DNA of 64,000 nt, taken from positions 2,356,001-2,420,000 of the forward strand of contig NZ_AP027364.1 of assembly GCF_030295975.1 (NCBI RefSeq), in the 5' to 3' direction. Numbering within the stretch: position 1 is the stretch's first letter; every line of letters begins with the position of its first letter. Under the pieces are notes generated by a model that had not been told where the DNA came from, did not search any database, and was given only the letters and a program-made list of their open reading frames with translations. Shown one piece after another: positions 1-64,000 of the stretch. This DNA comes from Thalassotalea atypica (lineage in GTDB: Bacteria; Pseudomonadota; Gammaproteobacteria; Enterobacterales; Alteromonadaceae). The position numbers were made by a program, and so were the translations under genes.

Positions 1-264
1 CCCATGAAAAACAGCAAAGGCAGTTACACAATTCCTTTTTTCGTCTGTTGAAAAAGATTTTAACTCATAACGACCATCAGGGATCGGCGTTAAAAGTCCT
101 TTCATCCACTCTGTGTAACCTTCGATGCTATTTATATCTGCTAATGCTGCTGCTTGTGCTGAAAAGGTAGCACTAGGGTGACAATATTCTTTACACGCTA
201 CCCAGCCCTTTCCTGTTTCACAGGCATCAAAAAACATTTCACCAATTTTTGTGATCGTACTCAC
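1..264 (-). CDS. NTF2/SnoaL-like protein, C-terminus cut by window edge
   Basis: An open frame of 88 codons runs off the left edge. It starts with GTG at 264, preceded by GGAG at a 7-nt spacing; the only nearby ATG is followed directly by a stop. The protein has a short N-terminal helix, then segments of the type ATFSAQA, YTEWMKGL and PDGRYELKSF, and an FAVFHG strand at the cut. These resemble small alpha+beta-barrel NTF2/SnoaL-like proteins (about 130-150 aa), so roughly a third is missing. Family members include ester cyclases, isomerases and many proteins of unknown function. The family call is by pattern only, and substrate and pathway cannot be inferred. Confidence 0.6.
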   Translation of the reverse strand, partial: MSTITKIGEMFFDACETGKGWVACKEYCHPSATFSAQAAALADINSIEGYTEWMKGLLTPIPDGRYELKSFSTDEKRNCVTAFAVFHG

Positions 265-819
265 ATGATATCTCCATCAAATGAATTTAAGCTTTATTAC
301 TATAGTCCAAGGTACGGGTTTAAACACATAGCACCCCACTCACGGGTAAAAACTTGGTACATTGGCGTTATTCATTTTGGGTGAAAGCCTATTCAACACA
401 GACTCTATAGAAGAGTGTAGTACCGCTCAAATTCTTGTGCTTAACGCTCAAGTGTAGTGACCAATTCAATTTTCATGACAGACTGTAAACTCAAAGGAAT
501 AAAAGTATCGAAAGGGTTCAAGTAAGCAATTTGAACGGCTAACGAATGATATGCCCCCCCACCCATCACCTTTAGCTGACGAGCGTGTCATAGTGAGGTT
601 GAAATAAACTTCAAATATAAGGAGTCTATATCCCTAGAATAAAAACCATTGGCCGACAATTTAGGTAATAGGCGTCAAGTTAGTTTTCAGTATTCATAGA
701 GTTGATGAATATGGTAAGCCTAAATATTGAATAAAAATAACCTATAAGAACAACCTGTTATAAAGATATTTTAGTGATTACAACGAACTCGACACATCTT
801 TAACTACTTGAGCAACTGT
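265..819. other. Non-coding gap, no recognised element
   Basis: About 550 bp without a supportable gene. It contains a 7-C homopolymer near 556-562. A plus-strand open frame at 178-384 overlaps the GTG-started gene antisense and looks like chance. No RNA gene, strong terminator or insertion-sequence end was seen. Confidence 0.4.
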
Positions 820-1512
820 TTATTTTGTCGGTAAAACCACATCAAATACCAGCCCTAAGGTCGCCATATAAACCAAATAGACTAGTAGAGACTTAAAGGC
901 TGTGACAAGCCAAGACGCCTGATACATGGTTTTAAACGCCTTTGGAAAATACCAAAGTAAATATAATAAGAGTGGTGCCTGTAGCGCTATAAATAATATG
1001 TGTTGCCTTTCCAATACCTCCAGCGGGCCAATTAAAATCAAAACCAAATAGCCGACACTATGAATGTGCAGGGAAAAAACGATGTTGGATACCAGGTAAC
1101 TGCTTGGATACATTGCCTTTACATAAAGAGCAAACAGAGGGAACAACACGAACATTGCTTTAGAATAAAGATCTATTGAAGATGCTGAATAACCCTCCTG
1201 ACCGGTGAAAACCTGCTGAAAACTGGAAAACAGTAGAAAAAATATAACGCTGATCACCAAATAAAGCCGCAGAGGAGGCGTATATTTCGTCTGCATCCCA
1301 AGATCATACTCATATGATGCGAGCCCTGGTTTGGTGAATAGAGTTTTTAAAGTGAGCGACAAGCGTCCGTCAATATCCAAAAGCTCATGCATTGCTTCTT
1401 TTACAAACGGAATAAAAGGTTGGCGATTGCTTTTGGTACTCTGCCCACAAGTTGAACAATACTTAGCGTTTTCTGTGAGAATAGTTTGGCAATTTCTACA
1501 GTTGAGTTGCAT
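820..1512 (-). CDS. DUF3667 zinc-ribbon membrane protein
   Basis: This 230-aa protein opens with a treble-clef-type zinc ribbon (Cys5, Cys8, Cys19, Cys22). The DUF3667 signature follows: a HELLDIDGRLSLTLKTL-like stretch, KPGLASYEYDLG, then YTPPLRLYLVISVIFFL leading into the first membrane helix. About five hydrophobic segments fill the C-terminal two thirds, so it should be an inner-membrane protein with a cytoplasmic metal-binding head. The ATG start is sound because the zinc ribbon normally sits at the extreme N-terminus. The molecular role of the family is unknown. An unrecognised membrane-protein gene lies 17 bp upstream in the same direction, so the two are probably co-transcribed. Confidence 0.8.
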   Translation of the reverse strand: MQLNCRNCQTILTENAKYCSTCGQSTKSNRQPFIPFVKEAMHELLDIDGRLSLTLKTLFTKPGLASYEYDLGMQTKYTPPLRLYLVISVIFFLLFSSFQQVFTGQEGYSASSIDLYSKAMFVLFPLFALYVKAMYPSSYLVSNIVFSLHIHSVGYLVLILIGPLEVLERQHILFIALQAPLLLYLLWYFPKAFKTMYQASWLVTAFKSLLVYLVYMATLGLVFDVVLPTK

Positions 1513-1529
1513 ATCAGTTTACAGTCTCT

Positions 1530-2060
1530 TCACTTTGTCTGCTTGTATGGATAATAAACCCACCAAACACCAAATAATGGAAATATAATTAATAATGACG
1601 TTTGACCAAATAATTTATAAACTTTCCAAAACTCCAATCCTGCGAACATATAAACAACATAATTAAGTAGTGATAAGGTTATAAAGAATGAAATTAAAAT
1701 TTTATTAAACTTTATCCAAACACTATTATTAAGGCTCAAGCGGTACCCCAAAAAAACATAAGGTAATCCTTTGTTTTGGACTAACGCGAACAAACTCAAA
1801 ACAATAGCAATGCTTGCCCACACAATTGTCGGTTTAAAGCTAGTATATGCAGTACCATCTAACAAACCGAATTGATTATCCAAAGTTGCTGATAGAATCA
1901 ACAATACAACAAGCGAAACTAAGTAACGCCAATACATTCCCCACAATTTGAGAAATCTCTGATAATTTATTTTAAAAATATAACGCCGCGTTAAGAGAAA
2001 AAACAGTTGGCTTAAATTAAGCGAAGAAGGAGAAAAAAGCCAACTGTTTTTGTCCTGCAT
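1530..2060 (-). CDS. Unrecognised membrane protein, 176 aa
   Basis: I do not recognise this protein. It has an amphipathic, basic N-terminal ~45 residues followed by about four hydrophobic helices (roughly residues 45-60, 78-95, 118-138 and 150-168) and a short Lys-rich tail. There are no cysteine clusters or catalytic-looking motifs. It lies directly upstream of the DUF3667 gene in the same direction with a 17-bp gap, which suggests a two-gene unit. The ATG has only a weak purine-rich stretch in front, so the start is uncertain. It is more AT-rich than the housekeeping genes nearby, which fits recent acquisition or relaxed constraint, but that is an impression and not a measurement. Confidence 0.6.
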   Translation of the reverse strand: MQDKNSWLFSPSSLNLSQLFFLLTRRYIFKINYQRFLKLWGMYWRYLVSLVVLLILSATLDNQFGLLDGTAYTSFKPTIVWASIAIVLSLFALVQNKGLPYVFLGYRLSLNNSVWIKFNKILISFFITLSLLNYVVYMFAGLEFWKVYKLFGQTSLLIIFPLFGVWWVYYPYKQTK

Positions 2061-2092
2061 AATTTTCTTATCTTTTTATTTTGAAAGCGTCT

Positions 2093-2364
2093 ATCAGGGA
2101 CTGTTGATCTTTGTTTTTAATTTCTGCAATAGGCAATTTTTATTGAAAGCAAAGCAGAATGAAGGTAATTTGGTTATTCCAAATAAGTAAATTCTAATGT
2201 AGCTAGCGATAAAAATAGCCATTGCCTATAGGGCTGAGGTTAAAATTGATTTACTCTTCGTTAAAAATTGTTGGTTTAGATGACTAAACGGCACAGTTTC
2301 TGCCTTAATTAAAGCGATTTTATTACTCAGCAGAATTAATAAACAAAGATCAACAGCCCCTAAT
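2093..2364. repeat. MITE-like element with ~30 bp terminal inverted repeats
   Basis: The left end (from 2097) and the reverse complement of the right end (back from 2360) share GGG(A/G)CTGTTGATCTTTG and stay about 85-90% identical for 30 bp, both reaching a TTCTG. Similarity continues 4 bp outward (ATCAGGG versus ATTAGGG). A second, inner inverted pair (AATAGGCAAT near 2130, ATTGCCTATA near 2221) adds secondary structure. The interior has no transposase frame. Matched ends around a short non-coding core are the mark of a miniature element mobilised in trans. I could not define a convincing target duplication. Confidence 0.7.
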
Positions 2365-2429
2365 CTAACGGCCGTGACTCCCCCGTTGATAACTTCTAGA
2401 TTTAATATAGCCAGAAAGTCAGGAGACTT

Positions 2430-2699
2430 TTATCCCACTTTGTTAGTCAAAAGGTTTAGGGTGGATTTACCATTTATTATGTCGCTAAAAAGCCACATTG
2501 AACTCCCTGAGGTACCATAAGAAATTAACCCTGCACAATAAACAGTACGTCCGTTTTTAGTTCCTGATGAAAACGGGTTGCCGGAAAGAATAACTATTCC
2601 TATATCTTTTGTTGGCAAACCATTTTTGATATTTGGATCTGAAACTTGCTGACTGTTGTCTGTCAGCCCATACCTAATTACGACGGTAAAATCGGTCAG
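2430..2699 (-). pseudogene. Possible gene remnant, 89 codons, no proper start
   Basis: The frame is open from just after a TGA at 2700-2702 to a stop at 2430, but contains no ATG near its beginning; the first possible start is a TTG at 2618 without a ribosome site. The translation has real-protein character: a DFTVVIRYG strand-like start, a Gly/Ser/Asn-rich middle with a single Cys (VYCAGLISYG), and a TLNLLTNKVG end. It sits right beside the MITE-like element. It could be the C-terminal fragment of a lost surface or pilin-like protein. I do not recognise the family, and it could also be a chance frame. Confidence 0.3.
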
Positions 2700-2757
2700 T
2701 CAAATATGAGCCAATACAGATTTTATTTATTCAATAGCGGCCCCAACAGGCCTATAA

Positions 2758-3765
2758 TTACAGCGCCTTTACAATGTCGCGAATTAAGTCTGGGCCTTCA
2801 TAAATGAAGCCACTATACAGCTGAACAACCGTTGCACCTGCCGCTAATTTCTCTTTCGCGTCTTCAACACTGTGAATACCTCCAACGCCCATGATCGGTA
2901 ATTTGCCATCAAGTGCTTTGGATAAAAGTTTGATCACCTCAGTGCTTTTTTGCGTTAATGGTTTACCGCTTAAACCGCCCATTTCATTGCCATGCTCTAA
3001 GTGCGCTACCTTGTCACGAGCCAAGGTTGTATTTGTCGCAATAACACCATCTATTTCATTTTTTATTAAGCATTGGGCGATATCCAAAATCTCTTCTTCC
3101 GTTAGATCCGGTGCAATCTTAACTGCGACAGGAACATAACTTCCGTGCTGTTCAGCAAGTAACTTTTGCTCAGCTTTAATGGCTGACAATAACTCATCCA
3201 ACGCTTCACCATATTGTAAAGAGCGCAACCCCGGCGTGTTTGGCGACGAAATGTTTATCGTAATGTAAGTTGCATGTTTATACACTTTACGCATACACGT
3301 GATGTAATCATCTTTGGCGTTTTCTTCAGGTGTGTCTTTGTTTTTACCAATATTGATCCCAACGACACCATCAAACTTCGCTTTTCGAATTTGGTCAACG
3401 AGATAGTCAACACCTTTATTGTTAAAGCCCATGCGATTGATTATGCCGTTCGCTTCTTTTAAACGAAACAAACGAGGAGTTTCATTGCCTGGCTGAGGAC
3501 GTGGCGTTACGGTACCCACTTCAACAAACCCGAAGCCCATACCTGTAAACGCATTGACACACTCTCCATTTTTGTCCAAACCGGCGGCAAGCCCAACAGG
3601 ATTAGGAAAAGTAATACCCATCATTTCAACAGGTTTGCTCGGCACTCGATTTTTATACATTAATGACAAAGGTGCCCCACCCATAGTTTTTAGGGACTTT
3701 ATCGTCACGTCATGGATTAGTTCGGGATCAAATTGAAATAATACTTTGCGAATAAGTGGATACAA
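2758..3765 (-). CDS. pyrD: Dihydroorotate dehydrogenase (quinone), class 2
   Basis: This enzyme oxidises dihydroorotate to orotate in pyrimidine synthesis and passes electrons through FMN to the quinone pool at the inner membrane. The 335-aa length matches the E. coli enzyme (336). The N-terminal [11 protein letters not shown] segment is the class-2 membrane-contact helix. FMN-site stretches [14 protein letters not shown] (from about residue 55) and GVGGI are present, and the catalytic Ser is 174 in [10 protein letters not shown]. The start is a TTG at 3765: AGGAG lies 7 nt upstream and the protein then aligns with other PyrD starts. The longer TTG start at 3780 would place this ribosome site inside the gene. 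It is separated from upstream gdhB by a strong terminator, so it probably has its own promoter. Confidence 0.97.
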
Positions 3766-3802
3766 GACTGTACTCCTCAAGTCATTAATAAAAAGGTGGT
3801 AT

Positions 3803-3832
3803 AAAAAATCCCCGACTAAATCGAGGATTTTT
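3803..3832 (-). terminator. Intrinsic terminator after gdhB
   Basis: Arms AAAAATCC and GGATTTTT, with CGA/TCG pairing inside and a short loop, followed by a T-run on the minus strand. It lies between gdhB and pyrD and should end the gdhB transcript. Confidence 0.85.
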
Positions 3833-3854
3833 AACGATTACACTATTTTAACCC

Positions 3855-6800
3855 TTATTTGATTGGATCACTATGCAAACTTAGTAACATTAGCTCTCGA
3901 AGTGCAACCGAAAACTTAGCAAACTCATGATTTTGTGAGGTCCTAAATTCAGCAAGGATATGTTCCCATCGTTCTAAAGGCTGACCATTTTGTTCAAACC
4001 AAGTATCAAGTAATTGGTCAATATCTTTGCTTTTCGCATCGACTTTCAATGCTACGATAGTGATTGAGCGTTGCTGCCAATCTAACTCTTCTCTAAATGA
4101 AGCTCTTGCTAATGCTTGCCAATGGTTCGATACAGGTTGTTTTGTAATCTGATCTAGGAACCAGTGCAATGACAAACGTTCGCCTAATGCAAAATACAAT
4201 TCAGCAACAAATTCAATAGAACGACCGTCAGCATCAGCTATCTCAGCGATATCCATAATTGAGAATAAGGTGCTTAATTGAGAAATACGCGTTGCTATTT
4301 TCTTAGGCACGCCCGCATTAACCAAATCTGTCTCTACACGTATAAGGCCATCAACTTCTTCTTTGACCATAAACTTGTGTAAGTTTTTAGACATAGAATC
4401 AAATGTTGGACGGTAAAAATCGATGCTTTCTTGAATGCTTAACGCTTTATTACGGTGGCGCAAGAACCAACGAGTAGCGCGACGGACATTGCGGCGTAGC
4501 TGGAATAACATTTCAGTTTGAACGCTCGTTTGAATCTTATTATCTAGCGCTTCAATACCTTGCCAAATCATTTCCATTTCAAACACTTCACTGGCCATCG
4601 TATAACAATTAGCTATCTCGTGAACGGCTGCGCCTGTTTCTTCCTTCATGCGATTAACAAAGTTAAAACCCATGTCATTGCCAAGTTTATTCGCCAGTTT
4701 AGTGGCAATAATTTCCGCGCGAAGTGGATGCTCTTGCATTTGTGCCGAGTACTTTTCCTGCAATTGTTTAGGGAAAGCGCTGATCAACAAGTGATCATGG
4801 TAAGGGTTACTGGTTATTTCAGAACAAACCAAATCTTCCTTTAATACCATTTTGCTGTAGGCAAGAAGTACGGCAAGCTCTGGTCGCGTTAAGCCTTTGC
4901 CTTGTGCTAAACGCTCTGTGATTTCATCATCATTTGGAATGAACTCTAAGGCGCGATCTAATTTGCCTGCTCGTTCTAACTCATTAATAAAGCGAGTTTG
5001 CTCTTTCAATGAAGATGCACCACGCAAGGTGGTAATTGACAATGAATGCGTCTGACGATAACAATCTTCTAATACGATTTCAGAAACCTCATCGGTCATG
5101 TCGTACAATAATTGGTTACGTTGCTTAACCGTTAAATCGCCACTTTGTACTAAACCGTTAAGTAATATTTTGATGTTCACTTCATTATCTGAACAATCAA
5201 CACCACCGGCGTTATCTACAGCATCGGTATTCATGCGACCACCATTAGCTGTGTATTCGATACGGCCTAATTGAGTACAACCTAAGTTACCACCTTCACC
5301 GATAACTTTCGCTTGCAGCTCATTACCGTTTATACGTAGCGAGTCATTTGCTCTGTCGCCCACTTCCAAATGACTTTCTTTGGTTGCTTTAACGTAAGTA
5401 CCAATACCACCATTCCAAAGCAAATCAACCTTCATCATTAAAATAGCTTTGATCAAATCATTTGGCGCCATTGATTGCTTCTGCGTGCCAATCATTTTCT
5501 TGATTTGCGGCGTAAGCTTAATTGATTTAGCACTACGGCTAAATAAACCACCACCTTCAGAAATTAGATCTTTGTTGTAATCTTCCCAAGAGCACCCCGG
5601 TAGATTAAATAAGCGCTCACGCTCTTTATACGTTTTCGCCGCGTTTGGCTCTGGATCGATAAAGATGTGCATATGGTTAAAGGCAGCTTGCAAACGAATG
5701 TGCTTAGATAACAACATGCCATTACCAAACACATCCCCTGCCATATCACCAATACCTATTACGGTGAAATCAGTTGATTGACAGTCAATATCCATTTCGC
5801 GGAAATGTCTTTTAACAGACTCCCATGCACCTTTTGCTGTGATACCCATACCTTTATGGTCATAACCAACACTTCCACCTGAGGCAAATGCGTCGCCTAA
5901 CCAGTGGTTGTATTCATCTGATATTTCATTTGCGATATCTGAAAAAGTCGCTGTACCTTTATCAGCAGCAACAACTAAGTAGGCATCATCTTCATCGTGT
6001 CGAACCACATTAATAGGCGGTACAACTTCACCTTTAATAATGTTATCAGTAATGTCTAACAAGCCTCGAATAAAGGTACGGTAACATTCCTTACCTGCTT
6101 CAAATATTTCTTGTCGGCTACCGTCTTCTGGCAATTGCTTACAAACAAAGCCACCTTTCGCACCAACCGGAACAATTACAGTATTTTTAACTTGCTGTGC
6201 TTTTACTAGACCCAACACTTCAGTACGGAAGTCTTCTCGTCGGTCAGACCAGCGTAGACCACCACGCGCTACTTTTCCGCCACGTAAATGAACACCTTCC
6301 ACTTGCGGTGAATAGACAAATATCTCAAATTTAGGGATAGGTAATGGAATTTCAGAAATATTCTCAGGTAATATTTTAAATGAAATGTACGACTTTTCTT
6401 CACCAGCTGCGTTTGCTTGGAAGTAGTTTGTTCTAATGGTTGCGCTAATCATCTCAACGAAACGTCTGATGATTCTGTCATCATCTAAGTTTGCTACTCT
6501 ATCTAGAGAAGCCTCAATATCTTCCAATACTTTAGTTTGTGTTTTAGCGGCAACTTTCTTACCTGGCTCAAATCGTAGGTTAAATTGTTTGATCAACAAT
6601 TCAGCGATGTTTGGATAGCGAGCAAACGTATCTTCGATATAACTTTGGCTGAAAGTACCACCAATTTGTCGCTCATACTTAGCAAAAGCACGCAATATTG
6701 ATACTTCACGACCACCTAAACCAGCGCCTAAGATCAAACGGTTAAAGCCATCATCTTCTAAATGCCCCGCCCAAACTTTGGCAAAGGCATCTTGGAACAA

Positions 6801-8699
6801 CATCTGCACTTTTTCCAAATTAAATGTACGATCTCCGGTGAGCAACATCGAGAAATCAAGAATCCAACATGTTTCACCATCAGCCGTTCGCACTGCATAT
6901 GGGCTTTCACCAATGATACGAAGACCAAAGTTTTCAAGCATGGGTAATACGTCTGATAAATGCAGCGGTTCGCCTTTATGGAACAGCTTAAGTTTTACAA
7001 ATCGACTGTCCGCAGACTCTTCTTGTGGCTGATAAAACAACATCTCTAATTGGTTGTCATCAGCAAGCGCCTCCAGTTTTTCTATATCAACAATTGCAGT
7101 GCCCGGTAAAACTTCGTCTTTATATGACTGAGGGAAAATTGAATATTTACGGCCTAGCGCTTTTCCTAGAGATTCACCTTTGTGCGATTTTAATGCCGAG
7201 GCAAGTTTGTCGTCCCAACTTCTAGCGGCTTCATTTAAATTCTTTTCTATTTCTTTCACGTTTATATCCGCTTTGGTGTTGTCGACACGTACAATGTAAT
7301 GAGTTCTTGCTTGCACTGACTCTGAGAAATAAGTGGTAAACTCTACTTCTCTGGTCGTGCCAAACGCTTCTTGTAGTAAATTCTGAGTTTCTATACGTAA
7401 TTTAGTGTTGTAACGTTCACGGGGAACATAAACCATACAAGAATAGAAACGATTAAAGGCGTCACGGCGTACAAATAAACCGGAATAGTCACGCTCTTGC
7501 ATTTGTAAAATGCCTTTTACATTTTGCAAAAGCTCTTCTACGCTTGATTGCAAAATTTCGTCACGTGGGTATGTTTCTAAAATGTTGATCAGCGTTTTAT
7601 ACGCGTGGCTACCAATGGCAAAACCAGAAGACGAACATACATCTGAAACTTTCGATTTAATTAATGGAAGATCAAGAGCACTATTGGTGTAGTATGCTGA
7701 GCCAAATAAACCCACAAAACGCTCTTCACCGGTGACATTACCTTCATCATCAAACGTTTTAACGCCAATATAATCTAAGTGAGCTGGTCGATGTACGCGA
7801 GAACGGGAGTTAGTTTTTGTTAGAATAAGGAGGTTACTTCCTAACGCAACTTCTCTTGCAGATTCACTTAATGTTGATAACAAGCGTTGTTTAGTTCCTT
7901 TAGAGTTTTTCATTAACCCTAAGCTTGACTCTACATTAGCAGACAATGCCATATCACCTTTTAAGGTATCCACAGCGTATGAGCGATAGCCCATAATCGT
8001 AAAGTTGTTGTCAGCGACCCACTGTAAGAATTCTAACGCATCGTCTTTGTCTTGCTTTGAGCAAGGTACCTTAGCTTTTTTTAAATCGGTAATTATCGAG
8101 TTTAATTTCCCAAGCATAGGTTTCCAGTCTGTCACGGTTAAAGAGATGTCGCTCACAACTGAATGTAGCTCTTTGGTCAAGGTCTCAAGCACTTGTGCAT
8201 CGTCTTGACGATCAATCTCAATGAAAAATACCGTTTCAACGCTTGCGGATTTGATTGACTTATCTGTTGCGGATGACAGCTTAGATATATGCTTGTTTTT
8301 GTCTCTAACGATATTCATTGGACAGTTAAGCATTAGGTGTGGCGATAACCCTTGACGATTTAGTGCGATTCTTAACGAGTCCACCAAGAAAGGCATATCT
8401 CTAACAATCACCTCAACTACAGTATGACTTGATTTCCAGCCATGTTTAGAAACTTCAGGATTAAATACCTTAATCACCGGCGTATCATATTGATGGCCAT
8501 TAAGTGAATTCCAAAGGCTTAATGTAGCCCCGTATAAATCACTATCATTTCTATGAGCTAAATCTAAATTGGAAATGTTGCCATATAATAAATTTGCAAA
8601 CTGCTCAACCAAAGGGGCTGTGTCAGCTGGAACTTTTTGTTGAATAAATTTGGCTACATTTTTTAGTAGTACTGAGGGTAAACCGTCTACGAACGCCAT
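3855..8699 (-). CDS. gdhB: NAD-specific glutamate dehydrogenase, 180-kDa class
   Basis: This is a 1614-residue catabolic glutamate dehydrogenase that converts glutamate plus NAD+ to 2-oxoglutarate and ammonium in the cytoplasm, feeding amino-acid carbon into the TCA cycle. The length is exactly typical of the large class known from Streptomyces, Pseudomonas and Shewanella. The N-terminal half is the regulatory ACT-like region. The catalytic region begins near residue 815 with GGLRWSDRREDFRTEV; the substrate-binding lysine is in PVGAKGGFV near 846, and a dinucleotide-fold motif (GIGDMAGDVFGNGML) follows. A long helical C-terminal domain completes it. ATG at 8699 has AAGGA upstream. It is monocistronic: ~370 bp of non-coding DNA upstream and a terminator downstream. 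Allosteric control is usual in the family, but the effector cannot be read here. Confidence 0.97.
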   Translation of the reverse strand: MAFVDGLPSVLLKNVAKFIQQKVPADTAPLVEQFANLLYGNISNLDLAHRNDSDLYGATLSLWNSLNGHQYDTPVIKVFNPEVSKHGWKSSHTVVEVIVRDMPFLVDSLRIALNRQGLSPHLMLNCPMNIVRDKNKHISKLSSATDKSIKSASVETVFFIEIDRQDDAQVLETLTKELHSVVSDISLTVTDWKPMLGKLNSIITDLKKAKVPCSKQDKDDALEFLQWVADNNFTIMGYRSYAVDTLKGDMALSANVESSLGLMKNSKGTKQRLLSTLSESAREVALGSNLLILTKTNSRSRVHRPAHLDYIGVKTFDDEGNVTGEERFVGLFGSAYYTNSALDLPLIKSKVSDVCSSSGFAIGSHAYKTLINILETYPRDEILQSSVEELLQNVKGILQMQERDYSGLFVRRDAFNRFYSCMVYVPRERYNTKLRIETQNLLQEAFGTTREVEFTTYFSESVQARTHYIVRVDNTKADINVKEIEKNLNEAARSWDDKLASALKSHKGESLGKALGRKYSIFPQSYKDEVLPGTAIVDIEKLEALADDNQLEMLFYQPQEESADSRFVKLKLFHKGEPLHLSDVLPMLENFGLRIIGESPYAVRTADGETCWILDFSMLLTGDRTFNLEKVQMLFQDAFAKVWAGHLEDDGFNRLILGAGLGGREVSILRAFAKYERQIGGTFSQSYIEDTFARYPNIAELLIKQFNLRFEPGKKVAAKTQTKVLEDIEASLDRVANLDDDRIIRRFVEMISATIRTNYFQANAAGEEKSYISFKILPENISEIPLPIPKFEIFVYSPQVEGVHLRGGKVARGGLRWSDRREDFRTEVLGLVKAQQVKNTVIVPVGAKGGFVCKQLPEDGSRQEIFEAGKECYRTFIRGLLDITDNIIKGEVVPPINVVRHDEDDAYLVVAADKGTATFSDIANEISDEYNHWLGDAFASGGSVGYDHKGMGITAKGAWESVKRHFREMDIDCQSTDFTVIGIGDMAGDVFGNGMLLSKHIRLQAAFNHMHIFIDPEPNAAKTYKERERLFNLPGCSWEDYNKDLISEGGGLFSRSAKSIKLTPQIKKMIGTQKQSMAPNDLIKAILMMKVDLLWNGGIGTYVKATKESHLEVGDRANDSLRINGNELQAKVIGEGGNLGCTQLGRIEYTANGGRMNTDAVDNAGGVDCSDNEVNIKILLNGLVQSGDLTVKQRNQLLYDMTDEVSEIVLEDCYRQTHSLSITTLRGASSLKEQTRFINELERAGKLDRALEFIPNDDEITERLAQGKGLTRPELAVLLAYSKMVLKEDLVCSEITSNPYHDHLLISAFPKQLQEKYSAQMQEHPLRAEIIATKLANKLGNDMGFNFVNRMKEETGAAVHEIANCYTMASEVFEMEMIWQGIEALDNKIQTSVQTEMLFQLRRNVRRATRWFLRHRNKALSIQESIDFYRPTFDSMSKNLHKFMVKEEVDGLIRVETDLVNAGVPKKIATRISQLSTLFSIMDIAEIADADGRSIEFVAELYFALGERLSLHWFLDQITKQPVSNHWQALARASFREELDWQQRSITIVALKVDAKSKDIDQLLDTWFEQNGQPLERWEHILAEFRTSQNHEFAKFSVALRELMLLSLHSDPIK

Positions 8700-9073
8700 G
8701 GAGCTTTCCTTTTGGATAACACGCTTTGAATAATTGTTGTTTATGTTGACTGCACCAAATCAATAGCGAACCACTTGATTATTCTTGTTCAACACTTTTT
8801 ATTATTATTTGTTGAATTCTACTGAATAATTATTAGCTATATTTTGTTTGATTTATCAGCAAGTAATGTCTATTCCATTCAGAATAGACCATTGGCGGTA
8901 ATTTTATTAAGAAAGTAAGCTTAAAGCGAGGATTATTTTTTGGTAAGACCTGTTAGAAACAAAGGGTTAGCGCATTTAATCCGCATAGATTAAATCATTA
9001 TTCAGTCTCTATAAATAGAAAATGGCCTTTCGGCCATTTTCTCGATTATTTATTCAAGGAAAGTGATTACAAT
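8700..9073. other. Gap holding the gdhB promoter region
   Basis: No gene. The half nearest gdhB should contain its promoter; an inverted TTCAAC/GTTGAA pair (8788-8793 and 8811-8816) is the only symmetric signal and is weak. I could not choose a convincing -35/-10 pair. The other end holds the terminator of the MMPL operon. Confidence 0.4.
9018..9041 (-). terminator. Terminator of the DUF1302-MMPL operon
   Basis: Perfect 10-bp arms GAAAATGGCC/GGCCATTTTC with a 4-nt loop, 33 bp past the MMPL stop codon. The minus-strand tail is only moderately T-rich, so efficiency is uncertain. Confidence 0.75.
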
Positions 9074-11395
9074 TTATTTTTTACCGTCTAATTTATTAGG
9101 CCATAAAAATGCAGCTATTGCTGGTAATACGATTATCGCTGCAAGCATATTCACTAAAAACATAAAGGTTAACAATATCCCCATGTCTACCTGAAATTTG
9201 AGCGCTGAAAAGAACCAAGTAGAAACGCCAATTGCTAGTGTAATACCGGTGATTAACACCGCACTTCCTCTTTCAGATAGCGCCGCTAAATAGGCATTTT
9301 CTACTGTTTCACCTTGACGAAGTTTTTCGCTCATAGTCGACAGTATATATATACCGTAGTCGACACCAATACCTACACCTAATGCGATAACAGGTAGCGT
9401 AGATACAGTTAAGCCAATATCAAGCGCAGTCATTAAACCTTGAGCCAATGTTGAGACCACATATAAAGGTAATACAACCACCACTGTTGCCCTAACACTT
9501 CTAAAGCTCAATAAACACAACACGATCACCGCACCATAGACATAAAGCATCATCGGTAGTTGAGCTTCCTCAACCGCTTCATTAGTTGCAGCCATAACTC
9601 CTACAGGACCAGACGCTAACTTAAATTGTAAGTTGTCATTGTTTAGCTGTTCAGACACGGCTTTAACTTTCGTGATAACACGATTAATTGTTTCAGCTTT
9701 GTGATCTTCTAAGAAAAGAATTACCGGCATCACACTGCAATCACGATTTAATAGACCACTACTTGTAGGTACGCGGGCAATTGATTGCACCAACGTTTGT
9801 TGATTTCGAGATAAGGTTCGCCATTTAGGGTTACCTTCGTTATAGCCCGCATTCACAAGTTTCGAAATTGACGCAAGACTGACTGCAGATTGCACACCTT
9901 TTACATTTTCGAGCTGCCATTGAAATTGATCGATAACATTCAAATTATCATGGCTTGTACAGGCATCCGCAGATGTTTCTATAATCACTGACATGTAATC
10001 AACACTGATAGCGTAACGATCCGTAATTAAAAACGTATCTTGGTTATATCGAGAACTTTCATGTAACGCGGGAGCTCCAGCATGTAATTCACCAATTTTC
10101 AGATTCTGTGAATGATACATACCAAACAAATACAACAAAACAGTAATGAATATTACGAAAGATGCAGGCCCTTTAGTTGCGAGCTTTGCCATCGCTTGCC
10201 AAATATCACTTTTGTGAATTTTATGCTTAGGTGGTTTTTCCGTTTTAATTTTCAGGTAAGAAATTACAACAGGCAATAGCACAAGGTTCGTTAGGATAAT
10301 CATAGCAACACCTATCGATGCCGTAATTGCTAATTCACGAATGATACCTATATCAATCGACAATAAGGTCATAAAACCTACCGTATCTGATAACAGCGCA
10401 ATACCACCTGGAATTAACAATGCTTTAAAGCTATTTTGCGCTGCAATTTTACTCGTTGCACCAAATCGAACCTGCTTAACCACGGAATTAATCATTTGAA
10501 CGCCATGACTAACGCCAATAGCAAATACTAGAAACGGTACCAAAATCGACATCGGATCGATGCCAAATCCAAGGTAGGATAAAGCGCCCATCTGCCAGAT
10601 TACCGCGACGAGAGAGCATACAATGGGTAGTAAAGTTAGGTTAATCGAGCGACAGAATAAGTAAACCATCAATGCCGTTATTGCGATCGCAATAGCGAAA
10701 AAGGCAACAACACCTTTAGCCCCTTCAGCAACGTCACCCACCATTTTGGCAAAACCAATAATGTGTATGCTGATTCTTGAGCTTTCAAATTGGGCGCGAA
10801 TTTCGTTTTCGAGTTGTTCTGAAAGTTTGAGTGTATCGAGCTTTTCATTAGTGTTAGGGTCAACTTCCATTAATGACGTAGTCACCATGGCGCAACTATA
10901 GTCATCTGCTACTATGCGCCCTACGATACCCGCTTTTTCAATGTTACCTTTTACAATCGCTAAGCCTGCTTCATCAGCTTTGAAGTTCGCTGGAATTACA
11001 GGTCCGCCGGCAAAACCATCTTCTACCACTTCAACAAAGCGCGTGCTTGGAGAAAACAGAGATTTAACCTGAATACGGTCGACGCCAGGAATAAAGAATA
11101 ACTGATCATGAACATTTTTTAGTGCATTAAAAAATGTCTCATTAAAAATATCACCCTCTGTATCACACACAGAGATTAAAATATTGTTAGCACCACCAAA
11201 ATCTTTTTGGTGCTTCAAATACGTTTTCATGTAGGAATGATTTAATGGGATGTTTTTTGTAAACGCCGCGTCCAACTTTAAGTGGGTTGCTTGAAATATA
11301 AAAAAACAGGTAGCAACTACAAATAAAGCTAAAACTAAAAGGCGGTGACGAAATATACCTACTTCAATACGGTTTATTGTTGAATTCATACTCAT
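9074..11395 (-). CDS. MMPL-family RND transporter
   Basis: About 773 residues with RND/MMPL topology: one N-terminal helix, a ~180-residue periplasmic loop, a five-helix block (approx. 230-400), a second periplasmic loop, then a second block near the C-terminus. Both blocks carry internal-repeat signatures, FAIGVSHGVQMIN in the first and GVGIGVDYGIYIL in the second. The family exports or moves lipids and other hydrophobic molecules using the proton gradient. ATG at 11395 or 11389 is preferred over the TTG at 11410, which lies inside the preceding gene; only 4 bp separate the ATG from that stop. It is the last gene of the DUF1302-DUF1329-YCF48 operon, which suggests it is the inner-membrane motor of that system. 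No membrane-fusion protein or TolC is encoded nearby. Cargo unknown. Confidence 0.88.
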   Translation of the reverse strand: MSMNSTINRIEVGIFRHRLLVLALFVVATCFFIFQATHLKLDAAFTKNIPLNHSYMKTYLKHQKDFGGANNILISVCDTEGDIFNETFFNALKNVHDQLFFIPGVDRIQVKSLFSPSTRFVEVVEDGFAGGPVIPANFKADEAGLAIVKGNIEKAGIVGRIVADDYSCAMVTTSLMEVDPNTNEKLDTLKLSEQLENEIRAQFESSRISIHIIGFAKMVGDVAEGAKGVVAFFAIAIAITALMVYLFCRSINLTLLPIVCSLVAVIWQMGALSYLGFGIDPMSILVPFLVFAIGVSHGVQMINSVVKQVRFGATSKIAAQNSFKALLIPGGIALLSDTVGFMTLLSIDIGIIRELAITASIGVAMIILTNLVLLPVVISYLKIKTEKPPKHKIHKSDIWQAMAKLATKGPASFVIFITVLLYLFGMYHSQNLKIGELHAGAPALHESSRYNQDTFLITDRYAISVDYMSVIIETSADACTSHDNLNVIDQFQWQLENVKGVQSAVSLASISKLVNAGYNEGNPKWRTLSRNQQTLVQSIARVPTSSGLLNRDCSVMPVILFLEDHKAETINRVITKVKAVSEQLNNDNLQFKLASGPVGVMAATNEAVEEAQLPMMLYVYGAVIVLCLLSFRSVRATVVVVLPLYVVSTLAQGLMTALDIGLTVSTLPVIALGVGIGVDYGIYILSTMSEKLRQGETVENAYLAALSERGSAVLITGITLAIGVSTWFFSALKFQVDMGILLTFMFLVNMLAAIIVLPAIAAFLWPNKLDGKK

Positions 11396-11399
11396 AAAA

Positions 11400-12410
11400 C
11401 TACTTCGCAATTGTTATTTTTTTAATGCCTACTTCAGAGGCGGCATAGAGTGCATTTTTATACCACGTACCGGCAATCATCGCTTTTCCATCATGTTCAG
11501 GGCGAAGTCTAAACGTAAGGCCGTCATCATCACTGATCAGTAACACGCCATTATTTCCGACCACTAAGACACGATCATCGTCAGTTAACACTATATCACT
11601 CAGCAATGCGGTTGTTTTCGTTTGGACGTGGGACCATGGAGTACCGTTTCTAAGGCTTCTAAATATGTTACCTCGAAGACCTGCAACAATTAAATTTCCA
11701 CTTTGCGTACGTTCCATATCAAAAAATGAACCTTGATAAATGTTTTGATACGGTTCCCAAGTAACTCCAAAATCATTACTTTTAGCTATCAGCCCCATTT
11801 CACCGGCAAGGTACATAGTTCTCCCATCTTGCACTATTCGGTTAAAATGCGGCAATATAGAAGCACGTTCATCCAAATAGGACTCCTCGTCTTCCATCTT
11901 TAATTCATTTAAATACTCTATGTCTTCTAACGGTAAAAATTCTTCATGAAACTCTTCTGTCCATGTTTTACCGCCGTTATCAGTCCGATAAAACATGCCA
12001 TAGGCTCCAATAGCGATACCGTTATTAACATCTTTGAACAAAACGTCTAACAATGGTTTTTCTTTTGCAGGTAAGTATTGCTGAATTTGCCATGTTTTAC
12101 CGCCATTTGAACTGTGTAAGATAGTTGCATCATGGCCAACTGCCCAACCTAATTGATGAGTTGCAAAATAAACACCAGTAAGCGTTGATTGAACGGGTAC
12201 AGATGACTGAGTCCATGTATCACCATCGATAGAGCGTAGTATATGGCCACGTTCCCCTACCGCAATGATGTATGACTGCTCAACATTTTGAACATCTAAT
12301 AGTAAAGATTTTTCAGCTAATGGCGCAATAGCCGCAGGCTCTGGATTGACGGCTGCTAAAGAATGCCCGAAAGTGAGACTAGCTAGAAGTACAGCGACAG
12401 TTTTCTTCAT
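11400..12410 (-). CDS. Exported YCF48/BNR-like beta-propeller protein
   Basis: 336 aa with a Sec signal peptide (MKKTVAVLLASLTFG, cleavage probably after SLAA). Repeated blades follow with the BNR/YCF48 pattern: Ser-x-Asp-Gly-x-x-Trp (RSIDGDTWTQS), SSNGGKTWQIQ, RTDNGGKTWTEE, KSNDFGVTWEPY and a degenerate last copy. The name comes from a photosystem II assembly factor, but this organism shows no photosynthesis genes. In this operon it is more likely a periplasmic scaffold or substrate-handling protein. The ATG at 12410 begins the signal peptide; an upstream TTG at 12425 would add non-signal residues. Its position between DUF1329 and MMPL genes is a recurrent arrangement in proteobacteria. Confidence 0.85.
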   Translation of the reverse strand: MKKTVAVLLASLTFGHSLAAVNPEPAAIAPLAEKSLLLDVQNVEQSYIIAVGERGHILRSIDGDTWTQSSVPVQSTLTGVYFATHQLGWAVGHDATILHSSNGGKTWQIQQYLPAKEKPLLDVLFKDVNNGIAIGAYGMFYRTDNGGKTWTEEFHEEFLPLEDIEYLNELKMEDEESYLDERASILPHFNRIVQDGRTMYLAGEMGLIAKSNDFGVTWEPYQNIYQGSFFDMERTQSGNLIVAGLRGNIFRSLRNGTPWSHVQTKTTALLSDIVLTDDDRVLVVGNNGVLLISDDDGLTFRLRPEHDGKAMIAGTWYKNALYAASEVGIKKITIAK

Positions 12411-12447
12411 TAAAAAACCACTCAAAATATCAATATTGTGTAAATAA

Positions 12448-12474
12448 AAACGGCTGACATCAGGTCAGCCGTTT
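12448..12474 (-). terminator. Terminator-like hairpin after the DUF1329 gene
   Basis: Perfect 10-bp arms AAACGGCTGA/TCAGCCGTTT with a 7-nt loop and a T-rich minus-strand tail. It lies inside the operon, between the DUF1329 and YCF48 genes, so it probably lowers rather than abolishes expression of the last two genes. Confidence 0.8.
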
Positions 12475-12491
12475 GTTTTTCCCCGTTTGGG

Positions 12492-13856
12492 TTAACGACG
12501 ACCTTCGCGTCTTAATGCCGCTGGTGTGAACGACTTATCTTCCAATGTAGCAGAGAAATCATACATTTCAGCTTCATTGTCTAAACCAATAGCGATATAA
12601 CGACGTGCTTGTATATCATGGAATACTTCTAGCGTAGACCATTGTGTAGGCACTTCATAGTAATTTATACCATGAGCCACACCAACACGATACAATTCAT
12701 CACGGTTATCGTATATATCAGTTACGGCGATTTGCCAGCTGTCTTCATCAATAAAGAAAACACGTTTCTTATAAGTATGACGAGTATCAGATTTTAAGTT
12801 TGCTTCAACCACCCATACTCGGTGTTTTTCATAACGAACTAAGTCAGGGTTAATATGGCCTGGTTGGATAATTTCATCATACTTGACGCTATCACTGTGC
12901 AAACGATAGTCATTGTAAGGAATTAATAACTCTTGCTTTCCTTTTAATGTCCATGTGTATCGATCTGGTGCACCGTTATACATATCAAAATCATCTGTTG
13001 TACGTAAACCATCTGACGCTGTACCTGGTGCATCATACGCTACGTTAGGAGCACGGCGAACACGACGTTGACCAGTGTTATAAGTCCAGGCTTGACGAGG
13101 AGTTTTAATTTGGTCCATTGTTTCATGCACCAATAAAGCTGTACCCGCTATACGTGCAGGAGAAGACACTTTCTGTTTGAATTTAAACAGAATATTTGAC
13201 TCTTGTAACTTCTCTGGTGCAGCGCCTTTTACGTTATATGGCAACATTAACTGTTCGTCGAAGCCTATATAAGTGTAATCGCCACCAGCAGTTGGAGCTG
13301 CTTGTCCACCTTGACGCGTCAAGCCTTCTCCACGATAACGCAAAATGTGATTCCAAATAGCTTCCAAACCCGTTGATGGAATTGGGAATGGCACACCAAC
13401 AGCTGCCTGTGTAATACCATTGCCACCTTCAACTAACTCTGCACGAGCAGCATTGTCAATCGACGCTTGGTACACATGCTCAGGAAATGATGCAGAGCGA
13501 CGTGTTTGATAAACGTTCATTTTGTAGGTATCAGGATAAGTTTCAAATAATTTAACTTGCCCTGGTGTCAATAACTCTTTGTACTCGCCCACATTAGCTG
13601 AGGTAATAGTATATTCGACTTTATCACCTGAGAATGGATCTGGGTGATGATCTCCCGGAGTATAACCTGCAGGAGCTGCTTTAATACCACCATCCCACGC
13701 AGGAATTGAACCGTCAGCATTGGCACCACGTTCTGCCCCCACTGGCGTTAGTTCTTTTGATAATTTAGCTGAATCCGCAGGGGATACTTTGGCTAGCGCA
13801 ATATTACTAGTTACTGCAAGCGAAACCGCTAAAGATAATAAGGTTAACTTTTTCAT
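12492..13856 (-). CDS. DUF1329 outer-membrane lipid-binding-type protein
   Basis: 454 aa with a signal peptide (MKKLTLLSLAVSLAVTSNIALA) and no lipobox Cys. The DUF1329 pattern is clear: GAERGANADGSIPAWDGG near residue 40, DPFSGDK near 75, then strand-rich segments through to YDFSATLEDKSFTPAALRREGRR. DUF1329 proteins are related in fold to LolB/LppX-type lipid carriers and are nearly always encoded next to DUF1302 genes, which lie here 14 bp upstream. A periplasmic or outer-membrane carrier of a hydrophobic compound is the reasonable inference. AAGGA is present, though about 10 nt further from ATG than ideal. Confidence 0.9.
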   Translation of the reverse strand: MKKLTLLSLAVSLAVTSNIALAKVSPADSAKLSKELTPVGAERGANADGSIPAWDGGIKAAPAGYTPGDHHPDPFSGDKVEYTITSANVGEYKELLTPGQVKLFETYPDTYKMNVYQTRRSASFPEHVYQASIDNAARAELVEGGNGITQAAVGVPFPIPSTGLEAIWNHILRYRGEGLTRQGGQAAPTAGGDYTYIGFDEQLMLPYNVKGAAPEKLQESNILFKFKQKVSSPARIAGTALLVHETMDQIKTPRQAWTYNTGQRRVRRAPNVAYDAPGTASDGLRTTDDFDMYNGAPDRYTWTLKGKQELLIPYNDYRLHSDSVKYDEIIQPGHINPDLVRYEKHRVWVVEANLKSDTRHTYKKRVFFIDEDSWQIAVTDIYDNRDELYRVGVAHGINYYEVPTQWSTLEVFHDIQARRYIAIGLDNEAEMYDFSATLEDKSFTPAALRREGRR

Positions 13857-13870
13857 TTGTTAATATGTCC

Positions 13871-15922
13871 TTAAATTGAATACTTAATGCTAAAAGACAC
13901 GAAATCACGATCTTCCATCTTATTGGTAGTTCCTACGCCATCGAAGAACGTATTGTAGCCAATGTTTGCTGACCAACGGCTCTGATAATCAAAATCAAGT
14001 GCAAACGATACTGATTTTCTATCTTCGACAAATAAAAACAACGGATCTGGTGTGATACCTTCTACATCATGTGAGAATACAATTCGTGGCGACACGTTTA
14101 TGCCAGCAAACACGTTAGTGTAATCGAGTTTTAATAAAGCGCGGTACCCCCAAGCAAATTCGTCTGGGAATGGATTAGTTTCAACGCCGTCTTGAAGCGC
14201 TAGTTCTAACCCTTCTTTCCCAGCAATACCGCCATTACGCGCTGTACCAGGACCGTTAAGGCGTAACTCGTCTTCATCAGGCATATCATTGATATTGATA
14301 CCGCCTATTTCAAACAAACCTGTTGCCTGTGCAGCACCTAACGTAGGGCCAAATAAATGCGTTAACGTCATTTGAGCTTGAACAGTATCAGATAAAATAA
14401 ATCCGTCGGCAGTTTCACCTGGACCAAATGTATCCATTTGAGATACACCATCTAAATCAGGACGAATACCTGCGTTTGCCAATTGTTGAGGCATAGCGGC
14501 AAACAACAACTCTACATCATCAATCTGCAGTGGCTCGTCTTGGCGGTAAGATATTTCACCTGCAACAGCCGTAGTACCAACCGTTGTATTAAAGCTCATC
14601 GCATAAAGTTTTATGTCTTCAGGATATGATAATAATACTTTAGAGAATGCCTGCAGATCACTGTAGTTATCTTCAGTGATTTGATTTGTAGCAATTGTCG
14701 CTAAGTCATTTGCAATAGCAGCGGAAGTAAAGTCAGCCGTTACGCCAGAAAATAGTGGTCGACGGCTATGGTAGTTCATGTGATACAAACTGATTTCAGT
14801 ATCATTTAACTCAGGTAAATACCAAGACAAACGTAAACCGTATTGACCGCCATCTTCTGGCTCTAGTTCAGCTTGGCTGCCTGGTGCACGTAGCGTTAAT
14901 TTAGTTGGGTAGGCAAGATACCCAGCTGCCGCAGCTGCTCCTAATGTTGGGTCACCACTGCGTAACATATCGCCAATGCCGTTTAAGCCCGCTAGTAGGA
15001 AGTCTAGATCCATGTCAGGGTTACCGGTAAATCCAAGTTGCACATTATTATAGTGACCACCATCACCGGCGAAATCATTGGTTGAGAAATAACTACCTGG
15101 TGCAGGAAGAATTGTTTTCTCCCAATCATATTGGTAGAACATTTCAATGTTAAAGTTTTCAGTAACACCTAAAGATGCCCAAACAGCACCGAATGGAATG
15201 AATGCTTCTTTGAGCTCTGAGCCTGGCGCTCTTAATCGTGCGATATCAACAGGGTTTAGCTCACTGATACCGTGTGAAATTAACGTACTTTCACCCCAGC
15301 TGATTACTTGCTGACCTACGCGAATAGAAAAAGGCATTTCGCCTATATCAAAATCACCATAGAAGAACGCATCAAGCAGACGAATATCACTACATAGTTG
15401 ATCAGAGGCTTCGTCGTCTCGACAAGGATCATTAGTCACACCTGATGTCGGATTTGTCCATGCTCTGTCTTCATCAGACATTTCAAAATCATAAAAATAC
15501 ATACCACGGATGAAAACACCCATGTTGCCATTATTGATATCTAATTCATGTGTGCCTTTAACGATGGTAGAAAACGCGTCACCTGAATCATAGTTAAGGT
15601 TGCCATTGTCACCATTATTTGAATAACCACCTTGGCCGTCCCATAAATCGGCGTTGATGGGTGTTGCATTGAATGCTGGGTGATAGTTAGAAAAATCAAA
15701 ACCGTTGTTTAGGTTATTTGATTTACCAACATTATCGTTCCAATTTCTGTCTTCTACTCGCCAACTTGACCCAAGAGAAAAGGTAGAGTCGAAGCTAATA
15801 TCAAAATCACCCAACTGAAAATTGGTGGCGTTTACACTTGGAGCGGTAATAGCCATTAAAGCGGCGGTTATACTCGCTGCTAAAGGCTTTTTGTAAAAAC
15901 TTACACGCGGGCTCTGTTTCAT
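13871..15922 (-). CDS. DUF1302 outer-membrane beta-barrel protein
   Basis: 683 aa with a long signal peptide (through PSVNA near residue 32) followed by FQLGDFDISFDSTFSLGSSWR, the usual DUF1302 opening. Alternating amphipathic strands run throughout, with loops rich in Asp/Asn/Gly, and the chain ends in FSIKYSI, a barrel-type terminal strand although its last residue is Ile rather than Phe. An extracellular-loop cysteine pair is visible (DPCRDD...QLCSD). The family is predicted to form outer-membrane channels for hydrophobic molecules. It is the first gene of the operon, with GGAGAG upstream of the ATG, ~325 bp of regulatory DNA before it and a 24-bp palindrome within that. Confidence 0.9.
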   Translation of the reverse strand: MKQSPRVSFYKKPLAASITAALMAITAPSVNATNFQLGDFDISFDSTFSLGSSWRVEDRNWNDNVGKSNNLNNGFDFSNYHPAFNATPINADLWDGQGGYSNNGDNGNLNYDSGDAFSTIVKGTHELDINNGNMGVFIRGMYFYDFEMSDEDRAWTNPTSGVTNDPCRDDEASDQLCSDIRLLDAFFYGDFDIGEMPFSIRVGQQVISWGESTLISHGISELNPVDIARLRAPGSELKEAFIPFGAVWASLGVTENFNIEMFYQYDWEKTILPAPGSYFSTNDFAGDGGHYNNVQLGFTGNPDMDLDFLLAGLNGIGDMLRSGDPTLGAAAAAGYLAYPTKLTLRAPGSQAELEPEDGGQYGLRLSWYLPELNDTEISLYHMNYHSRRPLFSGVTADFTSAAIANDLATIATNQITEDNYSDLQAFSKVLLSYPEDIKLYAMSFNTTVGTTAVAGEISYRQDEPLQIDDVELLFAAMPQQLANAGIRPDLDGVSQMDTFGPGETADGFILSDTVQAQMTLTHLFGPTLGAAQATGLFEIGGININDMPDEDELRLNGPGTARNGGIAGKEGLELALQDGVETNPFPDEFAWGYRALLKLDYTNVFAGINVSPRIVFSHDVEGITPDPLFLFVEDRKSVSFALDFDYQSRWSANIGYNTFFDGVGTTNKMEDRDFVSFSIKYSI

Positions 15923-16105
15923 TCATTCTCTCCCCAGTCCTGAAACAATTCTTATTTTTCTGTTTTACTTTGTAATTTTTTGTTGTCCACATGGTGGATT
16001 AAACAATAATTGCATCATTTTCAATGTCTGGCAAGTTCAAATCACGAATGTTGATGTGCTTTATTTTAATGGCTTGCACACTATAAAAGCAGAACAATTA
16101 AACAC

Positions 16106-16129
16106 CGTTTAAAACAACTGTTTTAAACG
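16106..16129. promoter_or_regulatory. 24-bp near-perfect palindrome upstream of DUF1302 operon
   Basis: Arms CGTTTAAAACA and TGTTTTAAACG are exact inverted repeats around a 2-bp centre, about 185 bp upstream of the DUF1302 start. There is no T-run on the operon side, and it lies between two genes pointing the same way (DUF2835, and DUF1302 further downstream), so a dimeric-regulator operator is more likely than a terminator. The regulator is not encoded beside it. The rest of the 15923-16248 gap holds no gene. Confidence 0.5.
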
Positions 16130-16248
16130 AATGTAATTTAGGCAGGTTTTAGGGAAAGAACTGGCTGAATAGCCCCTGTAATGGTTAATCTACGAAAAGC
16201 CAAGGAACAGGCTCATGGTCTGACCACTGTTTAAAGCATATACTCTAA

Positions 16249-16464
16249 TTATGTTATTTTCTCTAATTTTTTAAATTTATTATTTTCCGTTTCTAAGCTG
16301 AAGATCCCCTCTATTCCATCGCTTGTAAGGTATTTTCTTAAATACATTGCTGGAAACTGTACTCTAATATGTTCAAATGTTGTAACAACGACCTGTTGAA
16401 TTTCTCCCCGATAATAGGGGAGAAACTCTTGAGTAGACATCTTTAGCACAAATTTATACTTCAC
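16249..16464 (-). CDS. DUF2835 small protein
   Basis: 71 aa. The pattern MKYKFVLKMSTQEFLPYYRG, then QQVVV, then RVQFPAMYLRKYLTSDGIEGIF is the DUF2835 signature: a short PilZ-size beta-rich protein of unknown function found in gammaproteobacteria. It starts with GTG at 16464 and overlaps the pepN stop by 4 bp (GTGA), so it should be translationally coupled to pepN. Such overlap in a cytoplasmic housekeeping gene suggests constant co-expression rather than a shared pathway. Confidence 0.85.
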   Translation of the reverse strand: MKYKFVLKMSTQEFLPYYRGEIQQVVVTTFEHIRVQFPAMYLRKYLTSDGIEGIFSLETENNKFKKLEKIT

Positions 16465-19028
16465 GTTAAAGCGGCATCCAATTTTTCGACAAGATCACGC
16501 GCCAATTCTGGAGTTTTCTGAATACGTTGTAATTCTGTCTTCATCAAATTTTGCCTAGCAACATCAAATTCTTTAAATTGAATCAATGGCGTAATTAACC
16601 TTGAGGCAACCTGAGGATTAATCTTATTGAGTTCAACAATACGGTCTGCTAAAAATTGGTAACCTCTCCCGCTTTCGCAATGAAAATATTTAGGGTTTTG
16701 CGTGACAAATCCTCCAACCAATGAGCGTGCTCTGTTCGGGTTATTCATACTAAAATCGTCACGTGCCATTAAGGCCGTTAACTGGCCATAAATATCATCA
16801 TTGGGCACTGAAGCAGATAAGGTAAACCATTTATCCATAACTAACGTAGTGTCACGCCACTGATTTTCAAAGTCCGACATTAATACCTTAAACATTGAGG
16901 TATTTTGTTTAATCGCCGCGGTCAAAGCGCCTAGCGCCTGAGTCATATTATTTGCTTTGTAATACTGCTTTTCCGTTAATTCTTCATGTGCAGTTATAGC
17001 GCTGAGATATGACAAACTAACATTCTGCAATGAACGGTTAGCAACTTGTTCACCCTCATCTACTGATTGAAATTCTTCGCACTGCTGATACACACCTAGC
17101 AGCTGGGACTCTAATTGAGTCGCAATCAGTTGCTTCAATTGTTCAATAGCTGCACATAGGCTAGTCGCGTTAACTTGTTCAATTTGTGATACCATTTCAT
17201 CAAAACTTGGTAACGTCAGTAATAAAGCTTTAAAAGCGTTATCTTTAATATCACTGATACAACGCGATAACATTTCAAAAAATGATGTTGGAATATCTGT
17301 TGTTATATCAATGGTTAGACGTTTTAGATGGTGTTGCATAATTTTTTGCGCTGCATCCCAACGACAAAAATAATCATCCGCCAAGGTCAATATTTGGCTG
17401 AGTTCCTCATTGCTTTGGTCAAAACGTACCTTCACTGGCGCTGAAAAGTCTGCAAGCACTGCGACAACAGGCTTATGAGTACAGCTAAAGCTCCATGACT
17501 GACTAGCCGATGTTAGCTCGAGCAATTTAGAAGTAACTTCTTCCGTGACAGGATCGATTAATTCTATTCTAATTGGGATATGTAAATCGTGCTTATTGGG
17601 TTGATTATCCGATGGTCGATGGAATTGAGAAATGTTCAAGTCAAAACGCTTACTCACACTATCATAATTTTGCTCTACAATTAGCTCAGGTGTACCTGAT
17701 TGAGCATACCAGCGCTTAAACAGCGTTAAGTCCTTACCTGTTGCATCAGCCATAGCATTAACAAAATCATCGCAAGTCACGGCCATTCCGTCAAAGCGTT
17801 TAAAGTACAAGTCCATGCCTTGTCTAAAACCTTCTGCGCCCAGTAATGTGTGGATCATTCTTATCACTTCCGAACCCTTTTCATACACAGTTAATGTATA
17901 AAAGTTATTCATTTCCATCACTTTTTCAGGCCTAATTGGATGCGACATAGGGCCGGCATCTTCAGCAAATTGCATCGCTCGAAGTACTTTGACATTTTGA
18001 ATGCGCGTTACCGATTTAGAATGCATGTCGGCGCTGAACTGCTGATCTCTAAAAACTGTCAGCCCTTCTTTCAGACTTAGCTGAAACCAGTCACGACAGG
18101 TCACACGATTACCTGTCCAATTATGAAAATACTCATGAGCAATGACGGCTTCTATATTGAAGTAATCAGTATCAGTGGCACTTGCTTTATCGGCTAAAAC
18201 GTACTTGCTATTAAATACGTTGAGGCCTTTGTTTTCCATTGCGCCCATATTGAAAAAATCGACAGCAACAATCATATAAATATCTAAGTCGTACTCTAGC
18301 CCAAAGGTTTTCTCATCCCAAGCCATTGAATGCTTAAGCGATGCCATAGCATGTTCGGCTTTAGGTAAGTTTCCCTTATCAACAAATATTTCCAACGCCA
18401 CGTCACGACCAGATGACGTTTGATAGCTATCGCTGAGCAGATCAAAATCACCGGCAACTAATGCAAATAAGTAAGCGGGTTTAGGGAACGGATCATGCCA
18501 TGTAACATAATGCTGGCCTTCACCTAACTCCCCTTCTTCAATTTTATTACCGTTGGAGAGTAAATATGGATACGCGTCTTTGTCTGCAATCACCTTTGTG
18601 GTAAATACAGACATCACATCAGGTCTATCTAAATAGTAGGTAATTCGCCTAAAACCTTCTGCTTCACATTGAGTACAAAATGCATCGCCTGACTTAAATA
18701 ACCCTTCTAATGCTGTATTAGCCTCGGGGTTGATTTCGGTTTCAATCACAAGTGTGAATTGGTTTTGAGATACCGGAATTACCAATGTAGTATCCGATAA
18801 CATATATTCATTCTTGCTCAGTGTTTTACCGTCAAGTGAAATAGATTTTAATATTAAGTGTTCACCATCTAGTGTCAGCTCACTGGCTGTATCTGAGAGT
18901 TTTTCAATGGTCAGCTCACTGCTAACATGAGTCGCTGCATTAGAAAGTGTTACAGTTAAATTGACTGTCTTGATCGCAAATTCGCTAGCGGTATAGTCGG
19001 ATAAATAACGTGCGGTAAATTCTGACAT
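16461..19028 (-). CDS. pepN: Aminopeptidase N
   Basis: This M1-family zinc aminopeptidase removes N-terminal residues from peptides in the cytoplasm, finishing protein turnover. At 855 aa it is close to the E. coli enzyme (870). The exopeptidase motif GAMEN is at 262-266. The zinc site is HEYFH at 298-302, with the third ligand Glu321 in LKEG. An N-terminal beta domain, the catalytic domain and a long helical C-terminal domain follow in the expected order. ATG at 19028 has AGAAGG upstream. DUF2835 follows with a 4-bp overlap; nhaC lies upstream in the same direction, with its own terminator in between. Confidence 0.97.
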   Translation of the reverse strand: MSEFTARYLSDYTASEFAIKTVNLTVTLSNAATHVSSELTIEKLSDTASELTLDGEHLILKSISLDGKTLSKNEYMLSDTTLVIPVSQNQFTLVIETEINPEANTALEGLFKSGDAFCTQCEAEGFRRITYYLDRPDVMSVFTTKVIADKDAYPYLLSNGNKIEEGELGEGQHYVTWHDPFPKPAYLFALVAGDFDLLSDSYQTSSGRDVALEIFVDKGNLPKAEHAMASLKHSMAWDEKTFGLEYDLDIYMIVAVDFFNMGAMENKGLNVFNSKYVLADKASATDTDYFNIEAVIAHEYFHNWTGNRVTCRDWFQLSLKEGLTVFRDQQFSADMHSKSVTRIQNVKVLRAMQFAEDAGPMSHPIRPEKVMEMNNFYTLTVYEKGSEVIRMIHTLLGAEGFRQGMDLYFKRFDGMAVTCDDFVNAMADATGKDLTLFKRWYAQSGTPELIVEQNYDSVSKRFDLNISQFHRPSDNQPNKHDLHIPIRIELIDPVTEEVTSKLLELTSASQSWSFSCTHKPVVAVLADFSAPVKVRFDQSNEELSQILTLADDYFCRWDAAQKIMQHHLKRLTIDITTDIPTSFFEMLSRCISDIKDNAFKALLLTLPSFDEMVSQIEQVNATSLCAAIEQLKQLIATQLESQLLGVYQQCEEFQSVDEGEQVANRSLQNVSLSYLSAITAHEELTEKQYYKANNMTQALGALTAAIKQNTSMFKVLMSDFENQWRDTTLVMDKWFTLSASVPNDDIYGQLTALMARDDFSMNNPNRARSLVGGFVTQNPKYFHCESGRGYQFLADRIVELNKINPQVASRLITPLIQFKEFDVARQNLMKTELQRIQKTPELARDLVEKLDAALT

Positions 19029-19066
19029 GTATTGAACCTTCTGAGAATGAAATGTGTATAAAAGAA

Positions 19067-19085
19067 AGCCCGCTATGAGCAGGCT
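19067..19085 (-). terminator. Terminator after nhaC
   Basis: AGCC-GC/GC-GGCT stem with a 5-nt loop and a T-rich minus-strand tail, 24 bp past the nhaC stop. The stem carries one internal mismatch. Confidence 0.6.
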
Positions 19086-19108
19086 ATACGTTTGTATGGG
19101 AAGTTAAT

Positions 19109-20560
19109 TTAAGCCATTTTTTTAATTTTAAAACCTGTATATGCATAGATAAGGGCTATTACAGGGTTTATTAAGTTGAAAAAGCAATAAAATATATAAT
19201 CATAGGATGTTAATGCTAATGCCCCAAACATAAAAGCACCACATGTATTCCACGGAATTAATGGCGACGTAATGGTACCAGAGTCTTCAAGTGTTCTACT
19301 CAGTACTGTTGGATGCAGTTTTCGACGCTCGTATTCCTCTTTGTACATTCTACCTGGCATAACAATCGCCATGTACTGATCTGCGGTGATTAGATTCGTA
19401 CCAATACAAGTCGCAATAGTACTTCCAATTAAGCTACCGGTAGATTTTGCGGCAGATAATATTGACTCAACAAACTTTCGAAGCATTCCTAAATGTTCTA
19501 ACACAGCACCAAAGCTCAGCGCCGTCATTACTAGCCAGATGGTGTTTAACATACTCGACATCCCACCACGGCTTAACAACTCATTAATTTCTGGGTTGCC
19601 CGTTTCCACCACTACACCGTTAAAAAATGCCGTCCAAATAACCATTACAATGCCTTTGGTGCTGTCCACACCTTCCTGCGCCATGTTTAATATGAGTTCT
19701 TGTTGGAAAAGTAATGCCCAAACAGCCCCAATTATTGCGCCAATGGCCACGGCAGGAAAAGCTGGCATTTTCTTATATGCTAAGAATAGTAAGATGAATA
19801 ACGGGATCAAATTATAAATCGAAATATTGTAAGTTGATTCTAGTGTATTAGTCAGCGTTTGGATGCTATCTGTACTGCCCACCTCTGTTGCCGAGTGGTT
19901 AAACCCTATGATTAGAAATAAGATCAATGCAATTGAAATGGAAGGAATTGTCGTCCACAACATATAACGAATGTGTTCAAACAGCTCGCTACCGGCTACA
20001 GCAGGTGCCAAATTAGTTGTTTCAGATAACGGTGAAAGTTTGTCACCAAAGTAAGCACCAGATATAACAGCCCCAGCGGTGACAGCAGAAGACATTTCAA
20101 AGCCACTAGCAATACCAATAAACGCAACACCAACTGTGGCCGCCGTTGTCCAAGAGCTGCCAATACTCATTGCAACTATACCACACACTAAGCACGCTGC
20201 AGCATAAAACCAACTAGGGTCAATAATCTTTAATCCGTAGTAAACCATGGTAGGAACTGTGCCCGATAATAACCATGTACCGATTAATGAACCAACAGCT
20301 AATAAAATGAGAATAGCGCCTAAGGAAATCGAGATCCCATGAACGATGGCTTTCTCCATTGAGTGCCATTTATAACCGTTTTTCAAGCCTATTAATATCG
20401 CGATGCCCATTGCTAATAATAGTGCGATTTGATTGGGACCATAAGATGAGTCGTCTTCAAAATATATTACAGCCATCGCTAACATGCCGACTAAGGCTAA
20501 AACAGGAATCAAAGCATCGATAAAACTCGGAGCCCTTCTAGTTTCTGTTGCTTCACTCAT
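19109..20560 (-). CDS. nhaC: Na+/H+ antiporter, NhaC family
   Basis: 483 aa with about 11-12 membrane helices. Family features include GSSWTTAATVGVAFIGI near residue 150 and GAYFGDKLSPLSETTNLAP near 170, the conserved polar stretch thought to line the ion path. A second SGTITSPLIPWNTCGAFM stretch lies near the C-terminus, as in NhaC. It would exchange external protons for internal sodium across the inner membrane, as expected for a marine bacterium; related NhaC-fold proteins exchange malate/lactate, so the substrate is not certain. Single gene, terminator on each side. Confidence 0.9.
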   Translation of the reverse strand: MSEATETRRAPSFIDALIPVLALVGMLAMAVIYFEDDSSYGPNQIALLLAMGIAILIGLKNGYKWHSMEKAIVHGISISLGAILILLAVGSLIGTWLLSGTVPTMVYYGLKIIDPSWFYAAACLVCGIVAMSIGSSWTTAATVGVAFIGIASGFEMSSAVTAGAVISGAYFGDKLSPLSETTNLAPAVAGSELFEHIRYMLWTTIPSISIALILFLIIGFNHSATEVGSTDSIQTLTNTLESTYNISIYNLIPLFILLFLAYKKMPAFPAVAIGAIIGAVWALLFQQELILNMAQEGVDSTKGIVMVIWTAFFNGVVVETGNPEINELLSRGGMSSMLNTIWLVMTALSFGAVLEHLGMLRKFVESILSAAKSTGSLIGSTIATCIGTNLITADQYMAIVMPGRMYKEEYERRKLHPTVLSRTLEDSGTITSPLIPWNTCGAFMFGALALTSYDYIFYCFFNLINPVIALIYAYTGFKIKKMA

Positions 20561-20667
20561 AAATTGTATACTTCCTAATAATTATTATAATTTACTATTA
20601 TTTTTGTTATCTATTTTTAAACTAAAGATGTAATTTTTTTAGATAAAAATTTACTTTTTAAACCACT

Positions 20668-20699
20668 AAAAAAAGCCGCCAGAAGAGGCGGCTTTTTTT
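20668..20699 (-). terminator. Strong terminator after prc
   Basis: Perfect 13-bp arms (A7GCCGCC/GGCGGCT7) with a 6-nt loop. The symmetric A/T tracts could work in both directions, but the upstream gene on the plus side is absent, so its job is to end the proQ-prc transcript. Confidence 0.92.
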
Positions 20700-20712
20700 A
20701 GCTGTATTTACT

Positions 20713-22737
20713 TTATTTTTTCGCCACGCGACCCAATGCTATTAGATCAAAGGTGATTTTCGCTGTTTCATCTAAAAATGGATCGAGTTCATCAAGTTCA
20801 TCGGGTAAGTCTTCCAAACTTGTGATTGCTTCTTTACCCATTAAAGCTAAACGTTCATTTGCTCTGGCTAATTGCTTAGCCTTTCTGGTTTCACGTTTTG
20901 TTTTACGGGCTTCCATGTTCAATGAAATGCTTTTATCGTCTTTTTCAGCTTTATATTGCTCAATGTCATCTAATAAATACTTAAATTCGGTATTTTCACT
21001 AATGCGCTCTTGATGTAAAGAGTTTAAATAAGAGATATCTGTTGTTAAATCATCTAAGCGACTATAGCGGGCTTTCGCGATTTGATCCCAAGGTAGCGCA
21101 TTCTCTTCTTTGCTTTCTCCCCAATCTAATGGATCAATTGCAGAAGGGAATTTGATATCAGGTACCACACCACGGTGCTGAGTTGAGCCACCGTTTATAC
21201 GATAAAACTTCGCAATGGTAAATTGAATACTGCCTAATGGGTTTTCATATAAGTCATAAACACGACCTAAGCCACGATGTTGCTGCACAGTACCTTTACC
21301 AAAGGTATTCTCACCAACAATAGTACCTCGCCCATAATCTTGTATAGCCGCAGAAAATATCTCACTTGCTGATGCGCTGTATCGATCAACCATGACCGTT
21401 AAAGGCCCGTTATAATAACTGTAACCGTCACGGTCACTATTGACCTGCACACGATTAGCACCATCTCGAACTTGAACAACAGGTCCTTTGTCAATAAACA
21501 AACCCGTTAACAATGTAGCTTCGGTTAATGAGCCACCGCCATTGCCACGTAAATCTACTATAATGCCGTCAACTTCGTCCGCTTTGAGTTTCTCAATTTC
21601 TTTTTTAACGTCGCGGGACAAGTTATTGTAGAAACTTGGGATAGTAATTACCCCTAGTTTTTTCCCGTTTTTATCAATTTCACTTTCAAAATAGACTTCA
21701 GAGCTGGCTGCTCTGTCTTCCAACTTAATAGTATCACGAACAATTGAGACCACTTTTATACTTGAGTCGTCATCCGCTTCACCAGAAAGCACTTGTAACC
21801 TAACTTGGCTGCCCTTAGGGCCCTTAATTAGATCAACAACATCATCTAAACGCCAGCCTATTACGTCTTCAAACTTATCTTTACCTTGAGAAACACCAAC
21901 AATTCGATCTTTAGGCTTTAACTGATTAGATTTGTCAGCAGGACCACCGGTGACAATGCTTTGAATAACGGTATAATCTTCTTCCGCTCTTAAAACTGCG
22001 CCGATCCCTTCTAACGACAGATTCATTTCCATTTGAAAACGTTCTGCATTACGAGGAGAAAGGTATGATGTATGAGGTTCCACCACACGAGCAAAGCTGT
22101 TCATGACGATTTGGAAAACATCTTCACTTTCACTTTGTTTCAAACGCTTTATTGCGTAGTTATAACGTTTGGTTAAAACTTCTTTAATTTTGTCCCACTC
22201 TTTACCGGCTAGCTTCAGATTCAGAGCATCGTACTTGACCTTCTTACGCCAAAGCTCATTAATCTCAGCTTCGTCTGTTGCCCATTGAGCTTTTTCACGA
22301 TCAAAACTATATGATTCATCTATGGTGAAGTCGAATGGCTTATTTAAAAGAGAGATTGCGTATTCATAACGCTGTAGGCGACGATTAAGATTTAAGTTAT
22401 AAATCTCGTAAGCAATATCTAATTTACCGCGAGCAATAATTGAATCAAAATCTTGACGGTATTTTTCTAAAGATTCGATATCTGTGGCTAAAAAGACATT
22501 GCGACCATAATCGAGCTGCTTGATGTATCGGTCAAAGATTTGCTCTGACAATACATCATCAACTTTAATTTGCTTGTAGTGGGCACGTGTAAATTGAGCC
22601 GTGATACGTTTACTTGCCGTTGCATGCTGACTTTCAGGCTTCAATATAGGAAGTTCTGTATCATTCGAGGTTGACGCTAATACGGTCAAGCTGAACGACA
22701 TCGATACGGCAAGTGCGATACGACTTAATTTTTGCAT
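20713..22737 (-). CDS. prc: Tail-specific (C-terminal processing) protease Prc
   Basis: Periplasmic serine protease that degrades proteins with hydrophobic C-termini and, in E. coli, trims FtsI and controls peptidoglycan hydrolases. 674 aa, with a signal peptide ending near residue 21 (VLASTS). The PDZ domain lies around 235-330 and the S41 protease domain beyond 360. The Ser/Lys dyad is visible as Ser456 in SASASE and Lys481 in FGKGT. The DUF3340-type C-terminal region is present. GGAG precedes the ATG. It follows proQ with a 17-bp gap, an arrangement conserved in enterobacteria. Confidence 0.97.
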   Translation of the reverse strand: MQKLSRIALAVSMSFSLTVLASTSNDTELPILKPESQHATASKRITAQFTRAHYKQIKVDDVLSEQIFDRYIKQLDYGRNVFLATDIESLEKYRQDFDSIIARGKLDIAYEIYNLNLNRRLQRYEYAISLLNKPFDFTIDESYSFDREKAQWATDEAEINELWRKKVKYDALNLKLAGKEWDKIKEVLTKRYNYAIKRLKQSESEDVFQIVMNSFARVVEPHTSYLSPRNAERFQMEMNLSLEGIGAVLRAEEDYTVIQSIVTGGPADKSNQLKPKDRIVGVSQGKDKFEDVIGWRLDDVVDLIKGPKGSQVRLQVLSGEADDDSSIKVVSIVRDTIKLEDRAASSEVYFESEIDKNGKKLGVITIPSFYNNLSRDVKKEIEKLKADEVDGIIVDLRGNGGGSLTEATLLTGLFIDKGPVVQVRDGANRVQVNSDRDGYSYYNGPLTVMVDRYSASASEIFSAAIQDYGRGTIVGENTFGKGTVQQHRGLGRVYDLYENPLGSIQFTIAKFYRINGGSTQHRGVVPDIKFPSAIDPLDWGESKEENALPWDQIAKARYSRLDDLTTDISYLNSLHQERISENTEFKYLLDDIEQYKAEKDDKSISLNMEARKTKRETRKAKQLARANERLALMGKEAITSLEDLPDELDELDPFLDETAKITFDLIALGRVAKK

Positions 22738-22754
22738 GCCAATTACTCCAATAA

Positions 22755-23396
22755 TTATTCAGTATAAATATTTTGAATGCGAGTTTTAATCACCATTCCT
22801 GAATTGAGTTGTACGCTGATATCATCACCTGCTATCTCAGTAATTGTTGCACTCATAGGTGCATTACCTAGCTGTACTTTCACTTTCTGATTAACTTTAA
22901 TTGTAGACGACTCTACAGGTTTCAGTGGTACAGATTTCTTAGGAGCAGCTTTTGATGGCGTTTTAACCGCTTTAAACTTTTGGCTACGCTTTTTATCTGC
23001 CGCAGGTTTAGATTCAGTGCTACTTCCCTTATAAGGTTTTTTAGCCACTTTGTCTTGTGTTTTTTTGTTAGCAAACTTTTCTTGGCTGTCTTTAAGCGTT
23101 TTGCTTGCGTATTCTGCTTGCGCTTCATCAATAGCTTCAGCGTCCTTGCCTTCCAAATCAATTCGGTGGCTGCCAGCTTTAACTGACTTAAGGTAACGCC
23201 AGCTACTTGTGTAGTGACGCAATGCGTGACGTAATCGTGTCTTGCTAACCGTTTCATCGTCCGCAAGCTTTTCTGCTAAGTCTTGAAAAATCCCTACTTT
23301 GAGAGGTTTTGCAGCGCCTTCTACGCTAAAACATGCGGGGAATTTTTCTGCCAAGTAAGCAATAATTTCTTTATTGCTAATACGTTTAGTTTCCAT
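22755..23396 (-). CDS. proQ: RNA chaperone ProQ
   Basis: 213 aa. Residues 1-120 are a FinO/ProQ domain (KEIIAYLAEKFPACF, then LRHALRHYTSSWRYLK), which binds the base of terminator hairpins in sRNAs and mRNA 3' ends. A Lys/Ala/Ser-rich linker (about 120-165) leads to a compact Tudor/KOW-like C-terminal domain (INQKVKVQLGNAPMSATITEI type). The layout matches E. coli ProQ (232 aa). It sits in msrC-unknown-proQ-prc, the same linkage to prc as in E. coli, where ProQ also affects osmotic responses. Confidence 0.95.
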   Translation of the reverse strand: METKRISNKEIIAYLAEKFPACFSVEGAAKPLKVGIFQDLAEKLADDETVSKTRLRHALRHYTSSWRYLKSVKAGSHRIDLEGKDAEAIDEAQAEYASKTLKDSQEKFANKKTQDKVAKKPYKGSSTESKPAADKKRSQKFKAVKTPSKAAPKKSVPLKPVESSTIKVNQKVKVQLGNAPMSATITEIAGDDISVQLNSGMVIKTRIQNIYTE

Positions 23397-23409
23397 AAAT
23401 ACAACTTAA

Positions 23410-23700
23410 TTAATCAAATGTCTCTTGAATAAACTGATCTCGGTTTTCTAACAAATGCCGACACCAATCATAAATATCTTCCATGTCTAGTTCAGGCAAT
23501 GATTCCTGTCCTATCCATGCATCCCAAACTAATTCTAATAGTTGGGTTAACTCTTCCGGATCTATGTCATCTTCCGCAAGATTGTACAGCGTATGATAAA
23601 TCTCATTGATACGCTCCGCTACTATTTCTTCTTCACCTTCCCAGTCGCCTACAACAGCTTCCGAGACTAAATAATCATGTATAACTACAATTTCTTTCAT
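23410..23700 (-). CDS. Unknown acidic 96-aa protein between msrC and proQ
   Basis: I do not recognise the family. The protein is strongly acidic (runs such as GEEEIV, EDDIDPEELTQ and ELDMEDIYDW) and predicted mostly helical, with several Trp residues and no cysteines, signal peptide or membrane segment. Its ATG shares one base with the msrC stop (TAATG), so it is translationally coupled to msrC; proQ begins 13 bp later. Tight packing and reasonable codon usage make it a real gene. It could be a small regulator or partner of ProQ or MsrC, but nothing in the sequence shows which. Confidence 0.8.
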   Translation of the reverse strand: MKEIVVIHDYLVSEAVVGDWEGEEEIVAERINEIYHTLYNLAEDDIDPEELTQLLELVWDAWIGQESLPELDMEDIYDWCRHLLENRDQFIQETFD

Positions 23701-24164
23701 TATTCAGCAACCAATTGTTGCTCTAACAAACGGACCGTTGTTTCCAACCCTTTTTTGTCTTCTTGATCGAAACGTTCAAATTTCACACTGTCAATATCCA
23801 GTACTGCGATAACTTTACCGGATTGGCGCACTGGTATAACAATTTCAGAATTACTTGCAGCATCACAAGCAATATGACCAGTAAACTGATGAACGTCGCC
23901 AATTAGCTGCGTTTGGTCTTGAGACACAGCAGTGCCGCAAACGCCACGTCCTACAGGAATACGAATACACGCAACTTTACCTTGAAATGGCCCTAATACA
24001 AGTTCACCGTCAATCAAGCGATAAAAACCAGCCCAATTAACAAAATCTAATGCTTCAAACAAAAGTGCACTGATATTTGCCATATTAGCAATCACGTCAG
24101 ACTCTGACGAAATAATAGCGGCAACTTGCTCATTTAATTCTTGGTAAAATTTTACCTTATCCAT
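23700..24164 (-). CDS. msrC: Free methionine-(R)-sulfoxide reductase
   Basis: 154 aa GAF-domain enzyme that reduces free methionine-(R)-sulfoxide, linking it to thioredoxin in the oxidative-stress response. The family cysteines are present: Cys66 in VACIRIP, Cys76 in GRGVCG, and Cys100 in GHIACDAASNSEIVIPV. The length equals that of the characterised E. coli (YebR) and yeast enzymes. ATG at 24164. First gene of the msrC-(96 aa)-proQ-prc group. Confidence 0.93.
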   Translation of the reverse strand: MDKVKFYQELNEQVAAIISSESDVIANMANISALLFEALDFVNWAGFYRLIDGELVLGPFQGKVACIRIPVGRGVCGTAVSQDQTQLIGDVHQFTGHIACDAASNSEIVIPVRQSGKVIAVLDIDSVKFERFDQEDKKGLETTVRLLEQQLVAE

Positions 24165-24253
24165 AATCCGTATTTTTGCAATATTTCAAAAGCGCTAAAG
24201 ATACCTTGATATACGGCCAAATTAAAGCCTTATTAGCACTTTTAGGCAATTAA

Positions 24254-25024
24254 TTACGGTGAAATAACAAAAGTGATGCGAACTTCCGCTGTTATTGCAT
24301 TTACGCCTCGATAACTTTGAAAATCGCCCCCTCCTCCCATCGCTTCTGATGCCATCATCATTCTACCCGGTGCGCGATGTGATAATTCTTCCAGATTACT
24401 CACACTGACAATATTCACGCCTATCTGTTTTGCCAATAGGCTTGCTTTCTCTTTTCCGTTCTTAACGGCAATATCTAGGGCTTGCTGATAAAGCTCTTCT
24501 GCATTGGAAACACTCGCTTGCACTGGTGAAATTCTATTTACACCAAGTTTTGTCACACGATCTAGCAATTTTTCGTACTGTGAGAATTCACGCAGTTTCA
24601 CTTCTACTTGTCTACTTACTTCAAACTCTACATCATATCGTTTTTTATCTGTTAAGCCCGGTTTTACTGATACTCCCCCTGAGTTATTCATCTCGGAAAG
24701 AGGTAAATATACCTTGTCTACATTATGCTGAATTTTATGGTAGATAGGATTGATATTGATTTGAGTTGAGGTAATGTCACGATCATTAACGCCTAATGAT
24801 TTTATTGCTTTCAACACTTGCTGGGTTTGAGTGTCTATTCTTTGTTTGGTTTTACTGGCAATAATCCCACGTTCACTTATTGTTAAACTTAGCTTAAATT
24901 GGTCTGGCGACGTTTCAATTATTCCCTTGCCTGTTACGGTGATACCTTGTTCTGCGCTGGCGTTAACTGCGTGTGTATACGATACAATAAGCAGCAAGCA
25001 CATTGTCCGCGTAAAATTAATCAT
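24254..25024 (-). CDS. SIMPL-domain (DUF541) exported protein
   Basis: 256 aa with a signal peptide (MINFTRTMCLLLIVSYTHAVNA). The mature start GITVTGKGIIETSPDQFKLSLTI is the standard opening of the DUF541/SIMPL domain, as in E. coli YggE. It ends with AEVRITFVISP. These periplasmic proteins assemble as oligomers and have been linked to oxidative-stress protection, but no enzymatic activity is established. It begins 2 bp after the DUF2057 stop, with AAGGA overlapping that stop codon, so the two genes are co-translated. Confidence 0.9.
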   Translation of the reverse strand: MINFTRTMCLLLIVSYTHAVNASAEQGITVTGKGIIETSPDQFKLSLTISERGIIASKTKQRIDTQTQQVLKAIKSLGVNDRDITSTQININPIYHKIQHNVDKVYLPLSEMNNSGGVSVKPGLTDKKRYDVEFEVSRQVEVKLREFSQYEKLLDRVTKLGVNRISPVQASVSNAEELYQQALDIAVKNGKEKASLLAKQIGVNIVSVSNLEELSHRAPGRMMMASEAMGGGGDFQSYRGVNAITAEVRITFVISP

Positions 25025-25026
25025 AC

Positions 25027-25710
25027 TTATTCCTTAACCATATCGACTTTTTCTAAGAATATTTTTTTATCTTCTTGAGAAGCTTCCTGCCACCAGTACA
25101 TCAACATTTCTAAGGCTCTAGTGTTCTGGGAAGCATCATTAAGAGATGCATTATCTTTGATCGCTTGGAAATTTTTCTTTGGATTTTGTACAGTTTGACT
25201 GAGTTTCACCTTTTGATCGACGACTACTGGTGTACTGGGCTTTTGCTTAACTGGCGGTAACGTAATCGCTGCCTGAAACTGTTTTTGCTCAAACTCTACT
25301 AAAGACATTACTTCAGTTGATACAACTGAATCAGTGGCTTGTTCAATCAATGACATTGACGGTTCTTCAGCAAATCCCCTTGCTGCTTTCAAGTTATTAA
25401 TCTCGGGAGATACAGCGACCAACTGTTGGTTATCATCGGTAATATCAAAAATGACAATAAATGGCTCAGACTTTACCGTTGTATGATCATCCTCATCAGA
25501 ATCATCAAATATGTCTTTGTATCTCATTAGCACAACATGACGACCTTTGACCAAATCAATGCTTGTTTTTGATGCAAAGAAATTAGCGACATGTTCTTGT
25601 CCGTTAATTTTTAATAGTTCAAGTGGCTCATCAATGGTTAATGAACTGGCCACTACACAACCACTGAAGAAACAACCAAAAAAGTAGATGAAGATATTAC
25701 GATATTGCAT
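25027..25710 (-). CDS. DUF2057 (CsgI/YccT-type) periplasmic protein
   Basis: 227 aa. A signal sequence is followed by SSLTIDEPLELLKINGQ, then GRHVVLMRYKDIFD, which match the DUF2057 pattern of E. coli YccT (CsgI, a periplasmic inhibitor of curli subunit assembly). A Cys in the signal region (FFSGCVVASS) could act as a lipobox-like site. The C-terminal third is a Lys/Gln/Pro-rich linker and a short helix, absent from YccT. No curli genes are in the window, so the role here is open. First gene of a two-gene unit with the SIMPL gene. Confidence 0.8.
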   Translation of the reverse strand: MQYRNIFIYFFGCFFSGCVVASSLTIDEPLELLKINGQEHVANFFASKTSIDLVKGRHVVLMRYKDIFDDSDEDDHTTVKSEPFIVIFDITDDNQQLVAVSPEINNLKAARGFAEEPSMSLIEQATDSVVSTEVMSLVEFEQKQFQAAITLPPVKQKPSTPVVVDQKVKLSQTVQNPKKNFQAIKDNASLNDASQNTRALEMLMYWWQEASQEDKKIFLEKVDMVKE

Positions 25711-25824
25711 ACACTAGCCTGAAACAGAAAATTTAAGTTAGTGTAACCTAAGATAAGCTAATTTAAAGGGATTAAAGATACATACCACAGGAAAAATGGA
25801 AATAATTTGTGAATTGTTTTAACC

Positions 25825-25871
25825 AAAAGTCGATACACGACAAATCAAAAATAGAAATAGTATCGACTTTT
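25825..25871 (-). promoter_or_regulatory. 12-bp inverted repeat downstream of prpF
   Basis: Exact arms AAAAGTCGATAC and GTATCGACTTTT separated by 23 nt, just past the prpF stop. The minus-strand transcript would fold into a long-loop hairpin ending in a T-run, so it may end the prp operon, but the long loop is unusual for an intrinsic terminator. Confidence 0.55.
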
Positions 25872-25896
25872 ATGTTCAAGATAATAACAATTTTAA

Positions 25897-27087
25897 CTAG
25901 AAGCTATCTCCTGGTATACGAACAACACCTTCCATTAAAATTCTTGCACTTCGACTCATGATCGCTTTTTCGACAACCCAACTACTGTCAATTTGACTAG
26001 CCTGTGCGCCTACCTTTAGCGTACCTGAAGGATGCCCAAAAGTAACACTGTTCCTTTCACCACCACCTGCCGCTAGGTTTACCGTTGTTCCAGGTATCGC
26101 TGCTGCAGTGCCGATAGCGACAGCTGCTGTGCCCATCATAGCATGGTGTAACTTACCCATAGATAATGCGCGAACATTTAGATCAATATCCGACTCAGTA
26201 ATCGACTTACCACTAGAGGCAGTATAATCTTTGGCAGGTGAAACAAACGCTACCTTGGGTGTGTGTTGACGAGTTTTTGCTTCTTCTAATGAACTAATCA
26301 AGCCCATTTTTAATGCACCATGAGCACGTATAGTTTCAAAAAAGGCTAGCTGCTCTTCACTACTATTAATATCATCTTGTAGCTCAAACCCCTGATAACC
26401 AATTTCATCAGCATTTAAGAAAATGGTTGGAATGCCTGCTGTGATCATAGTCGCGGTCAACGTACCGGTTTTCGAGATACAAGACGGTACTTCTAGTTGG
26501 TCAACAACATTTCCTGTTGGAAACATGGCTTCACTTGGATCTACAGGTGCAATAAACTCAACCGGCACTTCTGCTGCAGGAAACGTTACACCATCAAGCT
26601 CAAAATCACCGGTTTCTTGCACTTCACCATTGGTAATAGGCACTTGTGCAATAATAGTTTTACTAATATTTGCTTGCCAGATACGTACTGTACATACGCC
26701 ATTTTCAGGAATACGGTCTTTAGCCACAAGGCCTGCATAAATTGCAAATGAGCCTACAGCTGCAGTCAAGTTGCCACAATTTCCCGACCAATCAACAAAG
26801 GCTCTATCAATGGCCACTTGACCAAAAAGGTAATCCACATCGTGATTTTCTTGTTCAGACTTTGACAATATCACGGTTTTACTCGTGCTTGATGTCGCCC
26901 CGCCCATACCGTCGGTTTGTTTTCCGTATGGGTCAGGGCTGCCAATCACGCGCAATAGCATGTTATCACGGGCTTCACCGGCAACCTGACAACGGTCAGG
27001 CAAGTCAGTTAAATTGAAAAATACACCTTTCGACGTACCGCCACGGATGTATGTAGCTGGAATCTTTACTTGAGGGACATGATTCAT
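25897..27087 (-). CDS. prpF: 2-methylaconitate isomerase
   Basis: 396 aa. PrpF converts the trans-2-methylaconitate released by AcnD to the cis form, so that the methylcitrate cycle can continue. It belongs to the diaminopimelate-epimerase fold. Visible features: PATYIRGGTSKGVFF at the N-terminus, GMGGATSSTSK near 62, WSGNCGNLTAAVG near 106, and MGKLHHAMMGT/AVAIGTAAAIPGT near 320. The catalytic Lys/Cys/Ser neighbourhood (GGTSKGV; NCGN) is intact. PrpF is found only with AcnD, whose gene lies upstream across a 287-bp gap carrying a hairpin. Confidence 0.96.
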   Translation of the reverse strand: MNHVPQVKIPATYIRGGTSKGVFFNLTDLPDRCQVAGEARDNMLLRVIGSPDPYGKQTDGMGGATSSTSKTVILSKSEQENHDVDYLFGQVAIDRAFVDWSGNCGNLTAAVGSFAIYAGLVAKDRIPENGVCTVRIWQANISKTIIAQVPITNGEVQETGDFELDGVTFPAAEVPVEFIAPVDPSEAMFPTGNVVDQLEVPSCISKTGTLTATMITAGIPTIFLNADEIGYQGFELQDDINSSEEQLAFFETIRAHGALKMGLISSLEEAKTRQHTPKVAFVSPAKDYTASSGKSITESDIDLNVRALSMGKLHHAMMGTAAVAIGTAAAIPGTTVNLAAGGGERNSVTFGHPSGTLKVGAQASQIDSSWVVEKAIMSRSARILMEGVVRIPGDSF

Positions 27088-27219
27088 GTATTTACCTTCA
27101 ATAGTTTTCGCTTATCAAACGGATAATTTATGGCGTTGAATAACGTCACATAGAAGTGACGTGTTTCTTCTATTCACCTTGCTAAATCACCTTTTGCTTT
27201 GCGACCTTTCATTTGATAA

Positions 27220-27253
27220 AAAGCAGCAAATTAGCTATCTAAATTGCTGCTTT
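27220..27253 (-). terminator. Hairpin between acnD and prpF, possible attenuating terminator
   Basis: Arms AAAGCAGCAA and TTGCTGCTTT with an AT-rich inner loop, followed on the minus strand by T5. It lies 122 bp past acnD and would reduce readthrough into prpF. An RNA-processing site is the alternative. Confidence 0.6.
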
Positions 27254-27374
27254 GATTATTTACCTATGCAAAGTTGATTTCCATAAGAAGAGTTTTAAGT
27301 TTTGCCAAGAACGAAACGCTGAATGTACACGTATACATGAGCACTTCCAACACAAGACAAACACTAAAAATCAA

Positions 27375-29978
27375 TTATGAGTTCGACTCAAGGAAGTCGT
27401 TGGCAAACTTTTGTAGTACGCCGCCGGCTGCATGAACCGACACTTCTTCCGCCGTATCTAGTCGACACTTAACTGGAATTTCAACTTGCTCACCATTTGC
27501 ACGCGTCATAACAACCGTCATTGCTGTTCCAGGTGCAGTCTCACCTTCAACATCGAAAGTTTCTGTACCATCTATGTTGTAGGTATTACGCGTTTCACCT
27601 TTGGTAAACTCAAGCGGTAACACGCCCATACCAATAAGGTTAGTACGGTGAATACGCTCAAAACCTTCAGCAACAATCACTTCAACGCCAGCTAAACGTA
27701 CACCTTTTGCCGCCCAATCCCGTGACGAGCCTTGACCATAGTCTGCGCCTGCAACAATAATCAGTGGCTGTTTACGTTCCATATAAGTTTCAATAGCCTC
27801 CCACATGCGCGACTCGACGCCTTCTGGCTCAACACGAGCTAGCGAGCCTTGCTTGACGTCGCCGTTAACATCACGACACATTTCGTTAAATAATTTCGGG
27901 TTAGCAAACGTTGCACGTTGCGCCGTTAAATGATCACCGCGGTGAGTCGCATAAGAGTTAAAGTCCTCTTCTGGCAAGCCCATTTTATCAAGGTATGCAC
28001 CGGCTGCACTGTTTAACTGAATGGCGTTACTTGGTGATAAATGATCGGTTGTAATATTGTCACCCAATACAGCTAACGGGCGCATACCTTTCATAGTACG
28101 CTCACCAGCAAGAGCTCCTTCCCAATATGGAGGGCGACGAATATAAGTACTGGTTTCATCCCATGCGTACAGTGGACTTTCTGCAGGTTCAAACGCACCT
28201 AGGTCAAACATTGGCGTGTAAACTTTCTTGAATTGCTCGGGTTTTACAGCTGAGCTAACAATAGCATCAATCTCTTCATCACTTGGCCAGATATCTTTAA
28301 GCGTGATGTCATTACCATTTTGGTCTTGACCTAACACATCTTGTTCAATATCAAAACGCATTGTACCCGCAATTGCATAAGCAACAACAAGTGGCGGTGA
28401 CGCCAAGAATGCTTGTTTTGCATATGGGTGAATACGACCATCAAAGTTACGGTTACCTGATAATACCGCAGTAGCGTATAAATCACGGTCAATAACTTCT
28501 TGTTGAATCTTCGGGTCTAACGCACCTGACATGCCGTTGCAGGTTGTACACGCATAACCAACAATACCGAAACCTAGTTTTTCCATTTCAGGTAATAAAC
28601 CAGCTTCTTCTAAGTAAAGTTTGGCGACTTTTGAACCAGGAGCAAATGAAGATTTTACCCAAGGCTTGCGCACTAAACCTAACTCGTTCGCTCTTTTTGC
28701 AACTAAACCCGCAGCAACAACATTACGTGGATTTGATGTATTCGTACATGAAGTAATTGCGGCGATAATAACCGCACCGTCTGGCATTTCTCCCTTTTCT
28801 TCTTGTGCTTTACATTTGTCTAAATCTTTAGCAATCTCTTTTGATGCTAAATCAGCTGTTGCTAAGCGGCGGTGCGGGTTTGATGGGCCAGCCATATTGC
28901 GGCCAACACTTGATAAATCAAACTCTAAAACGCGTCCATATTCCGCATCAACTAAGTCGTCAGCCCAAAGACCAGTATGTTTGGCATAAGTTTCAACTAA
29001 AGCAACTTGTTCAGGCTCACGTCCCGTTATTTTTAAATAATCAATGGTTTGATCATCAATGTAGAACATACCCGCTGACGCCCCGTATTCTGGCGTCATG
29101 TTAGAAATGGTTGCACGGTCACCAATGGATAAACTGCTAGCACCTTCACCAAAGAATTCTAAATAAGCACCAACCACTTTTTCATTACGCAAAAACTCAG
29201 TAATTGCCAAAACGATATCAGTCGCGGTTATACCAGGATTACGCTTACCCACCAATTTAACACCGACAATGTTAGGTAATCGCATCATCGATGGGCGGCC
29301 AAGCATTACAGTTTCAGCTTCTAGGCCACCAACTCCAATAGCAATAACACCTAACGCATCAACATGAGGCGTATGAGAGTCAGTACCAACACATGTATCA
29401 GGGAAAGCTACACCATCACGTGCTTGAATTACAGGCGACATTTTCTCTAGGTTGATTTGGTGCATGATGCCGTTACCCGCTGGGATAACATCAACGTTTT
29501 TAAATGCGGTTTTAGTCCATTCGATAAAGTGGAAACGATGCTCATTACGTCTGTCTTCAATCGCGCGGTTTTTCTCAAAAGCTTCACTGTCAAAACCTGG
29601 TGCTTCTACTGCAAGCGAGTGATCGACAATCAATTGTGTCGGTACTACAGGGTTCACCTTCGCAGGATCGCCGCCTTGGTCAGCAATGGCGTCTCGAAGA
29701 CCAGCCAAATCAACTAATGCCGTCTGGCCAAGAATATCATGACAAACAACACGTGCAGGGTACCATGGGAAATCTAAGTCCTGCTTACCTTCAATAATTT
29801 GCGATAACGCCGCCGTTAAATCAGCAGGTTCACACTTTCGAACCAGTTGCTCAGCTAATACGCGAGAAGTATAAGGTAATGTTTTGTATGAGCCAGGTTT
29901 GATTGTTTCGATAGCAGCTCGCGTATCAAAAAAATCTATATTCGCACCTGGTAGCGGTTTGCGGTAATCGTAGTTCAT
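27375..29978 (-). CDS. acnD: 2-methylisocitrate dehydratase, Fe-S type (AcnD)
   Basis: 867 aa aconitase-family enzyme that dehydrates 2-methylcitrate in the methylcitrate cycle of propionate oxidation, replacing the iron-independent PrpD. Residues for the 4Fe-4S cluster are present: Cys in TSCTNTSNPRN near 413 and two in YACTTCNG near 478. The C-terminal swivel domain has the GADYGQGSSRDWAAKG substrate-binding stretch near 750. The prpF neighbour identifies it as AcnD rather than AcnA; the first ~20 residues (MNYDYRKPLPG type) also match AcnD. ATG at 29978; upstream lies a 169-bp spacer carrying an inverted repeat. Confidence 0.95.
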   Translation of the reverse strand: MNYDYRKPLPGANIDFFDTRAAIETIKPGSYKTLPYTSRVLAEQLVRKCEPADLTAALSQIIEGKQDLDFPWYPARVVCHDILGQTALVDLAGLRDAIADQGGDPAKVNPVVPTQLIVDHSLAVEAPGFDSEAFEKNRAIEDRRNEHRFHFIEWTKTAFKNVDVIPAGNGIMHQINLEKMSPVIQARDGVAFPDTCVGTDSHTPHVDALGVIAIGVGGLEAETVMLGRPSMMRLPNIVGVKLVGKRNPGITATDIVLAITEFLRNEKVVGAYLEFFGEGASSLSIGDRATISNMTPEYGASAGMFYIDDQTIDYLKITGREPEQVALVETYAKHTGLWADDLVDAEYGRVLEFDLSSVGRNMAGPSNPHRRLATADLASKEIAKDLDKCKAQEEKGEMPDGAVIIAAITSCTNTSNPRNVVAAGLVAKRANELGLVRKPWVKSSFAPGSKVAKLYLEEAGLLPEMEKLGFGIVGYACTTCNGMSGALDPKIQQEVIDRDLYATAVLSGNRNFDGRIHPYAKQAFLASPPLVVAYAIAGTMRFDIEQDVLGQDQNGNDITLKDIWPSDEEIDAIVSSAVKPEQFKKVYTPMFDLGAFEPAESPLYAWDETSTYIRRPPYWEGALAGERTMKGMRPLAVLGDNITTDHLSPSNAIQLNSAAGAYLDKMGLPEEDFNSYATHRGDHLTAQRATFANPKLFNEMCRDVNGDVKQGSLARVEPEGVESRMWEAIETYMERKQPLIIVAGADYGQGSSRDWAAKGVRLAGVEVIVAEGFERIHRTNLIGMGVLPLEFTKGETRNTYNIDGTETFDVEGETAPGTAMTVVMTRANGEQVEIPVKCRLDTAEEVSVHAAGGVLQKFANDFLESNS

Positions 29979-30056
29979 AACTTAATCCACAAAATTGAGT
30001 TAACATAATGCCGAAATTGTAGGCATTATTTTTAATTATAATTTACAGCGATGGAG

Positions 30057-30135
30057 TTTGGCTTTAGTTCAAGGCAGATAAAGCGACGTATAGTAAACTA
30101 TGTGAGCTGAGATCTAACGATGAAATAAAGCCAAA
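30057..30135. repeat. Palindromic unit between prpC and acnD
   Basis: Exact 10-bp arms TTTGGCTTTA and TAAAGCCAAA enclose ~59 bp that contains a second small inverted pair (ATAGT/ACTAT). The shape is that of a REP- or BOX-like intergenic palindromic element. No second copy was seen in the window. Confidence 0.55.
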
Positions 30136-30144
30136 GAACAAGCT

Positions 30145-30167
30145 AACCTATCTTTGAGAGATAGGTT
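30145..30167 (-). promoter_or_regulatory. RNA hairpin spanning the prpC stop codon
   Basis: Perfect 9-bp arms AACCTATCT/AGATAGGTT with a 5-nt loop; the prpC TAG (30150-30148) lies inside the stem. There is no T-run after it, so it is more likely a stabiliser or processing site than a terminator. Confidence 0.5.
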
Positions 30168-31272
30168 GAACCGTGCGCGGCTCAACACCTGTGTAGTCGG
30201 CAGATGGACGAATGATACGGTTATTTTCACGCTGTTCCATTACATGCGCTGCCCAACCTGTTAAACGTGAACATACAAAAATAGGTGTAAACAGTTTAGT
30301 CGGAATACCCATATAGTTGTATGTAGACGCATGGAAGAAATCTGCATTACAGAATAACTTTTTGGTGTCCCACATGAACTCTTCACAAGCAACAGAGATA
30401 TCGTATAAAGACGAATCACCATTTTCAGCAGCTAATTTTTCAGACCAAGCTTTAATCACAGTGTTACGTGGATCAGATGTACGATAGATAGCGTGACCAA
30501 AGCCCATGATTTTTTCTTTGCGCTCTAACATGCCAGCCATTTGCTCTTTAGCATCTTCAGGCGACTTGAATTTTTCAATCATATCCATAGCTGCTTCATT
30601 GGCACCACCGTGAAGTGGGCCACGTAACGTACCGATTGCGCCGGTGATACACGAGTACATATCTGACAACGTTGAAGCACAAACACGAGCTGTAAAAGTT
30701 GATGCGTTGAATTCATGCTCAGCATACAAAATTAAAGAAACATCCATAACACGTTTGTGTTGTTCTGAAGGCTCTTCTTGATTTAATAAACGCAAGAAGT
30801 GACCACCTAAAGAGTCTTCATCTGTAACACAGTCTATTTCTACGTTATCATGACTGAATTTATACCAATAACACATGATTGCTGGAAATGCCGCCAATAA
30901 GCGATTTGCAGCTTGCCTTTGTTCAGAAAAGTCATTCTCCGGCTCAACATTACCTAAAAACGAACAACCGGTTCGCATTACATCCATAGGATGTGCATCG
31001 GCAGGGATACGCTGTAGCACTTCTTTTAAAGCTCGCGGCAAATCACGCATAGTTGCTAATTCAGCTTTGTACGTAGCCAATTCTTTTTCGTTTGGTAATT
31101 CACCATTAAAAAGTAGATAAGCTACTTCTTCAAACGTCGCATTTTCAGCCAAATCGGCTACATCGTAACCACAGTAAGTTAGACCAGAGCCTGACTTGCC
31201 TACTGTACAAAGCTTTGTCTCGCCTGCACTTTGACCACGAAGACCAGCGCCACTTAATTTTTTATCAACCAT
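30148..31272 (-). CDS. prpC: 2-methylcitrate synthase
   Basis: 374 aa citrate-synthase-fold enzyme condensing propionyl-CoA with oxaloacetate. I place the start at ATG 31272 (MVDKKLSGAGLRG), which has GAGGA 7-8 nt upstream and gives the usual ~375-aa PrpC. The longer frame from 31368 would overlap prpB by 23 bp and add non-homologous residues. The substrate histidines are in LHGGANEAAMD and GFGHAIYRTSDPRN, and the C-terminal RPSADYTG arginine segment is present. Second enzyme gene of the prp operon, 73 bp after prpB. Confidence 0.96.
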   Translation of the reverse strand: MVDKKLSGAGLRGQSAGETKLCTVGKSGSGLTYCGYDVADLAENATFEEVAYLLFNGELPNEKELATYKAELATMRDLPRALKEVLQRIPADAHPMDVMRTGCSFLGNVEPENDFSEQRQAANRLLAAFPAIMCYWYKFSHDNVEIDCVTDEDSLGGHFLRLLNQEEPSEQHKRVMDVSLILYAEHEFNASTFTARVCASTLSDMYSCITGAIGTLRGPLHGGANEAAMDMIEKFKSPEDAKEQMAGMLERKEKIMGFGHAIYRTSDPRNTVIKAWSEKLAAENGDSSLYDISVACEEFMWDTKKLFCNADFFHASTYNYMGIPTKLFTPIFVCSRLTGWAAHVMEQRENNRIIRPSADYTGVEPRTVQPISQR

Positions 31273-31345
31273 GTTAGTTTCCTCAAATTTTAATATTTTT
31301 AACGTAATAGCGAGGATTAACATCGACTCGCCGTACATAGCTTGT

Positions 31346-32236
31346 TTATTTGTTTTTGCCTTCAGCAAACAGCGAGTCTAACTTTTGTTCGTAATCGTGA
31401 TAGCCAAGGTAGTCATATAAATCCATACGTGTTTGCATGTTATCAATTTCAGCTTTTTGATCGCCGTCTGCCAACAATGTTTTATATACAGACTCCGCAG
31501 CTTTATTCATCGCACGAAATGCTGATAATGGGTAAAGTACCATCGCACATCCCCACTCGCCTAACTGCTCTTTGTTCCAAAGTTCTGTTTGGCCGAATTC
31601 TGTAATATTTGCCAAAACAGGAACATCTAAAGCTGAAGTAAATGCACGGTAGTGTTCTTCGGTTTTTACTGCTTCAGCGAAAATGCCATCAGCGCCGGCC
31701 GCAACATATGCTTTTGCACGCTCTAATGCAGCTTCTAACCCTTCTTGTGCAAAGGCATCAGTGCGAGCCATAATGAAAAAATCTTTATCGGTACGAGCAT
31801 CAACAGCAGCTCTTATTCGATCAACCATTTCTTCCGTAGAAACGATTTCTTTATTTGGGCGATGACCACAGCGTTTTTGCGCGACTTGATCTTCAATATG
31901 TACGGCAGCCGCACCGGCTTTTTCCATATCGCGAATAGTTTTTGCAATATTGAATGCACCACCCCACCCCGTATCGATATCAACTAATAACGGTAGATTA
32001 GAAGCTGAAGTGATGCGCGCTACATCAGCAACAACATCATTTAACGACGTCATACCAAGATCAGGTAAACCGTATGATGCATTTGCAACGCCGCCACCAG
32101 ATAAATAAATGGCTTGATGACCTAACTGCTCAGCCATCATGGCGCAATAGGCGTTGATAGTACCAACAACTTGTAGTGGCTTATTGTTTTCTAGTGCTAA
32201 ACGAAACTTTGCACCCGGAGATAATTGTGCTGTCAT
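31346..32236 (-). CDS. prpB: 2-methylisocitrate lyase
   Basis: 296 aa. It splits 2-methylisocitrate into pyruvate and succinate, the last step of the methylcitrate cycle. It belongs to the isocitrate lyase superfamily: the catalytic KRCGH motif is near residue 124, EDQVAQ precedes it, and the metal-binding DIDTGWGG lies near 87. Length is typical (E. coli 296). First structural gene of the operon, 16 bp after the regulator gene. Confidence 0.97.
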
Positions 32237-32252
32237 TATCCGTTCCTTATAG

Positions 32253-32966
32253 TTAACTTGTTGAGTTATGTGTATGTTGATTTTGCTCAGATTTTAGGGC
32301 AATTTTGTTTTCTATATTCTTACGCGATGCTGCGATATGGCGACGCATTAACATTTCAGCCAATTCACCATCTCTATCGGCAATAGCTTCAATAATTCTG
32401 GAGTGTTCGTCAAAAGCACGTGTTGCACGTGGGCTGTTCATGCCAAATTGACAACGATACATGCGGACTAAGTGATATAACTGTCCGCATAAAATATTGA
32501 TGAGTTCTTTATTATGACTGCCAAGAATTACTTTATAGTGAAAGTCTAAATCACCTTCTTCTTGATAATATGCAACGCCGTCTTTTAAGTCTTTAGCTTG
32601 ACTGTGTGTTTCTAACATCGTCTTCATGTTAGCGATTTCTTCATCAGTCATATTTTGGGCCGCCTGACGACAGGCCATGCCTTCAAGTGCTTCTCTAACA
32701 ATATAAATTTCGAGCAAGCCTTCAATAGTGCACTCAACCACACGCGAGCCAACATTAGCCTTACGAACAATCAAATGACATTTTTCTAAACGATTTAATG
32801 CTTCTCTTAAAGTTGAACGACTAATTTGAAATTTTTTCGCTAATTCTGGCTCACTGATCTTGCTACCCGCGGCAATAACTCCTTCAACAATCGCATTTTG
32901 AATTTGTTCAAAAACTTTATCAGCAGTAGTAATTGCCACTTGTTGTGTAGGATTGAGTAATGCCAT
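32253..32966 (-). CDS. prpR: GntR/FCD-family regulator of the propionate operon
   Basis: 237 aa. The N-terminal winged helix covers about residues 15-80 (ARNRSTL-type recognition helix, here [14 protein letters not shown]), and the C-terminal all-helical FCD effector domain about 90-215, with the metal-binding His/Asp pattern ([26 protein letters not shown]). It heads the prp operon and is bounded by a strong promoter and two palindromes, so autoregulation and repression of prpB-prpC-acnD-prpF are inferred, probably relieved by a methylcitrate-type metabolite. This replaces the sigma54-dependent PrpR of enterobacteria, an unrelated protein. ATG at 32966 has no visible Shine-Dalgarno sequence. 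Confidence 0.9.
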
Positions 32967-32968
32967 AA

Positions 32969-32980
32969 ATTGTCGACAGT
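32969..32980. promoter_or_regulatory. Probable PrpR operator, promoter-proximal
   Basis: ATTGTCGACAGT, an imperfect copy of the palindrome at 33042. It lies 2 bp in front of the regulator's start codon, where a ribosome site would normally be, and within the predicted transcript. Confidence 0.7.
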
Positions 32981-32998
32981 TAATAAGAATTTAAGTGA

Positions 32999-33026
32999 AT
33001 AATAGACTCTTATTTCGATTAGTCAA
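32999..33026 (-). promoter_or_regulatory. Sigma70-type promoter of the prp operon
   Basis: On the minus strand, TTGACT (33026-33021), a 16-bp spacer and TATTAT (33004-32999) give near-consensus -35 and -10 boxes. Transcription would start about 32991, leaving a ~25-nt leader. Confidence 0.75.
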
Positions 33027-33041
33027 GGTAAAAAACATTAG

Positions 33042-33053
33042 ATTGTCGACAAT
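33042..33053. promoter_or_regulatory. Probable PrpR operator, upstream copy
   Basis: ATTGTCGACAAT is a perfect 12-bp palindrome 16 bp upstream of the -35 box. With the copy at 32969 it brackets the promoter, the arrangement expected for repression by looping or cooperative binding of a GntR dimer. Confidence 0.75.
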
Positions 33054-33191
33054 TCAATGTTTCTATTAAGAGTTTTAAAATTTAGTTTGCTTAACTTTAG
33101 TCAAGTTTTTGAAGCATAGAAGAAATATAATTTATGGACTGGCGTACAAGAGGATTTATACTAAAGAAACTGAGAATGTTCTTTTTATACT

Positions 33192-33221
33192 GGCTTAGGC
33201 TTAGGCTTAGGCTTAGGTTTA
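33192..33221. repeat. Hexamer tandem repeat (GGCTTA)4 plus one variant
   Basis: Four exact GGCTTA units followed by GGTTTA. It sits in non-coding DNA and is a possible slippage site. It looks telomere-like only by chance. Confidence 0.8.
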
Positions 33222-33480
33222 AATTTAACACAATTGTCACGACTACATAATGGGCCACCACAAACTGTTGATAACTTGTGGTTAAACCGTGCATTAGCTT
33301 AGGGTAATTTATAAAGGCACTGGCCACACCGAAAACAAGAACTTTATAAACAATGAGTTACAATCGAAATTAAAATAAATTAGCATTACATTACTTTTGC
33401 ACTACACTTAGATGTGTTAGCTCAAATTTTGTACAAACATGCTCGCAAAGTACTTGTAAAAAATTAGTTAATTAGCGCAC

Positions 33481-33543
33481 GGCTCAACCTTATTGAGCCA
33501 ATCCCCTGGACCTGAAACGTACCCTCGTTTCGGGTCCTTTTTT
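33481..33543 (+). terminator. Tandem hairpins ending in a strong plus-strand terminator; possible sRNA 3' end
   Basis: Stem 1 pairs GGCTCAA/TTGAGCC (33481-33499). Stem 2 pairs GGACCTGAAACG with CGTTTCGGGTCC across a 6-nt loop (one G-T pair) and is followed by T6. The T-run is on the plus strand, but no plus-strand gene exists upstream, and the minus-strand gene tatD ends beyond it. The gap 33054-33480 otherwise holds only the hexamer repeat. A small RNA ending here is plausible. I could not choose its promoter. Confidence 0.7.
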
Positions 33544-33581
33544 ATACAATTCACAATTTTTAGGTGTGCCACCACATAAAA

Positions 33582-34364
33582 TCAAGCAGTATTTTGTGAT
33601 AAGTTAAATAGCTTGTTAAAGTTATCTGTCGACAATCTGGCAATATCTTCAACCGATTGCCCTCGAATACTTGCCAAATGCTTAGCAACGTCGACAACAT
33701 AAGCAGGCTGATTCTGTTGGCCTCGGTGAGGTACTGGTGCAAGATATGGAGCATCTGTTTCAATCAAGAATTTATCATTCGGTATTTTTCTAGCTACTTC
33801 ACGTAGCGCCGACGCATTTTTAAACGTAACAATACCGGAAAATGATATATAAAATCCTATATCCATTGCAGCTTCAGCCATTTCGAGTGACTCTGTAAAG
33901 CAATGCAAAATTCCCCCAATCTGATCAGCTCGCTCTTCCTGTAATATCGCAAGTGTATCTTCTTGGGCATCACGGGTATGAATAATGAGTGGTTTATTTA
34001 ATTCTCTCGCAACTCTTATATGCTTTCTAAATGAGTCTTGCTGTAGTGCTTTGGTTTCCGGTGCATAAAAATAATCTAAGCCCGTTTCACCAATCGCAAT
34101 AACGCGTGGATGTTGGGCAAGCACGTGAAGTTGTCCCTGATCGACTTTGTCTTCCTGATTTAGTGGATGCGTTCCACAGGATAGGTAAACATTAGGAAAA
34201 GGCTTTGTTAATTCAGCCATTTTAGGAAATTCTTGAAGTGTTACGCTAACGCATAACATTTCGTTGACACTAACAGCCGATGCTGCATTAACAACAAAGC
34301 TTAAGTCGTCGTTAAAATCTGTCAAATCTAGGCGATCTAGATGACAGTGAGAATCTATAAACAC
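33582..34364 (-). CDS. ycfH: TatD-family metal-dependent hydrolase (YcfH)
   Basis: 260 aa TIM-barrel nuclease/hydrolase. The metal-binding SHCHLDR at residues 5-11, GETGLDYFYA near 93, the IHTRDA and LHCFTES segments near 127-155 and ETDAPYLAP near 200 are all present. The family degrades DNA or RNA 3' ends and has D-aminoacyl-tRNA deacylase members; the precise role of YcfH is unsettled. Start is GTG at 34364 with GGAG 6 nt upstream. It is the last gene of the run pabC-mltG-tmk-holB-pilZ-ycfH, a conserved order. Confidence 0.93.
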   Translation of the reverse strand: MFIDSHCHLDRLDLTDFNDDLSFVVNAASAVSVNEMLCVSVTLQEFPKMAELTKPFPNVYLSCGTHPLNQEDKVDQGQLHVLAQHPRVIAIGETGLDYFYAPETKALQQDSFRKHIRVARELNKPLIIHTRDAQEDTLAILQEERADQIGGILHCFTESLEMAEAAMDIGFYISFSGIVTFKNASALREVARKIPNDKFLIETDAPYLAPVPHRGQQNQPAYVVDVAKHLASIRGQSVEDIARLSTDNFNKLFNLSQNTA

Positions 34365-34386
34365 AATTATCTCCGTAAAGGAATGA

Positions 34387-34713
34387 CTACATAGTTAAGG
34401 TAGGATCTGAAGAGCTCAGAAACCTAGCAATGGACTTTTCTATTTGGGCTTTAACATTTTCTTTATCTTCAACAAAACTAACACCAACTCCCGGAGGTGT
34501 TCCATTTTGGGCCCCTATTGGCGTCAACCAACATACATTACCCTTAACGGTAGAGTTTTCTAAGGAGTCAGGTAATTGTACATCGAGTTCAATCTCATCA
34601 CCTAGCTCAAAAGATTCTGAAGTACGTACAAATAAGCCACCATTTTTTAAAAATGGCATATAGGAAAGATACAAATCTCGTTCAGAAACAAATTCTATAA
34701 ATAGCGTACTCAA
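34387..34713 (-). CDS. pilZ: Type IV pilus assembly PilZ protein
   Basis: 108 aa. The YMPFLKNGGLFVRT start, LGDEIELDVQLPD, VCWLTPIGAQ and PPGVGVSF match the PilZ that supports type IV pilus extension in Pseudomonas. The c-di-GMP-binding RxxxR arm of other PilZ domains is missing, as in that PilZ, so it probably does not bind the nucleotide directly. The only usable start is TTG at 34713, which overlaps the holB stop (TTGA); an in-frame TGA lies just upstream. Placement between holB and tatD is the same as in Pseudomonas. No other pilus gene is in the window. Confidence 0.9.
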   Translation of the reverse strand: MSTLFIEFVSERDLYLSYMPFLKNGGLFVRTSESFELGDEIELDVQLPDSLENSTVKGNVCWLTPIGAQNGTPPGVGVSFVEDKENVKAQIEKSIARFLSSSDPTLTM

Positions 34714-35651
34714 TTTATCGCCCCAGATTTCTCAATACATGCTTGAATATCAGCAATTAATTGCTCTTTTACAAACAGTTGATTTGCTTGCACTAAAGAT
34801 TTTAACTTCTTTTTCGCTTGAATTACTAGCTGATATATATGCCAAAATGTATTTAAGGTTAATTCAGGCTTTATTTCAGAGAGCATATTGGACACTTGCC
34901 AATGGTTTTGCTTTCGTACTATGTTGATCATATAGCGCTCAAGCCAATCTAAGCCAAACTGATGGTTTAATATCGATGTTTCTAACTCTACAGTGATACT
35001 TCCTGACTGCACAAAGTTTGCCATATATGTATTAAAATCCATATATTGCTCCTTTAATTCAGGATCAGTCAACTCAGTTAAAGCATTGATGTTAATGTAT
35101 GGATCAATTTCTTCAATATTAGCATGCTCGCTTAGGGCTTGACCTACTAATGGTCTAATCATCACTAATTGACAGCGACTTAATATTGTTGGTAATACGC
35201 TTTCTTGATCACGACAGGTCAATACAATCAGGCTGTTATCATTTGGCTCTTCTAACGTTTTTAATAAAGCGTTTGCAGCAGATTCCGTCAACCTTTCTGA
35301 CTCGGAAATAAACACTGACTTGCCCGCCGCTAATTGCGGTTTGGTTTCTAAAAACTGAGTTAGCTTTCTTACATCCTCAACACTAATACTTCGCTCTACT
35401 TGCTCAATACCTGCAGTATCTGGATTTGTACCACTGTGACTTAACAGACAAGTTTTACATTCATTACAGGCATGCAATATAGACTCTTTACTTTGGCTTG
35501 GGCGCTGGCAATTAAATATGCTAACTATCCATTTAGCCAATGACAGTTTTCCTGCGCCATGGGCACCGCAGATCAAGATAGCGTGAGGCAGTTTTCCTTC
35601 ACTAAATTGACGACTCATTAATTGTTGATGTGCTTTATTCCATGATCTCAT
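34710..35651 (-). CDS. holB: DNA polymerase III subunit delta prime
   Basis: 313 aa clamp-loader subunit that helps load the beta clamp. The N-terminal AAA+ domain has a P-loop-like GAHGAGK at 29-35, and a zinc-binding cysteine set (NCQRP, HACNECKTC) lies near 50-70. Its C-terminal helical domain fits the clamp-loader collar. Neighbours tmk and pilZ are as in other gammaproteobacteria; the stop overlaps the pilZ start by 4 bp. Confidence 0.93.
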   Translation of the reverse strand: MRSWNKAHQQLMSRQFSEGKLPHAILICGAHGAGKLSLAKWIVSIFNCQRPSQSKESILHACNECKTCLLSHSGTNPDTAGIEQVERSISVEDVRKLTQFLETKPQLAAGKSVFISESERLTESAANALLKTLEEPNDNSLIVLTCRDQESVLPTILSRCQLVMIRPLVGQALSEHANIEEIDPYININALTELTDPELKEQYMDFNTYMANFVQSGSITVELETSILNHQFGLDWLERYMINIVRKQNHWQVSNMLSEIKPELTLNTFWHIYQLVIQAKKKLKSLVQANQLFVKEQLIADIQACIEKSGAIN

Positions 35652-35659
35652 AGTTGAAC

Positions 35660-36292
35660 TTATTTATTCGCTACGCAAAAAGCATCAATGGCCTGTTTAA
35701 CATTTTGATGTACTTTTTCCATCGATTGACTCGCATCTATTGTAACTACTGTTTTGTCTTGAGCGGCAAGTTGTCGATATTTTGCATGTACTCGTTCAAA
35801 AAACTCAAATTGCTCTAGTTCTATCCGATCTAAATCACCACGAGCTTTAGCGCGTGATAAGCCGATTTGGGGTTCAATATCTAAGTAAATCGTTAGGTCA
35901 GGTTTAAAACCTTTTAGTGTCACTTGAGCTATGGACTCTATAGTTGCTTCACATATTTTACGACCACCTCCTTGGTATGCACGAGATGACATATCATGAC
36001 GATCGCCTATCACCCATTGCTCACCTTCTAATGCAGGTTCAATAACATTCTGTAATAACTGACTTCTACTCGCATACATTAAAAACAACTCTGTTTCTTG
36101 GGTGACCACTTCTTGATGATCAGCTGACTTTACAATTGTTCTCAACTGTTCCGCTAAAGGCGTACCGCCAGGCTCTCGTGTTTGCTGATAAGCGATGTTA
36201 TGTTCGTCGAGCGTTTTAGTAATAACCTTGATAGCGGATGATTTTCCGGCACCTTCCATGCCTTCGATAACTATAAATTTGCCTTTCGACAT
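35660..36292 (-). CDS. tmk: Thymidylate kinase
   Basis: 210 aa. Phosphorylates dTMP to dTDP for DNA synthesis. The P-loop GMEGAGKSS is at 11-19, TREPGGTPLAEQLR near 38, the DRH motif in VIGDRHDMSSRAYQGGGR near 95, and the LID region has Arg residues (SRAKARGDLDRIE). It overlaps the mltG stop by one base (TAATG), so translation is coupled. Confidence 0.96.
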   Translation of the reverse strand: MSKGKFIVIEGMEGAGKSSAIKVITKTLDEHNIAYQQTREPGGTPLAEQLRTIVKSADHQEVVTQETELFLMYASRSQLLQNVIEPALEGEQWVIGDRHDMSSRAYQGGGRKICEATIESIAQVTLKGFKPDLTIYLDIEPQIGLSRAKARGDLDRIELEQFEFFERVHAKYRQLAAQDKTVVTIDASQSMEKVHQNVKQAIDAFCVANK

Positions 36293-37290
36293 TAATTTTT
36301 TCCTAACTGATATTTAGCAACTGCTTTGTTGTGCTGTGATAAAGTTGATGAAAACTGATGCGTGCCGTCACCACGACTAACAAAATAAAAGTCGTCCGTG
36401 TACTCAGGGTTTAAAGCTGCTGTGATGGCAGATAATCCCGGCATTGCAATAGGTGTTGGCGGCAGGCCATTAATTCTGTACGTATTGTAAGCAGTTTTTT
36501 CTTTTAAATGTGCTCGAGTGATATTACCTTGAAAACGCTCTCCTAAGCCATAAATAACTGTCGGATCCGTTTGTAATCGCATTTTTCTATTCAGACGATT
36601 AACGAATACAGAGGCAATCTTTCCTTGCTCAAAAGTTTTTCCAGTCTCTTTCTCTATAATAGAGGCCATAATCAAGGCTTGATAGGCGTTTTCGTAGGGT
36701 AACTGCTGTGTTTTTTGTTGCCACGCAGCTGTTAAGACTAACTCCATTTTACGATGCGCTCTTTGAAGCAACTCAATATCTTTTGTACCGGCTGTATATG
36801 CATAGGTTTCAGGAAAAAACCACCCTTCTGGATTTTCTTGGTTGATGCCTAAATACTCAACAATATTAGCGATTGAGTCGGTCTCTGCTGTTTTAATGAT
36901 ATAGGGCTGTTTATTTAGTATTACTAACCACTCCTTAAGCGTTAAACCTTCTACAAACGTGATACTAAACTGATGCTCATCACCATCGACGAGCCTTTGC
37001 AGCAGAGTTTTCAGGGTATCATAGTTATTAATCTGATAAGTTCCCTGCTTTAACGCAGAGTACTTAGGATTAAGCCGAACAAAAGCCCTGATCCAAAAGC
37101 GTGTTTCAATCCATGCCATTGTCTTCAATTGTTTGGACAAGCTATTTAACGATTCCCCTGCGTTAATGGAAAACAACGTTGGCTGAGTTAACGGGAGCCT
37201 TTGATTCATTTTTTGATTCAACAGGTAATAAAAGCTCAAAACTAATATTGCGCCTAGTGCAAAAAGCGTAACAACTAAACGTTTGATCAT
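36292..37290 (-). CDS. mltG: Endolytic murein transglycosylase MltG (YceG-like)
   Basis: 332 aa inner-membrane enzyme that cuts nascent glycan strands and is thought to end their growth. One N-terminal membrane helix (residues 5-25), a LysM-like region near 40-100, then the YceG domain. The catalytic Glu is 213 in ASIIEKETG, and the KTAYNTYRINGLPPTPIA stretch is present. It overlaps pabC by 4 bp (ATGA) and tmk by 1 bp. Confidence 0.95.
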   Translation of the reverse strand: MIKRLVVTLFALGAILVLSFYYLLNQKMNQRLPLTQPTLFSINAGESLNSLSKQLKTMAWIETRFWIRAFVRLNPKYSALKQGTYQINNYDTLKTLLQRLVDGDEHQFSITFVEGLTLKEWLVILNKQPYIIKTAETDSIANIVEYLGINQENPEGWFFPETYAYTAGTKDIELLQRAHRKMELVLTAAWQQKTQQLPYENAYQALIMASIIEKETGKTFEQGKIASVFVNRLNRKMRLQTDPTVIYGLGERFQGNITRAHLKEKTAYNTYRINGLPPTPIAMPGLSAITAALNPEYTDDFYFVSRGDGTHQFSSTLSQHNKAVAKYQLGKN

Positions 37291-38096
37291 TTTATTAATT
37301 CACCCAATAAAGTAACTGGAGTCGTTGTTAACGATACCCCTTTGTATTTTGCAACCGACACTATACCCATGACTGAATTACAAATAAACATAGCGTCGAC
37401 ATCTTCTAACACTGCTACAGAATAAGAATCGACTTTTATATGTTCTACTCTTGAAAGGATGAACTGGCGATATATACCGTCAACCCCCGATGTAGATAAT
37501 TCAGGCGTATGCCATTGACCATTTTTAAACCAAAACAGGTTCGCGCAACTTGCTTCTATTACATTGCCATATTGATCACAAACCAGAACATCATCTTCAT
37601 TTCGCCGCTCAAGTTCATCTCTGATCAAGACTTGTTCTATTCGGTTTAAATGTTTAATGCCGGCAAGTACAGGACTAGAAGAAAGTACAAATGGACTCAG
37701 ACCAAGATCTATCCCTCGACTTCGCCACAAGTCGTAATGCTCAGGGAAGGAAGAAATTAACACAAAAATATTTAATTGTTTTAAACCATTCCTTGCATAT
37801 CCTCGACCACCAGCTCCAGCCGTTATCATAACTTTGACAACGGCTTTATCAAAGTCTTTCGCTACCCTGCTAAGATAGTCAATTAAACGCTCAGTATCAA
37901 TTTCAGCAACACTTGTCGCTAAACCTAAAACATCATGTGCATGGACCAACCGGGCAATATGGAGATTTAAATGCTCTATGTTTCCGTCAATTATTTTGGC
38001 CGTAGTAAAATGCCCATCACCATAGGCTAACCCACGTTCATTAACATCGATATTAAATACGGTTTGTTCATTCATTGAACTAAAAAGTAGGGTCAT
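37287..38096 (-). CDS. pabC: Aminodeoxychorismate lyase
   Basis: 269 aa PLP enzyme of the class-IV aminotransferase fold; forms p-aminobenzoate from aminodeoxychorismate for folate synthesis. The GLAYGDGHFTTAKI motif near residue 22, the PLP-binding Lys in AGIKHLNRIEQV near 145, and EASCANLFW near 180 match. ATG at 38096 is used here; ATG at 38075 (MNEQTVF) is equally plausible, since neither has a good ribosome site. A strong terminator lies upstream, after fabF. Confidence 0.92.
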   Translation of the reverse strand: MTLLFSSMNEQTVFNIDVNERGLAYGDGHFTTAKIIDGNIEHLNLHIARLVHAHDVLGLATSVAEIDTERLIDYLSRVAKDFDKAVVKVMITAGAGGRGYARNGLKQLNIFVLISSFPEHYDLWRSRGIDLGLSPFVLSSSPVLAGIKHLNRIEQVLIRDELERRNEDDVLVCDQYGNVIEASCANLFWFKNGQWHTPELSTSGVDGIYRQFILSRVEHIKVDSYSVAVLEDVDAMFICNSVMGIVSVAKYKGVSLTTTPVTLLGELIK

Positions 38097-38110
38097 AAAA
38101 AGAAATAAAA

Positions 38111-38144
38111 AAGCCTGAATACTTATTACAAAGTATTCAGGCTT
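38111..38144 (-). terminator. Terminator after fabF
   Basis: Perfect 14-bp arms AAGCCTGAATACTT/AAGTATTCAGGCTT with a 6-nt loop and a T-run on the minus strand. It separates the fab cluster from pabC. Confidence 0.92.
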
Positions 38145-38192
38145 AAGCTTATGAATTCAAGTGATATTTAATTAAAGTTAAAAAGGTTTACC

Positions 38193-39425
38193 TTAAACTT
38201 TCTTGAATAATAGTGAACCGTTTGTACCACCAAAACCAAATGAATTACATAATGCATACTCTAAATCTACATCACGTGCGCCATCTGAAATATAGTCTAG
38301 GTCGCAGCCTTCATCAGGGTTATCTAAATTAATTGTCGGTGGCACTTTGTTGTTTACCAGTGCTTGAATTGTAAATATAGCTTCAACCGAGCCCGCCGCG
38401 CCTAATAAATGGCCTGTCATTGATTTAGTTGAACCAACTAAAAGGTTCTTTGCTTGCTCACCAAAAACAGCTTTTACGGCATTCGTTTCAGCTATATCAC
38501 CAGCTGGGGTTGATGTACCATGAGCATTGATATAACCGATTTTATTTCGGTCTATTTTTGAATCATTGATAGCATTTACCATTGCTGCGGCAGCTCCTTC
38601 ACCATCTGCTGGAGGAGACGTCATATGATAAGCATCGCCACTCATGCCAAAACCAACCAGTTCAGCATAAATTTTAGCGCCACGAGCTTTTGCATGCTCA
38701 TACTCTTCAACCATAATAACACCTGCACCATCACCAAGGACAAAGCCATCACGGTCTTTATCCCAAGGGCGTGATGCTTTTTGCGGATCATCATTACGAG
38801 TAGAAAGTGCTCTTGCTGCGCCAAAGCCGCCCATACCCAAAGTAGTCGATGCTTTTTCAGCTCCACCAGCTAACATAGCGTCAGCATCACCATAAGCAAT
38901 CATTCTAGCGGCGTGACCAATGTTATGGACGCCACTAGTACAAGCCGTAACAATCGAAATATTGGGGCCTTTTAAACCATACTTGATCGATAAATGGCCT
39001 GATATCATGTTAATGATGGTCGATGGTACGAAAAATGGTGACAGCTTTTTAGGGCTTGTCTTTAACATTTTTTCATGATTTTGTTCTATAAGACCTAGGC
39101 CACCGATACCAGAGCCGACTGCTACACCTACACGTGATGCATTCGAGTCATTGATTTCCATTCCAGAATCAATAAATGCTTGAATACCTGCCGCAACGCC
39201 GTACTGAATGAATAAATCCATTTTTTTTGCGTCTTTTTTAGGCATATAGTCTTCAACATTAAAGTCTTTAACTAGGCCTGCAAAACGAGTTGGGTATTCT
39301 GTGGTATCAAAATGTTCGATCATCCCGATGCCACTTTTGCCTTCTAATAAGGCACTCCAAGTTGCTTCAGGTGAATTGCCCAGAGGGCTTAACATACCTA
39401 GACCGGTAACTACAACGCGTCGCAT
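38193..39425 (-). CDS. fabF: 3-oxoacyl-ACP synthase II
   Basis: 410 aa condensing enzyme for chain elongation in type II fatty-acid synthesis; also supports cis-vaccenate formation at low temperature. Cys-His-His triad: Cys162 in VTACTSG, His302 in [12 protein letters not shown], His339 in MTGHLLGA. Length matches E. coli FabF (413). ATG at 39425 has GGAGGC upstream. A 14-bp perfect hairpin lies between acpP and this gene. Confidence 0.97.
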
Positions 39426-39473
39426 GGATGTGTTGCCTCCGATAGAATTGAATTTTTTGAATAGTATTGAGAA

Positions 39474-39504
39474 TTTTACGAGCTAAATATTTTAGCTCGT
39501 AAAA
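39474..39504 (-). promoter_or_regulatory. Perfect hairpin between acpP and fabF
   Basis: 14-bp exact arms TTTTACGAGCTAAA/TTTAGCTCGTAAAA with a 3-nt loop. A smaller pair (AATCAGG/CCTGATT) lies just before it. The tail is not a clear T-run, so partial termination or mRNA stabilisation that keeps acpP expressed above fabF is more likely than complete termination. Confidence 0.65.
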
Positions 39505-39539
39505 GAAATCAGGCAGTTTAAGCCACCTGATTCAAAGAA

Positions 39540-39773
39540 TTATTGATTAGCAGTAACGTAATCAACAGCAGCTTGAACTGTAGTGATTTTCTCTGCTTCT
39601 TCATCAGGAATCTCAGTGTCAAACTCTTCTTCTAACGCCATTACTAATTCAACTGTGTCTAGCGAGTCAGCGCCTAAGTCGTCAACAAATGAAGCTTCAA
39701 TTGTTACTTCTTCTTCACTAACACCTAATTGCTCAACAGTGATTTTCTTTACGCGTTCTTCGATTGTACTCAT
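39540..39773 (-). CDS. acpP: Acyl carrier protein
   Basis: 77 aa acidic carrier protein of fatty-acid synthesis, with phosphopantetheine attached at Ser37 in [10 protein letters not shown]. Start at ATG 39773 (MSTIEERV) with AAAGGA upstream; an extension to 39842 would add a non-homologous leader. Its leader holds a symmetric GCAATTT/AATTGC stretch at 39797-39813. Placed between fabG and fabF as usual. Confidence 0.98.
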
Positions 39774-39940
39774 TTTTTTTCCTTTACTAAAAAGATGCAA
39801 TTTTGCAAATTGCGTGTAGTGTATTCGCCAAAAGCAGACCATGCAAGCTTCGAGTTTTACTTTTTAAGCTGGTCAAACCTCTGAGCAACATAATAATTTA
39901 TACTTATATACCCTTAAGACGCAAGTCCAAAGTATAAAAG

Positions 39941-40675
39941 TTAGACCATATACATGCCGCCATTGACATGCAATGTTTCGCCTGTGATATAAGCAGCAGC
40001 ATCCGAAGCAAGAAATGCTACAGCATTTGCAATTTCTTCTGGTTTCCCAAGTCTATTAGCAGGAACCTGTGAAGAGATGCCTTCCTTTTGTTCATCTGTC
40101 AACGTTTGAGTCATATCAGTATCAATAAACCCAGGTGCAACAGTATTAACGGTAATGCCGCGTGATGCAACTTCTCTTGCTAGAGATTTTGTAAAACCTA
40201 GTAAACCGGCTTTTGCCGTTGCATAGTTAACTTGCCCAGCATTGCCCATAGAACCTACTACTGAACCGATATTAATGATCCGTCCAACACGTTTTTTCAT
40301 CATCGGACGAAGTACTGCTTTACTTATCTTAAATACAGAAGATAAGTTGGTTTCTATTATATCGTTCCATTCATCGTCTTTCATGCGCATGATCAAATTG
40401 TCACGCGTAATTCCTGCATTATTGACTAGAATGTCGACGGAGCCATGTTTTTCTTTTATGGCTTCAAACAGGGCCTTAATAGACTCATCCTGTGTGACAT
40501 TCAACACTAAGCCATTACCTTCGCCTAAATATTCACTGATTTTATCTGCGCCATGCGCTGATGTCGCCGTACCAATAACAACGGCACCTAATTCTTTGAG
40601 TTGTGTAGCAATTGATTTTCCAATACCTCGGCTTGCGCCTGTAACCAATGCAACCTTACCTTCTAAAGAAAACAT
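39941..40675 (-). CDS. fabG: 3-oxoacyl-ACP reductase
   Basis: 244 aa short-chain dehydrogenase; reduces 3-oxoacyl-ACP with NADPH. TGASRGIG at 12-19 and NNAG at 85-88 form the coenzyme site; the catalytic residues are Ser138, Tyr151 and Lys155 (YATAK). Follows fabD by 8 bp. Confidence 0.97.
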   Translation of the reverse strand: MFSLEGKVALVTGASRGIGKSIATQLKELGAVVIGTATSAHGADKISEYLGEGNGLVLNVTQDESIKALFEAIKEKHGSVDILVNNAGITRDNLIMRMKDDEWNDIIETNLSSVFKISKAVLRPMMKKRVGRIINIGSVVGSMGNAGQVNYATAKAGLLGFTKSLAREVASRGITVNTVAPGFIDTDMTQTLTDEQKEGISSQVPANRLGKPEEIANAVAFLASDAAAYITGETLHVNGGMYMV

Positions 40676-40683
40676 ATTTAATC

Positions 40684-41619
40684 CTATTTATTAATTTCTT
40701 TCGCTTTGTCCAAAGTCGCTACGTCATTTACTGAAATACACGTAAGCGATTTATTGATTCTTTTTGTTAAGCCTTGTAGTACTTTACCTGGACCCACTTC
40801 AACAAGCTGTACCACATCATGTTGTGCTAGATGCTCAACAGTTTCCGTCCAGCGTACCGGACTATATAGCTGCTTAATGAGTGCCTGTTTAATTGCTTCA
40901 CCATCTGTTTCAGCTGCAACATCAACATTATTGATAACAGGAATACTAGGTGCGTTAAATGTTACTTGTTTTAATTCCTCAGCAAGCAGGTCAGCAGCAC
41001 CTTTCATCAATGCGCAATGCGATGGCACGCTAACTGGCAAAGGTAATGCGCGTTTCGCGCCCGCTGCTTTGCATAACTCACCTGCGCGCTCTACGGCCGA
41101 CTTGTGGCCAGCAATAACCACTTGACCTGGAGAGTTAAAGTTCACAGCAGATACAACATCACCTTGTGCAGCCTCTGCGCATGCTTCGATTATTTTGTCG
41201 TCTGCCAAGCCAATTATGGCGAACATCGCCCCGACTCCTTCCGGAACAGACGCTTGCATATACTCACCACGTTTCTCAACCAAAACAACCGCTTCTTCTA
41301 ATGAAATTACCTCTGCACAAACAAGTGCAGAATATTCCCCTAAGCTATGACCGGCTAAATATGCTGGTGACAGGGATGTTTCACTTTTCAGTAACCGCCA
41401 AAGCGCAACACTGGCCGTTAAGAGTGCTGGCTGGGTATAATTGGTCGCATTTAGTTTTTCTGCTGGTCCTTGTGAGATCAGCTGCCAAACATCGTAGCCT
41501 AATGCTTTTGACGCTTGTGCGAATGTTTGTTGAACGGTGTCGTTGTCAGCAAAATCTGCCAACATTCCAATAGTTTGTGAGCCTTGTCCGGGAAACACAA
41601 ATGCTAGTTCGTTTTGCAT
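40684..41619 (-). CDS. fabD: Malonyl-CoA:ACP transacylase
   Basis: 311 aa. Loads malonyl groups on ACP. The active-site Ser92 sits in GHSLGE, His201 in VPSHCALM, and the FPGQGSQ motif opens the protein. Typical length. fabH lies 47 bp upstream. Confidence 0.97.
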   Translation of the reverse strand: MQNELAFVFPGQGSQTIGMLADFADNDTVQQTFAQASKALGYDVWQLISQGPAEKLNATNYTQPALLTASVALWRLLKSETSLSPAYLAGHSLGEYSALVCAEVISLEEAVVLVEKRGEYMQASVPEGVGAMFAIIGLADDKIIEACAEAAQGDVVSAVNFNSPGQVVIAGHKSAVERAGELCKAAGAKRALPLPVSVPSHCALMKGAADLLAEELKQVTFNAPSIPVINNVDVAAETDGEAIKQALIKQLYSPVRWTETVEHLAQHDVVQLVEVGPGKVLQGLTKRINKSLTCISVNDVATLDKAKEINK

Positions 41620-41666
41620 AGTAAAACCTGTTTATTAAAGCTATAAATGCTACTTTAAGGTGTAGC

Positions 41667-42626
41667 CTAATATTTTATAAGTGCAGAACCCCAGGTAAAA
41701 CCACTACCAAAGGCTTCCATCAGAATAGTTTGTCCGCGCTTGATTCGACCATCTCTGATAGCTTCGTCAAGTGCTGTAGGGATTGTAGCTGCAGACGTAT
41801 TGCCGTGCTTATCCAACGTTACAACTACTTGTTCCATTGGCATTGACAGCTTTTTAGCGGCAGCTTTGATAATCCGGAGGTTAGCTTGATGTGGCACCAA
41901 CCAATCAATATCAGATTTATCCATATTATTATGAGCAAGGGTTTCTTCAACAATTTCACTTAATCGTGTCACTGCAAATTTAAATACTTCATTTCCTTTC
42001 ATATAGATATAGGCGCTTTCCTCGGTCATTACTTCACCGCGCTTAGGCGCGTCAGCACCAAGTAGTGCGCCATGTTTACCGTCTGAATGAATATGCGTAG
42101 ATAATATCCCTTGCTCTTCAGATGCTTCTAGAATGCATGCACCTGCACCATCACCAAATAATACGATGGTGTTTCTATCTGTCGGGTCACACATATGGGA
42201 AAGGTTATCTGCACCAATTACTAGAATGCGCTTAGATGTATTAGATTTAATGAATTGATCGGCTACGCTCAATGAATAGATAAAACCTGAGCATGCAGCC
42301 GCAATATCAAAAGCTGGAATGTAAGGTACTTCTAGATATTTTTGAACAAAACATGCAGCACTAGGTAAATCAGCATGAGAACTCGTTGTTCCCATAATAA
42401 TCATATCAATATCTTTGGCTTCTAAATTAGCCATTTCTAACGCTTTTTTAGCTGCCTCTGCGCCCATATAAGCAACAGTTTCACTTTCGTTCGAGATACG
42501 ACGTTCTTTGATACCTGTACGATCGGTTATCCAATCATCACTTGTATCTACCATTTTTTCTAGGTCGGCATTTGAACGAATTTGTTTAGGGAAATAGCTA
42601 CCTGTACCAACGATTTTTGAATACAT
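41667..42626 (-). CDS. fabH: 3-oxoacyl-ACP synthase III
   Basis: 319 aa. Starts fatty-acid synthesis by joining acetyl-CoA and malonyl-ACP. Catalytic residues are Cys112 (AAACSGF), His246 (VPHQANLRI) and Asn276 (KHGNTSAA). Length as in E. coli (317). 7 bp after plsX. Confidence 0.97.
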
Positions 42627-42633
42627 ATTAAAT

Positions 42634-43662
42634 TTATTGCCTTTGCTTTAAACCATGTTCCAATTTGTCTTTTATCTTCTTTGGAACTTGTCTTTCGACT
42701 TCTTTTACCGCTTCCATTATCGCAGTAAAGAAAGCTTTCGAATTTGCATTTCCATGGCTTTTAACCACAATGCCACGCAATCCTACCAAACTTGCACCGT
42801 TGTACTGGTCGGGGTTCATTGATTTAAAGAGTTTTTTTAACGTTGGCGCTAGAATTCGGCCTAATATTCGAGCAAATATGTTTTTTTCGAGTACTTCTTT
42901 AACTTTTTCGTAAACTAAACTTGCTACCCCTTCACATGTTTTAAGCGCAACATTACCAACAAACCCATCACAGACAATGACATCGGCCTTATTATTGAAA
43001 ATATCATTCCCTTCGATAAATCCAATATAATTGATATCAGGGTTCTGTTGCAGCTGTGACGCAGCTAACTTGATGTGATCACTTCCCTTTATTTCTTCTT
43101 CACCCATATTTAATAGTGCGACTTTGGGACGTGCAATACCATCAACCTCTTGAGCCAAAACAGAGCCCATAATGGCAAACTGATATAAAACATTTGCGTC
43201 ACAGAATACATTAGCGCCTAAATCCAACATAAACACATGAGCATTCGGAAGCCGCGTTGGTAATGCTGATAGCAAAGCTGGTCGTTCTATTCCTGGTAAT
43301 GTTTTTAGAACAAAGTGGGCTGTAGCAAACAAAGCCCCAGTATTCCCTGCACTCACACAGGCTTGAGCAGTACCTTCATTAACGAGATCAATCGCTTTTC
43401 GCATGGACGAGTCTTTCTTACCACGCATCGCACTGGAAGGTTTTTCACACATGGTGACGATTTGCGTTGTATGCTCAATTGAAAGTTGGGGATGTTCTAA
43501 CGCTTGATGGGTACGTAAAAGTTGCTCTATGACATTTTTATCGCCACAAAGTATAAGTTGCAAAGATGGCAATTGATTGACGGCCATTATTGCTGAAGGG
43601 ATCGTTATAAGGGGGCCTTTATCGCCCCCCATAACATCTAACGCAATGGTTAGATTATTCAA
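42634..43662 (-). CDS. plsX: Phosphate acyltransferase PlsX
   Basis: 342 aa. Makes acyl-phosphate from acyl-ACP for phospholipid synthesis. The N-terminus [12 protein letters not shown] and the [16 protein letters not shown] stretch, with GNTGALFA, are typical. The start is TTG at 43662, which aligns exactly with other PlsX N-termini, but there is no clear ribosome site. Translation may depend on coupling to rpmF, which ends 15 bp upstream. Confidence 0.94.
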
Positions 43663-43677
43663 TTTGTAATTCGCTTA

Positions 43678-43848
43678 TTACTTAGCGATTACTTTTACGC
43701 CTTTGTAAAAGCCATCAGCTGTCACGTGGTGACGACGATGAGTTTCACCAGATACTGGATCTACTGATAAGTTTTCTGCTGTTAAAGCATCGTGTGAACG
43801 GCGCATGCCACGTCTTGCACGAGACTTTTTACTTTTTTGAACTGCCAT
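43678..43848 (-). CDS. rpmF: 50S ribosomal protein L32
   Basis: 56 aa, opening [20 protein letters not shown] and ending KGVKVIAK. Standard L32 composition and length; no zinc-binding cysteines, as usual in gammaproteobacteria. GGAG lies upstream. It sits between yceD and plsX, its universal position, and presumably heads the plsX-fab transcript with yceD. Easy to miss because of its size. Confidence 0.97.
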
Positions 43849-43886
43849 AGCTTGACTCCTAAAATCGGTTGCTAACTAAAATATAA

Positions 43887-44399
43887 CTACTTGAGCTGTT
43901 TCAATACATCAAATGGATTCGGTTTATCAAGCTCTTCCGGCAACTCACCCCAAACACTGTCTGCTTGCGCATTACAATCTTCTAAGTTGTGCTTTGGAAT
44001 TAATGGAATCATGAGGATTAACTCTTCTTCTACTAATTCTCGCAAGTTTACTTCACCATTTTCATCTAATTCAATTGCGTCATAATATGACGGCAATTCA
44101 TCAGCGAGTTCAGGCTTTTTCACAGGACTAAAACAAAATTCAGCTTCAATTTCCTGCTCAAAATCTTCTGTACAACGCTGACAAGTTAATGACACGGACG
44201 CCGATGCTTTTCCTGTTAATACAACCAGTCCAAGTTCATCCACATCAAATTGCACACTAACTTTAACTTGCTCACCATGTGTTTCACACACAGCAAGCAA
44301 TCTATTCATTTCCGTTAACTTAAATACGCCTTCGCACTCTAATCGACGCTGAGCGCTTTTAAACGGATCAATTGTTATTGGAAGTTTAAGATTTTTCAT
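43887..44399 (-). CDS. yceD: DUF177/YceD family rRNA-accumulation protein
   Basis: 170 aa. The LTCQRCTEDFEQEIEAEFCF pattern near 90-110 (Cys-x2-Cys) and the acidic DELPSYYDAIELDENGEVNLRELVEEELIL stretch are the DUF177 hallmarks. E. coli YceD (G30k) is needed for normal 23S rRNA levels, while the plant homologue binds rRNA. The first gene upstream of rpmF, and divergent from maf. Confidence 0.93.
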   Translation of the reverse strand: MKNLKLPITIDPFKSAQRRLECEGVFKLTEMNRLLAVCETHGEQVKVSVQFDVDELGLVVLTGKASASVSLTCQRCTEDFEQEIEAEFCFSPVKKPELADELPSYYDAIELDENGEVNLRELVEEELILMIPLIPKHNLEDCNAQADSVWGELPEELDKPNPFDVLKQLK

Positions 44400-44516
44400 A
44401 AGGCGCGCATAATAAAGCCCATATAGGCACGTGTCAAAGAAAATTCGTCGTTTTTCTTTAAAAACTCAGTATAGACCCAATATATAGTCCAAACTGAATA
44501 ATAATGAAGCTATTAT

Positions 44517-45110
44517 ATGAAAACATTGGTGCTAGGTTCAACTTCAACTTTCCGAAAATCTATTTTAGAAAAACTTAATCTTCCTTTTATATGTGCTAAA
44601 CCTGATATCAACGAAGAAGCCAAAGCAGATGAAACTCCACAAGCATTGGTTGAGCGTTTAGCCATTGAAAAAGCGCAAGCCGTTTCTAGGGAGTTTAACG
44701 ATGCGTTAATCATTGGCTCAGATCAGGTAGCTGTGTGTGACGGAGAAATTCTTGGTAAACCACATCATTTTGACAATGCATTAAAGCAATTACAAAAATT
44801 TAGCGGTAAATGCGTTACATTTTATACTGGGCTGGCAGTATTAGATGTGCAATCGGGTAAAACTGTATCACTGGTTGAACCTTTCCACGTTCACTTTAAG
44901 AATTTGTCAATGCAGGCTATCACGCAATACCTACATGCTGAAGAACCTTATAATTGTGCAGGTAGCTTCAAAAGTGAAGGGTTAGGTATTTGCTTGTTCG
45001 AGAAATTAGCCGGAGACGATCCAAATAGTTTAATTGGCTTACCACTTATTAGACTTACTGAATTACTCGATCAACAAGGCATTAATGTACTTTCAGAGCA
45101 GTCTAGCTAA
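44517..45110 (+). CDS. yceF: Maf-like nucleotide pyrophosphatase (YceF type)
   Basis: 197 aa. Hydrolyses modified nucleoside triphosphates; the E. coli YceF subfamily prefers 7-methyl-GTP. The STSTFRKSIL motif near residue 8, SDQVAVCDG near 68 and CAGSFKSEGLG near 143 fit this subgroup. Divergent from yceD with a ~117-bp shared promoter region; its 3' end overlaps the HAD gene by 8 bp in a convergent arrangement. Confidence 0.9.
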   Translation: MKTLVLGSTSTFRKSILEKLNLPFICAKPDINEEAKADETPQALVERLAIEKAQAVSREFNDALIIGSDQVAVCDGEILGKPHHFDNALKQLQKFSGKCVTFYTGLAVLDVQSGKTVSLVEPFHVHFKNLSMQAITQYLHAEEPYNCAGSFKSEGLGICLFEKLAGDDPNSLIGLPLIRLTELLDQQGINVLSEQSS

Positions 45111-45750
45111 ATAGCTGCTCTAATTCAGACAACGAATGAACAATGACTTTAGGGTTATGCTTTAACAGTTCTTGTTCATTATCGACACCTATTGTAACAC
45201 CTATACTATCGATTCCTGCATTTGCTGCCATTTTTAAATCATGCTTTGAATCACCAATCATAACGGCTTGACTTGGTGCTAGTGAAAACTCATTAAGTAA
45301 GTGATGTAGCATTTGAGGGTGAGGCTTAGATTTGGCTTCATCAGAGCATATTGAACCATCAAATAGATGACCAATATTGGTATCTTGCCACACACGTTTA
45401 AGCCCTTCTCGCCCTTTACCTGTAGCGACAGCTAATTTTCTATCTTGTGATTTGAGTAATTGTAATAACTCGATCGAACGAGAAAACAACGGCGACGGTG
45501 TTGTATCTAATTCTCTATATTGAATCTTGTATTGCTCAATAAGTGCTATTTCCTGTGCAGCACTACGTGCAGGGAATAATTGTTTGATTGCTTCAGGTAA
45601 ACTTAAGCCAATAATACCTTTTGCGCTAATATCGCAAGGTGCAGGCAAATGGCAGCTAATCGCTGCCTGTTGCAATGATGAGACAATTCGCCCTATTGAG
45701 TCTATTAGCGTACCGTCCCAATCGAAAATGACAAGTTTATAATGTTCCAT
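45103..45750 (-). CDS. HAD-superfamily phosphatase (Gph-like)
   Basis: 215 aa. HAD motif I DWDGTLIDS at 10-18 has the nucleophile Asp10 and acid Asp12. Motif II lies in LAVATGKGREGL, motif III Lys in KSKPHPQML and motif IV in VMIGDSKHDLKMAANAG. A small helical cap places it in subfamily IA, like phosphoglycolate phosphatase. The substrate cannot be set from sequence; neighbourhood with rluC is common in this order. Confidence 0.88.
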   Translation of the reverse strand: MEHYKLVIFDWDGTLIDSIGRIVSSLQQAAISCHLPAPCDISAKGIIGLSLPEAIKQLFPARSAAQEIALIEQYKIQYRELDTTPSPLFSRSIELLQLLKSQDRKLAVATGKGREGLKRVWQDTNIGHLFDGSICSDEAKSKPHPQMLHHLLNEFSLAPSQAVMIGDSKHDLKMAANAGIDSIGVTIGVDNEQELLKHNPKVIVHSLSELEQLFS

Positions 45751-45792
45751 GCTTTATAAAGATTTGTTTTCCAATGTTAGAAAAATAATTTA

Positions 45793-46749
45793 TTAACTAG
45801 CTTTTTTAAGTTGTTGTAAAGCAGAATCAAGCTCTTCACCTAAAGGCGCTTCGATCTTTAATCTTTTTTCTGTGCGCGGATGAGTAAATTCGATACTGGC
45901 TGCATGCAAAAATAGCCGTTTCAAGCCATGCTCTTTCATTTTAAAATCAAAGTCTTCAGCGCCATATTTTGCATCACAAGCAATGGGGTGACCTTTAACT
46001 TGGCAATGTACCCTAATTTGATGAGTTCTACCGGTCACTGGAAACGCGCGAACTAACGTTGCACCATTATATTTCTGCAACACTTTATATCGTGTTTCAG
46101 ACTCTTTGCCGTTAATATTATCTACGATAACGACACGTTCACCTGATTTCAGGTCGTTTTTCTTTAGACCTTCTGTAACTTTAGTGACTTTCTCAGACCA
46201 ACGTCCTTTCACTAACGCATGATAAAATTTCTGAACTTTCTTATTGCGAAGTTGCTCATGCAAATTTCTAAGTGCAGATCGTTTCTTTGCCACAACAAGA
46301 CAACCAGAAGTATCTCTGTCTAAGCGATGCACTAGTTCGAGCATCTTTGTATTAGGTCTCAACGCTCTTAGCGCTTCAATAAGCCCAAAACTGAGCCCGC
46401 TTCCGCCGTGCACTGCCATACCTGAAGGTTTATTAATGACGATTAATACTTCATCTTCATATAATATTTGCGATTCAAGATTAGAAACAATATTTAACTG
46501 GGTAGATACCGTATTGGTTTTTTCCGATATACGAATGGGAGCTACTCGCACAATGTCTTCAGCTACCACTTTATATTCTGGTTTAGTTCTTTTCTTATTG
46601 ACCCTAATTTCGCCCTTTCTTAAAAGACGATAGATCATGCTTTTAGGGACACCTTTTAGTGTTTTAACTAAATAGTTGTCGATTCGTTGGCCGTCTTCTT
46701 CACTATCAATGGTGAAAAATCGTACTTTTGGTTTGGTTTCTTCGTTCAT
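45793..46749 (-). CDS. rluC: 23S rRNA pseudouridine(955/2504/2580) synthase
   Basis: 318 aa. S4 RNA-binding domain at about 20-80 and RluA-type catalytic domain with Asp144 in HRLDRDTSG. The Asp position is the same as in E. coli RluC. Divergent from rne, the same arrangement as in E. coli; the shared region of ~570 bp holds the rne promoter and leader. Confidence 0.94.
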   Translation of the reverse strand: MNEETKPKVRFFTIDSEEDGQRIDNYLVKTLKGVPKSMIYRLLRKGEIRVNKKRTKPEYKVVAEDIVRVAPIRISEKTNTVSTQLNIVSNLESQILYEDEVLIVINKPSGMAVHGGSGLSFGLIEALRALRPNTKMLELVHRLDRDTSGCLVVAKKRSALRNLHEQLRNKKVQKFYHALVKGRWSEKVTKVTEGLKKNDLKSGERVVIVDNINGKESETRYKVLQKYNGATLVRAFPVTGRTHQIRVHCQVKGHPIACDAKYGAEDFDFKMKEHGLKRLFLHAASIEFTHPRTEKRLKIEAPLGEELDSALQQLKKAS

Positions 46750-46805
46750 GCGCGCAGTTTAACATAAATAAATACGCTTTTTAGCTAAAATAAACAGCTA
46801 TTTGA

Positions 46806-46835
46806 TTGCGTTATGGGGTGACTTGGTGGGATAAT
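46806..46835 (+). promoter_or_regulatory. Candidate rne promoter
   Basis: TTGCGT (46806-46811), an 18-bp spacer and GATAAT (46830-46835). It would give a leader of ~475 nt, in line with the long rne leader of E. coli. Chosen by eye. Confidence 0.45.
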
Positions 46836-46841
46836 GCGGCG

Positions 46842-47316
46842 GTTACAAATTTAAAAAATTAAATGTAACTTTATTGGAGGCTTTTACGCGAATTGTAAGA
46901 GGCGAAATGCGGCTACTTTATTGCGCTTATATAACAGACGTAATAACTGAAATGCCCGTTGTTGAGTTCGGCGCGAGTAACTTGCTGAACAGAAACATAA
47001 ACATTTAGTCCTGCGCAAACAAAGCAAATTATTAAAATAACTGATCGCTACTATCATCCGGTTAAAAATATTAACCTTTATAAAGACAAGCAATCAGTAA
47101 AAGCACAGCACGCTTGCTGAGCACATAAAGAATATAATCGTTAAGAATTATTCTTAACGAAATACGACAATCAGATATATTTAACAGCTTATTAAGTAAC
47201 ATGGCTTAATAAGATTGACACCCGAGAGGCTGACAAGCTGCTGTTACCATTGCAATAGATTGCTTTGTGTTCTAAGCAAATGGTGTGCTGTGACTAAAAA
47301 ATGAGTCACAGAAACT
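46842..47316 (+). promoter_or_regulatory. Structured 5' leader of rne
   Basis: Three exact stem-loops lie in the last ~180 nt: CGTTAAGAAT/ATTCTTAACG (47140-47160), CTTATTAAG/CTTAATAAG (47189-47214) and CTGTGACT/AGTCACAG (47288-47311). The last ends 5 nt before the start codon, with no strong ribosome site. E. coli RNase E cuts its own leader through such hairpins to autoregulate; the same is inferred here. Confidence 0.65.
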
Positions 47317-50280
47317 ATGAAACGTATGTTAATCAATGCTACGCAATCCGAAGAATTACGTGTAGCACTCGTTGATGGTCAACGCCTTTACGATTTAGAT
47401 ATCGAAAGCCCAGGTCATGAACAGAAAAAAGCCAACATTTATAAAGCCAAAATCACGCGTATTGAGCCTTCATTAGAAGCGGCGTTTGTTGATTACGGCG
47501 CTGAACGCCACGGTTTCTTACCAATGAAAGAAATCGCCCGCGAATACTTCCCTGACGGATATAAATTTCAAGGTCGCCCTAACATCAAAGATGTTTTAAA
47601 AGAAGGCCAAGAAGTTATCGTTCAAATTGATAAAGAAGAGCGCGGACAAAAAGGCGCTGCGTTAACTACCTTTATTAGTCTTGCTGGTAGTTATTTAGTA
47701 CTAATGCCAAATAACCCACGAGCAGGCGGTATTTCTCGCCGTATTGAAGGTGATGAGCGCACTCAACTTAAATCATCACTGAATAAATTGAGCCTGCCTA
47801 AAGGTATGGGGTTAATTGTTCGTACTGCTGGTGTAGGGAAAGATTACGAAGAGTTGGAATACGACTTAGACAACCTACTTCGTTTATGGAATGACATTTC
47901 AGAAGGTGCGGCAAGCCGCCCTGCTCCGCTATTAATTCACCAGGAAAGTAACCTAATACTTAGAGCAATACGTGATTACTTGCGTCGTGATATAGGTGAG
48001 GTACTCATCGATCGCCCTAAAATTTACGAGAGCGTTAAAAAACACATTGAAGTAGTACGACCTGATTTTGCAAACAAAGTTAAATTGTATACAAACGATG
48101 TTCCTTTGTTCACTCATTATCAAATTGAAACGCAAATAGAATCAGCGTTTCAACGAGAAGTAAGACTTCCTTCAGGTGGCTCAATTGTTATTGATCCAAC
48201 CGAAGCAATGATCTCTATCGATATCAACTCGGCAAGAGCAACTAAAGGTGGTGACATTGAAGAAACCGCATTTAACACTAACCTTGAAGCAGCAGAAGAA
48301 ATAGCACGCCAATTACGACTGCGTGATGCTGGTGGTTTAGTTGTTATCGACTTTATCGATATGACGCCCGTACGCCATCAACGCGAAGTTGAAAATCGTA
48401 TGCGAGATGCTGTCCATCAAGACAGAGCTCGTATTCAATTAGGTAGAATTTCTCGCTTTGGCTTATTAGAAATGTCACGCCAGCGTTTACGTCCTTCGAT
48501 TGGTGAAACAAGCCAAGGTGTATGCCCTCGTTGTAATGGTACTGGTCAAATTCGCGGCATTGAATCATTAGCCTTATCAATTCTTCGCCTTATGGAAGAA
48601 GAGGCTATTAAAGATAATACTGCGCAAGTACAAGCACAAGTACCTGTGCCTGTGGCAACCTATCTGTTGAATGAAAAGAGACGCAGTGTTTTCCATGTTG
48701 AAAAGCACCATCATGTAAAAGTCTTGATCATTCCTAATCCAAACATGCATACACCGCAATATGAGGTGATACGTGTTCGAAAAGACGAAACAATTGCAGA
48801 AGCTAGTTACGATATTGATGTTAAAGCAGGTGTAATAGAAGAAGCTGTGATGCCTAAATTCAATGCTGAACAAGTAAAACGTGATGAGCCATTGATACAA
48901 GGTATGGCTGCACCAAAACGTTCGGCTGTAGTAAAACAAGATAGTAAAACTCCTAATAAGAAAGCAGAAGCAAAATCGTCTAAGGGTATTGTCGCCGGTT
49001 TCATAGAATGGTTGGGGGGATTATTCAAGGCTGAGGAAGTTGTAGAAGAGAAACCTCAACCTAAAAAACGTCCAAGACATGATAATCAGCAGCGAAATAG
49101 AAAAGGCCGTCAAGGTCAAGGTCAACGCAGAAATGCCCGTCCTGCAAGGGATAAAGAAGCTTCCGTTGAAGAAAAAGATCAAAAACAAGATGGTAAACAA
49201 CGAAATCAGCGCAAACCCGCTCAAGATCGCAATCAAAAGCCAAAGGAAGAGAAAGTAGCGGAAAAAAGGCAGCGTCGTAATAACCGCAAAAAAGTTCGTG
49301 TAAATGATGCAAGAGCAGAGGTAAACACGACTACTGACAAAGTAAACGTTGCTACTCAAAATAAAACAGACAAGGCCGATAAAAAAACAACGAAAGTTGA
49401 TAAGGCTGCGGAAGTTAAGTCTGAAATAATTGACGCAGATAATAACGCGATAGAGTCTAAAGGTGAGCGCACGAGGAACAGACGCTCTCCTCGACACTTA
49501 AGGTCGCATGGTCAACGTCGTCGTAAAAGTAACGACGATAAAGATAATGTTGTTAGTAATGAAGCCATTAACAATACAACTGAAATTAGCGAAGACCCTG
49601 TACAAGCAAGGTACCCTGAAAATCAGGCTGTTGAAAGTAACTCAGTAGAGGTGCAGCAAGATCTACCATTAACATCACAAAGTGTTGTTGAGCAAGCACC
49701 TGTCGAGCAACCTATTTTGACTAATGAAGCCGTTGGCGTTTCAACAGAGCAACAAACTGAGTTGCCTTTGGAAGCTACTGCTACGCCAGTTGAAGCTGCT
49801 AAGCCAGTTGAAGCGACTGAGCCAGTTGAAGCTGCTGAGCCAGTTGAAGCTGCTGAGCCAGTTGAAGCTGCTGAGCCAGTTGAAGCTGCTGAGCCAGTTG
49901 AAGCTGCTGAGCCAGTTGAAGCTGCTGAGCCAGTTGAAGCTGCTGAGCCAATTGAAGCTACTGAGCCAGTTGAAGCTGCTGAGTCAGTTGAAGCGACTGA
50001 GCCAGTTGAAGCGACTGAGCCAGTTGAAGCGACTGAGCCAGTTGAAGCTGCTGAGCCAGTTGAAGCTGCTGAGCCAGCGAAAATGAAAAGCATAGCAACT
50101 AAAATGCAACAATTTCGTGCTTCATCACCTATGGCAAAGCCTGAAACTTCGCATGAAATGAAGATGTTGCCGACAGATTTTATAGCATCAGAAGCTCGAT
50201 TAGCTCATAGCAAATCCGGTCGTAATGCAATAACTGCTGACGCATTAAATAGAAGCAGTGCTGGCCCTACTAAGCCGTAA
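47317..50280 (+). CDS. rne: Ribonuclease E
   Basis: 987 aa endonuclease that starts most mRNA decay and processes rRNA and tRNA. The S1 domain lies at about 37-120, 5' sensor and RNase H-like parts follow, and the DNase I-like catalytic core has Asp302 ([10 protein letters not shown]) and Asp345 (VVIDFIDM). The zinc-link cysteines are Cys403 and Cys406 (CPRCNGTG). The amphipathic membrane anchor [14 protein letters not shown] lies near 560. The C-terminal half is Arg/Lys/Gln-rich, then acidic with 16 copies of a PVEA(A/T)E hexapeptide (residues ~824-919), then a conserved-looking end. The scaffold half is normal in nature, but the repeat is unusual. Confidence 0.97.
49786..50073 (+). repeat. 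16 x 18-nt tandem repeat in rne
   Basis: Unit CCAGTTGAAGCTGCTGAG coding PVEAAE, with variants [18 protein letters not shown] and SVEATE. Seven adjacent copies are identical at DNA level, so copy number may vary by slippage without shifting frame. Confidence 0.97.
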
Positions 50281-50304
50281 TTACGATATCAGTTTACAGG
50301 AATA

Positions 50305-50340
50305 AAAAAAGCCACCAAGTGCATACTTGGTGGCTTTTTT
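50305..50340 (+). terminator. rne terminator
   Basis: Perfect 16-bp arms A6GCCACCAAGT/ACTTGGTGGCT6 with a GCAT loop, 24 bp after the rne stop. The symmetric A/T tracts may also end the comEA transcript coming the other way. Confidence 0.93.
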
Positions 50341-50396
50341 ATTAATAATTCAATTTATCTCTAAGCCACTTTTTAACGAATAAAAAGTTAGCTTGA

Positions 50397-50696
50397 TTAA
50401 ATAGACAGTTGGGCAAGATTATCCGCCAATACTTTGTCACCAATTCCTTTTACTTTTAGTAAATCTTCTAATGAGCTAAAGTGCCCATTTAACTTGCGAT
50501 AGTTCACTATCGCGTTAGCTTTTACTTCACCAATGCCTTTAAGTTGCGATAACTCTTCGACTCCAGCTTGATTAACATTAATAGTTAACATATGTTTTTG
50601 CACATTTGCAGAATCGACTGTTTCAGCCATGCTATACGCAGAAGTTGTAGCTAATAAAGAAAGCGCTAATAACGCCATAGATATGATTTTTTTCAT
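50397..50696 (-). CDS. ComEA-family helix-hairpin-helix protein
   Basis: 99 aa. A signal peptide (to about YSMA, residue 24) is followed by a tandem helix-hairpin-helix DNA-binding domain (LSQLKGIGEVKANAIV and LLKVKGIGDKVLADN). Homologues bind incoming DNA in the periplasm during natural transformation. Standalone ComEA-like proteins are common in this order, so competence is possible but not shown. Convergent with rne. Confidence 0.88.
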   Translation of the reverse strand: MKKIISMALLALSLLATTSAYSMAETVDSANVQKHMLTINVNQAGVEELSQLKGIGEVKANAIVNYRKLNGHFSSLEDLLKVKGIGDKVLADNLAQLSI

Positions 50697-50726
50697 AAGT
50701 CATCCTTGTAAAACTTTTCCATTAAA

Positions 50727-50755
50727 AAAGCAGTCATAACCATTATGACTGCTTT
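50727..50755 (-). terminator. pyrF terminator
   Basis: Perfect 13-bp arms AAAGCAGTCATAA/TTATGACTGCTTT with a 3-nt loop and a minus-strand T-run, 50 bp beyond the pyrF stop. Confidence 0.88.
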
Positions 50756-50804
50756 AACAATTAGACTTAACTTTTGAGTTTGTCAAAAAAATAATTAATT
50801 ATTT

Positions 50805-51500
50805 TTAACTAAGTGACTGATTAATTTGCTGTAAAACATAGCTAGGATCCGATGATTGCGTTATCGGACGACCAATAACTAGATAATCAACACCTACCTC
50901 AATAGCCTGCTCGGGCGTCATAATGCGCTTTTGATCATCTGAAGACACCCCTTTAGGGCGAATACCTGGTGTTATTAGTTTAAAATCATCACCAAAGGTT
51001 TCTTTTAAGCTCTCCGCTTCCCACGCTGAACAAACAACACCGTCAAGTCCAGCATTTTGTGCAAGTGTTGCTAAAGCATCCACCTGCTCTGCTGGAGATT
51101 TTTCAATACCTAAGCCAGCTAAGTCATCTTCGCCCATACTTGTTAGTACAGTTACCGCAATAAGTAGTGGTGCTTTATCGCCGTAAGCAGATAGTGCTTC
51201 TTTAGCTTTAATCATCATTTGCGTCCCGCCCGAGGCATGAACATTAACCATCCATACTCCTAGCTCTGCAGCCGCAGTAACGGCCTTTGCCACCGTATTA
51301 GGAATATCATGAAACTTTAAGTCGAGAAAAACATCGAACCCACGATTAACCAGCTCTTTGACAAATGCAGGACCAAAATAGGTAAACATTTCTTTGCCCA
51401 CTTTTAATCTACAATCACTTGGCTGAATTTTATCAACAAAAGCAAGAGCGTCAGCTTGGTTATCAAAATCTAATGCCACAACAACTTTGGCTTCATTCAT
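50805..51500 (-). CDS. pyrF: Orotidine-5'-phosphate decarboxylase
   Basis: 231 aa. Last step of UMP synthesis. Catalytic Asp60, Lys62 and Asp65 are in [10 protein letters not shown]; the phosphate-binding end is [12 protein letters not shown]. The length is typical. lapB lies upstream with a 207-bp gap that can form alternative hairpins. It is the second pyrimidine gene in the window besides pyrD, but the two are unlinked. Confidence 0.97.
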
Positions 51501-51639
51501 AGAGGATTCCTTTGAGTCTGTAGGAAAAATTTCCCGTATTATACAGCGAAAATCCAGATAAATTTAGCAATAAGAAAATTTTAATTGAATGCAAAAATAA
51601 TTATCGTTTGGAAGTTGAAGCCGAGAATAAATGAATAAA

Positions 51640-51701
51640 GTGCATCTTAATCAAAATAACTTGTCTCATGATAACTTTAAGATGTAGCTTGATTAGTGCA
51701 C
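51640..51701 (-). promoter_or_regulatory. Alternative stem-loops between lapB and pyrF
   Basis: A 15-nt segment at 51640 (core CATCTTAA, then ATCAA) can pair with TTAAGATG (51677-51684) or, imperfectly, with TTGATTAGTGCAC (51689-51701). The two pairings exclude each other. This could be a weak terminator or an attenuator. No regulator is evident. Confidence 0.35.
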
Positions 51702-51707
51702 CTAAAT

Positions 51708-52877
51708 TTATTCGCCTTCTAGTCCACGAACAGGTTTTAGTTGTTCCCAATCATGACATGAAGGACAAGCCCAATAATGAGTAGAACTATTGAAACCACA
51801 AGTTCTACAGCTATATCTCGGGCGCATATTAATATAAGCCGATATGAGCTCCTTGATGACATCTAAGCTTTCATTTTGATGCTGAGAAGCAACATCATTC
51901 ATTTGGAGCTTAATAAAGTGCTTAAACCCTCTTATGGTTGGCCTTCGTTTCAGGGCTGAAAGTAGAAACTCGTGTGCTTTTTGTTGTCCGTGTTTAGTAG
52001 AGATATATTCCAAATACTTGATTAAAGCTGAAGTACTGCCCGTTTCATCATACACTTTAGAAATAAACTTGAAATATTCGGGCTCTGCATCGATTTGAGC
52101 ATAACAGTGATGCATTTTTTCTATTACGTCTGGGAAGAACTCTTTGTCTTGCTCATAAATATCTTGATAACATTTACATGCTTCATCATATTGCTGATGA
52201 CCTTCATAAACAGACGCTAGCAACCAATTAGCACGACAAGAATTTGGGTCAAACAGTAATGCATTTTCCAACAATTCAACAACTTGAATAAACTCCCCCT
52301 GCTCATCAGCAATCGTTGCTAGTTCACAATAAAAATTTGCTAGCTCATGCAGTAATTTTTTATCTTTACTTTTGATGATCGATTTTTTAAGCGCAATGCC
52401 TTGATTCCAATCTTTCGTAGATTGGTATATTTGCATAAGTGCTTTGTGAGATTTTAATCCATATTCTTTTGTTTTAAGCAGTTTATAAAACATTTTCTCT
52501 GCCCGGTCGTAAAGGCCTGCACTCAAAAAATCTTTTGCTAATTCAAATACAGCTTGTCGCTTCGCTTTTGTCGGGAGATTGCCGTGACGCACTAGGTGTT
52601 CGTGAACCTTTAATGCTCTATCAAGCTCTCCTCTGCGCCTAAAAAGGTTAGCCATGGCAAAGTGCGCTTCTACTGTATCATCTTCAACCTTTAACGCCTC
52701 AATAAGATAATCTATCGCTTTATCTTGCTGGTTTGACAATAAGTAATTTAGCCCAGTAGAGTATTTAATTGACAGATCTTGCGTTGCTGTTTGATCTTTT
52801 TGCTTGATACTATTTCGTCCCATGAACCAGCCATAGCCCATTGCCACAGGTAACAGTAAAAATAACAGCTCTAACAT
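51708..52877 (-). CDS. lapB: Lipopolysaccharide assembly protein LapB
   Basis: 389 aa. One N-terminal membrane helix (residues 2-20), about nine TPR helices pairs, then a C-terminal rubredoxin-type metal site with CRTC and CPSC. In E. coli LapB (YciM) guides FtsH to LpxC and so balances LPS with phospholipid. Precedes pyrF and follows lapA, as in E. coli. Confidence 0.96.
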   Translation of the reverse strand: MLELLFLLLPVAMGYGWFMGRNSIKQKDQTATQDLSIKYSTGLNYLLSNQQDKAIDYLIEALKVEDDTVEAHFAMANLFRRRGELDRALKVHEHLVRHGNLPTKAKRQAVFELAKDFLSAGLYDRAEKMFYKLLKTKEYGLKSHKALMQIYQSTKDWNQGIALKKSIIKSKDKKLLHELANFYCELATIADEQGEFIQVVELLENALLFDPNSCRANWLLASVYEGHQQYDEACKCYQDIYEQDKEFFPDVIEKMHHCYAQIDAEPEYFKFISKVYDETGSTSALIKYLEYISTKHGQQKAHEFLLSALKRRPTIRGFKHFIKLQMNDVASQHQNESLDVIKELISAYINMRPRYSCRTCGFNSSTHYWACPSCHDWEQLKPVRGLEGE

Positions 52878-52892
52878 ATGAAAATTTAAACC

Positions 52893-53129
52893 TTATTTTG
52901 TGTCTGTAGAAGACTTTCGTCTAAATGGCTTTATCAGTTTCCACAATAAAATAGTCAATAAACCAAGGAAAAATCCTAATGTTGTGAAAACACTTACCGC
53001 CATAGCGACAGGTATATTCGCTTTAGCGACAATATAGTTAATCGTAATTAGTTGATCATTTTGACTACCAAAAATAAACGCTATGGTTAAGAGTACAAAA
53101 ACAAAAAACAAAGTAAAATAGAGCTTCAC
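52893..53129 (-). CDS. lapA: Lipopolysaccharide assembly protein LapA
   Basis: 78 aa with two membrane helices (approx. 3-20 and 42-63) and a basic tail. Start is GTG at 53129 with GAGGA upstream. The partner of LapB; 15 bp separate them. Confidence 0.92.
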   Translation of the reverse strand: MKLYFTLFFVFVLLTIAFIFGSQNDQLITINYIVAKANIPVAMAVSVFTTLGFFLGLLTILLWKLIKPFRRKSSTDTK

Positions 53130-53282
53130 AATAATTCCTCTAAAATCGTTTTACACAAATTCACTATAGAAATAACGTCTGCAATAGCATGCCAATGCAG
53201 TTAAGTTCAGGAGTATAAAATAGCATTAATCTTAAGTGAAAACATTGTCTTATTTTTTACATATATTTATGACGACATAAAA

Positions 53283-53312
53283 AAAACGGCATGCTAAAAA
53301 GCATGCCGTTTT
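53283..53312 (-). terminator. ihfB terminator
   Basis: Perfect 12-bp arms AAAACGGCATGC/GCATGCCGTTTT, 6-nt loop and T8 on the minus strand. Ends the rpsA-ihfB transcript before lapA. Confidence 0.93.
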
Positions 53313-53327
53313 ATCAATCAATTTGCA

Positions 53328-53615
53328 TTACGCTATCGAAAGATTAACTCTTTCACGTAACTCTTTTCCTGGCTTAAAGTGTGGTACATATTTACCAGTA
53401 AGCTCTACAGCCTCACCCGTTTTTGGGTTACGGCCTGTACGTGGTGCTCTAAAATGTAGAGAAAAACTACCAAAACCTCGAATTTCAATACGCTCACCTT
53501 TAGACAAGGATTGCGCCATCATTTCTAAAATTTCTTTTATCGCAACTTCAACTTCTTTAGCAGAAAGATGAGATAAACTTTCCGTTAATTTTTCAATGAG
53601 TTCTGACTTGGTCAT
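53328..53615 (-). CDS. ihfB: Integration host factor subunit beta
   Basis: 95 aa DNA-bending protein of the HU/IHF family. [22 protein letters not shown] contains the minor-groove arm with the intercalating Pro. The start at ATG 53615 ([10 protein letters not shown]) has GGAGG 4 nt upstream; the longer frame to 53642 is not supported. Follows rpsA, as in E. coli. Confidence 0.97.
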
Positions 53616-53704
53616 TAGACCTCCAGTTTCATTAAGCTTCACGCCTATCGAGTTTACAATTGAGGAGAATTTTGACCTTCTCCTCTCCTTATGCCACTAA
53701 AGAA

Positions 53705-55372
53705 TTAACCTTTAGCGTTTTTAAATGCTTCTGCCATAGCGTTAGCGAAACCGCCTTCATCAGTAGTTTGATTCAGGTTGTCCATTGCTTGACGTTCTTC
53801 AGCTTGATCTTTCGCTTTGATAGAAAGGCTGATAGTACGGTTCTTACGGTCAACACCAACAAACTTAGTTTCAACTGCATCACCAACAGATAACACTGTA
53901 GTTGCATCTTCAACACGCTCAACAGAGATGTCAGCTACACGTAGGTAACCTTCAACGCCTTCAGCTAATTCAATTTTAGCGCCTTTCGCATCTACTTCAA
54001 CAACTTTACCATTAACAATAGCACCTTTTTTGTTGTCTGTCAGATACTGATTGAATGGGTCATCTTCAGCTTGTTTAACACCAAGAGAAATACGTTCACG
54101 CTCAGGGTCAACTTGCAATACAACAGCAGTGATTTCATCACCTTTCTTGTATTCACGAACCACTTCTTCGCCGCCATTCCAAGAAATGTCAGATAAGTGA
54201 ACAAGACCGTCGATGCCACCGTCAAGACCGATGAAGATACCGAAGTCAGTGATTGACTTGATCTTACCGCTAACTTTATCACCTTTGTTGAAGTTCTTAG
54301 CAAACTCTTCCCATGGGTTCGGGATACATTGCTTAAGACCTAAAGAAATACGACGACGTTCTTCATCAATTTCAAGTACTAATACTTCAACAGTATCACC
54401 TAAGTTAACAACTTTAGATGGGTGGATGTTCTTATTAGTCCAATCCATTTCAGAAACGTGAACTAAGCCTTCAACACCTTCTTGGATCTCAACGAAACAA
54501 CCGTAGTCTGTTAGGTTAGTTACGCGACCAGAAAGTTTAGAACCTTCTGGGTAACGGTTAGCAATTGCTACCCATGGATCTTCACCTAACTGCTTCATAC
54601 CTAATGAAACACGTGTACGTTCACGGTCAAACTTAAGTACTTTAACTTGGATTTCATCGCCAACATTAACTATTTCACTTGGGTGTTTAACACGCTTCCA
54701 AGCCATATCAGTAATGTGTAATAGACCGTCGATGCCGCCTAAATCAACGAATGCACCGTAGTCAGTAAGGTTCTTAACGATACCTTTAACTTCTTGGCCT
54801 TCTTGTAATGATTCAAGTAATTCATCACGTTCTACGCTGCTTTCAGATTCGATAACAGCACGACGAGAAACAACAACGTTATTACGCTTTTGGTCAAGCT
54901 TAATAACTTTGAATTCTAAATCTTTGCCTTCTAGATGCGCAGTATCGCGTACTGGACGAACATCTACTAATGAACCAGGCAAGAATGCACGGATGTTGCT
55001 CACTTCAACAGTGAAACCACCCTTAACTTTACCGTTGATAACACCGATAACAGTTTCTTTTTCTTCGTAAGCTTTTTCAAGCACTTGCCAAGCTTCGTGG
55101 CGTTTTGCTTTTTCACGAGAAAGTACAGTTTCACCGAAACCGTCATCCGTAGCGTCTAATGCTACATCAATTTGGTCACCCACATTGATTTCTACTTCAC
55201 CAGCAGTGTTTTTAAACTGGTCAATAGAGATTACAGATTCAGATTTTAGGCCAGCATCTACAATAACGTTGTCTTTTTCAATTTTAACAACTGTACCTTT
55301 GATGATTGAACCAGGACGTGTTTCGATTTCTTTTAAGCTTTCTTCAAAAAGCTGTGCAAAATTTTCAGTCAT
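53705..55372 (-). CDS. rpsA: 30S ribosomal protein S1
   Basis: 555 aa with six S1 repeats, the last four carrying the RNA-binding pattern ([18 protein letters not shown] type). Required for initiation on most mRNAs. Length equals E. coli S1 (557). Preceded by cmk across a 96-bp gap. Expressed at high level, so its own promoter is expected in that gap; not located. Confidence 0.97.
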
Positions 55373-55468
55373 AACTTTGTTTATGAACTCATTTGATTAA
55401 TCCAATCAACTTACATGTTTCATGGGGTTGTTAATGTGACTTAATACATCCATATATCAAGTTTATTT

Positions 55469-56155
55469 TTAATTTGCGTTTAATTTTTCATTCGTAAATG
55501 AAAGCACTTTACTGACCACCTCTTCAATAGAAAGTTCAGTAGAATCAACAATTAACGCGCCCTCTGCAGGTACAAGCGGAGCCACTTCTCGGCTACTATC
55601 TCGCTCATCCCGTTGACGTATGTCATCCAAAAGGCGCCCGATTTTAACATCAAACCCTTTCGCTTTCAACTGTTCAAATCTTCGTCTTGCGCGTTCTTCT
55701 GCACTAGCGGTAAGAAATACTTTAACCGGAGCACTGGTAAAAACCACTGTTCCCATATCTCTTCCATCTGCAACTAGGCCTGGCGCTAGCTTAAACGCAC
55801 GTTGGCGTCTTAATAATGCTTCACGAATCCTGGGGAATGCTGCGACTTTAGACGCCAAAGCGCCAACTTCTTCAGTACGAATCGTATCGGTTACATCTTC
55901 ACCCTCAAGGATCACTTTACTTTGACCATCTGACGTAATTTCAAATTGCACATCTAAGTGGGCTGCAATTGGTATTAACGGTTCTTCTTCAGATACTTCG
56001 ATATTATGGTGTAGAATTGCTACCGCTAAAACACGATAAATTGCACCACTGTCTAATAATTGCCAGCCTAAATTCTCAGCAACTAAACGTGATACAGTGC
56101 CTTTTCCTGCGCCACTGGGGCCATCAATAGTTATTACTGGAATGCATTCCTGCAT
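55469..56155 (-). CDS. cmk: Cytidylate kinase
   Basis: 228 aa. Phosphorylates CMP and dCMP. P-loop GPSGAGKGT at 12-20, CMP-binding region near 100-130 ([12 protein letters not shown]) and LID arginines ([16 protein letters not shown]). Order cmk-rpsA is conserved. Confidence 0.96.
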
Positions 56156-56289
56156 ACATTTTTCTCCTAATGTCGCAAATCGGCGGCATTATACGGTAAT
56201 TATTTTTCAAAATCGCCTAAAAACTATTTTTGTAACAATTAGACAACATTTGAATTTTACATGAACACTTGGTATATCGGTTCAAAGTG

Positions 56290-56367
56290 CCTAGGACGCT
56301 ATCTATTTTTAACTTTTTCGTCAAAATAGTAACTGCTTTGTTCCATTTTATAGTTACACGTCCTAGG
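56290..56367. repeat. Inverted CCTAGGACG pair between aroA and cmk
   Basis: CCTAGGACG at 56290-56298 and its exact inverse CGTCCTAGG at 56359-56367, 60 nt apart, in the 224-bp gap. CTAG-containing sequences are rare in such genomes, which makes a paired occurrence notable. It could fold into an RNA hairpin or bind a protein. Confidence 0.45.
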
Positions 56368-56379
56368 TGTTAAAATGGC

Positions 56380-57660
56380 TTAATTGGACACTTGTTCCAA
56401 TTTTTCAAAATAATCGGGGAATGTTTTCGCCGTGCACTTAGGATCATTAATGGTAACGGCGGTATCACTGAGTGCAACTAGTGAAAAACACATGGCCACG
56501 CGATGATCGTTATATGTATCAATCGCTGCATGCACCAATGACTTAGGCGGTGTTATAGAAATATAGTCTTCCCCTTCCTCAACAATCGCACCAACTTTCC
56601 TGAGTTCTGTCGCCATTGCCGTTAATCGATCGGTTTCTTTTACACGCCAATTATAAATATTGCGAATGCTAGTTGTCCCTTTAGCGAAAAGCGCCGTGGT
56701 AGCGATAGTCATCGCAGCATCAGGTATATGGTTCATGTCCATATCAACAGCTGTTAAAGCTCTACCGACAACAGTAATTGATTCATCATTCCAATTCACT
56801 TGTGCGCCCATTTTTTCAAGCACATCAGCAAAGTGTTTATCACCCTGTACGCTTAGTCTGCCTACACCGTGAACCGTAATTTCACCACCTTTGATAGCGC
56901 CTGCTGCCAAGAAGTAAGACGCGGAAGAAGCATCACCTTCCACCATATATCTTTCTACAGCTTGGTAAGTTTGGTTACCTTTTACAATAAATGATTGATA
57001 GTTATTGTTTATAACCTTAACGCCAAACCTAGACATGATATCGAGCGTGATATCAATGTAAGGCTTTGACACCAATTCACCTTCAATTTCAATTTCTGTA
57101 TTGCTTTCCAGCAATGGCGTAACCATTAAAATAGCGGTCAAGAATTGACTGGAAATTGAACCATCAATAGTCACCTTTTCACCGCTAAGCTTGTGGCCTG
57201 TAATTTTTACAGGGGGGTAATCGGTATTTTCAAGATATTCAATATTTGCGTTCAATTGTACTAATGCATTAACCAAGTGACCGATAGGCCTTTCCTTCAT
57301 TCTTGGTTCACCGGTAAGTATAAACTCTCCTGAGCTGGCAGCTAATGCAGCACACAACGGACGCATCGCTGTACCTGCATTACCTAGATACAACTCTATT
57401 TGCTTATCTGTTTTGAAGAAGCCGTTATTGCCAATAACCGTACATTCGGTGCCACAATCACTTAATGTATAATTAACACCTAAACTGGTTAAGGCTTTAA
57501 GCATGTGATTAATATCATCGCTTACCAATAGATTAGTAATTTTAGTGGTGCCATTTGCTAATGCCGCAATTAATAAAGCACGGTTAGAGAGACTTTTTGA
57601 GCCTGGTAAAAATACTTCACCGTTAATTCTATTAATCGGTTGTAAAGTTAACTGTTCCAC
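56380..57660 (-). CDS. aroA: 3-phosphoshikimate 1-carboxyvinyltransferase
   Basis: 426 aa EPSP synthase of the shikimate pathway. [13 protein letters not shown] near 20, [15 protein letters not shown] near 92, and [11 protein letters not shown] near 120 hold the phosphoenolpyruvate and shikimate-3-phosphate residues. [10 protein letters not shown] is of the glyphosate-sensitive class I type. Start is GTG at 57660 with GGGAGG upstream. Confidence 0.96.
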
Positions 57661-57733
57661 TTTATTTAACCTCCCACATTAATTCTATCGTCATCTTCAA
57701 TGGTGACATGATTATTTCCCTCTCTAATTTTTA

Positions 57734-58822
57734 TTATGCTTTATGGCGCTCAGCGAATGCGTTCATAAAGTTAACTAAGGCAGCAACACCGTCAAGTGGC
57801 ATCGCATTATAAATGCTTGCACGCATACCACCGACTGAGCGATGTCCTTTAAGTGCAACTAAACCGGTACTTTTGGCTTCTGCCAAAAATGCATCATTTA
57901 ATGACTCATCATTAAGCCAAAAAGGAATATTCATTAATGATCGATTCTCATTTGAGATATCGTTTTTGTAAAAATCATTCCTATCCACTGTGCTATATAA
58001 TAACTCAGCTTTTTGACGGTTAATCTCAGCTATTGCTTTAACACCACCTATTTCTAACAACCACTCAAAAACTAAACCAGCCAAGTACCAAGCATAGGTT
58101 GGCGGCGTGTTATACATTGAGTCATTTTCTGCAGCTAGTTGATAGTTCAATACTGAAGGTGTTTGCTTGCTAGCACGTCCTAATAAATCTTCTCTTATGA
58201 TGACTAAGGTCAATCCCGACGGTCCAATATTTTTTTGTGCTCCCGCATAAATAACCCCGAATTTAGACACGTCAATCTCACGCGACAAAATAGTAGAAGA
58301 CATATCAGCAATTAGTGGAATACCGTCAGTTTCTGGTACGTCGAAAATCTCTATGCCATCAACCGTTTCATTAGGGCAATAATGAACATAAGCTGCATCT
58401 TTAGACAACTTCCACTGACTTGTTGGCAGGACCTGTGTTGTATCACTTTCTTTTGTGACAATATTTATGGTATTGATATTTCCATAATTAGCCGCCTCTT
58501 TTGCTGCCGCTTTAGACCATGAGCCTGATACTATGTAATCAGCCTTACCGTTTTCAGGAAGCAAATTTAGTGGTACCGCTGAGAATTGTCCACGACCACC
58601 GCCATGACAAAAGAGCACTTTATAGTTTGAAGGAATCGACATCAAGGTTCGCAAGTCAGCTTCTGCTTTTTTCGCAATTTCAATATATTCTTTACTGCGA
58701 TGGCTAAGCTCCATCACTGAACTACCAACATCATGCCAATTTACAAATTCACTTTGTGCTTTAAGCATTACTGGCTTAGGCAACATCGCTGGACCTGCAC
58801 AAAAATTGAACACCTCAGACAT
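57734..58822 (-). CDS. serC: Phosphoserine aminotransferase
   Basis: 362 aa PLP enzyme for serine (and pyridoxal) synthesis. The PLP Lys is 197 in [22 protein letters not shown] and the HRSKEY/GGGRGQF segments are typical. serC-aroA is a classical pair; 73 bp apart. Confidence 0.97.
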
Positions 58823-58884
58823 CTTTACTTCCTTTACTAAACTATTAAATAACGTTTTTCTATTTCACCGATTTCTTTGCAAAA

Positions 58885-58911
58885 AAAATGGGCGGTTAAA
58901 CCGCCCATTTT
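58885..58911 (-). terminator. gyrA terminator
   Basis: Perfect 12-bp arms AAAATGGGCGGT/ACCGCCCATTTT around TAA, with a minus-strand T-run. Separates gyrA from serC. Confidence 0.93.
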
Positions 58912-58925
58912 ATTTTTATTAGCGG

Positions 58926-61640
58926 TTATTCTTCGGGATCCGAGAGGCTCTCATCATTCGAGAGTTCTTCAGTTGCTACTGCTATGTTCTCAGCAGCTTC
59001 TGATCCTTCAACTTCGCCTTGCTCATCTTCTGATGACAATACTTCAGTCTCTTCAATTTCATCAATACGTTGTAAAGCAACTACATGCTCATCTTCAGCA
59101 GTACGAATCAAACGAACACCTTGTGTATTACGACCAATAACACTGACCTCATTTACGCGAGTACGCACAAGAGTACCGTTGTCTGTGATCATCATGATTT
59201 CGTCATTTTCTTCGACTTGCACAGCACCAACAACTTTACCGTTACGTTCGCTGACTTTAATCGATACAACACCTTTAGTCGCACGACTTTTCGCTGGATA
59301 CTCGTCTAAGTCAGTTCGCTTACCGTAACCATTTTCAGTAACAGTCAATACTGGTCCGTCATTTTTAGGCACTATAAGTGAAACCACTTTTTGATCGCCC
59401 TCTAAACGAATACCACGAACACCTGTTGCAGTTCGGCCCATGGCACGTAACGCATGAAGTTCTTCACCTGTTTCAGGATCAATTTTCACTTCACCTGTTT
59501 CACTGTCCCGTTGCTTCTCATTAAAGCGTACAACTTTACCTTCATCAGAGAACAACATGATGTCGTTTTCGCCGTTAGTAATATCAACACCAATTAAGGT
59601 ATCGTCATCACGAAGATTCAAAGCAATAATACCGTTCGCACGTTGATTAGAGTATGCAGTCAACGGCGTTTTCTTCACTGTACCCGACGCTGTTGCCATG
59701 ATGATGAACTTATCATCTTCGTATTCACGCACAGGTAAAATTGCGGTAATTCTTTCATCGCTTTCCAATGGCAATAAGTTAACGATTGGACGACCTCTGG
59801 CTGTTCTGCTCGCTAATGGCAATTGATACACTTTTAACCAATAAAGCTTACCGCGATTTGAGAAACACAATATTGTATCGTGCGTATTGGCCACTAATAA
59901 ACGTTCGATGAAATCTTCTTCTTTCATCTTAGTCGCCGCTTTACCCTTACCGCCGCGGCGTTGAGCTTCGTAATCACTTAGTACTTGGTACTTAACATAA
60001 CCTTCATGTGAAAGTGTTACGACAACATCTTCTTCACAAATTAGGTCTTCTAACGATAAGTCATGTGACGCATTGGTGATTTCCGTACGACGTTCATCAC
60101 CAAATTCATCACGAATTAACTCTAATTCTTCACGGATGACTTCCATCAAACGTTCTGGTGAAGCCAGAATATGCATCAATTCAGCGATTAAATCTAATAA
60201 CTCTTTGTACTCGTTTAGAATCTTTTCATGTTCCATACCTGACAATTTATATAATTGCAGATCGACAATCGCTTTAGCCTGTTGAGGCGTTAAATAGTAT
60301 AAACCGTCTCGAATACCGTATTGTGGTTCTAGCCACTCAGGACGAGCCGCGTCATTACCAGCGGCTTCTAACATGCCACTCACATTGCCTAATGCCCAAC
60401 CTTGTGAAATTAGCTTTTCTTCAGCTTCTTTACGATTTGCTGAGCTTTTTACTAATTCGATGACTGGATCAATGTTCGCCAATGCTATCGACAAACCTTC
60501 TAAGATATGAGCGCGATCTCGTGCTTTACGCAATTCGAAAATGGTACGTCGAGTAACCACTTCACGACGATGCAATATAAAGGCATCTAACATTTCTTTT
60601 AGGTTGAATAATTTCGGCTGACCTTCAGTTAAAGCCACCATATTCAAACCAAAAGACACTTGCATTTGTGTAAGTTTGTACAAATTGTTTAATACAACTT
60701 CACCTACTTCACCACGCTTAACTTCAACAACCATACGCATGCCGTCTTTATCAGACTCATCACGCAAAGCAGAAATACCTTCTAATCGTTTCTCTTTGAC
60801 TAGCTCAGCCATTTTTTCAATCAGACGAGCCTTATTTACTTGATAAGGAAGCTCATGTACGACAATAGTTTCTTTACCAGTTTTGTCATCCACTTCAATT
60901 TCAGCACGAGCACGGATCTTAATTTTACCACGACCTGTATTGTAGGCGTCTTTGATACCGTTACGACCACTGATAATACCAGCTGTTGGGAAGTCAGGGC
61001 CTGGAATGTATTCCATTAAATCATCAATGCTAAGTTCGCTATTTTCTATTAATGCTAAACAGCCATTGATGACTTCGGTTAAGTTATGAGGTGGAATATT
61101 AGTCGCCATACCGACAGCGATACCTGAAGAGCCATTTACTAGCAATGCAGGAATTCGTGTAGGCATTACTGCTGGAATATGCTCAGTACCATCATAGTTG
61201 GGTACAAAATCAACAGTTTCTTTTTCAAGGTCGGCAAGAATAGAATGAGATATTTTGTTCATTCTAATTTCGGTATAACGCATAGCCGCTGCAGAGTCAC
61301 CATCGACAGAGCCAAAGTTACCCTGACCATCAACAAGCATATAACGCATTGAAAAGTCTTGTGCCATACGAACAATAGTATCGTAAACAGCAGTATCACC
61401 GTGAGGGTGATATTTACCGATCACATCACCAACAACACGAGCAGATTTTTTATATGGTTTATTCCAATCGTTACCTAGCACATTCATGGCGAATAGCACG
61501 CGTCTATGTACTGGTTTCAAACCATCGCGAACATCTGGAAGTGCGCGACCAACGATTACACTCATAGCGTAATCTAAATATGAGCTTTTAAGCTCATCTT
61601 CAATATTAATTGGAACGATTTCTTTTGCCAGATCGGACAT
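58926..61640 (-). CDS. gyrA: DNA gyrase subunit A
   Basis: 904 aa. Catalytic Tyr122 in AAMRYTEIR. The quinolone-resistance region reads Thr83 and Asp87 ([13 protein letters not shown]), the wild-type state in several genera, so no classical resistance change is seen. The C-terminal pinwheel has the GyrA box QRRGGKGK and is followed by a ~40-residue very acidic tail. ATG at 61640; monocistronic. Confidence 0.98.
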
Positions 61641-62071
61641 AAATCAATGGATCCCTACTAGTAGATTTTTTGAAATTATTATAATTTTTCGAACAAGGCA
61701 TACTAACATAAATTTCTGGGATGCCCTAACCGAAATTTAGCTTTAATTTACCTCTATAAAGCACCTTTTTAAAGAGTTTTTTAAAGCTTAGTGCTAAACA
61801 TAATAACCAATTGTTTTAATTAAATTTAACTTAACTTAGCCAAGACCTAAAATTACCGCTAGATAGATTAAAAATTATCTTTAAGGTTACTTTTCAAACA
61901 AAACCAATAATTAATTAAGAAAACCTGAATATTATTGAGTGAATTTCAACCAAAGTTATCACACCAATGAGTGTTACAAATTAGCGCGATAGTTTACATA
62001 GTTATTACAGTTTAAACGTTAAAAAAGAGTAAAATTATCCGCACATCCACAACATGACATAGGTTATTTCA
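61641..62071. other. Divergent promoter region of gyrA
   Basis: About 430 bp, very AT-rich, with no gene. A possible -10 box TAAAAT near 62029 could serve the small gene on the right. No clear operator or attenuator for gyrA was found. Confidence 0.4.
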
Positions 62072-62314
62072 ATGAGCAGTTTATATAAAACAGTGACGAT
62101 AATTTATTATGATGAAGAGTCTTTAGCACTAGAGCATGCTGTAGAAAGTTTTATCTGTTTAAATGGTGGCCGTGTCGAAATTCCTAGAAGTTTTAAAGAG
62201 AACAAATCCATCGTTGCTGTATGCGAAGGAAAGATTAACATTCTCAATAAACTCGGTGAGCGAGTTCAAGTTCTTGATGAACAAGTTTTTGAATCCGCCA
62301 CGGCATGTTATTAG
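62072..62314 (+). CDS. Small conserved-looking protein (TIGR02922-like), 80 aa
   Basis: Compact alpha/beta protein: KTVTIIYYD strand, EESLALEHAVESFICLNGGRVEIP, then SIVAVCEGKINILNKLGERVQ. It resembles the small TIGR02922 family known from Colwellia, Shewanella and relatives, function unknown, but this assignment is by memory. No signal peptide. Alone on the plus strand; the start is ATG with a weak ribosome site (TAGGT). Confidence 0.7.
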   Translation: MSSLYKTVTIIYYDEESLALEHAVESFICLNGGRVEIPRSFKENKSIVAVCEGKINILNKLGERVQVLDEQVFESATACY

Positions 62315-62399
62315 GGTCAAACTAGCAATGATGATTATTTAAGGCACTATGTCTTCAATTAATAGTGCTGACTAATTCTTGCTTTTCAAATGTTCCACA

Positions 62400-62930
62400 T
62401 TAGCTTTTGTTGCTTTCAAATTCTTTTCGCTTGTCTATCGCTTCATTGTAGACTTTCTCTTCCATTGCTTTATTAAGGCCTAACGCAAAATAGATTTCCG
62501 CTATTAAGAATAGCGGCCCAATAAGTAGTTGGTTTAAATCATCGACAAATGCTGGCTTAGCCTTTTCATAAGCATGCCCAATAAACTGCAATATCCACCC
62601 CCCAACAAAAACTCCTATTGCAATAACAATAACATGCTCGTGCCCTACAAATAGGTGTGTGCTGTAGATAATAGGACCAAAGATTATTAAAACCAATATT
62701 GCCATCGGGATATATAGAGCAACATAATACACAAGAGCAACCAAACCTATGATTGTCCCTAAACCAACAGATACCAACTCACTATTGATGGTAAAATCAA
62801 AACTTACAATATTAAGTAATAACGCTACTGACCATATGATCAGCGGAATGCCGATAAAGTGGGTTTTGATATTGCTGGTATTTAAATGAACACTTTTGTA
62901 AGTTGAGAGCTGATCTGTAATAGATTTCAT
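62400..62930 (-). CDS. Mpo1-like (DUF962) membrane protein
   Basis: 176 aa with four to five membrane helices. The family's histidines are visible in the N-terminal YKSVHLN and KTHFIGIP, and in VGHEHV and FIGHAYEKAKPA. Yeast Mpo1 is an Fe(II) dioxygenase that shortens 2-hydroxy fatty acids; bacterial members are mostly untested, so activity is inferred. The charged C-terminus faces the cytoplasm by the positive-inside rule. Convergent with the small gene; a weak hairpin (GCACTAT/ATAGTGC, 62344-62368) lies between. Confidence 0.85.
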   Translation of the reverse strand: MKSITDQLSTYKSVHLNTSNIKTHFIGIPLIIWSVALLLNIVSFDFTINSELVSVGLGTIIGLVALVYYVALYIPMAILVLIIFGPIIYSTHLFVGHEHVIVIAIGVFVGGWILQFIGHAYEKAKPAFVDDLNQLLIGPLFLIAEIYFALGLNKAMEEKVYNEAIDKRKEFESNKS

Positions 62931-63026
62931 TTTTAATTATTATTTTAAGATGAACTTACCGTCAATTTAACGACAAAAACAAACAAAATCAATCAAACTT
63001 CTGCAAAAATGCTGCTAAAATTCATT

Positions 63027-64000
63027 TCAATGAGATGTTTCTGTTTTCTTATGTCGGCCCAAGAAGTATAAACCACTGCCTGCAATCATAAATAGCGCCG
63101 TCATAAGCCAAGAGTTTACGCTAGCTTGAATGGAAAGCCATAAGCACACGCACAATGCACTTAAGGGTATAACTAATCCCAACGGCAGTCGCCATTGCCC
63201 TTTTGATCTTAACTCTGGCTGTAGTTTTACCAGTGCAGCAATAGCTATAAAATAACCAATTAGTCGTGCCAACGAACTCACGATGGCAAGCCAAATAAAG
63301 CTGCCGGTAATAGCTAAAAAGCCAGCAACGATGACTAAAAATAAAATGGCATTACGTGGAATTTTCTCTTCCGATGTGACTTTGGCAAACCATGAAGGAA
63401 AATTCCCCTGCTCCGCTAGCGCATAAGTCATTCTAGGCGCGGTGAAAATGACTGTAGATAAGTTACCCGCAATAGAAATGATTGCCGCAACAGTAATAAT
63501 CACAGCTCCTATATCACCAGTCATCGTCGATGCGGCTGCAGCTATGGGTGCCTCAGTAGAGGCCAAATTAGGCAACACTGACACCGCTATTGCTTGAATA
63601 CAAAAATATAAAACAGCAGTAGTAATCAATGTCAGGACTAATGCCTTGGCAATATTCTTAGTTGGATTTTCACTTTCTCCTGCAGGTACTAACGCTCCTT
63701 CAAAACCGATAAATGCATAAACCAACAGAAGTAACGTTGCTTCCATTTGTGAAAATGGCATTGGTTCAAATAATATCAATTTTTCTGGTTCTAAGTGGAA
63801 AAACCCAACAGCAATAAAAAGTATTAAAGGCAATATTTTCAACATGGTGATGCTCTTTAATACCAACATGGTCTTTCTAACGCCAAGCAAGTTAATTGCA
63901 GTTAACATACTCAGTACACAAACAAGGGAAATGATTTTTAAAAAGCCTTCATTAAATGGCGGGTAGATAAAGCCAAGGTACAAAACCAACGCGTTGCTGT
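63027..64000 (-). CDS. APC-family amino-acid permease, N-terminus cut by window edge
   Basis: At least 323 residues are in frame, with about eight membrane helices. LLVYAFIGFEGALVPAGESENPTKNIAKAL is the characteristic TM6-loop region of APC transporters, and RMTYALAEQGNFPSWFAKV is the TM8 cytoplasmic stretch. Full members have about 430-450 residues, so roughly the first three helices are missing. Substrate unknown; the nearest relatives are amino-acid/polyamine transporters. Confidence 0.88.
   Translation of the reverse strand, partial: SNALVLYLGFIYPPFNEGFLKIISLVCVLSMLTAINLLGVRKTMLVLKSITMLKILPLILFIAVGFFHLEPEKLILFEPMPFSQMEATLLLLVYAFIGFEGALVPAGESENPTKNIAKALVLTLITTAVLYFCIQAIAVSVLPNLASTEAPIAAAASTMTGDIGAVIITVAAIISIAGNLSTVIFTAPRMTYALAEQGNFPSWFAKVTSEEKIPRNAILFLVIVAGFLAITGSFIWLAIVSSLARLIGYFIAIAALVKLQPELRSKGQWRLPLGLVIPLSALCVCLWLSIQASVNSWLMTALFMIAGSGLYFLGRHKKTETSH

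Follow-up and report, generated by a model that had tools for sequence, protein, structure and literature searches.

Organization of the locus and predicted folds of its products

The stretch of 64,000 nucleotides of the Thalassotalea atypica genome analyzed here (the window) carries on its minus strand four consecutive genes, A to D, of the DUF1302, DUF1329, YCF48 and MMPL families, and their coordinates, order and strand are those that an earlier note on this DNA had given. Gene A (15922 to 13871, 683 aa) encodes a DUF1302 outer-membrane beta-barrel of the AmeA type (PF06980, 546 bits) and gene B (13856 to 12492, 454 aa) a DUF1329 periplasmic carrier of the AmeB type (PF07044, 519 bits; LolA_like, 41 bits), both with a signal peptide. 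Gene C (12425 to 11400, 341 aa counted from a TTG) encodes an exported YCF48/BNR beta-propeller of the AmeC type (PF14870, PSII_BNR/YCF48, 81 bits) whose signal peptide starts from the ATG at 12410 (11400-12410), and gene D (11410 to 9074, 778 aa counted from a TTG) an HAE3/MMPL RND pump, putatively of the AmeD type (PF03176, 104 bits), with its earliest in-frame ATG at 11395 (9074-11395). The intergenic gaps amount to 14 nt between A and B, 4 nt between C and D, and 66 or 81 nt between B and C, depending on whether gene C is counted from its TTG or its ATG.

Neither a membrane fusion protein nor a TolC-type channel, the hallmarks of HAE1-type tripartite RND systems, occurs among the families of the four genes and the flanking pepN, nhaC and gdh. 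The DUF1302, DUF1329, YCF48/COG4447 and HAE3 RND genes follow the order of AmeABCD, and the four genes are one of the already known kinds of four-part pump crossing both bacterial membranes. For gene D, HAE3 (TIGR00921) tops the NCBIfam matches with 189 bits, short of the model cut-off of 351.9. The pump presents S-H in TM4 (the H being residue 301) and D-Y in TM10 (D683), in the numbering of a 777-residue translation of 11407-9074; S-H is found in all 157 pump sequences with letters there, and the TM10 D in all 158 aligned pump sequences (156 of them distinct). Gene D is also distantly similar to HpnN, BstA and MmpL proteins, sharing RND/MMPL family features with lipid transporters of the HpnN, BstA and MmpL3 type. 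These are lipid exporters that are not known to have a DUF1302 or YCF48 partner, and the usual TM4 motif of RND/MMPL lipid transporters is D-Y, as opposed to the S-H of AmeD-type pumps.

The AlphaFold2 model of gene A (pLDDT 91) shows about 18 strands by our reading of DSSP, and VIA-align pairs it with OccK2 and a BenF-like porin (Z 23.6) and with AlgE (Z 22.1); the likeness to 4fms (Z 23.6, rmsd 3.2, 310 aligned) is in fold alone, identity being about 9%. As modelled, gene A is a barrel of about 18 strands of the OprD/Occ or AlgE type, and OpcA, the likeness suggested for AmeA, is absent among the 50 structure matches listed for it, which does not speak against such a likeness. The model of gene B (pLDDT 93.3), in which the LolA fold begins at about residue 158, matches LolA3 (9tp6; Z 22.6, rmsd 2.5, 237 residues) and the DUF1329 protein 4z48 (Z 20.0), which marks it as a LolA-fold member of the LolA/LolB superfamily. 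Searches of solved structures with the single sequences of A and B returned rows at chance level only. The compartments and folds proposed in the earlier note (outer barrel, periplasmic carrier, exported propeller and RND pump) are thus borne out by Pfam and, for A and B, by the AlphaFold2 models and VIA-align; its description of B as LolB-like needs amending, the fold being closer to LolA than to LolB.

Synteny and copy number

The recurrence of the four-family set is supported, and the cassette is syntenic between pepN and gdh. In the family to which T. atypica belongs, the cassette precedes the NAD-glutamate dehydrogenase gene in 51 of the 57 carrier genomes and follows pepN in 50 of these 51. 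Full-length DUF1329 is present in 57/59 family genomes, as a single copy in 53 of the 57. In this lineage the cassette thus has a core, syntenic place (51/57; 57/59) and is no specialty of steroid or hydrocarbon degraders, which the earlier note had named among the carriers of the set. Linkage to pepN extends to Shewanella and Pseudomonas; in P. putida, we take PP_2017 to be pepN and PP_0763 an acyl-CoA ligase gene, which would agree with the loci analyzed here.

DUF1329 copies equal or outnumber pump copies in all 27 genomes compared, so that A-B pairs probably share C-D engines. A second set in the T. atypica genome has GMC oxidoreductase, aldehyde dehydrogenase, acyl-CoA ligase, AraC and TetR genes as neighbors. 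An alkane or alcohol cargo read from such neighbors was considered and rejected, since the surroundings of 55 unlinked copies, compared with 20 arbitrary 20 kb regions, show no enrichment of such enzymes (acyl-CoA ligase, 7/55 versus 2/20; aldehyde dehydrogenase, 6/55 versus 2/20). The sole enrichment is that of AraC genes (13/55 versus 0/20).

Conserved hairpins in the cassette

Two terminator-like hairpins on the minus strand are kept in the cassettes of the family: a T-tailed one at the B-C junction (12448-12474) and another 3' of gene D (9017-9042; palindromic, and listed on the plus strand). Across 50 syntenic family cassettes, the present locus included, a T-tailed hairpin lies 3' of B in 47 (shuffle mean 0.9) and 3' of D in 37 (shuffle mean 0.35), as against none 3' of A (shuffle mean 0.4) and three 3' of C (shuffle mean 1.35). 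Neither hairpin looks like a chance occurrence. One more syntenic cassette (L066), in which an early start makes frames A and B overlap by over 100 nt, dropped out of the hairpin scripts and of some operator scripts for that reason; the RNA model does find its hairpin. The B-C hairpin displays strong covariation at 6 of 11 pairs in a family alignment that omitted six hairpins (L034, L040, L043, L045, L049 and L061). The hairpin that the earlier note had placed after DUF1329 is hence real and conserved (47/50, with covariation), and it lies at the border of the outer part (A, B) with the inner one (C, D).

The stem sequence of this hairpin is conserved and, in an exact-pattern search, specific to the B-C junction, the exact family pattern matching just once in each of 9 out of 11 family genomes picked by hand. 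A loop of variable length (3 to 7 nt) and frequent G-U pairs led us to reject its reading as a DNA operator. A unique regulatory RNA is likewise unsupported, as the covariance model also matches other places in the genome: it yields 33 matches at E values of 10 or less, in part both strands of a single place; the best is the B-C hairpin (47.8 bits), and the next place (39.8 bits) is a plain intergenic terminator. An Rfam search of 8690-16480 gave nothing up to E = 1.

The distance from the hairpin to gene C is under 45 nt in 36 of the 50 cassettes, leaving hardly any room for a promoter, so the pump genes C and D are probably reached by read-through past the hairpin. This geometry fits the suggestion that the hairpin may set the stoichiometry between outer and inner parts. 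The hairpin might otherwise be a processing or 3'-end stabilizing element of the A-B messenger, or the border of two independent transcription units, as the conservation of its stem next to a variable loop and the 54-226 nt separating it from gene C in the other 14 cassettes, where a promoter would fit in most, could indicate. We deem this somewhat unlikely, given the stem and T tail of 47 cassettes, the proximity of gene C in 36 and the resemblance of the hairpin to at least one ordinary terminator at another place in the genome.

Putative operators upstream of gene A

The strongest lead to a cargo, fatty acids, comes from putative operators upstream of the coordinates that the earlier note had covered. 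A putative PsrA-type operator, TTAAAACAGTTGTTTTAA, lies at 16109-16126 (no strand assigned), 186 nt 5' of the start of gene A, and is the only match of its motif in the window; the PsrA consensus TTCAAACN4GTTTGAA derives from a P. putida footprint cited in PMC13104628. The genome also encodes PsrA itself (PsrA equivalog, 315.8 bits; cut-off 300), so that both the regulator gene and a box 5' of gene A are present. The motif occurs at nine places in the genome, six of which are psrA, fadB, etf-QO/etfB, an acyl-CoA dehydrogenase gene, an enoyl-CoA hydratase gene and the ABCD cassette; the remaining three are not at fatty-acid genes (the ilvC/LysR start region, 5' of pdhR, and within a LysM/transglycosylase frame). 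A perfect box precedes gene A in 28 of 72 pepN-linked family loci (50, including the window, plus 22 assigned to the family by hand, with L145 and L148 dropped as repeats of genomes G016 and G055). With up to one mismatch, it is found in 8/23 other pepN-linked loci and in 0/74 unlinked ones. The case for PsrA is weakened by the shorter pattern TTNAAACANNTGTTTNAA, which matches exactly at the cassette in just 9 of 14 box-bearing genomes.

A FadR-like palindrome, TGGTCAGACCA (16216-16226, no strand assigned), is also unique in the window and recurs 5' of gene A in Colwellia-type relatives. It is weak on the E. coli matrix, its score of 5.3 falling below the 9.6-17.4 of the E. coli sites (leave-one-out). 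Scores of at least 13 are reached by 25 of 49 family cassettes, and 44 of the 49 (L030 has no upstream sequence) bear either a PsrA box or a FadR site resembling those of E. coli. Control windows are not empty for FadR (20/2065 and 30/880), the corresponding values for PsrA being 10/2065 and 0/880. In six Alteromonas-like genomes a strict FadR-like pattern has one to three matches each, one of them at the cassette in five genomes, and is so sparse that a wider FadR regulon is not seen. A further conserved element 5' of gene A, AAAATGATGCAATTATTGT (16003-16021, minus strand), overlaps a promoter-like match at 16034-16006 and, allowing for three mismatches, recurs in 45 of the 50 cassettes of the family (0.1 in shuffles). 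The putative operators suggest fatty acids or similar greasy molecules as natural cargo.

Discussion

The earlier note knew of no firmly established substrate for the set; the kind of system has in fact already been described. AmeABCD of Castellaniella defragrans 65Phen is an HAE3 subfamily system for monoterpene tolerance, and its deletion mutant grows less well on apolar monoterpenes and tolerates them less (PMC6394551). AmeABCD coincides with the present locus in its four families, gene order and predicted compartments, but it resides in a monoterpene genomic island and is induced by monoterpenes (PMC6394551), whereas the present locus occupies a core pepN-gdh place under putative PsrA/FadR-type operators. 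In the present family the cassette also carries the conserved B-C hairpin. In P. putida, PP_0765/PP_0766 and PP_2018/PP_2019 are required on Tween 20, with predicted interactions that are strong for C-D and weak for B-D and B-A; this set also comprises DUF1302, DUF1329, a periplasmic protein and an efflux transporter, but as two separate gene pairs by locus number rather than four genes in a row (PMC10866462). Finally, betaproteobacterial COG4447-COG1033-PF07044-DUF1302 operons, which join all four families as the present locus does, are predicted to be under the aromatic-catabolism regulators AphR/AphS/AphT, and it has been suggested that they help the cell to withstand toxic aromatics and solvent stress (PMC6449761).

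With a confidence slightly above even, we favor the view that the locus is a core, pepN-linked conveyor of hydrophobic molecules of the Ame type (HAE3), regulated by fatty acids, working preferentially in export and limited by the hairpin in its C-D output. The proton-driven RND pump D, with propeller C as its scaffold, would collect a hydrophobic acyl compound in the inner membrane or in the periplasm, the LolA-type carrier B would ferry it across the periplasm, and the 18-stranded-type barrel A would let it through the outer membrane. The cassette would belong to a fatty-acid regulon, repressed by PsrA (FadR in sister lineages) and released by long-chain fatty acids, which makes free fatty acids or related acyl amphiphiles its most likely ancestral cargo. 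Transcription would begin 5' of gene A and stop mostly at the hairpin after B, with read-through yielding C and D in smaller amounts. Outward movement would probably serve as a relief valve for fatty acids, and paralogous sets would have been recruited for other hydrophobes. Characterized RND/MMPL proteins are exporters and LolA-type carriers move their cargo outwards, and both facts speak against the converse direction.

In that converse, FadL-independent scheme, barrel A would admit fatty acids or esters, B would carry them inwards and D would act as an inner-membrane receiver. Putative co-regulation with beta-oxidation genes is what an importer would show, and so is the need for the P. putida counterparts on Tween 20 (PMC10866462), a requirement that agrees with uptake no less than with export. 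The ameABCD mutant, moreover, shows poor growth on limonene but normal growth on perillyl alcohol, and Nile Red efflux followed in real time is almost equal in mutant and wild type (PMC6394551). Against uptake, high limonene affects the mutant more strongly even in the presence of acetate, and its limonene-grown, CCCP-treated cells accumulate slightly more Nile Red, accumulation without CCCP or on acetate being that of the wild type (PMC6394551). We regard uptake as unlikely. Quite improbable, in turn, is a house-keeping role in which the core copy provides the outer membrane with an endogenous lipid (a phospholipid turnover product, a hydrocarbon, or a hopanoid- or wax-like lipid) and fatty-acid operators merely match supply to lipid flux. 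The near-universal, syntenic and mostly single-copy cassette and the distant similarity of gene D to HpnN, BstA and MmpL proteins would suit such a role; PsrA repression without fatty acids would be odd for it, and the two published mutant phenotypes found both concern exogenous hydrophobic substrates (PMC6394551, PMC10866462).

To a four-part kind already known as AmeABCD and to the need for its P. putida counterparts on Tween 20 (PMC6394551, PMC10866462), the present analysis adds a core cassette syntenic with pepN and gdh throughout much of a family, a conserved and covarying B-C hairpin, and PsrA/FadR-type sites upstream. Only tentatively, the chances leaning against it, we may envisage a conserved, FadL-independent and proton-driven route for fatty acids across the envelope, made up of the RND pump, the LolA-type carrier and the OprD-like barrel, under PsrA/FadR control in the Alteromonadales and part of Pseudomonas, with a pump output set by a conserved leaky terminator and exchangeable A-B adaptors giving one C-D engine several cargoes. 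The operator evidence makes the question of the substrate directly testable. More generally, DUF1302 and DUF1329, which still bear DUF names, are parts of a pump belonging to the core of an entire bacterial family, and the modular arrangement of A-B and C-D, together with the conserved hairpin, suggests a way in which one engine may serve several cargoes.

Conservation and probable modularity of the cassette

Between pepN (16461-19028, flanking the cassette on its A side) and the NAD-glutamate dehydrogenase gene (gdh, 3855-8699, on the D side), the window's minus strand carries, in this order, genes for a DUF1302 barrel (A), a DUF1329 carrier (B), a YCF48 propeller (C) and an HAE3/MMPL pump (D). 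The earlier note had placed these four envelope genes at 9074-15922, and both its coordinates and its families proved correct. Spacing is 14 nt between A and B, 66-81 nt between B and C and 4 nt between C and D; the translations of A, B and C read as having signal-peptide-like N-termini, and T-tailed hairpins lie between B and C and 3' of D. Further upstream on this strand (25897-29978), PrpF and aconitase genes probably belong to a 2-methylcitrate (propionate) cluster.

Full-length DUF1329 is present in 57 of 59 Alteromonadaceae genomes (52 genera). With all 61 full-length matches of the family included, the conserved neighbourhood that the earlier note had singled out for checking is borne out: A-B-C-D is followed by gdh in 51 of the 57 genomes, and pepN precedes A in 50 of these 51, the contig of the exception, as retrieved, starting at gene A. 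Among the best 80 of at least 594 loci, PepN-A-B-C-D-GDH recurs in 27, from Colwellia, Alteromonas, Rheinheimera, Pseudoalteromonas, Shewanella, Ferrimonas and other genera, and PepN-A-B-C-D in another 9, 8 being Pseudomonas; PepN-B-C-D or PepN-C-D alone is seen in other genomes. Across the phylum, 34 of 299 sampled genomes carry DUF1329 at E <= 1e-30, and D was present in all 27 DUF1329 genomes searched for it. Copies of B outnumber those of D in 16 of these, and the two numbers are the same in the other 11 (a frame of genome G209 that is in two pieces was taken as one copy; several genomes have at least 6 B copies). From this 27/27 pattern, C-D is probably a common engine for which A-B pairs serve as exchangeable adaptors. 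At locus L087 (G134:C3:5001-25000), an A-B-B-A-B-C-D array places three DUF1329 and two DUF1302 genes ahead of a single C-D pair, with an acyl-CoA ligase gene adjacent. Genome G088 has at least 6 matches each to B and D; in its locus L119 (G088:C10), a stop interrupts one DUF1329 frame amid several DUF1302 genes.

The T. atypica genome itself contains two complete sets, with pumps 47% identical. In the second (L003, G000:C1:4328000-4346000, at 4.33-4.34 Mb), genes for an MBL hydrolase, a TetR protein and a GMC oxidoreductase split A-B from C-D, and those for an AraC protein, an aldehyde dehydrogenase and an acyl-CoA ligase lie alongside; the locus resembles a fatty-alcohol or alkanol cluster.

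Known systems and direction of transport

Known RND pumps export and, since tolerance data for a related system add to this, export is our preferred direction for the cassette. That system, AmeA-AmeD of Castellaniella, comprises DUF1302, LolA-superfamily DUF1329, COG4447 and HAE3 proteins, the same four families in the same order as here (PMC6394551). In that source, ame deletion leads to poor growth on limonene and other apolar monoterpenes and to normal growth on acetate and perillyl alcohol, and its authors take the system for an exporter and put forward a new HAE3 subfamily. Uptake has to be taken seriously as a rival, and the Ame efflux assay is not decisive: limonene-grown, CCCP-treated deletion cells accumulated slightly more Nile Red, and real-time efflux was almost that of the wild type (PMC6394551). 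In Pseudomonas putida, transposon data indicate that PP_0765 (DUF1302), PP_0766 (DUF1329), PP_2018 and PP_2019 are all required on Tween 20, and co-folding of these counterparts suggests strong contacts for C-D and weak ones for B-A and B-D (PMC10866462). The same four families are predicted under aromatic regulators in Betaproteobacteria (PMC6449761), and PMC3110197 and PMC3228920 do no more than mention them. Hence, a four-part system of this kind is already known, and the earlier note's remark that no substrate is firmly established agrees with these sources.

Predicted structures and pump motifs

The predicted structure of B (pLDDT 93.3) adopts a LolA fold from residue 158 onward, matching P. 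gingivalis LolA3 (Z 22.6) and the DUF1329 protein 4z48 (Z 20.0), and that of A (pLDDT 91) resembles Occ/OprD porins (Z 23.6) as well as AlgE (Z 22.1). Asp-Tyr in TM4 and TM10 alike is usual for RND pumps of this type, whereas an alignment of 158 D sequences (156 distinct) shows Ser-His in TM4 in all 157 with letters at that place and Asp in TM10 in 158/158, making an asymmetric proton relay likely. AmeD-type pumps, that of the window (9074-11395) included, have Ser-His in TM4 and keep Asp-Tyr in TM10.

A conserved hairpin between B and C

Of 50 pepN-gdh cassettes of the family, 47 have a T-tailed hairpin within 100 nt past the stop of B and 37 past that of D, against 3 for C and none for A (means in dinucleotide shuffles 0.9, 0.35, 1.35 and 0.4, in this order); among 13 other cassettes, 5 have one after B (shuffles 0.2). 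When all 63 were first scanned with stricter settings, 40 had it after B, 37 after D and none after A or C. In 44 of the 50 the stem sequences resemble one another (consensus CGGYTGGC/GCCARCCG). In the alignment of these 44, 97.5% of cells pair and both sides change in 6 of 11 pairs (shuffles 1.5); one of the pairs appears as C-G in 19, U-A in 13 and U-G in 12. Of 11 hand-picked family genomes, 9 contain the exact pattern a single time, at the B-C junction, and 2 lack it, the cassette sitting elsewhere in one of these; several Pseudomonas loci have a different hairpin at the same position. With the start of C picked by signal peptide, the hairpin lies less than 45 nt from C in 36 of 50 cassettes and 54-226 nt away in 14. 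Where the gap is short, C and D would, judging from sequence, probably be reached mostly by read-through. The earlier suggestion that the hairpin sets the stoichiometry of outer and inner parts thus gains support from its conservation and the short gap, but this falls short of proof.

Candidate operators upstream of A

The palindrome TTAAAACAGTTGTTTTAA, at 16109-16126 in the pepN-A gap, is a PsrA-type candidate operator and the sole window match to TTNAAACNNNNGTTTNAA (0.01 expected). The motif occurs 9 times in the T. atypica genome (reversed control 0): before psrA itself (PsrA match 315.8 bits, cut-off 300), fadB, etf-QO/etfB, the cassette, an acyl-CoA dehydrogenase gene (18 bases identical to those of the window) and an enoyl-CoA hydratase gene divergent from an AraC gene, the remaining three sites falling in the start region of ilvC/LysR, before pdhR and within a LysM/transglycosylase frame. 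Judged by title or abstract start, none of the 13 papers mentioning DUF1329 and the 10 mentioning DUF1302 in the literature searched concerns PsrA, and PsrA together with COG1033 or COG4447 was not found there; RegPrecise and Kazakov et al. 2009 may list these genes. In Gammaproteobacteria, Shewanella among them, PsrA is described as governing the degradation of fatty acids (PMC3223726, PMC5343134), its footprint at P. putida rpoS is TTCAAACN4GTTTGAA (PMC13104628), and a shorter Pseudomonas consensus is given in PMC11233452.

A perfect box lies upstream of A in 28 of 72 pepN-linked family loci (50, the window among them, plus 22 assigned to the family by hand). With at most one mismatch the counts are 33/72, 8/23 for other pepN-linked loci and 0/74 for unlinked ones. 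Each of 16 family genomes (14 hand-picked for a box-like palindrome at the cassette plus 2 Alteromonas-like) has between 0 and 6 exact copies of the shorter form TTNAAACANNTGTTTNAA, which is found at the cassette in 9 of the 14. Of five Pseudomonas-type A-B pairs behind an acyl-CoA ligase gene, four (loci L111, L191, L192 and L196) carry CAAACAAGCGTTTG and one (L197) lacks it.

In most Alteromonas-like relatives, AACTGGTACGATTTGTT-like sites replace the PsrA box. Scored with an E. coli FadR matrix (seven sites, taken from the primer table of PMC4259882), 25 of 49 family cassettes reach at least 13, and 44 of 49 have either a PsrA box (at most one mismatch) or a FadR-like site, only 3 having both. 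Control windows gave 20/2065 and 30/880 for FadR-like sites and 10/2065 and, in arbitrary windows, 0/880 for PsrA boxes. In each of 6 Alteromonas-like genomes there are between 1 and 3 matches to a strict FadR-like pattern, one of which, by position, lies at the cassette in 5 of the genomes. A further element upstream of A, AAAATGATGYAATYATTTT (16003-16021), recurs with at most 3 mismatches in 45 of 50 family cassettes and is possibly a core promoter or another operator.

Judged by predicted sites, one core cassette thus appears to be controlled by two different fatty-acid repressors in sister lineages. Because of this apparent control, and because the P. putida counterparts are needed on a fatty-acid ester, we rank fatty acids or related acyl amphiphiles as the foremost candidate cargo.
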